47,798 nt of DNA from Bacteroidales bacterium (lineage in GTDB: Bacteria; Bacteroidota; Bacteroidia; Bacteroidales; UBA932): assembly GCA_017471045.1 (NCBI GenBank), contig JAFUWZ010000002.1:1-47798 (forward strand), read 5' to 3'. This document shows positions 1-47,798 of the stretch, piece after piece (within the stretch, counting starts at the first letter, position 1; every line of letters starts with the position of its first letter). Made by a program: the position numbers and the translations under genes. The notes beneath the pieces were generated by a model that worked only from the letters and a program-made list of their open reading frames with translations, searched no databases and was not told where the DNA came from.

Positions 1-26
1 CGAATAAGAAGAAAAGTGAAACCTAA

Positions 27-164
27 ATGATATCACTTGAAGAATGCGACAGGATACTGAAATCACACAATTATAACACGACAAGCGAGGAACTCAAGGA
101 AATCAGGACGTTCCTCTACCAAATGGCTGAATTACAAATAGAAAACGAACGAAACAATGAATAA
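27..164 (+). CDS. small ORF (45 aa) coupled to the recombinase
   Basis: The reading frame runs from ATG at 27 to TAA at 162-164 and encodes 45 residues starting MISLEECDRILKSHNY. The product is charged and looks helical, with no signal peptide or membrane segment. Its last 8 bases overlap the ATG of the serine recombinase at 157 (ATGAATAA), which suggests translational coupling. The 26 bases before it can be read as the end of another frame (TAA at 24-26, or TGA at 28-30 giving an ATGA overlap), so it is probably an internal gene of a compact element operon that begins outside the window. I do not recognise a family. Small partner proteins beside Bacteroidota serine recombinases are common, so a helper role is plausible but not shown. 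Confidence 0.55.
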   Translation: MISLEECDRILKSHNYNTTSEELKEIRTFLYQMAELQIENERNNE

Positions 165-1740
165 CAGGAACATCAACGTAATACTCTACACCAGAGTCAG
201 CACCGACGAGCAAGCCGATGGCTGCTCCATCGAAATGCAGGAGCGCTACCTGAATGCCTACTGCTCCAATCACGGATACAATGTAGTCGAAACATACTAT
301 GAGGACTACTCCGCCAAGCACTACGATATGCGTCGGCCGGAAATCAAGAAGATATATGACTAGTGCAAGAAACACCGCAGCCAAGTGGATAAAGTCCTTT
401 TCCTGCGGTGGGACAGATATGCAAGGAACACCGAATTCGCCTTTGCATATAAGCGGATGCTCTACGATGACCTCGGCGTTGAAATCAATGCCATCGAGTC
501 CCCGATAGATTTCACGGGAACGGAGTGGCCGCTTTTGTTGGCTATGTACTGCGGAACGGCCCACACGGAAGATATCAAGATATCCAAACGAACCAAGGAC
601 GGAATCCGGGGGCATCGCTTGAAAGGAGACTGCACACACAGGGCTCCCCGGGGATACAAGAATGTAAGCCGTGGCAAACACGACTGCTGGGTCGAAATCG
701 ACGAGAAATGGGCGGATACGATACGGGCGGTTTTCCGTGAGGTTGCTCTGGGCATCGAGAAACCGAACTGCATCAGGAAAAGGCTATGCCCCAAAATCCC
801 CGAGACCTCTTTTTTCGAAATGCTCCGAAACAAGTTCTACATCGGGATTATACACGTCCCGGCGGAGGGCAATGAACCGGCTCAAGATGTGAAGGCAAAG
901 CACGAGCCGCTGATTGACGAAGAAACCTTTTATACCGTTCAGGACGTTCTGGACGGCAAAAGGAAAAAGAGACCGAAGCTGAGCAAGCCCGTAAACCCCA
1001 ACCTGTATCTCCGGAAGTTCTTGGTATGCCCCGTCTGCGGTCATATCCTCACCGGAGCAACCAGCCACGGGAATGGAGGGGATTATACATACTATTTCTG
1101 CAACAATGACCATAAGCACCTCAACGTAAGGGCAGAGAAGGTCAATGCTGGATTCGCCGATTATGTCGGGGCACTAAAACCGCATAAGGCGATTCTGGCC
1201 TTGTACGATGAGGTCTTGCAGGATATCCGGGGAGATAGGGTCAAGGCGAACCATAAGGAAGCGGACAAGCTGGAAGAAGACTTGAAGCGGATTCAGGAGC
1301 GGATGGACCGTGTGAATGACCTCTACTTCGATGGGGAAATCTCGAAGGCAGAAAAAGAGGACAACCTCAACCGCTACGGAAAGGAAGCCGAGAAACTGCA
1401 AGCACGGATTCAAGCCCTCCGGTTAAGCGAAGACCTGCAAGTCAAAGACAAGCTGACCTACTCCATCAACCTCATCGGGAACCTCGGTGAATTCTTCAAA
1501 TGGGCATCGCCAGAAGTGAAAATCAAACTCCTCGGTTCGATATTCCCGGAGAAAATCGAATTTGACGGGAAAAATTATCGAACCAGCGACTACAACAAGA
1601 TGCTCGATGTTATCTATAAGGAAACGAAGCACTTACGAGGAAAGAGAAAACCGGAATCCTCGAAAAACTCGAAAGATTCCGGTCGGGTGCCCCGGGCGGG
1701 AATCGAACCCGCACGGCCGTTTCGGGCCAAGGGATTTTAA
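157..1740 (+). pseudogene. large serine recombinase (integrase), interrupted by an in-frame TAG
   Basis: The first 68 codons encode a resolvase N-terminus with the catalytic serine motif YTRVSTDEQ. A TAG follows at 361-363, and the same frame continues through CKKHRSQVDKVLFLRWDRYARN-type resolvase sequence to TAA at 1740, about 527 codons in all. The second part has the recombinase domain, a zinc ribbon (CPVCG near 1030, then a CNND cysteine) and a coiled coil around 1255-1430, the normal domain order of large serine recombinases. One base change in the TAG would restore a Tyr or Trp codon, so this is a nonsense mutation and not a frameshift. A fragment starting near 385 would lack the catalytic serine. 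The last ~17 codons (from about 1688) are antisense to tRNA-Leu, so the gene end is the element end at its attachment site. It is probably inactive unless the amber codon is suppressed. Confidence 0.85.
1688..1740. other. putative attachment site at the tRNA-Leu 3' end
   Basis: The recombinase frame passes from element DNA into the tRNA-Leu 3' half and stops at 1740, inside the anticodon region. This places the element/chromosome junction at or within the tRNA 3' half. No second copy of the tRNA 3' end is seen in the window, so the opposite att site should lie upstream of position 1. The exact crossover core cannot be defined from one junction. Confidence 0.45.
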
Positions 1741-1772
1741 GTCCCTCGTTTCTACCATTTCACCACCAGGGC
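1688..1772 (-). tRNA. tRNA-Leu (anticodon UAA)
   Basis: Read on the minus strand, this is an 85-nt class II tRNA. The acceptor strands GCCCTGG and CCGGGGC pair with one T-G wobble. The anticodon loop is CTTAAAA (anticodon TAA), there is a long variable arm (ggcccgaaacggcc), and the T arm has a standard TTCGATT loop. The discriminator is A and CCA is not encoded. The 3' half is overlapped antisense by the end of the serine recombinase gene, as expected if an element integrated at the 3' end of this tRNA and restored it. Confidence 0.95.
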
Positions 1773-1898
1773 TTCGGGGACATCGGGTGCGGGTGTGTAC
1801 GCCGCTTCCAAATGGATGCCGATGCATCTGATCAGACGCCACCGCTTCCGAACGAACACCGATGCTTCCGACCGGACACCATCGCATCTGGCCGGATG

Positions 1899-1906
1899 CA
1901 AAGATA
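1899..1906 (-). promoter_or_regulatory. Bacteroidota -7 box for tRNA-Leu
   Basis: TATCTTTG on the minus strand matches the TAnnTTTG -7 element. It lies about 125 bases upstream of the tRNA-Leu 5' end with no other minus-strand gene between. No clear -33 TTG is visible. On the plus strand a weaker TATCTTCG at 1918-1925 could serve the HAD gene. Confidence 0.4.
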
Positions 1907-1979
1907 GGAAAAATTTGTATCTTCGCGTCCACTCCTGCCGATAAATGAAGGAAGCGGCGGGCGGAGCAAGACCGGCATC

Positions 1980-2603
1980 ATGATCAAAGCCATCATTTTC
2001 GACCTGGGAGGCGTGCTCGTGCGCCTGGACAAGGAGCGCTGTCTCCGCGCATTCCGGGAGCGCGTGGGCTTCGGGCGCATCGCGGAATTCCTGGATACCA
2101 GCCACCAGCGGGGCCCGTTCGGCGACCTGGAGGCCGGACGCATCAGCGAAACGCAATTCTTCGAAGAATGCCTTCGCTACTGCAGCCCCGGCACAACGGC
2201 CGCGCAAATCCGGCGCTGCTTCGGCGACCTGCAGGGCCCGTTCGCGCCGGAGGTCCTGACGCTCCTGTCGGAGCTCAAGGAACGATACGCCCTATACATC
2301 CTCAGCAACAACAGCAGCGTCACGATGGCGCGCACGTACGAGAGCGCCGCGCAGGCGCATCTGGACCTGCAGGCGACATTCCGCCGCATCTATGTTTCGC
2401 AGGAACTGAAGCTCCTCAAGCCGGATCCGGCCATTTTCGACTATCTCATCCGCGACATCGGCCTCCTCCCGGAGGAAATGCTGTTCGTTGATGACTCGCC
2501 GCGCAATGTGGAAGCGGCCCGCGCCGCGGGGATGAACGCTTTGCACCACGACCCCGGCAGGAACCTGGCTGAAACCCTCTCCTGCGTTCCCAACGTCCTT
2601 TAA
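1980..2603 (+). CDS. HAD-superfamily phosphatase (YihX-like)
   Basis: This 207-aa cytosolic protein has the four HAD motifs in order: IIFDLGGVL with the nucleophile Asp8, ILSNNS near residue 107, the lysine in LLKPDPAIFD near residue 150, and FVDDSPRNVEAA near residue 170 for Mg2+ binding. FDLGGVL followed by an alpha-helical cap is typical of the YihX/epoxide-hydrolase-like HAD branch, whose known members dephosphorylate sugar phosphates such as glucose 1-phosphate. The true substrate cannot be read from sequence. It stands alone between tRNA-Leu and a convergent membrane-protein gene, so it looks chromosomal and not part of the integrated element. Confidence 0.85.
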   Translation: MIKAIIFDLGGVLVRLDKERCLRAFRERVGFGRIAEFLDTSHQRGPFGDLEAGRISETQFFEECLRYCSPGTTAAQIRRCFGDLQGPFAPEVLTLLSELKERYALYILSNNSSVTMARTYESAAQAHLDLQATFRRIYVSQELKLLKPDPAIFDYLIRDIGLLPEEMLFVDDSPRNVEAARAAGMNALHHDPGRNLAETLSCVPNVL

Positions 2604-2688
2604 ACAGGGACGGAGGGAACAAAAACCCCCTCAACACGTCACCTACGTCCGGGAATCAAGGACGCAGGGAACGCCCAGGCTACGGAGA

Positions 2689-3174
2689 CTAAAGGTAAAC
2701 GATCACGTAGTAGAACATCAACCCGCTGGCAATCAGCTTGATGCCAGTGCCGCAAAGGAAGCCCAGAAAGGCGCCGACCGAAGACTTGAAGGAGGCCCAG
2801 GTCCCCTGCCCTTCGATGAAAAACTCCGCCAGAAAAGCGCCCAGCAGGCTGCCCAGGATCATCCCGACCGGCGGGATGAACATCCCGGCGAAGAGCCCGA
2901 CCATCGCTCCAACCCCCGCCGACTTGTGACCACCCGTCGCGCGGGTGAGCATCCCCGGCACGATGAAATCGACCACTGTCACGATCACCGTCACCGCCAG
3001 CCAGACCAGCAGGAAAGTCAGGCTCATCGGCTCCCCGGCCCCGTTCAGCCCTTTCGCGAGAAACGCAAGCAACAGGCCCACCCAGCTGATGGGCGGCCCG
3101 GGCAGTCCGGGCGCAATGCTGCCGATGATGCCGATCACCGCACAGAGGACGGCCAGTATTTTCAGAACGATCAT
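2689..3174 (-). CDS. DUF456 family membrane protein
   Basis: This 161-aa protein starts at MIVLKILAVLCAVIG and has about four to five hydrophobic segments with glycine-rich turns (IGSIAPGLPGPPISW, GMFIPPVGMILGSLLGAFLAEF), the pattern of DUF456 inner-membrane proteins of unknown function. The start at 3174 is chosen because it overlaps the stop of the upstream gene by 4 bases (ATGA) and directly precedes the first membrane segment. A longer frame is open upstream, but its extra residues are low-complexity and antisense-like. It forms a two-gene operon with the 80-aa gene upstream. Confidence 0.8.
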   Translation of the reverse strand: MIVLKILAVLCAVIGIIGSIAPGLPGPPISWVGLLLAFLAKGLNGAGEPMSLTFLLVWLAVTVIVTVVDFIVPGMLTRATGGHKSAGVGAMVGLFAGMFIPPVGMILGSLLGAFLAEFFIEGQGTWASFKSSVGAFLGFLCGTGIKLIASGLMFYYVIVYL

Positions 3175-3413
3175 TTGACGCAGGTATTGTCCAAAGCAGG
3201 AGCCATATTGATCAGTTTCTGCGTGGCGGCCTCGCGCTCCTCTTCGGTCCGGGCCTGCGTCTCTTCCTTCTTGCACCGTTCCTCGTTCGCAACGATGCTT
3301 TCCAGCCGTGCCACCTGCTCCTCCGTTTTGTTGGCAAAAACGAAATCAGCCATTCCGAGCACCCGGAGCCGGCTGAGCGCTTCGCGCACGACGAGGTTGG
3401 ATCCTGTTTTCAT
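3171..3413 (-). CDS. small charged helical protein
   Basis: An 80-aa cytosolic protein (MKTGSNLVVREALSRLRVLG...) with a strongly charged middle region (KTEEQVARLESIV, then EERCKKEETQARTEEE) that is likely to form a coiled coil. No family is recognised. ATG at 3413 is preferred over an in-frame GTG one codon upstream. It is the first gene of an operon with the DUF456 membrane protein (4-base overlap), so a soluble partner role is possible (inference). Confidence 0.65.
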   Translation of the reverse strand: MKTGSNLVVREALSRLRVLGMADFVFANKTEEQVARLESIVANEERCKKEETQARTEEEREAATQKLINMAPALDNTCVK

Positions 3414-3435
3414 CACGAACAGATTTCTTTCCCTG

Positions 3436-3443
3436 CAAAGTTA
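3436..3443 (-). promoter_or_regulatory. -7 box for the 80-aa/DUF456 operon
   Basis: TAACTTTG on the minus strand fits TAnnTTTG and lies about 22 bases before the start codon at 3413, a normal leader length in this group. The -33 region is T-rich without a perfect TTG at 19-20 bases. Confidence 0.55.
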
Positions 3444-3475
3444 GCGAATAAAAGCGAATTGAGTAAAAACAACTA

Positions 3476-3634
3476 TTACATAACTTTATATTTACGACAC
3501 GGAAAAAAACCTATCCCGGGAATGGCCCGGTACCGGGACGAGGAGACCTCACCGATGCCGCTGAGTTGCTTCAGGACCATCCCGAGGCCGGCCGCGTCGG
3601 CCAGGGCCCCGACCGTTCCTCCGGTCGGAATCAT
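3476..3634 (-). other. GC-rich remnant with coding-like codon use (52 codons)
   Basis: Between two AT-rich stretches lies a GC-rich block. Its minus-strand frame from ATG at 3634 (MIPTGGTVGALADAAGLGMV...) shows strong G/C bias at third positions, like the real genes around it. The block ends abruptly in AT-rich sequence near 3510. It may be the leftover of a deleted gene, but I do not recognise the family. The plus-strand 81-codon frame here looks like a shadow. The rest of 3417-3730 holds two promoters and a terminator hairpin. Confidence 0.25.
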
Positions 3635-3642
3635 TCCCTGTC

Positions 3643-3676
3643 GGAGCTGGCTCAAAAATGAGTCAGCTCCTTTTTT
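3643..3676 (+). terminator. intrinsic terminator hairpin
   Basis: An 11-bp stem at 3643-3653/3660-3670 (GGAGCTGGCTC with GAGTCAGCTCC, one G-T pair) with a 6-nt loop is followed by six T residues. No plus-strand gene clearly ends here. It may insulate the CE15 promoter just downstream or be left from a lost gene. Confidence 0.6.
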
Positions 3677-3693
3677 AAAAGAAGGCTTTTCCT

Positions 3694-3701
3694 TATCTTT
3701 G
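3694..3701 (+). promoter_or_regulatory. -7 box for the CE15/EEP operon
   Basis: TATCTTTG is a full match to TAnnTTTG, 29 bases before the CE15 start codon and just after the terminator at 3643-3676. The -33 area is a T-run without a clear TTG. Confidence 0.6.
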
Positions 3702-3730
3702 TAAACGAACCCTTAACCCCCACCGGTCTG

Positions 3731-5029
3731 ATGAAACGTATTTTATTTCTTATCCTCATCCTTTTCGCTTGGGACCTCTACGGGCAACAGGAAGGGATCA
3801 ATTATGATGAAACACAGGTCCCCTCGTTCGTCCTGCCGGATATGATGGTATGCAACGACGGGACTCCGGTCCGGGATGTAAAGACCTGGGAAAACAAACG
3901 GCGTCCTGAAATCCTCGAATATTTTTTCTCCCAAGAATACGGACGCACGCGTTATGACAAGATTGCCGTCCACTATGAGGAGGTCTCCAACAATGAGGAA
4001 TTCATCGGCGGGAAAGCGACCTGCAAGCAGGTGAGATTCATTTTCTCCAACGGGAAAAAAGAGCATGAGGCCATCGCCATGCTGGTGATCCCCAACCACC
4101 GCAAGGGGAAGGTCCCCGTCGTAGTGGCCTACAATTTCAAGGGCAATCCCAGCACGACGCTCGACACGACCATCCTGTACTCGCCGGCTTTCCCCCTGGT
4201 CAAACGGCCCGACTACCCGGACTGGAAGCGGGGCTGCCAGATGAACCGCTGGTGCTGGGAGAAGATCGTCGACCGGGGCTACGCCGTCATCACCATGTGC
4301 TACCACGACATCTATCCGGACGAGAGGGGGCAGGAGATGGTCGACAACAGCATCATCTCCCTCTTCCCGGACTATCGGGAGCGGGAAATCCTGTCCGACG
4401 CCTGGGGTGCCATCGGCGCCTGGGCCTGGGGATCGAGCCGCCTGGTCGACTACCTGGAGACCCAGCCCTGGGCCGACATGGACAAGATCGCCGTCATGGG
4501 CCATTCCCGCCAGGGCAAGGCCGCCCTCTGGGCCGGCGCCCAGGACAAACGTTTCAAAGTGGTGATTTCCAACGACTCCGGATGCTCAGGCGCAGCTCTT
4601 GCCAAGCGCGTGTACGGTGAGAACGTCGCCCGGATCACGACTGTGCTGGACTGGTGGTTCTGCCCTGCCTACCATTTCTACGCGGACAACGAGGCCGCCA
4701 TGCCCTTCGACCAGCATGAGCTCATCGCCTTGATCGCACCCCGCCACGCCTACGTCGCCAGCGCCCAAGAGGACCGCTGGGCCGACCCGAAAGGAGAATT
4801 CCTGGCAACAGCCTATGCATCACCGGCTTATGAGATCTACGGGATGAAAGGGCTGGGTACCCTGGAGCAACCCGCAGTCCACCACCCCATCATGAATGAC
4901 GTGGGCTATCATATCCGCACCGGAAAGCATGACGTGACCGATTATGACTGGGAGCAGTTCCTGAACTTCTGCGACCTGCACTTCAGATACGGGACACAGC
5001 AGAAAAAATGTCGAAAATCATCCAAATAA
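3731..5029 (+). CDS. CE15 family glucuronoyl esterase
   Basis: A 432-aa secreted alpha/beta-hydrolase. An N-terminal signal peptide (about residues 1-18, MKRILFLILILFAWDLYG) is followed by the CE15 fold. The nucleophile elbow is MGHSRQGKAALWAGAQD, with catalytic Ser259 in the CE15-specific GxSRxGK motif, and the likely catalytic His400 lies in GKHDVTD near the C-terminus. CE15 enzymes cleave ester bonds between 4-O-methyl-glucuronic acid and lignin alcohols or other groups; some bacterial members accept other uronate esters. The product is periplasmic or surface exposed. It is the first gene of a pair with an EEP-family lipoprotein 15 bases downstream. The uronate theme matches the lyases in the PUL about 11 kb further on. 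Confidence 0.9.
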   Translation: MKRILFLILILFAWDLYGQQEGINYDETQVPSFVLPDMMVCNDGTPVRDVKTWENKRRPEILEYFFSQEYGRTRYDKIAVHYEEVSNNEEFIGGKATCKQVRFIFSNGKKEHEAIAMLVIPNHRKGKVPVVVAYNFKGNPSTTLDTTILYSPAFPLVKRPDYPDWKRGCQMNRWCWEKIVDRGYAVITMCYHDIYPDERGQEMVDNSIISLFPDYREREILSDAWGAIGAWAWGSSRLVDYLETQPWADMDKIAVMGHSRQGKAALWAGAQDKRFKVVISNDSGCSGAALAKRVYGENVARITTVLDWWFCPAYHFYADNEAAMPFDQHELIALIAPRHAYVASAQEDRWADPKGEFLATAYASPAYEIYGMKGLGTLEQPAVHHPIMNDVGYHIRTGKHDVTDYDWEQFLNFCDLHFRYGTQQKKCRKSSK

Positions 5030-5044
5030 TCACGTACCGATACT

Positions 5045-5878
5045 ATGAAAAGAGTATTTCTTCTCCTCGCCGCGCTGGCTGCACTCGTCCCCGCGACCCT
5101 TTCCTGCAAAAAAGCGGAAACCCTCAAAGTCATGTCCTACAACATCCGCCTCGGCGTCGCCAAGGACGGTGACAATGCCTGGGACCTGCGCAAGGAGGCC
5201 ACGCCGGCGATGCTCGCCGACCAGGATCCCCTCGTCTTCGGTGTCCAGGAAGCCTACAAGTTCCAGGTTGACTACATCACGGAGCGGTGCCCCCAGTACG
5301 CCTCCGTCGGTGTCGGCCGCGACGACGGTGTGGAAGCGGGTGAGCACATGTCCATCTTCTACAAGAAAGACCTGGTCGAACTCGAAAACTGGGGCACCTA
5401 CTGGCTGAGCGAGACGCCCGACGAGCCGTCCAAGGGCTGGGACGCCGCCTGCCGCCGCACGGCGACCTGGGCGCTGCTGAGGATCAAGAAGACGGGGACG
5501 CATTTCTACTATGTCAACACCCACCTCGACCACGTCGGCGTGGAGGCCCGCAAGAATGGCCTGGCGCTGATCGTGGACCGGATTGCCGGGATGAACCCGG
5601 AAGGCTGGCCGATGGTGCTCACGGGCGACCTTAACGTCACGGCGGACGATCCCTGCCTCGTAGATTTGGACAAGAAGATGAAGAGCGCCCGCGTGTACGC
5701 GGAGAAGACGACGGACAAGACGTCGTTCAACGGCTGGGGCCGGGCGTCGCAGGCGATCGACTACGTGTATTATTCCGGCTTCAAGAAGTGTACGGAGTTC
5801 TGCGTCGTGGATCAATCGTACGCCGGCAAGCCGTTCATCTCGGACCACTATCCCGTTTACGCGACGCTGGTATTCTAA
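5045..5878 (+). CDS. endonuclease/exonuclease/phosphatase-family lipoprotein
   Basis: A 277-aa protein with a lipoprotein signal (LVPATLSC, Cys20-21 region) and a complete EEP fold. It shows SYNIRLG, GVQEAY with the metal-binding Glu, NTHLDHVG, LTGDLNV and the terminal SDHYPVYA. Surface EEP proteins of this type in Bacteroidota are generally annotated as metal-dependent phosphoesterases or hydrolases of unknown substrate; nuclease activity is not implied. It lies 15 bases after the CE15 gene and shares its promoter. It converges with comF, and the stop codons overlap by 4 bases (5875-5878). Confidence 0.85.
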   Translation: MKRVFLLLAALAALVPATLSCKKAETLKVMSYNIRLGVAKDGDNAWDLRKEATPAMLADQDPLVFGVQEAYKFQVDYITERCPQYASVGVGRDDGVEAGEHMSIFYKKDLVELENWGTYWLSETPDEPSKGWDAACRRTATWALLRIKKTGTHFYYVNTHLDHVGVEARKNGLALIVDRIAGMNPEGWPMVLTGDLNVTADDPCLVDLDKKMKSARVYAEKTTDKTSFNGWGRASQAIDYVYYSGFKKCTEFCVVDQSYAGKPFISDHYPVYATLVF

Positions 5879-6624
5879 GGTCCTACGTAAGAGAGGGTTG
5901 CTACGGAGATCCGCACCGAGGGCGGACAGGCGGAGCGCAGGGCCCTGTGACAGGCGGCGAGGGTCGCTCCCGTCGTGAAAGTATCGTCTACCAGCAAGAT
6001 ATGCCGCGCTTCGATGCGGTCCACCATCCGGAAGACGCCCGACACGTTGGACGCTTTCTTTTCCATTGCCACCTTCGTCTGCGAAGGCGTATAGCGCAGC
6101 CGGCGCAACGCTTTCGGCCGGAAAGCCGCTCCCAGCGCCGCTGCGACCCGCTGTGCGATGACGGCGGCCTGATTGTACCCGCGTCCCCAATGCCGGCGCC
6201 AGTGCAGCGGCACCGGGATCACGCAATCCACATCGGCAAAGTCAGCCGAAGACGCGAGCCGCGCGCCCAACTGATCGGCGAATTCCCGCCCCAACCCGAG
6301 GGCGGAGCGGTATTTCAGCGCCTGCGGGATGTTCTTGTATCCGGACTCGGAATTGTAATAAAACAGCGCTGCAGCATGGCCGTAGGGCTCCTCCACCCCA
6401 TCCGGGACCTGATCCCGGATAGCGGCGTTGTACTTGTCGGCCATGGGCTGATGCGTGCGTTCCCAGAAATGCGTATACGGCAGGTCGCTCCGGCATCCGA
6501 GGCACAGATGGCGCTCCGCGAGCGTGAGGCGGCTCCCGCACACATAGCAATGCCGAGGCAGCACCAGGTCACTGAGCGCCGTGGCAAAATCTTTCAAGCC
6601 GGCACCGGTGACAGCCCTGTCCAT
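5875..6624 (-). CDS. comF: ComF family amidophosphoribosyltransferase-like protein
   Basis: A 249-aa cytosolic protein. An N-terminal zinc-finger-like part (HCYVCGSRL, then HLCLGCRSDLP) is followed by a phosphoribosyltransferase domain with VIPVPLHWRRHWGRGYNQA and the PRPP-binding loop ILLVDDTFTTGATL near residue 215. ComF proteins are linked to DNA uptake in competent bacteria, but in Bacteroidota the role is not settled. It is the last gene of an M24 peptidase-fabG-comF operon (7-base gap from fabG). Its TAG stop shows that TAG is a normal terminator in this genome. Confidence 0.85.
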   Translation of the reverse strand: MDRAVTGAGLKDFATALSDLVLPRHCYVCGSRLTLAERHLCLGCRSDLPYTHFWERTHQPMADKYNAAIRDQVPDGVEEPYGHAAALFYYNSESGYKNIPQALKYRSALGLGREFADQLGARLASSADFADVDCVIPVPLHWRRHWGRGYNQAAVIAQRVAAALGAAFRPKALRRLRYTPSQTKVAMEKKASNVSGVFRMVDRIEARHILLVDDTFTTGATLAACHRALRSACPPSVRISVATLSYVGP

Positions 6625-6631
6625 GCCGGAA

Positions 6632-7378
6632 TCAGCAACTCATCGCGCCGCAGCAGTGGATGACCTGCCCGCTCACATAGGAAGACAGGTCGCTCGCCAG
6701 GAAGAGCGCCACCGAAGCGACATCTTCCGGCGTTCCGCCGCGACGCAGCGGAATGGTCTTGATCCAGGCCTCCCGCACCTCGTCCGGCAGGGCTTTGGTC
6801 ATATCGGACAGGATGAAACCGGGGGCGATCGCATTGGCGCGGATGCCACGCGGGCCCATCTCCTTGGCGATCGACTTGGTCAGGCCGATGATGCCCGCCT
6901 TCGAGGCGGAATAGTTGCACTGGCCCGCATTGCCGTTGACGCCCACGACCGAAGAGAGGCTGATGATGCTCCCCGCCCGCTGGCGCGCCATGATCGGCGT
7001 CAGGGCGTGGATGAAGTTGAACGCGGATTTGAGATTCACTCCGATGACCGAGTCCCATTGCTGTTCGCTCATCCGCAGCATCAGGCCATCGCGGGTGATG
7101 CCGGCGTTGTTGACCAGGATGTCGATGTGGCCGAATTCGGCTTTGACCTCGTCGGCCACGGCATGCGCCTGCTCGAAATCGGCCGCATTGGAAGCATAGG
7201 CCTTGACCTTGTGCCCGAAGGCCTCGATCTCGGCGACCGTCTGCAGGGCCGTCTCATCAATGACCAGATCCGTGAATGCGATGTCGGCGCCTTCCGCCGC
7301 AAAACGCAGGGCGATGGCCTTGCCGATCCCCCGCGCGGCGCCGGTGATCAGCGCCACTTTGTTGTCCAAGAGTCCCAT
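6632..7378 (-). CDS. fabG: 3-oxoacyl-ACP reductase FabG (SDR family)
   Basis: A 248-aa short-chain dehydrogenase. The cofactor motif TGAARGIGKAI is at residues 12-22, NNAG near residue 90, the catalytic Ser in ISLSSVVG, and the YSASKAG Tyr-Lys pair near residue 155. The C-terminus has SGQVIHCCGAM, close to the FabG SGQVxxxxGGM ending. It is expected to reduce 3-oxoacyl-ACP with NADPH in fatty-acid synthesis. No acpP or fabF is adjacent, so another SDR substrate is possible. It starts 2 bases after the M24 peptidase stop, consistent with one transcript. Confidence 0.85.
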   Translation of the reverse strand: MGLLDNKVALITGAARGIGKAIALRFAAEGADIAFTDLVIDETALQTVAEIEAFGHKVKAYASNAADFEQAHAVADEVKAEFGHIDILVNNAGITRDGLMLRMSEQQWDSVIGVNLKSAFNFIHALTPIMARQRAGSIISLSSVVGVNGNAGQCNYSASKAGIIGLTKSIAKEMGPRGIRANAIAPGFILSDMTKALPDEVREAWIKTIPLRRGGTPEDVASVALFLASDLSSYVSGQVIHCCGAMSC

Positions 7379-7380
7379 AA

Positions 7381-8772
7381 CTATCTGTTCATCACGGCCT
7401 CCACATCATCCGGAGCAATCGGCAGGCGGTTCGGGCCGAGCCGGCGCGCACCATCTGCCGTGACAAGCACATCGTCCTCCAGGCGGATGCCGCCGAAGTT
7501 GTAGTAGGCTTCGAGTTTGCTGAAATCGACCCAGGCCGCATTCGTCCCTTCGCCCTTCCACTTCTCGATGAGGGCCGGAATGAAATAGATGCCCGGTTCG
7601 TCGGTGATCACGTTGCCCGGGCGCAGGCGGCGCGCCATCCGCAGGCTTCCCAGGCCCAGCTGCGGGGAGCGCTTCTGGTCGCCGTCATAGCCGACCAGGT
7701 CCTCGCCGAGATCCTCCATATCGTGGACGTCCAGGCCCATGTTGTGGCCCAGGCCGTGGGGCATGAAGAGACCCGCCACGCCGGCGGCAACCATCTCATC
7801 GACGTCGCCCCGGACCAGGCCCAGGTCCTTCAGGCCTTCGAGCATCCGACGGGCGACCGAGAGGTGTACGTCGCGGTACGCCACGCCGGGACGGATCATC
7901 CCGAATGCCACCTCATTGCACTGATACACCAGCGTATAGATGTCCCGCTGCTGCGCCGTGAAACGTCCGCCGGTCGGATAGGTGCGGGTGAAGTCGGAGG
8001 CGTAGGAATCGTTGCTCTCGACACCCGCATCGATCACCAGCAGCCGGCCAGGTTCGATGGTGCAGTCGTGGCTGTGGTTGTGGAAGATCTCGCCATGCTG
8101 GGTCAGGATCGTCGGGAAAGACACGCCCCAGCCCTTGGCCAGGGCAAATCCCTCCATCTTGCCGACGATGTCCTGCTCCACCACGCCGACGCCGATCGCA
8201 TCGCGGGCGATCGCGTGCATCTGCTGGCCCAGGTCGCAGGCTGCGTCGATCAGGGCGATCTCGCGCTCCTCCTTGACCAGACGCATTGACACGATGGCGC
8301 GGATCAGGGCCTCGGACGGAGCCGTCAGGCCCAGCTCTTTCAATTTCAAGGTGTTGTAATAGCGCGACGGGGGGATGAAATGGACCGGACGGCCTTGCGC
8401 TTTGGCAGCCTGTACCGCCTCGTCCAGCGCGGCATAAGGGGCGCTGGCAGAGAGGCCCGTCCGCCCGGCGAGACTCGCAACCGAAGGCATCGGACCGGTC
8501 CAGATGATGTCGTCGATCTCATAGTCGTCGGAGTAGAGCGTCCCGGTGCCGTCATCCAGGTCCAGGATGGCAGCGAAACGCGGCTCGTCCAGACCGAAAT
8601 AATAGAGCCAGGTACTGTCCTGGCGGAATTTATATCCGTTGGATTTGTATTGGGCGGGAGCATCGACGTTGCCGATGAAGAGGGCGATTCCCCGCTTCCC
8701 TTCCGGAGCCGAGACGGCCATCAGGCTGACCAGCTTCTGTCTCCGGCTGATATAGACTTCCTTGTCGAACAT
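7381..8772 (-). CDS. pepP: M24B Xaa-Pro aminopeptidase family protein
   Basis: A 463-aa cytosolic metallopeptidase. An N-terminal aminopeptidase P domain (residues 1-165) precedes the pita-bread catalytic domain with all five metal ligands visible: VIDAGVE (Asp), SDFTRTY (Asp), HGLGHNMGLDVHD (His), DEPGIYF (Glu) and GGIRLEDD (Glu). The length fits the Bacteroidota aminopeptidase P family, which removes N-terminal residues before proline. It is the first gene of an operon with fabG and comF, driven by the TATCTTTG box just upstream. Confidence 0.9.
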   Translation of the reverse strand: MFDKEVYISRRQKLVSLMAVSAPEGKRGIALFIGNVDAPAQYKSNGYKFRQDSTWLYYFGLDEPRFAAILDLDDGTGTLYSDDYEIDDIIWTGPMPSVASLAGRTGLSASAPYAALDEAVQAAKAQGRPVHFIPPSRYYNTLKLKELGLTAPSEALIRAIVSMRLVKEEREIALIDAACDLGQQMHAIARDAIGVGVVEQDIVGKMEGFALAKGWGVSFPTILTQHGEIFHNHSHDCTIEPGRLLVIDAGVESNDSYASDFTRTYPTGGRFTAQQRDIYTLVYQCNEVAFGMIRPGVAYRDVHLSVARRMLEGLKDLGLVRGDVDEMVAAGVAGLFMPHGLGHNMGLDVHDMEDLGEDLVGYDGDQKRSPQLGLGSLRMARRLRPGNVITDEPGIYFIPALIEKWKGEGTNAAWVDFSKLEAYYNFGGIRLEDDVLVTADGARRLGPNRLPIAPDDVEAVMNR

Positions 8773-8799
8773 GTCTTGAAGCGTTTTGGTTCAGTTGAG

Positions 8800-8807
8800 C
8801 AAAGATA
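8800..8807 (-). promoter_or_regulatory. -7 box for the pepP-fabG-comF operon
   Basis: TATCTTTG on the minus strand is a full TAnnTTTG match 27 bases before the M24 peptidase start, with a T-rich stretch upstream. Confidence 0.6.
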
Positions 8808-8901
8808 CAAAAAATGATGAAAGGGAGCCTGGAAATTCGTCCCGGGACGAAAAAAGCCCGCTTTTCAAAAGATTTTTTATGTTTTTTTGCTTCTGATTCC
8901 G

Positions 8902-8909
8902 TATATTCG
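8902..8909 (+). promoter_or_regulatory. possible -7 box for the 3-keto glycoside operon
   Basis: TATATTCG differs from TAnnTTTG at one position and lies 43 bases before the first oxidoreductase start codon in an AT-rich leader. It is the best candidate in this gap, and the -33 is not clear. Confidence 0.35.
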
Positions 8910-8951
8910 TGGATAGTAGAAAATATTCATTTTTTTATAACACTCACGGTT

Positions 8952-10427
8952 ATGTCTAACGAAATCTCAAGAAGAACATTCCTCAAAGCGGGAACCGCCG
9001 CAGCGATCGGACTGACGATGGCTCCGGACAGCATGCTCGGCAAGTCCAAGAAGAAGACCGTCGCTCCCAGTGACAAGCTCAACATCATCGGCGTCGGTAT
9101 CGGCGGCCGGGGTGCTTCCGACCTCCGCGGCATGGAGAGCCAGAACATCATCGCCCTCTGCGACACTGACTGGGCTTATGCCAAGCATGTGTTCGAGCGC
9201 TATCCCGAAGCGAAGCGCTACAACGACTGGCGCGTCTGCTACGACGAGATGCTCAAGGACGCCGATGCCGTCATGGTGGCCACCGCGGACCACACCCACG
9301 CGATCATCGCCGCCAACGCGATCACCGAAGGCAAGCACGTCTATGTCGAGAAGCCCCTCACGCACACCGTGTATGAGTCGCGTCTGCTGACCAAACTCGC
9401 CGCCAAGTACAAAGTTGCCACCCAAATGGGCAACCAGGGCGCATCCAACGAGGGTGTCCGCCAGACCTGCTCCTGGATCTGGAACGGCGTCATCGGCGAG
9501 GTGACCAAAGTCGAAGCGTTCACCGACCGTCCGATCTGGCCCCAGGGCCTCGACCGTCCCGAGAAGGAAGACCCGATCCCCGACACCCTCAACTGGGACG
9601 GCTTCATCGGCCCCGCCCAGTATCGTCCGTACAACAGCATCTATACCCCGTGGAACTTCCGCGGCTGGTGGGATTTCGGCACCGGCGCCCTCGGCGACAT
9701 GGCCTGCCATATCCTGCACCCGGTCTTCAAGGCCCTCAAGCTTGGTTATCCGACCCGCGTCCAGGGCAGTTCCACCGCCCTGCTGACCGAATCCTGCCCG
9801 AACGCCCAGATCGTCAAGCTCGTCTTCCCGGCCCGCGAGAACCTGCCCAAGGTCGCGATGCCCGAAGTCGAGGTCTGGTGGTATGACGGCGGCCTGAAGC
9901 CTCCCCGTCCGGCCGGATTGCCGGCCGGCAAGAACCTCAATGTCCAGGGCGGCGGCGTGATCTTCCACGGCACCAAGGACACCCTCATCTGCGGCTGCTA
10001 CGGCGCCAAGCCTTACCTCCTGTCCGGACGCAATCCCGAGACGCCGGAAGTGCTCCGCGTCATCACCGAAGGTCACCAGATGGACTGGGTCCGCGCCTGC
10101 AAGGAAGACGCTGCGAACCGTGTCCTCACCGCCTCCGACTTCAGCGAAGCCGGCCCGTTCAACGAGATGGTCGTGATGGGCGTGCTCGCCGTCCGCCTGC
10201 AGAGCCTCAACCGTGAGCTCGAATGGGATGGCCCGAACATGCGTTTCACCAACATCCCCGAAGGCGCGACGATCAAGACCATGATCCACGACGGATTCTC
10301 GGTCACCGACGGTCACCCGACCTTCAAGAAGACCTACACCGACCCCGTGGACGCCAATGCCTACGCGGCCGAACTGATCAAGCACACCTACCGCGACGGC
10401 TGGACGCTGCCTGACATGCCGGAATAA
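8952..10427 (+). CDS. Gfo/Idh/MocA oxidoreductase with Tat signal
   Basis: A 491-aa protein. The N-terminus has a twin-arginine signal (SRRTFLKAGTAAAIGLTMA), so it should be exported folded with its NAD(P) cofactor. It then has a Rossmann GVGIGGRG motif and the family catalytic Lys134 in VEKPLTH, followed by a long C-terminal domain with repeated WDFGTGALGDMACH-type family signatures. ATG at 8952 is chosen because it starts the Tat signal; the frame is open upstream but holds no signal-like sequence. Family members oxidise or reduce sugar hydroxyls. With DUF1080 next door, oxidation of a glycoside at C3 is the best inference. It is first in a four-gene operon with 24-, -1- and 22-base gaps. 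Confidence 0.9.
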   Translation: MSNEISRRTFLKAGTAAAIGLTMAPDSMLGKSKKKTVAPSDKLNIIGVGIGGRGASDLRGMESQNIIALCDTDWAYAKHVFERYPEAKRYNDWRVCYDEMLKDADAVMVATADHTHAIIAANAITEGKHVYVEKPLTHTVYESRLLTKLAAKYKVATQMGNQGASNEGVRQTCSWIWNGVIGEVTKVEAFTDRPIWPQGLDRPEKEDPIPDTLNWDGFIGPAQYRPYNSIYTPWNFRGWWDFGTGALGDMACHILHPVFKALKLGYPTRVQGSSTALLTESCPNAQIVKLVFPARENLPKVAMPEVEVWWYDGGLKPPRPAGLPAGKNLNVQGGGVIFHGTKDTLICGCYGAKPYLLSGRNPETPEVLRVITEGHQMDWVRACKEDAANRVLTASDFSEAGPFNEMVVMGVLAVRLQSLNRELEWDGPNMRFTNIPEGATIKTMIHDGFSVTDGHPTFKKTYTDPVDANAYAAELIKHTYRDGWTLPDMPE

Positions 10428-10451
10428 TCTACTATTAAATCATAAAACCGT

Positions 10452-11327
10452 ATGAAAAAGATTCTTACTAGCGTAGCAGCCGTGGCGGCCCTCTTCCTGG
10501 TGGCCTCCTGCGGCCCGAAGAAAGCGGCGGCCCCCGCGGCCGAAGAGATCACGGTCCCCGCACACGACAATGTCCCCGAATATGTCATCGTAAACGCCCC
10601 CGAGGTGGACCTCGCGGACTTCAAGGTGGACGAGGACGGTTACTACGTCCTGTTCGACGGCACCAGCCTGAAGGGTTGGAGAGGCTATGGCAAAGACCAT
10701 GTCCCCACCCGCTGGACCATCGAGGACGGCTGCCTGAAATTCAACGGCAAGGGCGGCGGTGAACAGCAGGGCGGCGACGGCGGCGACCTCATCTTCGAGA
10801 AGCGGTTCAAGAACTTCGAACTCCTCTTCGACTGGAAGGTCACCCGCCGGGCCAATTCCGGCGTGTTCCTCCTCGCCCGTGAGATCAAGACCCTCAAGGA
10901 CAGCGTCTGGAAGTATTCCCCGATCTACATCTCCTCTCCGGAGTACCAGATCCTTGACAATGAGAACCATCCTGACGGCCAGCTCGGAAAGGTCATCGGC
11001 ATCCGCCAGTCCTCTTCCCTGTATGACATGATCGTCGCCGAGCCGCAGAACGCCAACCCCTACGACGAGTGGAACACCGGCAAGATCATGGTCTACGAAG
11101 GCACGGTCGTGCACGGCCAGAACGGCGCCAACACCTGCGAATACCACCTGTGGACCCAGGATTGGACCGACCTGCTCAACACCTCCAAGTTCGCCCAGGC
11201 CAAGAACCCGCTCGCTTTCGAGCTGTTGAACAACGTCGGCGGTGACGAGCATGCCGGCTACATCGGCTTCCAGGATCACGGCGACGTCGTGTACTATCGC
11301 AACATCCGCCTCAAAGTCCTCGACTGA
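10452..11327 (+). CDS. DUF1080 (3-keto-disaccharide hydrolase-like) lipoprotein
   Basis: A 291-aa lipoprotein (lipobox FLVASC, Cys about 20) with a DUF1080 / 3-keto-disaccharide hydrolase beta-sandwich. It has YYVLFDGTSLKGWRGYG near residue 60, ANSGVFLLAREI near residue 135 and the closing GYIGFQDHGDVVYYRNIRL, all typical of the family. Members with known activity split 3-keto-glycosides by elimination and hydration instead of classical hydrolysis. The protein should sit in the periplasm or on the outer membrane. It overlaps the following gene by one base (TGATG), so the two are translationally coupled. Confidence 0.88.
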   Translation: MKKILTSVAAVAALFLVASCGPKKAAAPAAEEITVPAHDNVPEYVIVNAPEVDLADFKVDEDGYYVLFDGTSLKGWRGYGKDHVPTRWTIEDGCLKFNGKGGGEQQGGDGGDLIFEKRFKNFELLFDWKVTRRANSGVFLLAREIKTLKDSVWKYSPIYISSPEYQILDNENHPDGQLGKVIGIRQSSSLYDMIVAEPQNANPYDEWNTGKIMVYEGTVVHGQNGANTCEYHLWTQDWTDLLNTSKFAQAKNPLAFELLNNVGGDEHAGYIGFQDHGDVVYYRNIRLKVLD

Positions 11328-12211
11328 TGAAAAAGATGCTTTGGATTGCCAGCGCGCTCATCGCGCTGGCTTCTTGTTCCGCCCCCAAGCAGGCGGTCAA
11401 GGAGATCGGACTGCAGCTCTACTCGGTCCGCGAGCTGATCGGCAGCAACGACAAGTATGACGCCAACCACGCAGAAGTCTTCCGCAAACTCGCCGACATG
11501 GGCTACTCCAACGTCGAAGTCTGCTGGTACAACGACGGCAAATTTTTCGGCCACCCGGTCGCCGAATTCAAGGAAGAGATGGAGAAGGCCGGCCTCAAGG
11601 CCATCTCCACGCACGTGACCCGCAACCTCAGCGACGAAGAACTTGCCAGCAAGGACTTCTCCGCCCAGGAAGCCTGGTGGAAGCAGTGCATCGCCGACCA
11701 CAAGGCCCTCGGCTGCCAGTATGTCGTCGTGCCCAGTTTCCGCGTCCCGGGGACCCTCGAGGGCCTGAAGACTTATTGCGACTATTTCAACTGGATCGGC
11801 AAACTCTGCGCCGAGCAGGGTTTGAAGTTCGGCTATCACAACCATGCCCACGAATTCAAGAAGATCGAGGACCAAGTCATCTATGACTTCATGCTCCAGA
11901 ACACCGATCCCCGGTACGTTTTCTTCGAGATGGACGTGTACTGGGCTGTTGTCGGCAAAGCGGCCCCCTGCAACTATTTCCGCAAATACCCGGGACGCTT
12001 CGAGATGCTCCACATCAAGGACGTGACCGAGGTCGGACAGAGCGGATTCGTCGGTTTCGACGCGATCTTCAACAACGCCGATGTCGCCGGACTGAAGCAC
12101 TACATCGTCGAGATGGAAGGCAGCGGCGTGGGTAACATCCTGGAGACTTGCCGCATCAGCGCCGACTACCTCAAGGGCGCCGATTTCGTCAAGCCCAGCT
12201 ACGCCGACTAA
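11327..12211 (+). CDS. sugar phosphate isomerase/epimerase-family lipoprotein
   Basis: A 294-aa lipoprotein (ALIALASC signal, Cys about 17) with a xylose-isomerase-like TIM barrel. It shows IGLQLYSVRELI, FGYHNHAHEF, FFEMDVYWAV and MLHIKDV, which carry the usual Glu/Asp/His metal ligands, and a C-terminal IVEMEGS. Members of this family act on keto-sugars or inositols. In operons with DUF1080 and Gfo/Idh/MocA genes they are thought to process the 3-keto intermediate (inference). The lipobox puts it outside the cytoplasm, unusual for an isomerase but consistent with its neighbours. Confidence 0.88.
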   Translation: MKKMLWIASALIALASCSAPKQAVKEIGLQLYSVRELIGSNDKYDANHAEVFRKLADMGYSNVEVCWYNDGKFFGHPVAEFKEEMEKAGLKAISTHVTRNLSDEELASKDFSAQEAWWKQCIADHKALGCQYVVVPSFRVPGTLEGLKTYCDYFNWIGKLCAEQGLKFGYHNHAHEFKKIEDQVIYDFMLQNTDPRYVFFEMDVYWAVVGKAAPCNYFRKYPGRFEMLHIKDVTEVGQSGFVGFDAIFNNADVAGLKHYIVEMEGSGVGNILETCRISADYLKGADFVKPSYAD

Positions 12212-12233
12212 TCCCCCAACACTGCACGAAACT

Positions 12234-13625
12234 ATGGCCAAAGCGAAAAAGAGACCCGTCGCCCCCAGCGACAAACTGAATATCATCGGCATCGGTATCG
12301 GCGGCAAGGGTGCATCCGACCTGCGCAACGTCGAGTCCCAGAACATCATCGCCCTCTGCGATGTGGACTGGAACTATTCCAAGCATATCTTCGAGCGCTA
12401 TCCCGACGCCAAGCGCTACAAAGACTGGCGCATCTGCTACAAGGAGATGCTCAAGGACGCCGACGCCGTCATGGTCGCCACCGCGGACCACACGCACGCG
12501 ATCATCGCCGCCAACGCGATTGCCGAAGGCAAACATGCTTTCGTCCAAAAGCCGCTCACACACACCGTGTATGAGTCGCGGCTGCTGACCAAGCTCGCCG
12601 CCAAGTACAAGGTCGCCACCCAGATGGGCAATCAGGGTGCGTCTGAGGAAGGCGTGCGCAAGACCGTCTCCTGGATCTGGAACGGCGTCATCGGCGAAGT
12701 GACCAAGGTCGAGGCCTGCACCAACCGGCCGATCTGGCCCCAGGGCCTGATGCGTCCGAAGGAAGTGCACGAGATCCCCGATACCCTCGACTGGGACGGC
12801 TTCATCGGACCGGCTCCGTACCGCCCGTACAACAAGATCTACCATCCCTGGAACTTCCGCGGCTGGTGGGACTTCGGTACCGGCGCCCTCGGCGACATGG
12901 CCTGCCACGTCCTGCATCCGGTCTTCAAGGCCCTCCGCCTCGGCTACCCGACCCGCGTCCAGGGCAGTTCCACCGCCCTGCTGACCGAGTCCTGCCCCAA
13001 TGCGCAGGTGGTCAAACTCGTCTTCCCGGCCCGCGAGAACCTGCCCAAGGTCGCGATGCCCGAAGTCGAGGTTTGGTGGTATGACGGCGGCCTGATGCCG
13101 CCCCGCCCGGAAGGGATGCCGGCCGGCAAGGCCTTCGATACCAGCGGTACCGTCATCTTCCACGGCACGAAGGACACCCTCATCTGCGGCTGCTACGGCC
13201 GCGACCCGTACCTCCTGTCCGGCCGTACCCCCGAGACCCCGGAGGTCCTCCGCGTGATCACGGAGAACCACCAGATGGACTGGGTCCGCGCCTGCAAGGA
13301 GTCGCCCGAGACCCGCGTCCTGAGCGCATCCGACTTCAGCGAAGCCGGTCCGTTCAACGAGATGGTCGTGATGGGCGTGCTCGCCGTGCGCCTGCAGAGC
13401 CTCAACCGGGAACTCGAGTGGGACGGCCCCAACATGCGCTTTACCAACATCCCGGAGGGAGCGACGATCAAGACGATGATCGAAGACGGCTTCTCGGTCA
13501 AGGACGGTCACCCGACCTTTAACAAGACCTACACCGAACCGGTGGATGCCAACGCCTTCGCCGCCGAACTGATCAAGCACACCTACCGCGACGGCTGGAC
13601 CCTCCCGCCGATGCCGGAGGACTAG
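12234..13625 (+). CDS. Gfo/Idh/MocA oxidoreductase paralogue without export signal
   Basis: A 463-aa close paralogue of the first oxidoreductase in the operon; long blocks such as the 12,840-13,080 region are nearly identical in protein sequence. It begins MAKAKKRPVAPSDKLN, exactly where the Tat signal of the first copy ends, so this copy is predicted to be cytosolic. The Rossmann GIGIGGKG is intact. The catalytic lysine is present (Lys106), but the usual EKP motif reads QKP. The pair looks like a tandem duplication followed by loss of the signal, or gain of it by the other copy. A second redox step, such as reduction of the released 3-keto sugar inside the cell, is a fitting hypothesis. Confidence 0.88.
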   Translation: MAKAKKRPVAPSDKLNIIGIGIGGKGASDLRNVESQNIIALCDVDWNYSKHIFERYPDAKRYKDWRICYKEMLKDADAVMVATADHTHAIIAANAIAEGKHAFVQKPLTHTVYESRLLTKLAAKYKVATQMGNQGASEEGVRKTVSWIWNGVIGEVTKVEACTNRPIWPQGLMRPKEVHEIPDTLDWDGFIGPAPYRPYNKIYHPWNFRGWWDFGTGALGDMACHVLHPVFKALRLGYPTRVQGSSTALLTESCPNAQVVKLVFPARENLPKVAMPEVEVWWYDGGLMPPRPEGMPAGKAFDTSGTVIFHGTKDTLICGCYGRDPYLLSGRTPETPEVLRVITENHQMDWVRACKESPETRVLSASDFSEAGPFNEMVVMGVLAVRLQSLNRELEWDGPNMRFTNIPEGATIKTMIEDGFSVKDGHPTFNKTYTEPVDANAFAAELIKHTYRDGWTLPPMPED

Positions 13626-13677
13626 GTCCATCGTGTTTGAACGGCGAATGCCTGAACTTTTGCCGCAGTTTTTTTCC

Positions 13678-13711
13678 CCACGGGGCAAAATCAGTGTCAT
13701 TTGCCCCGTGG
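13678..13711. repeat. perfect 12-bp inverted repeat
   Basis: CCACGGGGCAAA at 13678-13689 and its exact complement at 13700-13711 flank a 10-nt loop. A T7 run lies upstream on the plus strand, but no T-run follows on either strand, so it does not look like an ordinary terminator. GCAG and CTGC just outside could extend the stem. It may be a stabilising 3' hairpin of the oxidoreductase operon, 52 bases after its last stop codon. Confidence 0.6.
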
Positions 13712-13795
13712 AAGCTGCTTCGGACGGCAGGGCGGAGCGAAAAACGCATTCCTTGCCCCGCTGCACTTGAGGGTGCAGGATATAGAAGGCCCCAC

Positions 13796-13818
13796 AAAAA
13801 GGGTGATGGCGTCACCCT
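13796..13818 (-). terminator. intrinsic terminator of the tatA-tatC operon
   Basis: On the minus strand, AGGGTGA (13812-13818 region) pairs with TCACCCT (13800-13806 region) across a 5-nt loop, and the stem is followed by T residues. It lies about 165 bases past tatC and 32 past the small ORF that follows tatC. Confidence 0.55.
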
Positions 13819-13849
13819 CGTGATGCTTGGCCATGCTGGGATTCATGAT

Positions 13850-13981
13850 CTACTCGCTGATGCCGTAATTGCTGCCCTCAAAATGCTTCGTACCCCGCCC
13901 GGTGTCCTGTGCGGCGGCGGAGACGTCGCCGAAGGACAACAAAACCCATGCGAAGACGAGATTGCACGTTATTATCTTCAT
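13850..13981 (-). CDS. small secreted peptide ORF downstream of tatC
   Basis: 43 codons start at ATG 13981, two bases after the tatC stop, and end at TAG. The first ~24 residues (MKIITCNLVFAWVLLSFGDVSAAAQ) read as a signal peptide with an AAA-Q cleavage site, leaving only about 19 mature residues. The frame stays open after the TAG for about 50 more codons, so this may be the stump of a longer secreted protein and not a true micropeptide. The terminator at 13796-13818 lies within that extension. Confidence 0.35.
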   Translation of the reverse strand: MKIITCNLVFAWVLLSFGDVSAAAQDTGRGTKHFEGSNYGISE

Positions 13982-13983
13982 GT

Positions 13984-14817
13984 TCAGAGGGCATCGTCGG
14001 CATCTTCGCTCGGAGCGGGCTTGACGATGAGGATGGAAAGCTCGTAGAGGAGGAAGAGCGGGAGGAAGACCACCATCAGGGTGAAGGGATCGCCGGACGG
14101 GGTGATCATCGCGGCGAGGACCAGCAGCACGACGACGGCGTAGCTGCGGTACTGCTTGAGGAACTCCTTGTGCAGGATACCCAGCGAGGAGAGCACCCAG
14201 GCCAGCATCGGCATTTCGAAGACGAGGCCCATCACGAAGATGATCGTCAGGAAGTTGCTCATGTAGGAGTTGAGCGAGATCTGGTTGACCACCGCGTCAC
14301 CGATCGTGTACTGCGTCAGGAAGCGGAAAGTCAGCGGAAAGACCAAGACATAGCCTACGGCGCAGCCGATGTAGAAGAGGCCGCCGCCGAACAGGAAGGC
14401 GGTCCGGACGCCCTTCTGCTCCTCCGGGAAAAGGGCGGGACGGACAAACTTCCAGATCTCGTACATCAGGTACGGGAACACCAGCACCAGCGAGAACCAG
14501 AACGAGGTTGTGATATGCGTAAGGAACTGGGTAGCCACGTTGATGTTGATGATATCGACGTGGAATGCGTCATCGCTGAAATCCGGCATGAATCGCCCGC
14601 CGTTCTTGCCCAGCGAGCCCAGCCACTTGTAGAGGAAAAACGAGGAGTCGGTCGGTCCGAGGACGAACGGGTCGAAGATGTGGGGCATCGCGATGAAACA
14701 CCCCACAAGCAGCACAAACAGGACGATGATCACTCTAAAAAGGGCCCATCTCAAGGTCTCGAGATGGTCCCAGAATGACATTTCACCCGTCTGGGTATTT
14801 GACTCCCCGGCGGACAT
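13984..14817 (-). CDS. tatC: Sec-independent translocase TatC
   Basis: A 277-aa polytopic inner-membrane protein with six predicted helices. It starts with a cytosolic MSFWDHLETLRWALFR segment, the conserved TatC signature with the Glu that binds twin-arginine signals. Further TatC features are FPYLMYEIWKFVRPALFPEE, GLVFEMPMLAW and AAMITPSGDPFTLMVVFLP. It forms the signal-binding core of the Tat translocon with TatA. Its start overlaps the tatA stop by one base (TAATG). A Tat-dependent oxidoreductase is encoded in the convergent operon beside it. Confidence 0.95.
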   Translation of the reverse strand: MSAGESNTQTGEMSFWDHLETLRWALFRVIIVLFVLLVGCFIAMPHIFDPFVLGPTDSSFFLYKWLGSLGKNGGRFMPDFSDDAFHVDIININVATQFLTHITTSFWFSLVLVFPYLMYEIWKFVRPALFPEEQKGVRTAFLFGGGLFYIGCAVGYVLVFPLTFRFLTQYTIGDAVVNQISLNSYMSNFLTIIFVMGLVFEMPMLAWVLSSLGILHKEFLKQYRSYAVVVLLVLAAMITPSGDPFTLMVVFLPLFLLYELSILIVKPAPSEDADDAL

Positions 14818-15035
14818 TATTTCTTGTCGTCCTTGCCGATGCTGTCAATCTCCTTGCCGACGCCGTCGATTTCTTTCTCGACATCGTTGATGCCTTCCTT
14901 GAAACTGCGGACACCCTTGCCGATGCCGCGCATCAACTCGGGAATCTTCTTGCCACCGAAGAGAAGCAACACGACCAGCGCGATGATGATGATCTCACCG
15001 GCACCCAGATTCTGAAGGAACAAAAGACTTTTCAT
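14817..15035 (-). CDS. tatA: twin-arginine translocase subunit TatA/TatE
   Basis: A 72-aa protein with a short N-terminal membrane helix (about residues 12-28, [23 protein letters not shown]). It is followed by the [16 protein letters not shown] hinge and amphipathic helix and a charged tail ([19 protein letters not shown]), the normal TatA architecture. It is upstream of tatC in a two-gene operon, which is enough for a minimal TatAC system; no tatB is present. An AT-rich leader upstream contains TATATTTA, a weak -7 candidate. Confidence 0.93.
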
Positions 15036-15124
15036 TGTATTTCTAATTTTGTGTTTTCAACCTTGTAAATATAATCATTTTTCATCTTTATCCAAGACGC
15101 TTTCGTCCTCTACCGTATTTTTGT

Positions 15125-15132
15125 TATCTTTA
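15125..15132 (+). promoter_or_regulatory. -7 box for the GH2 gene
   Basis: TATCTTTA, one mismatch from TAnnTTTG, lies 24 bases before the GH2 start codon in an AT-rich gap. Confidence 0.45.
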
Positions 15133-15155
15133 CGGAAAGATTCAAAACCGCATTT

Positions 15156-17891
15156 ATGAAACGCCTGATTCCCGTCCTCTGCACGCTCGGCATCTTGTTG
15201 GCCGGCGCCTGCACAAGCCCTGAAAAAACATGCGAAATCCCTCTCCCTGAGCATCCGCGCCCGGACTTTGAGCGCGCCGAATGGATCAACCTCAACGGCT
15301 ACTGGTCCTTCACCTTCGATGCGGACGCGGCCGGCAAGGCGCTCGCCGGCAAGACCTGCGCCCCGCTGGAGAGCCGCATCCTGGTCCCGTTCCCCTGGGG
15401 ATCCAAACTCTCCGAGGCAGAAGACAAGGGCGACGTCGCCTGGTACGGTCGGGAGATCACCGTCCCCCAGGCATGGGAAGGCAAGCGCGTCTTCCTGGTG
15501 GTCGGCGCCTCCGACTGGGAGACGACGGCCTGGCTGGACGGCGAAGCCGCCGGCAGCCACCAGGGCGGCTACACCCCCTTCGAGTGCGAGCTCAAGAACG
15601 TCCGTTTCGGAGAGAAGCAGCAGCTGCTGATCAAGGCCGACGATACGTCCAGCGACGCGCACCTCTACGGCAAGCAGGGCTACGGCAACGCCCGGGGCAT
15701 CTGGCAGACCGTCTATCTCGAGGCCCGCGGCAGCAACTACATCCAGTCCCTGCACTTCACGCCGGACATCGACGCGGCCAAGGTGCGCGTGGACGCCGTC
15801 CTCTCGCAGAGCGCCGCCGAAGGTGAATGCATCACCCTGACCTTCAAGGACGGCAGCCAGCCCAAAGCGGTCCTCGACCCGAAAGGCGGCTGCTGCGCCA
15901 GCGCCGAGATCGCGCTCAAGGACCAGCACCTCTGGGACCTGGACGACCCGTACCTCTATGAGGTCAGCGCCGCGCTCGAAGGCAAGGACGGCACGATCGA
16001 TGCCGTGGACAGCTACTTCGGCCAGCGCAAGATCAGCGTCACGACCCTTCCGGGCACCGACTACCCCTATGTCGCGCTCAACAACAACCCCCTCTATCTC
16101 CAACTGTGCCTGGACCAGAGCTACCACCCGGAGGGTTTCTACACCTTCCCGAGCGACGCGTTCATGAAGCGCGAAATCGAGATCTCCAAGCAGCTCGGCC
16201 TCAACGGCAACCGCATCCACATCAAGGTCGAAGTGCCCCGCAAGCTCTACTGGGCCGACAAGCTCGGCCTGCTGATCATGGCCGACACCCCCAACTTCTG
16301 GGGCAAGCCCGTCCCCGAAGCGCGGGAAGACTGGGAGCGCTGCCTGCGCGCCCAGGTCGAGCGCGACTACAACCACCCGTCCATCTTCGCCTGGGTCAAC
16401 TTCAACGAGACCTGGGGCCTCAAGGGCGAAGGCGGCGTCTATGAAAAAGAAACGCAGGAGTGGGTGCGGGACATGTACCACCTGACCAAGCGCCTCGACC
16501 CGACCCGCCTCGTGGAGGACAACTCCGCCTGCAACTTCGACCACGTTGAGTCGGACATCAACTCCTGGCACGCCTACAAGCGCGGGCGCCTGTGGGAAGC
16601 CACCGTCGCCGAGGCCAGCGAAAAAACCTTCCCGGGAAGCACTTGGAACTACATCGGCGGCAACACCCAGAACGGCGTCCCGATGATGAACAGCGAGTGC
16701 GGCAACGTCTGGGGCTACGACGGCAGTGCGGGCGACTGCGACTACACCTGGGACTACCACATCATGATCAACGCCTTCCGCCGCCATCCCAAGTGCTGCG
16801 GCTGGCTCTACACCGAGCACCACGATGTCATCAACGAATGGAACGGTTATGTCAAGTACGACCGCTCGGAGAAGATCGACGGCCTCGGCGAGCTCCTGCC
16901 CGGCATGACCATCGCCGACTTCCAGAGCGCGTACTACATCCAGCCGGACTGCTACCTCTACACCGAGCGGGCGGCCGGCAGCGAACTGGACCTGCCGCTC
17001 CTCGCCTCCTTCATGACCGACAAGGATCCCGGCCAACTCAGCGTCGAGACGCAACTCGTGGGCTGGGACGCCCTGGGCAGCTACAAGACCTTCGAAGAGG
17101 CTTCCGTCCCCATCGAATTCGGCGCCTATGCCTGCCGCGAAGCCGGCCGGGTACACGTCCGCATGCCCGACCAGAACGGTCTCTACCTGCTCCGCATGGT
17201 ACTGAAGAACGGCCGGGGCGAGATCCTGCACCGCAACTTCACCACCTTCCGTGTCAAGGACGGGAAAACGCCTGCCGGCGAAAAGACGGCACTCGTCAGC
17301 TTCGAGCCCGCTTCCTTCACCGCGCAGGAGTGGTCCGACAAGCAGACCCTCGTTTATGACGGGCTGAAGGTCAACGGTTTCGGCCACGGCTACTTCGAGT
17401 ATGCCGTCACCCTGCCCGAGACCGAGGGGCTGGGCGAAGCGGAACTGGTCTTCGAGGCCTCCGCCAAGCAGTGGTTCGGCAAGGACCGGGAGGGCAACGA
17501 GATCCAGGGCGACTACATGCTCGGACACGGCACGTTCGACCCCTGCAAGTCTCCCAACTCCTACGCGATGACGGACAAGGTCCTCTGGCCCTCCAAGCTG
17601 GAAGTCTCCGTGGACGGCAAGGTGATCGGCAAGCATGACCTGTCCGACGACCCGGCCGACCACCGCGGCATCCTGTCCTGGGGTTCCCAGACCCGGGAGC
17701 GCTGGATGCGGGAAGCCGGTTCCTACGGCGAACTCGTCCGGATGAATGTCCCGGCCTCCCTGCTCAAGGGCAAGAAACAGGTCGTGATCCGCTTCACGAC
17801 CCCGGCTGACGACCTGGACGGCGGTCTCGCCCTCTACGGCAAGGACTTCGGCCGCTATCCGCTCGATCCGACGCTGGTCCTGAAATTCTGA
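15156..17891 (+). CDS. GH2 family glycoside hydrolase (lipoprotein)
   Basis: A 911-aa lipoprotein (LLAGAC lipobox, Cys19). The GH2 domains come in order: jelly roll (about 35-200), Ig-like (205-310), TIM barrel (about 315-620), then a C-terminal jelly-roll/carbohydrate-binding-like region. The acid/base is Glu418 in WVNFNETWG and the nucleophile Glu514 in MNSECGN. Activity within GH2 (beta-galactosidase, beta-mannosidase or beta-glucuronidase) cannot be fixed from these motifs. It is divergent from tatA and ends in a strong terminator before susC, so it is its own transcription unit at the PUL border. Confidence 0.88.
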   Translation: MKRLIPVLCTLGILLAGACTSPEKTCEIPLPEHPRPDFERAEWINLNGYWSFTFDADAAGKALAGKTCAPLESRILVPFPWGSKLSEAEDKGDVAWYGREITVPQAWEGKRVFLVVGASDWETTAWLDGEAAGSHQGGYTPFECELKNVRFGEKQQLLIKADDTSSDAHLYGKQGYGNARGIWQTVYLEARGSNYIQSLHFTPDIDAAKVRVDAVLSQSAAEGECITLTFKDGSQPKAVLDPKGGCCASAEIALKDQHLWDLDDPYLYEVSAALEGKDGTIDAVDSYFGQRKISVTTLPGTDYPYVALNNNPLYLQLCLDQSYHPEGFYTFPSDAFMKREIEISKQLGLNGNRIHIKVEVPRKLYWADKLGLLIMADTPNFWGKPVPEAREDWERCLRAQVERDYNHPSIFAWVNFNETWGLKGEGGVYEKETQEWVRDMYHLTKRLDPTRLVEDNSACNFDHVESDINSWHAYKRGRLWEATVAEASEKTFPGSTWNYIGGNTQNGVPMMNSECGNVWGYDGSAGDCDYTWDYHIMINAFRRHPKCCGWLYTEHHDVINEWNGYVKYDRSEKIDGLGELLPGMTIADFQSAYYIQPDCYLYTERAAGSELDLPLLASFMTDKDPGQLSVETQLVGWDALGSYKTFEEASVPIEFGAYACREAGRVHVRMPDQNGLYLLRMVLKNGRGEILHRNFTTFRVKDGKTPAGEKTALVSFEPASFTAQEWSDKQTLVYDGLKVNGFGHGYFEYAVTLPETEGLGEAELVFEASAKQWFGKDREGNEIQGDYMLGHGTFDPCKSPNSYAMTDKVLWPSKLEVSVDGKVIGKHDLSDDPADHRGILSWGSQTRERWMREAGSYGELVRMNVPASLLKGKKQVVIRFTTPADDLDGGLALYGKDFGRYPLDPTLVLKF

Positions 17892-17919
17892 TCCCGCTCC
17901 CCTGCAGGCTCACCTAACC

Positions 17920-17977
17920 CCGATTCCGTGCCCGGTACGGTCAGAAATAGACCGCCGGGCACGGAATCGGCTTTTTC
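17920..17977 (+). terminator. strong intrinsic terminator after GH2
   Basis: A long stem of about 20 bp (17920-17940 with 17950-17970, one bulge) closes on a short A-rich loop and is followed by CTTTTTC. It separates the GH2 unit from the susC/susD operon. Confidence 0.85.
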
Positions 17978-18121
17978 TGTACCCGGATCCCCACCCGAAA
18001 GGAGAAAGAGACAAACTTGAAACAAATTGGAAAAATAATGAAACCTTTTCTCCCTCAAAAATCCGTTCTTGCTCCTGCCTTCCGGCACAGTTCGGAACAA
18101 CCTTTACACACATAATTAACT

Positions 18122-21100
18122 ATGCTCTCCAAACATCTTACCGGGAAACGGCTCGCGCTCACTCTGGCTGCCGGGCTGCTTTTCTTCGCCTTCAACGGGG
18201 CACAAGCCCAGAACAAGACGATCCGGGGCGTGGTGGTTGATGCCTCCAACGAGCCCCTGATCGGCGCTTCCGTTCAGGAGAAAGGAACCAGCAATGGTGT
18301 CATCACCGACTTGGACGGAAACTATACCCTCACCGTCGATCCGGAATCGATGCTGGTCATCTCCTACATCGGATGCGAGACGCTTGAGATCAAAGCTTCC
18401 GACGTCCCGGCGACCATCCGCCTCAAGAACGACCTGGAATCCCTCCAGGAGACTGTCGTCATCGGCTACGGCACCCAGAAAAAGGTCAACTTGACCGGGG
18501 CCGTCTCCGCAGCCTCCGGAGACGACATGAAAAAACGCCCCGTCGCCAACACGGCGACGATGCTGCAGGGCCTGATGCCGGGCCTTCGGATCACCTCCGA
18601 CCGCGGCCAGCCCGGTGACGAGAACGTCCAGATCCGCGTCCGCGGCCAAGGGACCTATTCCAATGCCGGCTCCAACCCGCTGGTCCTGATCAATGGCGTC
18701 GAGGGTGATATCGCCACCCTGGACCCCAACATCATCGAATCTGTCTCCGTCTTGAAGGATGCGGCTTCCGCTTCCATTTACGGATCCCGCGCAGCCAACG
18801 GCGTCATCCTCGTCACGACCAAGGACGGGTCCGAGAACCCCGACAAGTTCAATATAACCTACAACGGCAACTTCGCCAGCCACACGCCGACGACGATGCT
18901 GGACCTGATCTGGGACTCCCCGACCTATATGAAGTATTACAACATCGCACGCATCAACTCCGGTGCAGCAGCGTCGGCCTACACGGACGAACAGATCGCG
19001 GCCTATACCAACGCGACCGACAAGACCGCCTATCCCAGCTTCAACTGGCTGGACTGGTTCATCAACCCAGCCTTCGTCCAGACCCACAACGTCAACATTT
19101 CCGGCTCCAGCGGCAAGACTTCCTACAACGCCTCCGCGACTGCGCTGGACCAGCCCGGCACGGAGCAGGGACAGGCCTACAAACGCTACAACGTGGCGCT
19201 TGATCTGACCTCCCGGCTCAACGACTGGATGCGCTTCGGCATGTACTTCAGCGCCAGTCGCAGCAACCGCCAGCAAACCCGCCAGGGCGACACCGACGCC
19301 CTGCTCTCCGCCATCTCCCAAGCGCCGACCTACATGCCCTGGTTCTTCGTGGACGGGACCGAATATTACACATACAAGGCCTATCCCAACGAGGGCGGCA
19401 ACAAAAACATGTACGCCATCGTCAAGGAGCAGACTTTCAAGACCTCCATCAACACCGACGTCAACGCCCAGGGCTGGCTGGAGATCAGTCCGGTCAAGGG
19501 CCTGACCTGGTACAACAAGGGTGCCGTCCGCTACCGCCAGAAGCAGGAGAAGGACTGGCGCTACGCCTCCGGCTCGTCCGTCTATTACTACCACAGCCAC
19601 GATTGGGCCCAGCAACTCAACACCGGTGGCGACGGTCTGGATGACGAGATGGACTACAGCACCTATCTCAACTTCTACTCCACCCTCAAGTACGACCTTG
19701 CTTCCGCCAGCAAGAACCATGAGGCGTCCCTGATGGCCGGTTACAGCGTAGAGTCCTACCGCTACGACTACCTGCACGCCTACCGGCAGGACTTCGACTT
19801 CCCGCTGCATGAGATCGACGCCGGCACGACCAAGACCGTCGACACGGGCGGCAATGCCGAAGAATGGGGCCTCGTCTCCGCCTTCTTCCGCGCCAACTGC
19901 TCCTACAAGCAGCGCTACCTGCTGGAGGCCAACGTCCGCTACGACGGCTCCTCCCGCATCGCCAAGGCCAACCGCTGGGGCTGGTTCCCCTCCGTCTCCG
20001 CCGGCTGGCGCGTCACCGAAGAGGACTTCATCAAGGATTCCGCGGCCAGCAGCTGGCTGAACAACTTCAAGATCCGCGCTTCCTACGGCCTGCTGGGCAA
20101 CCAGAGCATCGACCTATACTCCTACTACTCCACCGTCTCCACGGGACTGGACTACTCCTTCGACAATGACCAGCTGACCAGCGGCATCGCCCAAACTTCC
20201 ATCAGCAACGAAAACCTGAAGTGGGAGACGACCGCCCTGGCGGACGCCGGCTTCGACCTGACCCTCTTCCGCGGCCTGAACGTCACCTTCGACTGGTACC
20301 ACAAGCGCACCTACGGCATCCTCCGCCAGGCGCAGGGCAACGCGCTCCTGGCCCTGGACGCCCCTTACATCAACGGCGGCGAGATGGTCAACCGGGGCGT
20401 GGAACTCTCCGTCAGCTATGCCGACCGGGTGAAGAACGGCTTCTTCGAAGGGCTGGAGTACAACGCCGGCTTCTACGTGGAGCACACGAAGAACATCCTG
20501 ACGAAATACGGCAGCGACGAGATCTCCAGCGGCCTCATCTACCGGGAAGGCGAGCCCTACGGCTCCTTCTACATGCTGGAGGCCATCGGCATCTTTGCCG
20601 ACCAGGCGGAGATCGACGCTTCCCCGAAGCAATACAACGACAAGACGGAGCCCGGCGACATCAAGTACCTGGACTGGGACAACGACAACGACATCGACGA
20701 CGACGACCGTCATATTGTCGGAAACCGCTTCCCCCAGCTCGAGTACAGCATCAACTTGAGCGCCAACTGGAAAGGCTTCGACCTCTCCCTCATGGGCCAG
20801 GGTGTGCAGGGCGTCAACCACTACGCGGACCACTGGGGCGTCCGGGCCTTCCGCCAGGGCACGCCGATCAGCCAGGAATACATCAACGGCATGTGGACCG
20901 AGGAGAACCCCTACAACGCCAAGTATCCCAAACTCTACTACGACAACATGGGCGGCACCAAGAACAACCGCACCAGCACCTACTATCTGTTTGACGGATC
21001 CTACTTCCGCCTGAAGAACCTGACCTTCGGCTACACCCTGCCGGCCAACCTCACCCGGCGTTTCTGGGTCGATCGCCTGCGCTTCTACTTCTCGGGCGAC

Positions 21101-21232
21101 AACCTCGTCACCTTCACCAAGTTCCCGCAGGGCGGAGATCCCGAGCGCAACTACACGTCCAAGAACAACACGCGCCTGGTGTACTATCCGCAGAACAAGA
21201 TCTATTCCCTGGGTGTCAACCTGACTTTTTAA
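18122..21232 (+). CDS. SusC/RagA-family TonB-dependent outer-membrane transporter
   Basis: A 1036-aa outer-membrane barrel. Signal peptide (1-29, ending AQAQ), a carboxypeptidase-regulatory-like domain (about 33-110, GVVVDASNEPLIGASVQEKG), the SusC linker ETVVIGYGTQKKVNLTGAVS, plug domain (about 125-240, including VLKDAASASIYGSRAANGVILVTTK) and a beta-barrel ending in aromatic LGVNLTF. SusC proteins import oligosaccharides with TonB energy. It is immediately upstream of its SusD partner (21-base gap). No good TAnnTTTG box is seen upstream, consistent with a promoter that depends on the hybrid regulator next door. Confidence 0.95.
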   Translation: MLSKHLTGKRLALTLAAGLLFFAFNGAQAQNKTIRGVVVDASNEPLIGASVQEKGTSNGVITDLDGNYTLTVDPESMLVISYIGCETLEIKASDVPATIRLKNDLESLQETVVIGYGTQKKVNLTGAVSAASGDDMKKRPVANTATMLQGLMPGLRITSDRGQPGDENVQIRVRGQGTYSNAGSNPLVLINGVEGDIATLDPNIIESVSVLKDAASASIYGSRAANGVILVTTKDGSENPDKFNITYNGNFASHTPTTMLDLIWDSPTYMKYYNIARINSGAAASAYTDEQIAAYTNATDKTAYPSFNWLDWFINPAFVQTHNVNISGSSGKTSYNASATALDQPGTEQGQAYKRYNVALDLTSRLNDWMRFGMYFSASRSNRQQTRQGDTDALLSAISQAPTYMPWFFVDGTEYYTYKAYPNEGGNKNMYAIVKEQTFKTSINTDVNAQGWLEISPVKGLTWYNKGAVRYRQKQEKDWRYASGSSVYYYHSHDWAQQLNTGGDGLDDEMDYSTYLNFYSTLKYDLASASKNHEASLMAGYSVESYRYDYLHAYRQDFDFPLHEIDAGTTKTVDTGGNAEEWGLVSAFFRANCSYKQRYLLEANVRYDGSSRIAKANRWGWFPSVSAGWRVTEEDFIKDSAASSWLNNFKIRASYGLLGNQSIDLYSYYSTVSTGLDYSFDNDQLTSGIAQTSISNENLKWETTALADAGFDLTLFRGLNVTFDWYHKRTYGILRQAQGNALLALDAPYINGGEMVNRGVELSVSYADRVKNGFFEGLEYNAGFYVEHTKNILTKYGSDEISSGLIYREGEPYGSFYMLEAIGIFADQAEIDASPKQYNDKTEPGDIKYLDWDNDNDIDDDDRHIVGNRFPQLEYSINLSANWKGFDLSLMGQGVQGVNHYADHWGVRAFRQGTPISQEYINGMWTEENPYNAKYPKLYYDNMGGTKNNRTSTYYLFDGSYFRLKNLTFGYTLPANLTRRFWVDRLRFYFSGDNLVTFTKFPQGGDPERNYTSKNNTRLVYYPQNKIYSLGVNLTF

Positions 21233-21253
21233 CCAACAATAAACTCCATCGAC

Positions 21254-22747
21254 ATGAAAAAGATATTTGCTTTCATACTCGCGTCTGTTGGTTTTGCCGC
21301 CTTTACCGCCTGTACCGGCGTCCTGGATACGGATCCCCTCAACGAGCCTTCCGAGAGTGTCTTCTGGCAGAACAGGGGACATTTCGAATCCGCACTGGCC
21401 GCATGCTACAACGGCATGCAGGAACAGATGCTGACCTGGGTGATGCCGACGTTCGACGCACTGACCGACAACTGCTACGGCAATCCCGGTTCCACCTACG
21501 TGTACAACGCCGACCAGATCCAGACCGATAATTTCGATGCGTCCACGACGGGCCTGATCGCCAACGTGTACAGTCAATGCTATTCCGCCATCTCACGCAT
21601 CAACAGTTTTCTGGACCGGCTCAAGGTCTATACGGGCGAAGACCTGAGCTCCGTCCGGGACCAGTTCGAAGGAGAAGCCCTCTTCCTGCGCTCCTACTGC
21701 TACTACATGCTCTGGCTCTTCTATGGCGATGTGCCCTATGTCAGCGAGAGCGTCACCATCGACACCCAGGACCAGCCCAAGGTGGACAAGGAGACCCTCT
21801 ACAGCAACATCCTTTCCGACCTGGATGATGCGATCCGGAAGATGGGCGACCAGACCTACATGGCGACGGGGCACGCGACCCGGGGCGCCGCCCGCGGACT
21901 GAAAGCGCGGATGCTGATGTACCATGCCTACGGCACCGACGGCGCCGTGGCCAACCGCGCCGAGGTCCAGGAGGCCTACGATCTCATCTCCCAGATCAAG
22001 GGTTATTCTCTCGACCCCGAATATGCCAAGATCTTCCGTCCCGGCGATCAGCAGTCCAGCAAGGAGATTATTTTCTCGATCAAGTTCCTCAACCCGGACA
22101 ACTACCACCAGATGGACAGCCAGTACGGCAACTACGGCATGATCTCCCCCGTCCAGGACCTGATCGACTGCTATGAGAGCGAGGATATCCGCCTCCTGAA
22201 GAGCATCGCGGTCAGCGAGGATCCTTCGGTCCTCTACTACCAGTGGGAAGGCGGAGAGGTCGTCCCGATCAGCAGCAGCACCATCGGCAAGCGCATGGTC
22301 AAGTGGCTTGCGCCTTTCTACAAGGCCGGTGACCGCTGGACCCAGACGACCCGCAGCGACCAGGACATCATCTACTTGCGATGGGGCGAACTGATGCTGC
22401 TCCAGGCTGAGGCCGCCAATGAATTGGGCAAGACTGCGGAAGCGGAAGGACTCGTCAACCAGATCCGGAAAAGAGCCGGCGTCGGCGTCTGCCCGGGCGG
22501 CATGGGCCAGGCCGAGATGCGCTCCTACATACGCGACGAGCGCCGGCGTGAGACTCCCTTCGAGATGATCCGCATCTACGATATGCGCCGTTGGCACATC
22601 ATGGACAAGCTCAACGGACTGGTGCTGGATCCCTATCTCAAGGACGTCAAGACCGCCTGGACGGCATCCCGCGAGTATTGGTCGATCCCGCAGGGACAGA
22701 TTGACCTGTCTGACAACATCCTGATCCAGAATCCCAATTACAAATAG
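21254..22747 (+). CDS. SusD/RagB-family glycan-binding lipoprotein
   Basis: A 497-aa surface lipoprotein (signal ending FTAC, Cys20, then TGVLDTDPLNEPSE). It has the SusD fold: an N-terminal half with tetratricopeptide-like helices and a C-terminal signature LRWGELMLLQAEAANELG followed by IRDERRRETPFEMIRIYDMRRW. It binds glycan and closes the SusC barrel as a lid. It is in an operon with susC and followed by a terminator. Confidence 0.95.
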   Translation: MKKIFAFILASVGFAAFTACTGVLDTDPLNEPSESVFWQNRGHFESALAACYNGMQEQMLTWVMPTFDALTDNCYGNPGSTYVYNADQIQTDNFDASTTGLIANVYSQCYSAISRINSFLDRLKVYTGEDLSSVRDQFEGEALFLRSYCYYMLWLFYGDVPYVSESVTIDTQDQPKVDKETLYSNILSDLDDAIRKMGDQTYMATGHATRGAARGLKARMLMYHAYGTDGAVANRAEVQEAYDLISQIKGYSLDPEYAKIFRPGDQQSSKEIIFSIKFLNPDNYHQMDSQYGNYGMISPVQDLIDCYESEDIRLLKSIAVSEDPSVLYYQWEGGEVVPISSSTIGKRMVKWLAPFYKAGDRWTQTTRSDQDIIYLRWGELMLLQAEAANELGKTAEAEGLVNQIRKRAGVGVCPGGMGQAEMRSYIRDERRRETPFEMIRIYDMRRWHIMDKLNGLVLDPYLKDVKTAWTASREYWSIPQGQIDLSDNILIQNPNYK

Positions 22748-22767
22748 TCGTTTTACGTTTTTTGGAA

Positions 22768-22796
22768 AGCCCGGGGTGAGAAATCCCGGGTTTTTG
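22768..22796 (+). terminator. intrinsic terminator after susD
   Basis: A GC stem CCCGGG at 22770-22775 and 22785-22790 with a 9-nt loop is followed by TTTTT. It ends the susC-susD transcript before the regulator gene. Confidence 0.75.
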
Positions 22797-22827
22797 TTTA
22801 TCTTGCAATACCCAAGAGATCCCCTCG

Positions 22828-25800
22828 ATGAAAAAACTGCTCCTGATCCTGCCATGCCTGCTCGTCGGCATCTTTGCAGCAGCCTTCTCCCGGGAAGAAC
22901 CGTACTTTTCCAACCTGGGCCTGGACGAAGGTTTGTCCCAGATGAGCGTCCTGGCCATCTGCCAGGACTCTGACGGCTTCATATGGTTCGGGACACGGAA
23001 CGGCCTCAACCGCTACGACGGGCGCAAAATGGTGGTATTCAAGCACGAAGTGGATCGGCCCGGGAGCCTGGTGGACAGCCATATCCTGTCCTTGGCCGAA
23101 GACAGAGACCACCGCCTTTGGATCGGCAGTATGCACGGCCTCAACCGGCTGGACCTCACGACCGGGGAGATGAAGATCTGGCCCCGGAGAAAATTTCCCA
23201 TTTTCGAGAACGGAGCGACCGCCCTGTGCTGCGACCCTCAGGGCCGGATCTGGGTCGGGACCGCCCAGGGCCTGTTCGAATACCGGGAGGACGAAGACAA
23301 CTTCCGGCCGGAAACCCTGCAAGGGATCCTGGAAGGAAGCACGGTAGCGGCCATCCGGCAGACCCGCAGCCACGGGCTTGTCGTGTGTACCCTCGACCGG
23401 GGATTCGTCGAAGTGCAGGAGGACCTGAGCGGAGCGGTCCGCCACGACGTCGGCCAGGCGGACCACCCGCTCCCCTCGCGAATGGTCAACAGCGTCTATG
23501 AAGACTCGCACGGGACACTCTGGGTCGCCTTGCGCGAAGGAGGCCTCCTCCACCTCTTCCCGGACGGGACCCGGAGCGAATACTCCGTCCGGAACGGATG
23601 CCTGAAGACCAACACGGTCCGCTGCATGACCGAGACGGACGGGATCCTGTACGTCGGGACGGACAGCGGACTCTATGCCTGCGATCTCGAAACCGGAGCC
23701 ATCGAGGCGACTTCCGGCTCCCAGCATCACCGGGGCGAACTGAGCCACTTCTCCATCACCTCCTGCCTGACGGACCAGAGCGGGAGCCTCTGGGTGGGGA
23801 CCTACTCCGGCGGCGTGGATTTCTACAGCAAATACGCCCGGCGCTTCTCCTTCTACGACCCGACCCAGCAGCTGGAGGAGTTCCAGGGCATCATCGGCCC
23901 GATCGCGGACAGCGGGACCCGGGACGGCGGGGAGACGGTCTATGTCGCAACGGAGGGCAGCGGCCTGCTGCGCTACGACCTGGGGGGCGGAGGTACGGAA
24001 ACTTTCCTCTATGCGGCTGACGCTGCCCCCAGCCACAACATCATCAAGTCCATCCTGCGGGAAGGCGACACGGTCTGGTGCGGAACGACCCAGGGGGCGA
24101 TCTGGCAGTTCGACATCCCCACGCGGCGCTTCTCCCTCTACTGCATGCTGCCCAAGAGCCACTCCGTGTCGATCTACGCCTTGCTGCGGGGCCGGAACGG
24201 GGAACTGTGGGCCGCTACCTCCAAGCCCGGCTACGGCCTGGTGCGGATCGACAAGGACCGCCAGGTCCAGGACCGTTTCGCCATCGACGGTGCCGAGGAG
24301 GAGCAGACCTTCCCGAGCCTGCGCTGCCTGCTTGCCGTAGACCGGGACATCCTGCTGATCGGATCCCGCCATGACGGGCTGTTCCGCTTCGACACCCGGA
24401 CCCGGCAGCTGACCCGCTTCCACGAGAACGGAGACGGGCCCCTCCGGCTGCCCTCCAACTATGTCACGGCCCTGGTCCGGGACGGTAAAGGGCACATCTG
24501 GGTCGGCACCTACGGCGGTGGCATCAGTCTCTTCGATACGCAGGAAGGCATCCTGAAAAACATCACGGCGCGCGAAGGACTCGCGGACGCGGACGTCTGC
24601 ACAATCGTGACGGACCAGGACGACAACCTATGGATTGATGCCGGCAACTACATCTCCCGCTACGACCCGGTCGATGAACGGATCCAGAACTTCCAGGTCG
24701 GCGTCATCGGCACCCAGGAATTTACCCCGCACTGCGGGACCCTGCTCCCGGACGGGAGGATCTGCTTCAGCGCACGCAACGGCTTCATCCTTTTCGATCC
24801 GCAGTCGCTGCAGCTCAACCCCTACATCCCGCCCGTACGCCTGACCGGGCTCGCCATCGCCAACAAGACGGTCACGCCGGGCAAGGGCAGCCCGCTGAGC
24901 CGCACGATCACCCACAGCCGGCAGATCACCCTGCCCTGGAACCGCAACACCCTCACCCTCTCCTACTCGGCCCTCAACTACGTCTATCCCAGCCTGAACC
25001 AATACGCCTACCGACTGCTCGGCCAGGACCGGGACTGGAACTACGTCGGCGACCGCCAGGAGGCGTACTTCACGGACCTGCGGCCCGGAAAATATGTGTT
25101 TGAAGTCAAGGCCTCCAACAACGACGGCCTCTGGAACGAGACACCGATGCAGCTGGGCATCACTATCCGGCCTCCGTTCTGGGCAGCCTGGTATGCCTGG
25201 ATCCTCTACTCCCTGGCCGCCCTGGGCGTCTTCCTGCTGATCAACCACTACACCGACAAGCGGCGCATCCTGGAGCAGGCCCTGCTCTTCAAGCAGAAAG
25301 AGCAGCAGCAGCAGGAGGCGTTCCACCAGGCCCGGATGCGGATGTACACCAGCTTCTCGCACGAGCTCCGCACGCCTCTCACGCTGATCATTTCCCCGCT
25401 GGAGGAGCTGCTGGACACGGGCGGTTTCCCCCGGGACGTCAAGAACAAGTTGGAACTGATCTACGACAACTCCCAGCGCCTGCTCCTGCTGGTCAACCAG
25501 CTGATGGACTTGCGCAAGAGCCAGGCCGGCAAGATGAAACTGAAGGTCCGGGAAGACGACATCAACCTCTTCGTCAGCGAAATCTACCGGACCTTCCGGC
25601 ACATCGCCGCCGACAAGCAGATCGAGCTGGACTTCCCGCAGGAGGATGGCCACATACAGGCCTGGTACGACCGCTTCCTCTTCGAGAAAGTCGTCTTCAA
25701 CCTCTTGTCCAACGCCATAAAACACGCGCCCGTCCACGGGCACGTCACCCTCGGGCTGGACCTGACCGGCAAGGATGCGCTCAAGGCTGGCCACCAGGCT

Positions 25801-26943
25801 GCGCCGGAATCGGTCCCGGACACGGCCCGGCTCCTGCACCTGACAGTGGCAGACGACGGACCCGGCATCGTCCCGGAAGAGATGGAGAAGATCTTCGAGC
25901 CTTTCTACCAAGGAGAGGACGACCCGGCCAACCGCCAGTCCGGCACCGGGATCGGGCTGAGCCTGAGCCAATCCGTCGTCACCTTGCACCACGGGACCAT
26001 CTGGGCCGAGAACCGGCCGCAGGGCGGCGCTCTCTTCCACGTCGTCATGCCCGTCGACCGCGACACCTTCGGCCCGGAGGACTTCGACCAGGACCAGGAG
26101 AAGAGCCTCGCGCTCGAAGTGATCCCTTCCGAGATCGCGCCGGAGACCCTGCCGGACGCCGACAAGGCCACCGTCCTTCTCATCGAGGACACGGAGCCCG
26201 TCCGCATCTATATCCGCGAGCGGCTGGAGAAGTTCTTCCGCGTGTTCGAGACTGACAACGGGGACACCGCCCTCCGACTGGTTGCCGAGAAGATGCCGGA
26301 CATCGTCGTCAGCGACATCATGATCCCGGGGACGAGCGGACTGGAGGTCTGCGCCCGCATCAAGGAAGACATGCTGACCGGGCACATCCCGGTCATCCTG
26401 ATGACGGCCAAGTCCATGGCGGTCCACATCATCGAAGGCTACGCCAGCGGGGCCGACGACTACATTGTCAAACCCTTCAATATCAACGTGCTGATATCCA
26501 GGATCAAGAACCTGCTCGCCTCGCGGGAACAGCTCAGGACCCTCTACGGCAAGAAGCGGACTCAGGACCTGCTGGGCGTGGACCTGTCGGCCGGAGAAGA
26601 CCGCTTCACGCAGAAACTGTTCACACTCATTGAAGCCAACATCGCCAACCCCGAGCTCAACATCGACATGATCTGCCGGGAGATCGGCCTGAGCCGGACC
26701 AATCTCTACCGGAAGCTCAAGCCCATCACCGATCTCTCTCCGGTCGAGCTCATCCGCAACTACCGGCTGGAGATGGCCACGGACCTGCTGCTACATTCCA
26801 ACTACAACATCTCGGAGATAGCGACCTATACGGGCTTCAACAGCCACGCCTATTTCACCAGCTGCTTCCGCGCCGCCTACGGCTGCACCCCTTCCGAATA
26901 TGCCGCCCGGCAGCATCCGGAGGCTAACGATAATGGCCGATGA
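22828..26943 (+). CDS. hybrid two-component system regulator (HTCS)
   Basis: A 1371-aa inner-membrane protein with both sensor and regulator parts. After a signal/anchor (1-20) come two periplasmic beta-propellers (about 25-715, many WFGT/WIGS/WVGT repeats), a Y_Y_Y domain (720-785) and a membrane segment (786-808). The histidine kinase core follows, with His845 in FSHELRTPLTL and an ATPase domain (about 945-1070). The receiver domain has Asp1163 in VVSDIMIPG and a KPF lysine, and the C-terminus is AraC-type HTH (about 1265-1365). Such proteins sense oligosaccharides in the periplasm and activate the adjacent susC/D operon. A TATCTTGC about 30 bases upstream is a weak promoter box. Its tail overlaps the convergent PL6 gene by 20 bases. 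Confidence 0.95.
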   Translation: MKKLLLILPCLLVGIFAAAFSREEPYFSNLGLDEGLSQMSVLAICQDSDGFIWFGTRNGLNRYDGRKMVVFKHEVDRPGSLVDSHILSLAEDRDHRLWIGSMHGLNRLDLTTGEMKIWPRRKFPIFENGATALCCDPQGRIWVGTAQGLFEYREDEDNFRPETLQGILEGSTVAAIRQTRSHGLVVCTLDRGFVEVQEDLSGAVRHDVGQADHPLPSRMVNSVYEDSHGTLWVALREGGLLHLFPDGTRSEYSVRNGCLKTNTVRCMTETDGILYVGTDSGLYACDLETGAIEATSGSQHHRGELSHFSITSCLTDQSGSLWVGTYSGGVDFYSKYARRFSFYDPTQQLEEFQGIIGPIADSGTRDGGETVYVATEGSGLLRYDLGGGGTETFLYAADAAPSHNIIKSILREGDTVWCGTTQGAIWQFDIPTRRFSLYCMLPKSHSVSIYALLRGRNGELWAATSKPGYGLVRIDKDRQVQDRFAIDGAEEEQTFPSLRCLLAVDRDILLIGSRHDGLFRFDTRTRQLTRFHENGDGPLRLPSNYVTALVRDGKGHIWVGTYGGGISLFDTQEGILKNITAREGLADADVCTIVTDQDDNLWIDAGNYISRYDPVDERIQNFQVGVIGTQEFTPHCGTLLPDGRICFSARNGFILFDPQSLQLNPYIPPVRLTGLAIANKTVTPGKGSPLSRTITHSRQITLPWNRNTLTLSYSALNYVYPSLNQYAYRLLGQDRDWNYVGDRQEAYFTDLRPGKYVFEVKASNNDGLWNETPMQLGITIRPPFWAAWYAWILYSLAALGVFLLINHYTDKRRILEQALLFKQKEQQQQEAFHQARMRMYTSFSHELRTPLTLIISPLEELLDTGGFPRDVKNKLELIYDNSQRLLLLVNQLMDLRKSQAGKMKLKVREDDINLFVSEIYRTFRHIAADKQIELDFPQEDGHIQAWYDRFLFEKVVFNLLSNAIKHAPVHGHVTLGLDLTGKDALKAGHQAAPESVPDTARLLHLTVADDGPGIVPEEMEKIFEPFYQGEDDPANRQSGTGIGLSLSQSVVTLHHGTIWAENRPQGGALFHVVMPVDRDTFGPEDFDQDQEKSLALEVIPSEIAPETLPDADKATVLLIEDTEPVRIYIRERLEKFFRVFETDNGDTALRLVAEKMPDIVVSDIMIPGTSGLEVCARIKEDMLTGHIPVILMTAKSMAVHIIEGYASGADDYIVKPFNINVLISRIKNLLASREQLRTLYGKKRTQDLLGVDLSAGEDRFTQKLFTLIEANIANPELNIDMICREIGLSRTNLYRKLKPITDLSPVELIRNYRLEMATDLLLHSNYNISEIATYTGFNSHAYFTSCFRAAYGCTPSEYAARQHPEANDNGR

Positions 26944-28333
26944 TCTGGTCCCGGTCCGTCCGGCAAGGCAGATACCAGGAGGGACCCTGCCCGACGGACA
27001 TCAGATCGAGAACCCGCGCACGTTCCAGGGCCGCCCAGTCCGGCTCCACTTCCAGCGGAGTGAAGCCCCCGTCAAACGGGGGACGGGCGCCGTCGGCAAG
27101 CGAATAGCGGTTGTCCTCAAAGTTGAAATTGCCGGGGATCAGGTCGGCGTGCTCCACCCGGAAACAGTCCGCCGGTCCGGTAAAGACGTTGTGCCACATC
27201 CGGACATGGCGCGGCTCCTTGTCACCGAAACCGGACAGCAGATTGATCTCCCGGCAACCGAAGAACCAGTTGTAAGCGATGTCCGCATTCTCCACCCGGT
27301 GGTACGACGTAAGCGGCTCCAATTCAGTGTCGGTCTCGGCCGTCGGGCGCTCGTACACACCCATCCGTACCAGCAGGCCGTAACCGCCGGTCCGGGCGAT
27401 GAAGTTGTCGTACACGGTCTGGTTCTGGTTGATGATCCGGATCCCGAGCGTCCCATCGATGTCATTGCCGATGAAGGTGTTGGATTCCAGTATATTGTCG
27501 TGTCCGTGCCGGCAGACCAGCCCGCCCCGGGACTCGTAAAAGAGGTTGCGGCGGACGGTATTGTGGCAAGACTTGACGGAGATGACCTCGATCTCCCCGT
27601 CGCAATGCAGGAAAACATTGTCCTCCACGAGAGTGTGGGACGGCAGCTGGGAGGACCAGCTGTTGCCGATCCGGATCGTCTCGGCCCCGTTGCCCTGGTA
27701 ATCCTTGTGATAACCGAAGACGTTGTGATCGATCCTGTGGTTGTTGAGATAGTCCTTTTCGCCCAGCCAGATCTGCACGGTCAGGCCTCCCACCCGCTTG
27801 TTGGCGAAGTAGCAGTGGTCGATCCGGTTGTCGGTCCCATGCAGTCCCAGCCAGAACTCGCCCGAGATGGAGGATGACATGCGCCCGATCGCGACCTCGC
27901 TTTTCTGGGGATTGTTGCAGTCGTCAATGGCGCACTCCGTCATCCGGCAATGCGAGGCGAAGACGCCCTCTTCCTTTTGGAACTCGACCAGGCACAGCTC
28001 CGCCGACCAGGCCTTGTAGAAAAGCAGGCCCTCCAGGCGGAGGTATTCGCCCGACAGGCGGATGGTCAGGGGACCCGAGAAGACGGCCGCGCCCGGATGC
28101 TCGGCGCAGAAGGTGACCGGCGCGTCCAGGCTGCCCCGGGCCGAAAAATCAAATGCGCCCAGGTCACGGTATACGCCGTCCCGCAAGATGATACGGTCGC
28201 CGGGACGGAGTTCCCCGCCGCCCAGCAGGGCCTTCAAGGAAGCCGCCTCGGAGGGCGAAAAAAAGTAAGAAGCCGCCTTGGCACCCAGGCAGGAGAGGAT
28301 AAGCACGACAGCCAGCAAAAGCGTCTTTTTCAT
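26924..28333 (-). CDS. polysaccharide lyase family 6 (chondroitinase B / alginate lyase type)
   Basis: A 469-aa secreted right-handed beta-helix. Signal peptide 1-20 (MKKTLLLAVVLILSCLGAKA), then PL6 hallmark rungs: GNGAETIRIGNSWSS, CDGEIEVISVKSCHNTV with the probable catalytic base Lys254, and GGLVCRHGHDN with Arg275. PL6 lyases cleave uronic-acid polymers (alginate, dermatan) by beta-elimination with Ca2+; substrate choice within the family is not readable here. It is encoded opposite to the PUL genes on both sides and overlaps the regulator by 20 bases at the 3' ends. A weak TAAATTTA box lies 26 bases before its start. Confidence 0.9.
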   Translation of the reverse strand: MKKTLLLAVVLILSCLGAKAASYFFSPSEAASLKALLGGGELRPGDRIILRDGVYRDLGAFDFSARGSLDAPVTFCAEHPGAAVFSGPLTIRLSGEYLRLEGLLFYKAWSAELCLVEFQKEEGVFASHCRMTECAIDDCNNPQKSEVAIGRMSSSISGEFWLGLHGTDNRIDHCYFANKRVGGLTVQIWLGEKDYLNNHRIDHNVFGYHKDYQGNGAETIRIGNSWSSQLPSHTLVEDNVFLHCDGEIEVISVKSCHNTVRRNLFYESRGGLVCRHGHDNILESNTFIGNDIDGTLGIRIINQNQTVYDNFIARTGGYGLLVRMGVYERPTAETDTELEPLTSYHRVENADIAYNWFFGCREINLLSGFGDKEPRHVRMWHNVFTGPADCFRVEHADLIPGNFNFEDNRYSLADGARPPFDGGFTPLEVEPDWAALERARVLDLMSVGQGPSWYLPCRTDRDQIIGHYR

Positions 28334-28464
28334 ACGAAGGAGAAAATGGTTCTGGCCGTAAATTTAGCAAGACTTCACGGATGCTCCTATCAGATTTTTC
28401 CTTTTCCTTGTAAAAAGCGGTCCGAAGAAATAAGAGTGAAAGTCTTTGATACAAAAATGATATG

Positions 28465-28472
28465 TATCTTTG
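28465..28472 (+). promoter_or_regulatory. -7 box for the GH2-PL38/GH29/GH97 operon
   Basis: TATCTTTG is a full TAnnTTTG match 24 bases before the GH2-PL38 start codon. A CTTTG lies about 16 bases further upstream, so spacing is slightly short of ideal. This supports the start codon at 28496. Confidence 0.65.
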
Positions 28473-28495
28473 AAAAAGAAAATTATCTTGCATCT

Positions 28496-31400
28496 ATGAT
28501 TCAAAGACACGCTCCCACCCTCTTGGCCGGAATCGTCCTGGCCCTCCTCGTCCTCCCGGTCCACAGCCTGGACGCCCGCGTGGCCGGCGGACAAAAAACG
28601 CGCATCAACGACGGCTGGCAGTTTGTCCGGGGAGACCTCGGCAGCATTTGGGAAGCCGTGCGTCCCGTCAAGGCCGGCAATCCGGAGGACGTCCCCCTCT
28701 GGACAGAAGTCACGCTCCCCCATTGCTTCAATGCCGAGGACGGCGTCGATCCGGATGTCAACTACTACGAGGGTCCCGGCTGGTACCGGACCTGCCTCCA
28801 GATCGGTAACCCCTTCCCCGGAGGACGCACCCTGCTGGAATTTGAAGGGGCCGGACAGAAAACGGAAGTCTATGTCTATACGACCCGGGTCGGGTCCCAC
28901 ATCGGAGGCTATGACAGCTGGAACGTGGACATCACGGATGCCGTGGAGGCGTTCCTGAAGAGTCCGGACGCCGGACGCTTCAAGGGAAAGGTGCCCGTCA
29001 GCATCCGCTGCGACAACAGCCGCGACGTCGAGATGATCCCGTCGGACCTGGCGGATTTCAACATCTACGGCGGGCTCTACCGCTACCTCAACCTGGTTTA
29101 TGTCCCGGCGGTGTCGGTGGAGCGCCTGCGCATCACCCCGTCCCTCGACGGGAAGCGGAAAAGCGGGGCCGTCCGGATCGAGGCTCTCCTCAACGACCCG
29201 CTCCGGAAAGGCACGGCCGATGCGCAAGTGACGGTCCGCGACGCCGAGGGCAAGGTCATCGTCCGGCAGGCGCTCCCGGGCCTGGCCACAGACGGGCCGT
29301 CGGTGCTGGCGGAGTTTACGGTCAAGAAGCCACATCTTTGGGACGTGGACGACACCTATCTCTATTCCTGCGAAGTCAAGGTCAGCGCCGATGGGCAGAC
29401 CGATACGGCGACGGAGCGCTTCGGCTTCCGCTCGTTTGAATTTGCCGAGAAGGGACCCTTCTACCTCAACGGACGCCGCCTGCTGCTTCAGGGTACGCAC
29501 CGGCACGAGGACCACGCCGGTGTCGGCGCGGCCATGACCGAAGAGCAGATTGCGACCGAGATGCGCCTGATGAAGGAGATGGGCGTCAACTTCATCCGCC
29601 TCGGCCATTACCAGCAGTCGGAGATCGTCCTCCGCCAGTGCGACTCGCTGGGCATCCTGGTCTGGGAAGAGATCCCCTGGTGCCGCGGCGGCCTGGGCGG
29701 CGAGCGCTACCGCCAGCAGGCCCGTCAGATGCTGACCCACATGGTGCAGCAGCATTTCAACCACCCCGCCGTCATCATCTGGGGCCTGGGCAACGAAAAC
29801 GACTGGCCCAATGACTTCCCCGAATTTGACAAGCAGCAGATCCGCGCCTTCATGGCCGAACTGAACACGCTCAGCCACGAGCTGGACCCGGAGCGCAAGA
29901 CCGCCATCCGCCGCTGCGCTTTCTGCAGCGACATCGTAGACGTCTATTCGCCGTCCATCTGGGCCGGCTGGTACCGCGGCGCCTACGTGGATTATAAGGA
30001 AGAATCCGAGCGCGAGATGCAGAAAGTCAAGCACTTCCTCCACGTCGAATGGGGCGGCGACAGCCACGCCGGACGCCACTCCGAAGATATCTTCCGCAAC
30101 ATCCGGGACGTCGTGCGCGACGGGGCCGACGAGCGGGCGGGCGACGCGTCGCTCTACGGCGGCGCCAAGCGGGTCTCCCGCGACGGCGACTGGTCCGAGA
30201 CCTATATCGTCCACCTGATCGACTGGCACCTGAAGGAGCAGGAGACGATGCCCTGGCTGACCGGTACGGCCTACTGGCCCTTCAAGGATTTCTCCACCCC
30301 GGTCCGTCCGGACAATCCCGTGCCCTACGTCAACCAGAAAGGCGTCCTGCAGCGCGACTTTACGCCCAAGGAGTCCTACTACGTCTTCCAGTCCTACTGG
30401 ACAGACAAGCCGATGGTCCATATCTACGGCCATACCTGGCCCGTCCGCTGGGGCGATCCCGGCGAGAAGAAGGAGATCCTGGTGTATTCCAACTGCAGCG
30501 AAGTCGAGCTCTTCGTCAACGGCGTCAGCCAGGGCCGCAAGACTCGCAACAGCCAGGACTATCCGGCGGCGGGCTTCCACTGGGATGTCGCCCTGCAGGC
30601 CGGCCCCGTCACGGTTCAGGCCGTCGCGACCCGCAAAGGCGGCGTCCGCCTGACGGACGAGATCGCTTTCCGCTATGTGACGGAGCCCTGGGGCCCTGCC
30701 GCACGGATGGCAGCCCGGGCCGTTGCGGCCGAAGACGGCCGTGTGCGGATTGACGCGGAGGTGCTGGACGCCCAGGGCCGGCGCTGCCTGGACGACAAGC
30801 GCTTCATCCGCTTCCAGCTCGCCGGCGACGGGACCTTGATCCGGAACCAGGGCACGCCGACGGGTTCTTCGAAGGTGCAGGCCTGCAACGGACTAGCCTC
30901 CATCTACCTGGATCCCGGAGCCGGACGGGCCGCCGTGGCGGTGCTCTCCGAAGGCCTCCAGACGCAGATCGTCTCCCTGGACCCGGTCCGGACGTCCCTG
31001 GAGGAGGCCGTCCTCACGCAGGCGGAGCAGGACCTGAAAGCACTGCCGGTCACGGTCACGGCCTACCCCGCCGTGCGCAGCGAAGGGACAATCCATGATT
31101 TCTTCTCCGAAGGAGACTACTGGTGGCCGGATCCGAAAAACCCGGACGGGCCCTACATCCGCCGGGACGGGGAGACCAATCCCGACAACTTCGTCGCGCA
31201 CCGCCACGCCATGATCCGCTTCAGCCAGATCGTCGGCAACCTGGCTTCCGCCTTTCTGCTGACCGGCGAGCAGCGCTATGCGGATGCCGTGCAGGCCCAC
31301 GTCCGGGCCTGGTTCATCGATCCGGACACCCGGATGAACCCCAACCTCCTCTATGCCCAGGCCATCCACGGCGTCACGCCGGGCCGGGGCATCGGCATCA

Positions 31401-32077
31401 TCGACACCATCCACCTGATCGAGGTCGCCCAGTCCCTGATCCGCCTGCAGGAAGCGGGCGCGCTGCCTGCTGAGATCCTGGACGGAGCGCGGCAGTGGTT
31501 TGCAGACTACCTCCAGTGGCTGAAGACGCACCCCAACAGCACCCAGGAAATGAACGCCACCAACAACCACGGCACCTGCTGGGCCTTCCAGGCGGCCGCC
31601 TTTGCCAAATTCGTCGGCGACCGGACCCTGATGGACTTCTGCGCCGACCGCTTCAAGTCGGTCTTCCTGGTCCGGCAGATGGCCGACGACGGCAGTTTCC
31701 CGCGCGAGCTGCAGCGGACCAAGCCCTACGGCTATTCGATCTTCAACCTCGACGCGATGGCGGGCCTCTGCCAGATCCTCTCCACCCCGGAGGACAACCT
31801 CTGGGACTACACGACGCCTGAAGGGCACAACATGCGCAAGGCCCTCGATTTCCTGCTCCCCTACATCCAGGACAAGTCCACCTGGCCCTACGGGGAAGAC
31901 GTGATGTACTGGGAGGAGTGGCCCGTCGCCCAGCCCGCATTCCTCTTCGGCTGGGCGCATTTCGGCGACGCCGCTTACTACCGGGCCTGGCAGGGCCTGG
32001 ACCATTTCCCGACCAACGAGGAAGTGATCCGCAACCTGCCGCTACGCAATCCTATCCTATGGATCGACCAAAACTAA
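28496..32077 (+). CDS. GH2-PL38 fusion: glycoside hydrolase plus polysaccharide lyase
   Basis: A 1193-aa secreted two-catalyst enzyme. Signal peptide 1-26, then GH2 sugar-binding, Ig-like and TIM-barrel domains (about 35-700) with acid/base Glu434 in GLGNENDW and candidate nucleophile Glu518 in LHVEWGG, then GH2 C-terminal Ig-like domains to about 830. Without a stop, an alginate-lyase-superfamily / PL38 domain follows (about 840-1193), with DFFSEGDYWWPDPKNPDGPY near 870 and the conserved NNHGTCW. PL38 members cleave beta-1,4-glucuronan-like polymers. The start at 28496 follows a good promoter box; the open frame further upstream is antisense to PL6. A 6-base gap to GH29 makes it the first gene of an operon. 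GH2 and PL38 activities on one chain suggest side-chain removal coupled to backbone cleavage (inference). Confidence 0.9.
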   Translation: MIQRHAPTLLAGIVLALLVLPVHSLDARVAGGQKTRINDGWQFVRGDLGSIWEAVRPVKAGNPEDVPLWTEVTLPHCFNAEDGVDPDVNYYEGPGWYRTCLQIGNPFPGGRTLLEFEGAGQKTEVYVYTTRVGSHIGGYDSWNVDITDAVEAFLKSPDAGRFKGKVPVSIRCDNSRDVEMIPSDLADFNIYGGLYRYLNLVYVPAVSVERLRITPSLDGKRKSGAVRIEALLNDPLRKGTADAQVTVRDAEGKVIVRQALPGLATDGPSVLAEFTVKKPHLWDVDDTYLYSCEVKVSADGQTDTATERFGFRSFEFAEKGPFYLNGRRLLLQGTHRHEDHAGVGAAMTEEQIATEMRLMKEMGVNFIRLGHYQQSEIVLRQCDSLGILVWEEIPWCRGGLGGERYRQQARQMLTHMVQQHFNHPAVIIWGLGNENDWPNDFPEFDKQQIRAFMAELNTLSHELDPERKTAIRRCAFCSDIVDVYSPSIWAGWYRGAYVDYKEESEREMQKVKHFLHVEWGGDSHAGRHSEDIFRNIRDVVRDGADERAGDASLYGGAKRVSRDGDWSETYIVHLIDWHLKEQETMPWLTGTAYWPFKDFSTPVRPDNPVPYVNQKGVLQRDFTPKESYYVFQSYWTDKPMVHIYGHTWPVRWGDPGEKKEILVYSNCSEVELFVNGVSQGRKTRNSQDYPAAGFHWDVALQAGPVTVQAVATRKGGVRLTDEIAFRYVTEPWGPAARMAARAVAAEDGRVRIDAEVLDAQGRRCLDDKRFIRFQLAGDGTLIRNQGTPTGSSKVQACNGLASIYLDPGAGRAAVAVLSEGLQTQIVSLDPVRTSLEEAVLTQAEQDLKALPVTVTAYPAVRSEGTIHDFFSEGDYWWPDPKNPDGPYIRRDGETNPDNFVAHRHAMIRFSQIVGNLASAFLLTGEQRYADAVQAHVRAWFIDPDTRMNPNLLYAQAIHGVTPGRGIGIIDTIHLIEVAQSLIRLQEAGALPAEILDGARQWFADYLQWLKTHPNSTQEMNATNNHGTCWAFQAAAFAKFVGDRTLMDFCADRFKSVFLVRQMADDGSFPRELQRTKPYGYSIFNLDAMAGLCQILSTPEDNLWDYTTPEGHNMRKALDFLLPYIQDKSTWPYGEDVMYWEEWPVAQPAFLFGWAHFGDAAYYRAWQGLDHFPTNEEVIRNLPLRNPILWIDQN

Positions 32078-32083
32078 TATACC

Positions 32084-33511
32084 ATGCGAAAAACCCTTTA
32101 TTGCTTGCTCTCCCTCTGCCTGGCGCTGAACCTGTCCGCCCAGGCTCCCCTGACCCAGGAAGAAAAAATGGAATGGTGGAACGAAGCCAAGTTCGGCCTC
32201 TTCGTCCACTGGGGTCCCTACAGCCTCTACGGAGGCGTGTACAACGGCTTCCCTCAACGGCGGGGCGGCGCCGAATGGATCATGAACCGCTGCAAGATCC
32301 CGGTGATGGAGTACCGGGCCAAGGCCAGCACCTTCAACCCCGTCGAGTTTGATGCCGACCAGCTCGCCACCCTGGCCGTGGACGCCGGCATGAAGTACCT
32401 CGTCCTGACGACCAAGCATCACGACGGCTTCGCCATGTTCCAGAGCGACGCGAGCCGATTCAACATCGTGGACTACACGCCCTTCGGACGCGATGTCGTG
32501 GATGAGGTGGTCCGGGCCTGCCGCCGCCATGGGCTCAAGATCGGCTTCTACTATTCGCAATCGCAGGACTGGTGCAACGCCGGCGGCGCAACGGCCCGCA
32601 AGGAAATGAAGGAAGGCTGGGCCAATCCCGACTCGACCGAGATCGACCGCTTCACCCGGGAGCACGGCGGCGCCTGGGACTACAAGCAGCGCGAGAGGAG
32701 CTTCGACGAGTACTTCCACGCCGTCGCCCTGCCGCAGATGAAGGAATTGCTGTCCCGCTATCCGGACCTCGCCGTCATCTTCTTCGACACCCCGATGTCC
32801 ATCACCGAGGCCCAGGCCCGGGAGATGCAGGACCTGCTCAAGGACTTCCCGCAGATCATCGTCAATGACCGGCTGAAACGGCCCGATTTCCCGGGCGACT
32901 ACAAGACGCCGGAGGGACGGATCCCCGAACCGGAAGATGTCAAAGGCGTGTACTGGGAGACCTGCATGAACGTCGGCAGCTCCTGGGGCTACAAGAGCTG
33001 GGAGAATAAGTGGAAGAGCTGCGACGAAGTGATCCGCACCCTGGCCACGATCGCCGCCCGCGGCGGCAACCTGCTCCTCAACGTCGGTCCCGACGCCCTG
33101 GGACGCGTCCCCGGACAGGCCCAGGATTGCCTGCGGGAAGTCGGCCGGTGGCTCAGCGTCAACGGGGAGGCCATCTACGGCACCCAGCGCAGCGGACTGC
33201 ATCCGGACTGGGGCGAAGTGATCCGCAAGGACGTCCCCGGCGGCAGCGTCTTCTACCTGTGCATCTATGATTTCCCGGAGGACGGGACGCTCACCCTGGA
33301 CGGCAACTTCTCCTTCCGCAAGGCAAGCGTACTCGCCGACGGCACGCCCGTTCGCTTCTCCACGCGCGGCAGTCGCACCACCGTCCAGCTTCCGGCCGGC
33401 CTCGCTACCGAGAAGTATCCCGTCATCAAGCTGGAACTGCGACGTCCCCTGCCGCCCGTCAAACTTCTTTCCAACACGGAACTCTATTTCAAGATCGCCG
33501 ACACCGACTAA
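32084..33511 (+). CDS. GH29 family alpha-L-fucosidase
   Basis: A 475-aa secreted enzyme with a signal peptide (1-20, LCLALNLSAQA). The GH29 barrel starts with WWNEAKFGLFVHWGPYSLYGG and continues with YLVLTTKHHDGFAMF, GFYYSQSQDW and the nucleophile Asp235 in AVIFFDTP, and the conserved RGGNLLLNVGPDALG comes near residue 325. A beta-sandwich tail follows. It hydrolyses alpha-L-fucosides; linkage preference is not predictable. It starts 6 bases after GH2-PL38 and 10 bases before the GH97 gene, so all three are one operon. Confidence 0.93.
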   Translation: MRKTLYCLLSLCLALNLSAQAPLTQEEKMEWWNEAKFGLFVHWGPYSLYGGVYNGFPQRRGGAEWIMNRCKIPVMEYRAKASTFNPVEFDADQLATLAVDAGMKYLVLTTKHHDGFAMFQSDASRFNIVDYTPFGRDVVDEVVRACRRHGLKIGFYYSQSQDWCNAGGATARKEMKEGWANPDSTEIDRFTREHGGAWDYKQRERSFDEYFHAVALPQMKELLSRYPDLAVIFFDTPMSITEAQAREMQDLLKDFPQIIVNDRLKRPDFPGDYKTPEGRIPEPEDVKGVYWETCMNVGSSWGYKSWENKWKSCDEVIRTLATIAARGGNLLLNVGPDALGRVPGQAQDCLREVGRWLSVNGEAIYGTQRSGLHPDWGEVIRKDVPGGSVFYLCIYDFPEDGTLTLDGNFSFRKASVLADGTPVRFSTRGSRTTVQLPAGLATEKYPVIKLELRRPLPPVKLLSNTELYFKIADTD

Positions 33512-33521
33512 TCCCGCCCCC

Positions 33522-35447
33522 ATGAAGAAGATCCTCTGCCTGGCCCTGGCGGCCCTGGTCCTGCTGCCCGGCTGCAACACCCGGCCTTTGTACGAGGCCC
33601 AGTCCCCGGACGGCCACCTCTGCTTCACCCTTGAAAATGTCCGGCAGGACGACGGCAGCCGGCAGCTCATGTACCACGTGGAGCGCAATGCCCGTCCAGT
33701 CATCCTCCCTTCCCGTCTCGGCCTGGAGATGGACGGAGCCGAGTACGGCCGCAACCTGCCGCGCCCCGAGATCCGGACCCGGCTCATCGACGAGGCCTAC
33801 ACGCTCTCGTCGGGCAAGCAGCTCCGGACCCGGGACTACTGCACCGAACACACCCTGACCTTCCGTCCCCAGGGGAAACGCTGCTTCCAGCTGGTCGTCC
33901 GCGTCTATGACGACGGCGCCGCATTCCGCTACGTCTTCCCGGACACGGACGGGACGCCCCACACGATCGGATCGGAAGCGACCGAGTTTGCCATCCCGGC
34001 GGGCAAGGCCTGGATCCATCCCTACGACTGGAACAGCCGCAAGAAACCCAGCTACGAGCAGTTCTCCCGCAACGCCATCCCTGTCAGGACCGTCGCTCCC
34101 AAGGAGCAAGGCTGGGCCTTCCCGATGCTCTTCGAGACCGACGGTGGCTGGTCCCTGGTGACGGAAGCCAGCCTGGACGGCTGCTATCCCGCCACGCACA
34201 TCGACAACAGCGGGACGGCCGGCGCTTACCGGATCCGTTTCCCGGAAGCGGACGAGCCCGTCATCCCGGACGATCCCCGGCCCTGCTCCACCCTGCCCTG
34301 GACCCTGCCCTGGCGCGTCATCGCCACGGGCCCCGGACTTGATACGATCTTCTCCACCCAGATCGTCGCCCACCTCAACCCGCCCTGTGCCCTGGAGGAC
34401 ACAGACTGGATCCGGGCCGGCAAGGCGACCTGGAGCTGGTGGTACAGCGGAGGCACGGTCCGAGACTACAAGGCACAGCTCAAGTATGTCGATTTCTGTC
34501 GCGAGATGGGCTGGGATTATTCCCTGATTGATGCCAGCTGGGAGCGGATGGACGGGGAAGGCATGGAGGGAGTCGTCCGCCATGCCGCTGAGCAGGGGGT
34601 CGGCATCTGGCTCTGGTACCACTCCGGCGCCGGACGGGACAGTTCGATCATGTCCGATCCTCCCGCACGCCGTGCGGAGATGAAGCGCCTGCAGGAGCTG
34701 GGCGTCAGAGGGATCAAGGTTGATTTCTTTGACACCGACAAGCAGCGCGTCATCGCCCTCTACCCGGCCATCCTCGAAGACGCGGCCGCCCATCACCTGA
34801 TGGTGGATTTCCACGGGGCCACCCTGCCGCACGGCTGGGAGCGTACCTGGCCCAACCTGATGAGCACCGAAGCCATCAAGGGAGCGGAAGGACTGGGCCG
34901 GCAGGAGACCTGTGACCGGATGGCGGAGCACGACGCCACCGTCGTCTTCACCCGCAACGTCGTCGGCTCGATGGACTACACGCCCGTCACCTTCTCCAAC
35001 AAGATCCGCCAAGGCGTTCCCGCCATCCGCAAGACCTCCATGGCCCACCAGCTGGCCCTGGCCGTAGCGTTCGAGTCCGGATTCCAGTGTTTCGCGGACC
35101 GGGCGGAAGCCTACCAGGCCCTCTCCGAGGGGCCCAAGGCATTCCTGCGGGACGTCCCGGCCGCCTGGGACGAGAGCGTCCTGCTCGCCGGTTATCCTTC
35201 CAACTATGCCGTCATCGCCCGCCGCAAAGGTGATGTCTGGTGGATCGGCGGGATCAACGGTAAGCCGGAAACACGCGAACTGACCTTCAACCTTCCTCCT
35301 TCCTGCCAAGGAAAAACGATCCGCTGGTTCACGGACGGCGCAGACATCAATTCCTTCGCCGAATGCGATATGACCAGCCTGGACGGGACAGTCAGGCTTA
35401 CCGTCCTGGGTGGCGGAGGCTTCGCCGGCCGACTGGTTACAGACTGA
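33522..35447 (+). CDS. GH97 family alpha-glycosidase (lipoprotein)
   Basis: A 641-aa lipoprotein (signal ending LLPGC, Cys about 17). The GH97 N-terminal beta-sandwich (20-285) is followed by the catalytic barrel with KATWSWWYSGGTVRDY, WDYSLIDASWE and GIKVDFFDTDKQ. Asp401 in VDFF is where the retaining subgroup of GH97 (alpha-galactosidase type) has its nucleophile, while inverting SusB-type enzymes use a Glu elsewhere. A retaining alpha-galactosidase or related activity is therefore favoured. ATG at 33522 begins the lipoprotein signal; the open frame upstream is a shadow of GH29. It is last in its operon, and no clear terminator follows. Confidence 0.9.
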   Translation: MKKILCLALAALVLLPGCNTRPLYEAQSPDGHLCFTLENVRQDDGSRQLMYHVERNARPVILPSRLGLEMDGAEYGRNLPRPEIRTRLIDEAYTLSSGKQLRTRDYCTEHTLTFRPQGKRCFQLVVRVYDDGAAFRYVFPDTDGTPHTIGSEATEFAIPAGKAWIHPYDWNSRKKPSYEQFSRNAIPVRTVAPKEQGWAFPMLFETDGGWSLVTEASLDGCYPATHIDNSGTAGAYRIRFPEADEPVIPDDPRPCSTLPWTLPWRVIATGPGLDTIFSTQIVAHLNPPCALEDTDWIRAGKATWSWWYSGGTVRDYKAQLKYVDFCREMGWDYSLIDASWERMDGEGMEGVVRHAAEQGVGIWLWYHSGAGRDSSIMSDPPARRAEMKRLQELGVRGIKVDFFDTDKQRVIALYPAILEDAAAHHLMVDFHGATLPHGWERTWPNLMSTEAIKGAEGLGRQETCDRMAEHDATVVFTRNVVGSMDYTPVTFSNKIRQGVPAIRKTSMAHQLALAVAFESGFQCFADRAEAYQALSEGPKAFLRDVPAAWDESVLLAGYPSNYAVIARRKGDVWWIGGINGKPETRELTFNLPPSCQGKTIRWFTDGADINSFAECDMTSLDGTVRLTVLGGGGFAGRLVTD

Positions 35448-35451
35448 CGCC

Positions 35452-35556
35452 TTAAGCCGCGCTCTTCTGCCGCTTCTCGCCCTGCAGCACCAGGAGCACT
35501 GTCACCCAGCGCAGATTGTCCATCCAGTGCCGTCTCACCGCGTCGCCCACCTTCAC
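35452..35556 (-). pseudogene. acyltransferase-3 N-terminal remnant
   Basis: On the minus strand the frame ends ...RRHWMDNLRWVTVLLVL followed by a short unrelated tail and TAA at 35452. RRxWMDNLRWxTVLLVL is the opening of acyltransferase-3 family membrane proteins, which normally continue for about 350 residues. The gene is therefore cut within its first membrane helix. Its upstream region with promoter and palindrome is still intact (35605-35651). No ATG fits the usual start; GTG at 35556 is the first candidate, and the frame is open further upstream. The breakpoint lies only a few bases from the GH97 stop codon, so it may mark the edge of a rearranged or transferred PUL block. Confidence 0.55.
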
Positions 35557-35604
35557 GACCCCGAAGATGTATTTCCCGTCGCTCTCTTGTATAACTTGTG
35601 GGAC

Positions 35605-35651
35605 TTGTTGGAAACTTCCAACAAATATAACGATTATTCAATGTTATGCAA
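35605..35651 (-). promoter_or_regulatory. promoter with overlapping palindrome
   Basis: Minus-strand TTG (35649-35651), 19 bases, then TATATTTG (35622-35629) is a full Bacteroidota promoter. TTGTTGGAA and its exact complement (35605-35613 and 35616-35624) form an inverted repeat with a 2-nt centre that covers the end of the -7 box and the likely start site. This position suits an operator for a dimeric repressor. It drives only the truncated acyltransferase remnant. Confidence 0.6.
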
Positions 35652-35658
35652 GTCCGGG

Positions 35659-36471
35659 CTAGCGCTTTTTCTGATAGACTTTGACCCAGTCGATGCGAAG
35701 TTCCGTCGGGAACTGTCCGGGCTGATCTGCCGGGCCTACCCAGCCGCCCCCGATCTGGTTGGAGAGGATGAAATAGAAGTCACAGTCCGCCCAGGGAAAC
35801 TGGCCCTCTATGCCTTCCACACGCGGATACGTGAGGGTATGCTGGCCGTTAATGCTGAAACACAGGCTGTCCGGATGTACCTCGACCGCGTACACATTGT
35901 AGTCTCCCACCAGGACCGGCGCCGTGGTATAATGCGCGGGAATACTGTCGTTGACGTGCAGCGAATAGTCGGAGTGGACAGTCTGATAAACGAAGGGATC
36001 GTCGTTGAGATGCTCCATGATATCGATCTCTCCCCCGTCGGGCCACTTTTTCCCTTGAGCCAGCAGCCAGAGCGCCGGCCAGAATCCTTGGACGTGGTTG
36101 AATTTGGCCCGGACCTCAAACCGCGCCAGCGGGAAGAAACGTTTGTTCTTTCCGGACACGCCTCCAGTCACAAAACGGGTCGTGTCCGCCCCTTTCCCAT
36201 CATTGACCTTGCCCAGCAGGACCAGATCCCCATCTTCCAGGTAAACCAAATCCTCCCGGAGAGACATCATGTCGTTCCAGTCGGACTTCCCGGGCGGAAC
36301 CCTTGACCAGGATGAAGAGTCCAGCTCCGTCCCGGAGAAATCATCCTCCCAGACCAGTTTCCACCCGTCTTCCTGCCGGGCACATCCCGCAAGGAACAGG
36401 GTCCAGATAACAGACAAAAGAAAGAGAAACTTTTTCCGGGTGCCGCGGGACTCCGCTGAATATACCATCAT
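35659..36471 (-). CDS. GH16 family endo-glycanase (lipoprotein)
   Basis: A 270-aa lipoprotein with lipobox FLAGC (Cys about 30) and the GH16 jelly roll. WEDDFSGTELDSSSW opens the domain, FNHVQGFWPALWLL follows, and the catalytic motif GEIDIMEH has Glu148, Asp150 and Glu153. The laminarinase-type spacing ExDxxE is present. GH16 covers beta-1,3-glucanases, agarases, porphyranases and carrageenases, and the exact activity is open. ATG at 36471 is chosen because the promoter box at 36493-36500 would place the transcript start around 36486; an upstream TTG overlaps that box and cannot be the start. Confidence 0.88.
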   Translation of the reverse strand: MMVYSAESRGTRKKFLFLLSVIWTLFLAGCARQEDGWKLVWEDDFSGTELDSSSWSRVPPGKSDWNDMMSLREDLVYLEDGDLVLLGKVNDGKGADTTRFVTGGVSGKNKRFFPLARFEVRAKFNHVQGFWPALWLLAQGKKWPDGGEIDIMEHLNDDPFVYQTVHSDYSLHVNDSIPAHYTTAPVLVGDYNVYAVEVHPDSLCFSINGQHTLTYPRVEGIEGQFPWADCDFYFILSNQIGGGWVGPADQPGQFPTELRIDWVKVYQKKR

Positions 36472-36492
36472 AAAAAGAGAAATGTTACCCTG

Positions 36493-36500
36493 CAAATATA
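36493..36500 (-). promoter_or_regulatory. -7 box for GH16
   Basis: TATATTTG on the minus strand fits TAnnTTTG and lies 22 bases before the chosen GH16 start codon. Confidence 0.55.
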
Positions 36501-36634
36501 CGGCGATTCAAAGACAGTTCAAACATCACGGGCTACGACAGCTGTTCCCCTGACACCCTCTTTCGTGACGCCTGGCAGATAACAGCCTGATTGTCGATTT
36601 GGATTATTGTCCAGTAATTAATAATTTCCTAAGG

Positions 36635-36866
36635 ATGAAAAAGATCCTAAACGCCGACGTCCCCGGCGGACAGCCGTACTGGAATGTCTATGCCAACAAA
36701 CTCATCGGTTCCGTCATCCAGTCCGAAGCCTTGATGTCACGGTATATCCCGTCCCGCCGGGAAGAATGCCTGGAGAACGCCCCGGAAAGCGGCGGACCTC
36801 CTGATCTCCCTCGCCCAGCCGGAAGGCACCCTGCTCCGTTTCGCAGAGAAGGCCGACTTGTCTTAG
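36635..36866 (+). pseudogene. frameshifted fragment of an unrecognised gene
   Basis: From ATG at 36635 the frame reads MKKILNADVPGGQPYWNVYA... with coding-like composition. One extra C in the CCCC run at 36780-36783 shifts it. Removing that base restores ENARKAADLLISLAQPEG... to TAG at 36866. The N-terminus joins a lipoprotein-like 'MKKIL' directly to internal-looking sequence, so an internal deletion is also likely. A TTTG/TAATTTCC pair upstream (36597-36629) may be its old promoter. The motif looks enzyme-like (carbohydrate-active enzymes surround it), but I cannot name the family. Confidence 0.5.
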
Positions 36867-36894
36867 TCTTCGGTTGCCGGCAGAGGTGCTCTAA

Positions 36895-39471
36895 TCAGCG
36901 GCCGGAGGCCTCGGAGGCCCGCTTGACCGCAAACTCCTGCGCCTCCCCGGCGGAGAGCGCCAGCCTGCCCGCAACGGGCTTCCTGAAGCCGGACAGGGTC
37001 AATGACTTGAGGTCCAGGTTGCCTTCAATGACTTCCAGTTTGACGGAGTCACTCCGCACTTCACAGGTTCCGAAAGCGCTGCCGTTGCTCCAGAAATACT
37101 TCCCGGGGACGGAGGTGAACTGCATCGTCCGCTCCACCCCGGAATACCGGAACCCGCTCAGGGCGGGCACCGCCGACCAGCTCGCCATCGACCGGGCATA
37201 ATGCTTGCCGCATTCCGGCTCGTCAAAGGGGTTCCGCTTCGCCCCGTCGAAACGCGCACGGATCGATCCGATGCACTTGAGGGCGTCGTCGACCCGGCCT
37301 TCATAGATCATCCCGACTGCCGCGCAATACTCGAATCCCGTCATCGACTCCGGAAAATACGGGAAAGGGACCTCCAGCCGCCCCTTCGGCCAGGAAGCCA
37401 TCAGCAGGCACGACTCGTGCCCCATCACGTAAGAGCGCATGTTGTTGAACGTATCGCTGACATCACTGACATAATTGTATTTCATGATGCTTTCCAGCGT
37501 CTTGCGGATATGTTCCCTGTCTCCCAGATATCCCAAGCCGCAGAGATGGGCCATGTACTGGCCGACCAGTTGGTCCACCAGGCAGCCCTTCCCCAACTGG
37601 AAAGGAGGGACCTTGTCCGAACCTTCCGGCAGGAATTCGAAGGTCTGCGGGTCCGTGATCCAGTGCTCGTAATATTCCCCGTTGAAAAGGTGGGCATCCA
37701 TCCACGTGCTTCCGGAGGCGAAAAGGACCCGGCATTTCTGGGCGAATGCCTTGTCTTTCATTGCTATCGCCATCTCCTCAGCCGCCCGCAAAGCGCCCAT
37801 GTACCAGAATCCCATCTGGGGATTGGGCCCGAAATAACTCACGTCCATCGTATTATGCTGCGAGCCTTCCATGACGCCGTCCTGGTCTCCGTCCCAGCCT
37901 TTTTCCTTCCACGCATAAGAAAGGGCGGCTTTGCAGGCCGGCCAATACCGCTCCAGGAAGGCTCTGTCTCCTGAAAGCTGCCATTCCCGGTATAGCTTCA
38001 TGATGCAGCCCATCTGGCCGTCGGCGGCGGTCTGCCTGGGGTCGGGCGCGGTTCCCAGGGGAAGATTCGCACGGAAATCCATTGCGCCGTCCGGATTCAT
38101 CGAATAATGGAATTCCACGTCTCGCATGGTTCTCGCCAAGTCGCCGAACAGGAACGCGGTCGCCGCTTCATAGTTCCAGACATGGGTGCAGGAGCCCGCG
38201 CAGGAGCCGAAATGGTCTGTGACGCCCTCCCAACCGAGCATGTGTCCGTCTCGCACGCGGAACACCGTCTGGGAGCGGAGGACGGCGAGGTTATATAGGG
38301 CGGCTTCCTTCACGACGTCGGGCAGGGAAGACCCCAGAAACGCCCGGACGAACGAGAGCGTCCTCTCCTCCAGCGCACCGATCTGCGGGATAAACGCTAT
38401 AGCCGCATCCCACGCATCCGGATAGCGGATGCTGTAGTAATTGCCGACCACTTCGCTCGACCAGGCAAAGCGGTTGGGAAAAAACCATGTCAGGAAAAAG
38501 TTGAAGGAGCGGGTCTGCCCGGGCTGCAGGGTCGCTTTGACCGACAGCGCTCCCATCGGGTCCTCATCCTTTCCCACGGAGTGGCGAGTGCTGGCCACGG
38601 GATTGGAGATCAAGCCGTCATCGCTGAAATCGTCCCAAAAGTTGAGCAGAGCGTTCGCCCAGTTGTTGTCCGTGGAATAAGTGCGGAAACTGACCTGACC
38701 GCCGCTGTCTGTCGAAAGGCAGAAATGCCCCCAGGCCTTGTCTTGAGGGTCGACACCCTCGGAATAGAAACGGATCCCGCGGATCTGGCCGGACGCCCGG
38801 TATTCGTTCTTGTTGCCTTTGGCCCCGGTCGGGATCCTGTCCCCTTTCCAATTGGAGACATACTGCTGTCCATCCTTGCCGACGAAGTTGCGGATCGCCC
38901 CGCACACGGCCACCTCGACCTCATGGCCGGAAGTGTTGGTCACCTCGTAAGACAGCACCGCAAGGGGAAGTCCGCTTGCCTCGGAGTCCCCGGGAATCAA
39001 GGGATTGAAACCCTTGATCCGAACCTTGACGGGCATCCCGGGGTCGCTCAGACAGACTTGTCCGAACGGATAAGCGGCTTCAAACGAAGCCTCCTCGAAC
39101 CGGGGCAGACCGTGGTGATTGACCGGCCGTCCTTCAAAATGGAGGTATTCCTGCGGATAAAGCGGACCGGCAAGGAGTTTCGTCGCGCGCACTCCGGCCG
39201 ATTCCGTGAAGATGGCAAAAAATGGGGCATCATTCCCCGTGGCCACGGTACTGTTCCCCTTGCCCGGGACATTCATGATCTCCCAGTCGCGGATCTCGCC
39301 CCGGCCGCCCAGCGAGACAGTGCCGGTTCCGATCCCGCCCAGCGGGAGGGCGACCTGCTGAAGGTGAGCGCTGTCATAACGGGTCAGGACGGGCCACTCG
39401 GCCGGCACCCATTCCTGGGCAAAGAGGCCCGCCGGAATGAGCAGGACCGCCAGTACAAGGATTCTTTTCAT
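36895..39471 (-). CDS. GH116-like beta-glucosidase/glucosylceramidase family enzyme
   Basis: An 858-aa secreted protein with a signal peptide (1-19, VLLIPAGLFA). It has the N-terminal beta-sandwich of the glucosylceramidase-2 family (VALPLGGIGTGTVSLGGRGEIRDW) and a C-terminal alpha/alpha barrel (DUF608) with GSCTHVWNYEAATAFLFGDL, EGSQHNTMD (Glu535) and LVDQLVGQY. Asp633 in that last motif aligns with the known acid/base position; the nucleophile assignment is less certain from spacing. GH116 enzymes release glucose, xylose or GlcNAc from beta-glycosides. ATG at 39471 is preferred over a GTG 21 bases upstream. It is monocistronic with its own promoter. Confidence 0.85.
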   Translation of the reverse strand: MKRILVLAVLLIPAGLFAQEWVPAEWPVLTRYDSAHLQQVALPLGGIGTGTVSLGGRGEIRDWEIMNVPGKGNSTVATGNDAPFFAIFTESAGVRATKLLAGPLYPQEYLHFEGRPVNHHGLPRFEEASFEAAYPFGQVCLSDPGMPVKVRIKGFNPLIPGDSEASGLPLAVLSYEVTNTSGHEVEVAVCGAIRNFVGKDGQQYVSNWKGDRIPTGAKGNKNEYRASGQIRGIRFYSEGVDPQDKAWGHFCLSTDSGGQVSFRTYSTDNNWANALLNFWDDFSDDGLISNPVASTRHSVGKDEDPMGALSVKATLQPGQTRSFNFFLTWFFPNRFAWSSEVVGNYYSIRYPDAWDAAIAFIPQIGALEERTLSFVRAFLGSSLPDVVKEAALYNLAVLRSQTVFRVRDGHMLGWEGVTDHFGSCAGSCTHVWNYEAATAFLFGDLARTMRDVEFHYSMNPDGAMDFRANLPLGTAPDPRQTAADGQMGCIMKLYREWQLSGDRAFLERYWPACKAALSYAWKEKGWDGDQDGVMEGSQHNTMDVSYFGPNPQMGFWYMGALRAAEEMAIAMKDKAFAQKCRVLFASGSTWMDAHLFNGEYYEHWITDPQTFEFLPEGSDKVPPFQLGKGCLVDQLVGQYMAHLCGLGYLGDREHIRKTLESIMKYNYVSDVSDTFNNMRSYVMGHESCLLMASWPKGRLEVPFPYFPESMTGFEYCAAVGMIYEGRVDDALKCIGSIRARFDGAKRNPFDEPECGKHYARSMASWSAVPALSGFRYSGVERTMQFTSVPGKYFWSNGSAFGTCEVRSDSVKLEVIEGNLDLKSLTLSGFRKPVAGRLALSAGEAQEFAVKRASEASGR

Positions 39472-39501
39472 ACGGATGGAAGGGTTATTCACAGCTTCTC
39501 A

Positions 39502-39509
39502 CAAAGATA
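39502..39509 (-). promoter_or_regulatory. -7 box for GH116
   Basis: TATCTTTG on the minus strand is a full TAnnTTTG match with a TTG about 20 bases upstream, and it sits 31 bases before the start codon. Confidence 0.65.
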
Positions 39510-39645
39510 CTCCAAACCGGGAAAGTATCCAATGGCTTCCGCGCTCCATCTGGGGTCAGTCAGTCTTTCCAGAAGTTCCCCTTGAAGCAGGGTCGTAAAG
39601 ACAGTCTTTTCACCACCGCTTCCCTCACGATCATTTCAAAAAATA

Positions 39646-39936
39646 TCAAGGTTTCTTCTTAAGGACCTCCAGCATTTCAGTCGGAGTGACGACGATAGGA
39701 GTCTTTGGGAAGTGTTTCGTATTGCCCGTTATCAGATAGGACTCCTCCTTCGACAACGCGACCTCATAGAAAACCGTATCCTTCGGGGCCGGGAACGTTT
39801 CTTCCGACTTCGTCCGACCCAGTATCATTCCCCTTGTGGAGATCGCTTCAAAGATATCTTCTACCTGAGCGGTTGGCAATTGCAATCATGTACGGTGAAG
39901 AACCTCCACGTATTCCTAGAAAATCTCTTCATTGAT
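39646..39936 (-). pseudogene. decayed PIN-domain toxin
   Basis: The C-terminal half of a PIN-family toxin is clear (PAPKDTVFYEVALSKEESYL, then TGNTKHFPKTPIVVTPTEML, with the acidic metal-binding residues). Upstream in the same frame are recognisable PIN residues (NEEIF and EYVEVLHRT) separated by TAG at 39916-39918 and TGA at 39886-39888. The first ~45 residues, including the catalytic DTNV-type start, are missing. The remnant starts directly at the antitoxin stop codon. A protein from the TTG at 39885 would lack the catalytic N-terminus. Confidence 0.75.
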
Positions 39937-40150
39937 TGGAACGGATCTCGTCAAACGCTGCCTTTCCCTTGTTGACAACATCCTCTTTCGCCGGAGCCTC
40001 AATGATGAAGGGGATCCTGCGATCTCTGACGACAGCGCGGGCAAAGATGTTGAATGCCGTATTGGTACTCATGCCGAATTCATCGCAAAGTGCATCGAAC
40101 TGGACCTTGAGATCGTTATCCATACGGATGGTCATTGCGGTTTGTGCCAT
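39929..40150 (-). CDS. RelB/DinJ-type antitoxin
   Basis: A 73-aa protein. An N-terminal ribbon-helix-helix (MAQTAMTIRMDNDLKVQFDALCDEFGMSTNTAFNIFARAVV, residues 1-42) would bind its own operator, and a C-terminal tail would wrap the toxin. It is intact with a textbook promoter, but its PIN toxin is broken, so it is an orphan antitoxin. Confidence 0.85.
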   Translation of the reverse strand: MAQTAMTIRMDNDLKVQFDALCDEFGMSTNTAFNIFARAVVRDRRIPFIIEAPAKEDVVNKGKAAFDEIRSNQ

Positions 40151-40166
40151 AATAACTTCTTTTTTG

Positions 40167-40196
40167 CAAAGATAATTGTTTCAAATCATTATGCAA
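40167..40196 (-). promoter_or_regulatory. promoter of the antitoxin gene
   Basis: Minus-strand TTG (40194-40196), exactly 19 bases, then TATCTTTG (40167-40174): a full match to the Bacteroidota consensus, 17 bases before the antitoxin ATG. Confidence 0.8.
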
Positions 40197-40444
40197 CCAT
40201 TATGACACCATTTTGCCGTATTTTGTAAGAAGATTACGCGAAGCGAAATGGCAGAGAGAACTTATCAAGGGCTCCTAAGAATATGTCATCGGAAGATTTT
40301 ACCAGATACGCTATGCTGATGCTAATGGAGTTGACCACTCCAGCATGATCGTCATAGCCAATAAGGTGGGGATTTTGTATAATCCAAAACAAAGGAGAGT
40401 TCAGCAGTTGGGCACTCCCTATTTTTATTTTTTAATTCTTTTTT

Positions 40445-40452
40445 TATCTTTG
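40445..40452 (+). promoter_or_regulatory. -7 box upstream of the rod-like RNA candidate
   Basis: TATCTTTG after a long T/A-rich run; no perfect -33. The expected transcript start is near 40459, about 45 bases before the first long-range stem. The 40229-40444 stretch upstream is AT-rich with no recognisable gene. Confidence 0.55.
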
Positions 40453-40459
40453 CGTTCGT

Positions 40460-40693
40460 CAAGGGGTTCGAATTCATTTCGAACCTTGGCAGACATATTA
40501 GATGAAAGTGTATTGTTTCATCCTTGGGAGAAATCTGGAAAATTTCAACTGTATCGGGGGTAGACAACGCTCTTCATCACCTTGTATGGCGATTTGCCCA
40601 TCTGTGGCATTTCCATACTCGGTGTGGAGTGTATGTTTATTTGATACAGGTTTCCAGAGCCTCTCCCAGATAAGCAAATTGCTCCACACTTTC
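40460..40693 (+). ncRNA. candidate rod-shaped structured RNA (6S-like)
   Basis: Nested complementary blocks form one long interrupted hairpin: GAAAGTGT (40504-40511) with ACACTTTC (40686-40693), GGGAGA (40526) with TCTCCC (40662), CTGGAAA (40535) with TTTCCAG (40651), CTGTATC (40549) with GATACAG (40643), GTATGG (40584) with CCATAC (40613), and TGCC (40595) with GGCA (40606). About 38 pairs fall in correct nested order over 190 nt, with an asymmetric internal bubble at 40556-40578/40625-40642. A separate 8-bp hairpin lies at the 5' end near 40466-40487. Size and shape resemble 6S RNA, but no family is proven. The 3' end is uncertain; no T-run terminator is seen. Confidence 0.5.
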
Positions 40694-40738
40694 TTTGTGT
40701 TTCCGCGGAGAGGGGCACCCGCCAAAGAAGTATTCATT

Positions 40739-41029
40739 ATGTCTCTGACGTATAAAATCTTGGAGATTCAAGAAAGTGAACGCGCAATTAAGAGCGATGG
40801 AACCCATCTTACAGAACTTCTCTTAACAGACTTGAACTCCGAAGGACGCTTCCAAATTCGCGTGCTAATTATTGGAGCGGATGTTCGGCCCATTACAGGT
40901 GTTGTTTTCGAAGGACCTGAGAACTGGAGAGGGCGATTGGTGGCTATCCATCATGAGGACAATGTAACGCCTTTGGATCATTGGAAAGAAGGCGATCGGG
41001 TTTTAGACGAAAACCCCATGAATAAATAG
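40739..41029 (+). CDS. unrecognised 96-aa protein
   Basis: A 96-aa acidic protein starting MSLTYKILEIQESERAIK, predicted mostly beta strand, with GVVFEGPENWRGRLVAIHHED in the middle. No signal peptide, membrane segment or known motif is seen. GC content is lower than the core genes. It begins 46 bases after the RNA candidate and may share its transcript. The frame is open upstream through the RNA, but that part lacks coding character, so ATG at 40739 is chosen. It is followed 42 bases later by another unknown ORF. Confidence 0.5.
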   Translation: MSLTYKILEIQESERAIKSDGTHLTELLLTDLNSEGRFQIRVLIIGADVRPITGVVFEGPENWRGRLVAIHHEDNVTPLDHWKEGDRVLDENPMNK

Positions 41030-41071
41030 CCTCTGTACAACAAGGTTCAGAGAAGAAGTTTTCAGCGAAGA

Positions 41072-41611
41072 ATGGGAACTATGAAACTAAAAACAAAATC
41101 TGCAAAACTGTTTTTTGTCATTTGCACAAAACAGTTCATGAATGGGATTATCAAACGCCAGACGTATAAGACATATTTGGAATCCCTGTTCCATATTATG
41201 GATCCGGGCACGAGACTATACACAATTGTACTCGAACTATTGGACAGAAAAAAGATACCGGCATCACAGTCAGCCGCGGATGACAATTTCTCTGAAGAGC
41301 GAGATGCCGTTTTGGTCAGTATCATCAAAGAAAACCCGGACTGTCTCTTATTTCAAGTAACACTTAGAATTGCTGATCCAGATCCATCACCCTCTATCCC
41401 ACACATTCACATTTACGATAAGGGAATTAATAGGGTCAAGAAGATCAATGTTTATACCGGCGAGAGTACAGAGGGCGCATCCTATTCTAAGAATGAACTC
41501 ATCTCTTTATGGAATGATTCCTGGTTCTTAAAGAGGATGTCAAAAAACCTTGACGCGATTTGCTCAAAACGATCATGTGTGTCCGGTAAAAGTTCCGGAC
41601 GGTTTATATAA
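41072..41611 (+). CDS. unrecognised protein, C-terminus replaced by IS DNA
   Basis: A 179-codon frame, AT-rich and basic at the N-terminus (MGTMKLKTKSAKLFFV). It is soluble with no family recognised, and PHIHIYDKGINRVKKINVYTG is the most structured-looking stretch. The IS4-family element starts at 41579, so about the last 10 codons (CVSGKSSGRFI) come from the IS end and the natural C-terminus is lost. ATG at 41081 is an alternative start. It is probably a truncated gene; its 3' part is not found on the other side of the IS. Confidence 0.5.
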   Translation: MGTMKLKTKSAKLFFVICTKQFMNGIIKRQTYKTYLESLFHIMDPGTRLYTIVLELLDRKKIPASQSAADDNFSEERDAVLVSIIKENPDCLLFQVTLRIADPDPSPSIPHIHIYDKGINRVKKINVYTGESTEGASYSKNELISLWNDSWFLKRMSKNLDAICSKRSCVSGKSSGRFI

Positions 41612-41621
41612 AGTTTAACAT

Positions 41622-42283
41622 TTAAAACAAAGTCGGTTCGGTAGGACCATCCTGTTCATTGACAATATTGTAGTTAGGTTTTCCAAAGAGTCTATCAAGA
41701 GGCTTATTCTCTGCTAATGAAGCACTTGCAAGCTGAAGCGTCTCGTAAATAGGTCTGTCGATTCCCATCTTCTTCTGGACAATCGCCATCATACAGTAGG
41801 CGGTTATCGCGCAGTAGATTTGGATCCTCACGGCGTTCTCGGACTCACCCCAGGACTTTTTTATCCTCAGATGTTGCTTCAACCACTTGAAGAAAAACTC
41901 AATCTGCCAACGGTTGTGATAGAGTTTAAAAAATATGAACTTTCTCTTCCGCTCATCGTCCCAGTAGACAATACGTCGGATCTTCTCTGGATACTTTCCT
42001 CTGGTCAGTTCGCCGTTCATATACCCGATTGCTTCGGATAGGATGCCGGAACCTAGAGGAAAACGCCTCGTCCATTTCATGGGTTTAAAGTCATTGTACC
42101 CACGGTCGAAGATGTAGAACGAGTCCTCTTCATACGGAATGGCGTCCATCGCATTCATGTCGTTGAGTCAAAGGCATATACGTTGCCGCCAAACTTGAAG
42201 ATGTCGGTAGCCCGACACTCTCTTGCTTCCTCGACAGTGTGGTATGCAAACACAACATCGCGGAGACTCTCACGGTTGTCCAT
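41622..42283 (-). pseudogene. IS4-family transposase, deleted and frameshifted
   Basis: The first piece (ATG 42283 to TGA 42155, 42 aa) has SLRDVVFAYHTVEE and VYAFDSTT with the first catalytic Asp. After a frameshift, the second piece (42158-41622) has FYIFDRGYNDF with the second Asp and a perfect YREK signature: Tyr-2-Arg-3-Glu-6-Lys in YHNRWQIEFFFKWLKQHL. Much of the N-terminal part, and about 60 residues between the two Asp motifs, are missing. It is not functional. Confidence 0.85.
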
Positions 42284-42312
42284 TACTCATGTGCCATTCT
42301 ACGTTAGTCTGG

Positions 42313-42320
42313 CAAAGATA
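42313..42320 (-). promoter_or_regulatory. -7 box of the transposase gene
   Basis: TATCTTTG on the minus strand, 30 bases before the transposase ATG and inside the IS. Confidence 0.5.
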
Positions 42321-42420
42321 ATTTCTAATCGGCTGACTCCAAAAACCTTTGTAATTACCTAACTTTCAATATTTTCAAAGAACTTTGATGATTTTTTACC
42401 GGACACTAATAACCGTATTT

Positions 42421-44160
42421 ATGAAAAAGATCATTACATTAATTTCTATTGTTGTGTTTGCACATGCCTGCACTTTTGTTACAGAAGTATCGGATGTAAA
42501 GTTGGATAAGCAGTCTCTTAAGATGACCCCAGGCCAGGTGGAAACCATCACCGCGACAGTAAGCCCTGCGGATGCCACATATGACAGAATCGTCTGGTCT
42601 AGCAATGACAATTCGGTAGTCTCCGTGTCAGATGGAACGATCACAGCGCACCAGGCTGGAAGCGCGGCAATCACTGCAATGGCAAATGGAGTCGCGAGTT
42701 CCCCGTGTTCTGTCGTGGTTGAAGCAATCCTTGTCTCCCAAATCAAACTGAACAGGACATCTTTGATTCTGACAGAAGGAGAGTCGTTTTTGCTTTCTGC
42801 ATCAACCACCCCGAATAATGCATCAATCAAAACAGTTACCTGGACATCGAATAATTCATCGATTGCAACAGTATCCCCAGAGGGATTAGTACGAGCCGTT
42901 AAGGTCGGCACAACAAACATCATCTGCGAAAGTTCAGATGGCAATGCTTCAGCTACTTGTCCCGTAACCGTCAAGACTCACGTGACCGGAGTCAGTCTCG
43001 ACAAGACATCACTGTCCATGACCGTCGGAGACACGCAAACACTCACGGCAACGATCACTCCCTCAAACGCTACGGACAAGTCCGTTACATGGTCATCCAG
43101 CAATAACTCCATCGCTACCATTTCCTCTTCCGGTGTCGTCACGGCCAAAGCGGTGGGATCCGCCACGATCACCGTCACAACAAATGATGGCGGGAAAACT
43201 GCTTCTTGTCACGTATCTATCAAGGTGATTGACGTTGAATCAATAGAGTTTGATAAAGCTGAACTCGAATTATTTGTCGGGAAATCAGAGACATTATCCG
43301 CAATTATAAAACCTGAGAATGCGACGAATAAAGATATCGTATGGGCGTCCTCAAATAACACAGTCGCAACCGTGAATAACGGTTTAGTTACAGGAAAAAG
43401 CGAAGGATATACTACAATTACTGCAACGGTAGGAAACAAGAAGGCGTCTTGCGAAGTATTTGTTATCCCTCCCGACTACATAGATGCGTCTGGGAATAAT
43501 CAAGGAAAGGGTATTTGTATAGATGGCGTTCTTTGGGCTCCCGTTAATTGTGGATATGAGTCTACGGCGGCTCCTCGCGGAAGGTATTATCAGTGGGGGA
43601 GAAAATATGGTCAAATAGGCGAGTCTGCTGGACATGGATTCTCCGCGGAGGATTTATGGACCGGAGTTAATGGTGAAGAGGATCCCAATACAGTATATAG
43701 TTACAGAAAGGACGATCTCAATTCTCCTGCCATTTACAAAAATGATTGGATAGTGAACGGAGATAATCATTTTTGGAATTCAGGCACAGAGGATAATCCT
43801 CAGAAGACGATTTATGATCCCTGCCCAGATGGTTGGCGAGTTCCTACATATAAGGAGTTAGATGCATTATGTAAGAACCGCTATTACGAGGCGGGGGAAG
43901 GCGGTGTATGGGTTTCCGGAAGCATACCATACTCGTCTGATCTACTTGAAAAAGTATTCTTACCATCAAGCGGAGCGCGATGGAGAGATGGGTATTTCTT
44001 TAGTATATCTTTCAGCGGATTATGGGGAGCATATTGGACCTCTAAAGCTTATGATAATGGCGCGGTAGGGCATGTCGTATTAATTAGTACAACATATGGT
44101 TTCTCGAGGCCCGATATATATCGGGCGAATTCATGTACTATCAGATGTGTTCATGAGTAG
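42421..44160 (+). CDS. Big_2-repeat lipoprotein with C-terminal FISUMP-like domain
   Basis: A 579-aa surface lipoprotein (MKKIITLISIVVFAHAC, Cys17). Four bacterial Ig-like (Big_2) repeats of about 78 residues follow, roughly 24-100, 102-180, 183-262 and 264-345. Each has the pattern LDKxSLxxTxGxxxTLxAT, VTWSSxNxSIATV and GxxTITV. The C-terminal part (350-579) resembles the Fibrobacter-succinogenes major paralogous domain (ICIDGVLWAPVNCGY, YYQWGRKYG, PCPDGWRVPTYKELDAL, RCVHE). Such proteins are cell-surface and possibly adhesive. ATG at 42421 starts the lipoprotein signal; the frame upstream runs into IS DNA. The IS end 14 bases upstream means the native promoter may have been displaced. Confidence 0.9.
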   Translation: MKKIITLISIVVFAHACTFVTEVSDVKLDKQSLKMTPGQVETITATVSPADATYDRIVWSSNDNSVVSVSDGTITAHQAGSAAITAMANGVASSPCSVVVEAILVSQIKLNRTSLILTEGESFLLSASTTPNNASIKTVTWTSNNSSIATVSPEGLVRAVKVGTTNIICESSDGNASATCPVTVKTHVTGVSLDKTSLSMTVGDTQTLTATITPSNATDKSVTWSSSNNSIATISSSGVVTAKAVGSATITVTTNDGGKTASCHVSIKVIDVESIEFDKAELELFVGKSETLSAIIKPENATNKDIVWASSNNTVATVNNGLVTGKSEGYTTITATVGNKKASCEVFVIPPDYIDASGNNQGKGICIDGVLWAPVNCGYESTAAPRGRYYQWGRKYGQIGESAGHGFSAEDLWTGVNGEEDPNTVYSYRKDDLNSPAIYKNDWIVNGDNHFWNSGTEDNPQKTIYDPCPDGWRVPTYKELDALCKNRYYEAGEGGVWVSGSIPYSSDLLEKVFLPSSGARWRDGYFFSISFSGLWGAYWTSKAYDNGAVGHVVLISTTYGFSRPDIYRANSCTIRCVHE

Positions 44161-44664
44161 AGTTCCGCGGTGCACAAGGGCGGTTTTCATTGATAACCTT
44201 TCAAACACCATATCAATGTCTCCCTTCACTGAGGGGTGTCTATTTTTACTACGATGCACTTTAACTCGTAAATTTATCAACCGGAAGCGCTGTTTTTCCC
44301 TAAATCGACTATACGATTACACTGCAACGTGATAATATATTGAAGAAGATGATGTGTTACTGAATGATTAATTGAGGATGATGCCGTGGTATCGCGATGT
44401 TAAATCAACCTTTACATGAACTCGAACCCATCAGCAGCGCCTTGACAGCGGCAGGGTGTCACCATGGTCCAGCGGAGCATCGCCGATTTGCGGTCCGGAG
44501 CCGTGATTCTGTTGGTCACGCGAAGATATCGACCGTCCACGATGGAAGCAGTCCATACCGCGGATTTGAGATCGCCTCCTTCTTCTTTGCACCCGCGGAG
44601 GCCTGTCGGAGGCCGCAGGCCGACCGGAGGGGTTTGGGGAGAGGACTCCCCAATGAATCATAGT
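44161..44664. other. intergenic stretch without a recognised gene
   Basis: The first ~240 bases are AT-rich and contain an 8-bp hairpin (CATTGATA 44188-44195 with TATCAATG 44211-44218) and a weak stem followed by TATTTTT (44221-44247), a possible terminator for the Big_2 gene. From about 44420 the sequence turns GC-rich and includes a TTGGGGAG/CTCCCCAA hairpin (44634-44653). A minus-strand 76-codon frame in the GC-rich part has Arg/Pro-rich low-complexity sequence and is not convincing. Confidence 0.5.
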
Positions 44665-44670
44665 CCCTCC

Positions 44671-44719
44671 GGGACCACAAAGAGGGCCACCGCGTCGCGG
44701 TGGCCCTCTTTGTGGTCCC
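44671..44719 (-). terminator. perfect 24-bp inverted repeat / terminator overlapping the tRNA-Met 3' end
   Basis: All 24 positions from 44671 inward pair with 44719 inward around a single central base (44695). On the minus strand the core has an A-run, a GC stem and then a T-run (CCCTCTTTG), a normal bidirectional terminator layout. The outer 7 bases of one arm are the tRNA-Met acceptor end (44713-44719), so the 3' arm could pair with the unprocessed tRNA tail. Confidence 0.8.
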
Positions 44720-44786
44720 TGCAGGGCATGATCCTGCGACCCACTGATTATGAGTCAGTTGCTCTAACCAACTGAGCTAAGGGACC
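44713..44786 (-). tRNA. tRNA-Met/Ile2 (anticodon CAU)
   Basis: A 74-nt tRNA on the minus strand: acceptor GGTCCCT/AGGGACC, D arm TAGCTCAGTTGGTTAGAGC, anticodon stem ACTGA/TCAGT with loop CTCATAA (CAT), and T stem GCAGG/CCTGC. The T loop is ATCATGC instead of the usual TTCRANN. No CCA is encoded. It is most likely elongator tRNA-Met; a lysidine-modified Ile2 cannot be excluded. It lies 65 bases after rpsJ and may be cotranscribed with the str operon. Confidence 0.88.
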
Positions 44787-44789
44787 GAT

Positions 44790-44831
44790 ATTCGCAGAGC
44801 TACCCCGCATCATGGAGGCAACCCTGCGAAT
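44790..44831 (-). repeat. hairpin between rpsJ and tRNA-Met
   Basis: ATTCGCAG (44790-44797) pairs exactly with CTGCGAAT (44824-44831) around a 26-nt loop. It has no T-run, so it may be an RNA-processing site that frees the tRNA from the rpsJ message. Confidence 0.45.
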
Positions 44832-44851
44832 CAAATGAGATTTCTGTCTCG

Positions 44852-45157
44852 TCAGACCTTGATCTCGACCTCGACGCCGGAGGGCAGCTCGAGTTTCATC
44901 AGGGCATCCACCGTCTTGGCGTTGGAGTCCTCGATATCGAGCAGCCTGCAGTAGGAATCAAGTTCGAACTGCTCGCGGGCCTTCTTGTTGACGAAGGTCG
45001 AACGGTTGACAGTGAAGATCTTCTTGTTGGTCGGAAGCGGGATGGGGCCGTTCACTTTCGCGCCGGTCGCCTTCACGGTTTCGACGATCTTGCCTGCCGA
45101 CTTGTCGACGAGCATATGGTCGAATGATTTGAGCTTAATTCTGATTTTCTGACTCAT
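44852..45157 (-). CDS. rpsJ: 30S ribosomal protein S10
   Basis: 101 aa, normal S10 length, with [20 protein letters not shown] at the start and [20 protein letters not shown] in the middle. It belongs to the 30S head and also acts as NusE in antitermination. It follows fusA by 19 bases. In most Bacteroidota rplC comes next; here a tRNA gene and terminator follow instead. Confidence 0.98.
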
Positions 45158-45176
45158 ATCAATACTTTTGTTTTAA

Positions 45177-47291
45177 TTATTCTTCTTCGAAAACTCTGTA
45201 GCCGCTTCTCTCGACTATGTCTTTCGCCATCGCCGAAGGGACCTCGGCATAGTGGTCGAAGGACATCGTGCTGGTGGCACGGCCGGAAGAAAGCGTCCTG
45301 AGAACGGTAACATAACCAAACTGTTCGGCAAGCGGGACAAAAGCCTTGATGATACGGGCGCCGGTAGACGTGGAATCCATCTGGACGATCTGGCCGCGAC
45401 GGCGGTTCAGATCACCGACGATTTCACCCATATACTCTTCGGGCGTGACAACCTCCAGGCTCATGATGGGCTCCAGGAGCACCGGCTTCGCCTTGGGGGA
45501 CGCATGGCGGAAGGCCATCCGCGCCGCCAACTCGAAGGAGAGCTGGTCGGAGTCCACCGGGTGGAAGCTGCCGTCGAGGAGCGTGACCTTGAGGGACTGC
45601 ACCTCGTAACCAGCCAGGCAGCCGTTGGCCATCGCCGCCTCGAATCCTTTCTGGACGCTCGGCACGAATTCCTTCGGCACGTTGCCACCCTTGACCTGGT
45701 TGTCGAACTGGAGGCCGGAAACACCTTCGTCCGCAGGACCGATCTCGACGATGATATCCGCGAACTTGCCGCGGCCGCCGGTCTGCTTCTTGAAGACTTC
45801 GCGATGCTGAACGGGTTTGGTGATGGCTTCTTTGTAGTTGACTTGCGGAGCACCCTGGTTGATCTCCACGCCGAACTCACGGCGGAGCCGATCGATAATG
45901 ATGTCCAGGTGAAGCTCGCCCATGCCGCTGATGATGGTCTGCCCGGTCTCGTTGTCAGACTTGACCGTGAAAGTCGGGTCCTCCTCGGCGAGCTTGGAAA
46001 GCGCGATGCCGAGTTTGTCCAGATCCTGCTGGGTCTTGGGCTCCACGGCAATCCCGATGACGGGATCCGGGAACTCCATCGACTCAAGCGTGATGGGCTT
46101 GCTCTCTTCACAGACCGTATCGCCGGTGTGCAGATCCTTGAAACCGACGGCCGCGCAGATGTCGCCCGCCTCCACGAACTCGATCGGGTTCTGGTGGTTG
46201 GAATGCATCTGGTACAGCCGGGCGACCCGCTCCTTCTTGCCGGAACGCACGTTGTACACGTACGAGCCGGCATCCAGGTGGCCGGAATAGGCGCGGATGA
46301 AGGCGAGACGGCCGACGAAAGGATCTGTCGCGATCTTGAACACCAGGCCGCAGAACGGCTGATCGGCGCTCGGCTCGCGGGAGATCTCTTCCCCGGTGCG
46401 GGGATTGATCCCCTTGACGGCGCCCTTGTCCAGCGGAGAAGGAAGGTAGCGCATCACCGCATCCAGCAGGAACTGCGTGCCCTTGTTCTTGAACGAAGAA
46501 CCGCAGCACGCCGGCACGATCGTCATCTCGATCGTACCCTTGCGCAGGGCGGCGATGATCTCCTCCTCCGTCAGGGACTCGGGATCCTCGAAATACTTCT
46601 CCATCAGGGCCTCATCGCACTCCGAAGCGGCTTCGAGGAGATTTTCGCGCCAATGCTCGACCTCCTCCGCCATCTCCGCGGGGATCTCGCGATACTCGTA
46701 GTTGACGAGTTCCTCACCGGGAAGGTAATAGATCGCCTTCCGGGAAATGAGGTCTACGATCCCCTGGAATTTATCCTCGGAACCGATGGGCAGGCAGACG
46801 GGAACCGCAGTGGCTCCCAACTTGTCCTTGATCTCGGCGACACAGGCCAGGAAGTCCGCGCCGACGCGATCCATCTTGTTGACATAAGCAATCTTAGGGA
46901 CTCCGTACTTGTCAGCCTGGCGCCAGACGGTCTCAGACTGGGGCTGGACGCGGCCGACCGCGCAGAACGTGGCGATCGTACCGTCCAGAACCCGGAGCGA
47001 ACGCTCCACCTCGACCGTAAAGTCGACGTGTCCGGGGGTGTCGATCAAGTTGATCTGATAGGTCTCCCCGTTGTAACGCCAGAAAGCGGTGGTCGCCGCA
47101 GAAGTGATGGTGATACCCCGCTCCTGCTCCTGGACCATCCAGTCCATCGTGGCACCGCCTTCGTGGACTTCGCCGATCTTGTGGGTCTTGCCCGTGTAGT
47201 ACAAAATCCGCTCAGACGTTGTCGTCTTACCGGCATCAATGTGCGCCATGATGCCGATATTACGCGTGTATCTGAGATTCCTCTTTGCCAT
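45177..47291 (-). CDS. fusA: elongation factor G
   Basis: A 704-aa translational GTPase. P-loop [17 protein letters not shown], switch region [31 protein letters not shown] and [10 protein letters not shown] of domain I are all intact. Domains II-V continue to [17 protein letters not shown]. It catalyses ribosome translocation and, with RRF, recycling. It sits in the str operon between rpsG (14-base gap) and rpsJ, so it is the canonical copy and not a paralogue. Confidence 0.98.
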
Positions 47292-47305
47292 CTACAGAAA
47301 AGCGA

Positions 47306-47782
47306 TTAGAAACGGAAGTGTGCAAACGCCTTGTTGGCCTCAGCCATCCTGTGCATGTCTTCCTTTCTCTTGAAAGCACCGCCTTCGTTGTTATACGCGG
47401 CGACGATTTCAGCACAGAGTTTTTCAGCCATGGAGTGACCGGAACGCTTGCGGGCGAAGGATATCATATTCTTCATCGAGACAGAAATTTTCCGCTCCGG
47501 GCGCATCTCCGTAGGCACCTGGAAGTTCGCTCCACCGATACGGCGCGACTTGACCTCGATCTGAGGGGTCACGTTCTCGAGAGCTTTCCTCCAAATATCT
47601 AGAGGAGCCTTGTCAGAATCTTTCATCTTCTCGCCTACCAAGTCAATGGCATCGTAAAAAATAGAATACGCGATACTCTTCTTCCCCTGCAACATAAGGT
47701 TGTTCACGAAACGGGTCACCTCGATGTCGTGAAACTTCGGATCAGGAAGTAGAATCCTCTTCTTAGGCTTCGATTTTCTCAT
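47306..47782 (-). CDS. rpsG: 30S ribosomal protein S7
   Basis: 158 aa starting [17 protein letters not shown], with the S7 signature [21 protein letters not shown] and the C-terminal helix [25 protein letters not shown]. It is a primary 16S rRNA binder that nucleates the 30S head. rpsL is expected immediately upstream, beyond the window end. Confidence 0.98.
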
Positions 47783-47798
47783 TTTTTGGAAAAATTAA

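Follow-up and report, generated by a model that had tools for sequence, protein, structure and literature searches.

A predicted GH2 β-glucuronidase–PL38-type lyase fusion in a Bacteroidales bacterium and the gene partnership behind it

One gene of a Bacteroidales bacterium encodes a chain in which a GH2 β-glucuronidase (GUS) is joined to a PL38-type lyase, the latter assigned to its family by sequence and fold likeness to PL38 structures (3nfv, 8bdq) and not with the CAZy library. Judged from sequence, the arrangement is real and recurs in other genomes, its catalysis is plausible, and complete hydrolase and lyase catalytic modules on a single chain mark it as a candidate bifunctional GH+PL design. 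It joins two enzymes whose genes are usually neighbours and which probably act on glucuronate of one glycan.

Sequence features of the fusion gene

The fusion gene occupies positions 28496-32077 (+) of the window, i.e. the whole stretch of 47,798 nucleotides analysed here, and is translated as a single open frame of 1193 residues from an ATG to one terminal stop, in agreement with an initial annotation of this DNA that had noted no stop between the modules. From N- to C-terminus the chain comprises a signal-like start, the GUS and the lyase, with a linker that is nearly absent:

28496..28573, + strand: signal-peptide-like N-terminus (residues 1-26; translation read by eye; modelled helix 7-24, low pLDDT)
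28574..30982, + strand: GH2 β-glucuronidase module (residues ~26/27-828/829; Glu434, Glu518, Asn613/Lys615)
30983..32074, + strand: PL38-type lyase module (residues ~830-1193; Tyr875, Asp891, Gln955, Asn1024, His1025, Tyr1080)

The mechanical ORF begins upstream, at 27950; position 28496 was taken as the start because an opposite-strand PL6 gene fills 26924-28333 and the ATG at 28496 gives a signal-like N-terminus. The junction falls at about residue 829/830, i.e. window position ~30,980, close to the 31,000 first proposed. It is clean and in frame, the GH2 stop and the lyase signal peptide both being gone, with no residual signal peptide or frameshift. The predicted model had a pTM of 0.69, the relative orientation of the domains being uncertain. 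A promoter/terminator scan of 28300-32300 gave no signal above chance, and NCBIfam returned no model above cut-off for the fusion and no match for the seven other proteins given.

Catalytic modules

In the GH2 part, Pfam recognised the GH2 N, middle and TIM-barrel domains, DUF4982 and a sub-threshold Glyco_hydro2_C5, the N (sandwich) domain scoring just under its cut-off (27.9 bits vs 28); by Pfam and model/structure comparison combined, the sandwich, Ig-like and TIM-barrel domains are all present. This part has ~64% identity with a P. merdae GUS, and its alignment covers residues 22-826 of the 830 in 6d7j. The P. merdae enzyme (6dxu/6d7j; GH2) is a stand-alone protein of 830 residues, whereas the fusion carries an extra lyase; Bacteroides uniformis β-glucuronidase 3 (6d1p), with 57-59% identity and the fold in common, is likewise unfused, unlike the window gene. 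Glu434 and Glu518 (GNEN and HVEWGG motifs), which from motif knowledge we take to be the acid/base and the nucleophile, respectively, were found in 41/41 aligned GH2 rows, as was the NxK pair Asn613/Lys615. The P. merdae GUS of the published pNPG assay, a very slow enzyme there, is presumed on the grounds of its species to be identical with 6dxu/6d7j. Its kcat on pNPG was given as 0.088 s-1, and larger, polysaccharide substrates were favoured by the authors for non-L1 GUS (passages covered of PMC6351562). In hexuronidases the NxK motif is described as holding the uronate carboxylate (PMC12243196, in part), and the GH2 module is predicted to be of the β-glucuronidase type specifically.

The lyase part spans residues 828-1193 in the structure comparison with 3nnb and matches PF05426 (Alginate_lyase) over residues 854-1130 (E 1.1e-89). 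BACOVA_01668 (3nfv, E 5.4e-64), which carries the PDB name alginate lyase, matched more closely than BoPL38 (8bdq, E 5.6e-43). BACOVA_01668 (3nfv/3nnb) and BoPL38 share 24-30% structural-alignment identity with the fusion lyase, which differs from them in sitting C-terminal to a GUS. His1025 and Tyr1080, present in 44/44 aligned lyase rows, align with His243 and Tyr298 of BoPL38, reported as its catalytic pair (PMC13169297, in part), and Tyr91, Asp108, Gln173 and Asn242 of BoPL38 are likewise kept. BoPL38 His297 is replaced by Gly in the fusion lyase (Gly in 43/44 rows, Ala in 1/44), so that the alginate specificity of BoPL38 is not simply transferable; activity on glucuronan, alginate or GAG is reported for PL38 enzymes in the literature passages covered. 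Both catalytic modules had initially been described as apparently complete, and this description stands: the domains are full-length and, since the catalytic residues checked are all kept, functional loss is indicated in neither module and both appear competent.

A second PL38 of the same genome (L002 1270-2670) is 53% identical; in this protein and in that of a same-genus relative (L097 1267-2715) the lyase matches extend over ~400 residues vs 360, which suggests an insert.

Fused and separate relatives

Relatives were collected with the whole fusion protein as query in one genome per species, and of 592 confirmed stretches the 80 with the best matches were retained; either gene order was accepted in the locus counts, and some fetched stretches were short. 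Among these best 80 of 592, one fused frame was present in six loci (four Parapedobacter, two Sphingobacterium), separate genes at most 150 nt apart in 33, and genes on the same strand but farther apart in 32 (3 within 600 nt, 29 beyond), while PL38 was not seen in the fetched stretch of nine. At 71 of the 80 loci, therefore, PL38 shared either the frame or the strand of the GH2, a proportion that is inflated because the query contained both parts and only the best matches were retained. The design had been called uncommon at the outset; this holds for the fusion, rare at six of the best 80 loci plus the window, but not for the gene pairing.

The six Sphingobacteriaceae fusions (L013, L019, L025, L026, L017 and L018, from Parapedobacter and two Sphingobacterium species) have the domain order of the window gene, 57-62% identity to its protein and open frames of 1194-1197 residues; their junction is longer than that of the window, and GH88 is present in four of the six fetched loci. 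Separate PL38 genes open with a signal-like segment that the window lyase lacks. In a crude lipobox scan, 21 of 65 separate PL38 heads matched (8 of 12 labelled Bacteroidales); the scan evidently overlooked one or more heads (L029) and probably scored others falsely.

Among 120 relatives searched, with frames checked, no second GUS-PL38 fusion was found. Within the genus, G041 has a GH88-GUS fusion with a diverged PL38 close by, and in G022 GUS and PL38 are matched on two separate contigs; for G064, G012 and G071, which have PL38, the scored candidates included no GH2 match at E ≤ 1e-60. A GUS relic ahead of the G064 PL38 (L095) was looked for and rejected, as no similarity was found. Other fusions of the same enzyme set were GH88-GUS (L093 262-3840) and GUS-GH88 (L092 418-4044), and PL38 was also seen fused as GH31-PL38 (L071 13055-16318) and esterase-PL38 (L114 1474-3432).

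Association of GUS, PL38 and GH88

A less biased estimate of the pairing was obtained from 395 genomes sampled evenly across the class and searched with the GH2 part (E ≤ 1e-150). Ten genomes besides the window's own matched, and a lyase-only search of these placed a PL38-like match no more than 15 kb away on the same contig in seven; in three of these seven the GH2 and PL38 matches were at most 150 nt apart, and the PL38 match of G486 was 35% identical. Three of the ten gave no PL38 match at E ≤ 1e-40, and their GH2 was 39-42% identical, although G321, with a GH2 39% identical, does have PL38. GH2 and PL distances were correlated (r 0.78 over 44 pairs, against ≤0.28 in 1000 permutations), which in part reflects shared ancestry.

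Neighbouring families, named by the Pfam of one representative each, included, among the best 80 of 592, SusC (48 loci), a GH88-like family (45 loci), a member of which (L027) matches solved GH88/unsaturated glucuronyl hydrolases, GH95 (22), GH29 (21) and GH31 (14). Some Bacteroides loci also carry PL8 (4 loci in the same set) and additional genes of GH88 and GH95-like type. The flanks of three fused Sphingobacteriaceae loci, out of six, were traced farther, with flanking genes annotated in part: P. koreensis and S. arenae have a regulator, SusC/D and GH88 as recognised partners, and P. pyrenivorans has GH20 as well. As the accessory enzymes differ between lineages (GH95/GH29/GH31, PL8, GH18, GH20), the trio is read as a glucuronate-handling core set in clusters for different glycans. 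In another phylum, a Catenovulum adriaticum plasmid (L130 17413-30133) carries adjacent GH2 and PL38 genes (~40% identity) along with uxaC, kduI, GH88 and a TonB receptor; with genes for both saturated and unsaturated glucuronate, this locus is the simplest support for one pathway.

Origins of the fusions

A quick concatenated GH2+PL tree was built from 44 of 65 paired loci, 21 near-copies having been dropped by hand; L023, for its long branch, and L111, which repeats L089, had been removed before the 65 were counted. The window gene fell with unfused pairs of Bacteroides type at a support of 100, away from the Sphingobacteriaceae fusions. Forcing the seven fusions together cost 158 log-likelihood units, and a common origin of all fusions was rejected by the AU test (p = 0.0008). 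A quick lyase-only tree of 75 rows also needed two changes, although its starred branches by themselves do not require that many. On the concatenated tree and the AU test, the same neighbouring genes, an old partnership, were most likely fused independently at least twice. Fusion of neighbouring genes is an ordinary evolutionary route and does not of itself show new chemistry.

Gene cluster and proposed mechanism

In the window, the fusion gene is accompanied by the following genes:

15156..17891, + strand: second GH2 enzyme of the cluster (Pfam)
18122..21232, + strand: SusC-like TonB-dependent receptor (Pfam)
21254..22747, + strand: SusD-like protein (Pfam)
22828..26943, + strand: hybrid two-component sensor/regulator (Pfam)
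26924..28333, - strand: PL6-type lyase, divergent neighbour (Pfam PF14592; phmmer 6qps (PL6), E 1e-158)
32084..33511, + strand: GH29 α-L-fucosidase-like gene (Pfam PF01120), 6 nt past the fusion stop codon
33267..35447, + strand: GH97-like gene (Pfam; ORF start mechanical, overlaps the GH29 frame)
36895..39492, - strand: GH116-like gene (Pfam)

The cluster of PL6, GH29, GH97 and GH116 suggests a heteropolysaccharide, so that plain glucuronan is not the obvious target here. GH88 was not found in the window, the four GH88 matches of the genome (three above cut-off) lying on other contigs, an argument against the cassette being complete in this stretch.

What the analysis shows is the open frame with its domains and residues, the partnership of the genes and their fusion on two independent occasions; the following scheme for activity, export and substrate, and for a possible benefit of tethering, is inferred. 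The chain would be exported, and its PL38 lyase would cut inside the glycan at 4-linked glucuronate by β-elimination (Tyr1080/His1025), leaving unsaturated glucuronate at the new ends. The GH2 β-glucuronidase, acting through Glu434/Glu518 and gripping the carboxylate by Asn613/Lys615, would hydrolyse saturated glucuronate off non-reducing ends, and the unsaturated residue would be taken off by GH88, a near partner of the pair in over half of the kept relatives but located elsewhere in this genome. By dropping the GUS stop and the lyase export signal, the fusion would place both modules in one compartment at a 1:1 ratio. The favoured substrate class is glucuronan or a glucuronate-rich heteroglycan. 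Weighing against this scheme are the varying partner enzymes, the three sampled genomes of the class that gave no PL38 match, and the same-genus genomes in which GUS and PL38 were matched apart (G022) or PL38 came with no scored GH2 match (G064, G012, G071).

More tentatively, and with odds somewhat against it, GH2 glucuronidases of the P. merdae type, familiar chiefly from studies of drug glucuronides and of poor activity on small glucuronides, could be chain-end partners of PL38 on glucuronate polysaccharides. The fusion would then be a one-chain machine converting a glucuronate-rich glycan to glucuronate and unsaturated ends, its sites near enough to act on one chain and the arrangement selected at least twice.

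The initial annotation had proposed that the GH2 module strips a side group that sits on or blocks the uronate backbone cut by the lyase. In such a scheme the GH2 would remove a glucuronate side group and the two modules would act on different residues. The several exo-type enzymes of the window cluster (GH29, GH97, GH116, GH2) do indicate that the target may be branched, and the poor activity of P. merdae GUS on small glucuronides is compatible with this scheme. However, the partnership of the GH2 gene with PL38 and GH88, joined in Catenovulum by uxaC and kduI, fits action of both modules on glucuronate of one glycan, at chain ends and internally. The Catenovulum locus feeds saturated and unsaturated glucuronate pathways, and the P. 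koreensis and S. arenae fused loci showed no debranching enzymes among their (partially) annotated genes, evidence that leaves room for side chains. Removal of a side group is thus a possible reading that was not supported and is not the simplest, and it is considered unlikely.

Slightly less likely again is that the lyase is an alginate (or poly-mannuronate) lyase in an alginate-type locus with a PL6 partner, the GUS being incidental. The neighbouring PL6 is close to 6qps, which we presume to be BcelPL6. BcelPL6 is described as an M-block PL6 (PMC11381880, in part), and BoPL38, an alginate lyase, accompanies PL6 and PL17 in B. ovatus according to the literature passages covered. Against this, the window lyase is nearer to BACOVA_01668 than to BoPL38, whose His297 it lacks, the recurrent partners are β-glucuronidase and GH88, and PL17 was not seen in the subset of window ORFs scanned, where PL6 and SusC/D are present. 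Finally, an assembly or sequencing artefact joining two genes is very unlikely even though the pair is usually two genes, the genome is a 2.6-Mb draft of 73 contigs and the relatives searched gave no second fusion, since such an error would have to delete the stop and ~30 signal-peptide residues in frame with both domains undamaged and a clean linker, and since six further genomes at a greater distance (Sphingobacteriaceae) have the two modules fused in this order too. The joint action of both modules on glucuronate of one glycan is accordingly preferred to all three alternatives.

Comparison with other multidomain enzymes

CelAly and related enzymes (GH5+PL31, PL14+GH9, PL7+GH16 and PL7+GH16+PL6; PMC13235733) resemble the window protein in carrying a hydrolase and a uronate lyase per chain, but are described as acting on two polymers (glucan and alginate), whereas both window modules appear uronate-directed. 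The passages covered of that survey list four GH+PL types, with PL38 outside its scope, and the fusion adds a GH+PL architecture of two origins to those listed. RiPL38 is, like the window protein, a multidomain PL38, with reported HA/CS activity, but has a 3keto-disac_hyd module as N-terminal partner in place of GH2 (PMC13027841, in part). No paper on a GH2-PL38 protein was found in the open-licence literature searched.

The fusion marks GH2 GUS and PL38 as functional partners and so points to a testable native role for gut β-glucuronidases, for which crystal structures are known and native substrates are not established in the literature passages covered. A possible native role for the P. merdae-type glucuronidases is the most useful consequence of this analysis.

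Other features of the window

In the left part of the window, a glucuronyl-esterase-like protein (PF22244; 3731-5029, +) is a further uronate-linked enzyme. Positions 8814-13625 (+) encode, in a row, two GFO/IDH/MocA oxidoreductases, a 3-keto-disaccharide hydrolase domain protein and a xylose-isomerase-like TIM barrel, an arrangement that to us resembles a 3-keto-glycoside pathway. Weak resolvase/recombinase matches were seen at 385-1740 (+), at the left end of the contig. GC content was 0.42-0.46 at 40001-44000 vs 0.50-0.66 in the other 2-kb bins, and a protein with four Big_2 repeats is encoded at 42385-44160.
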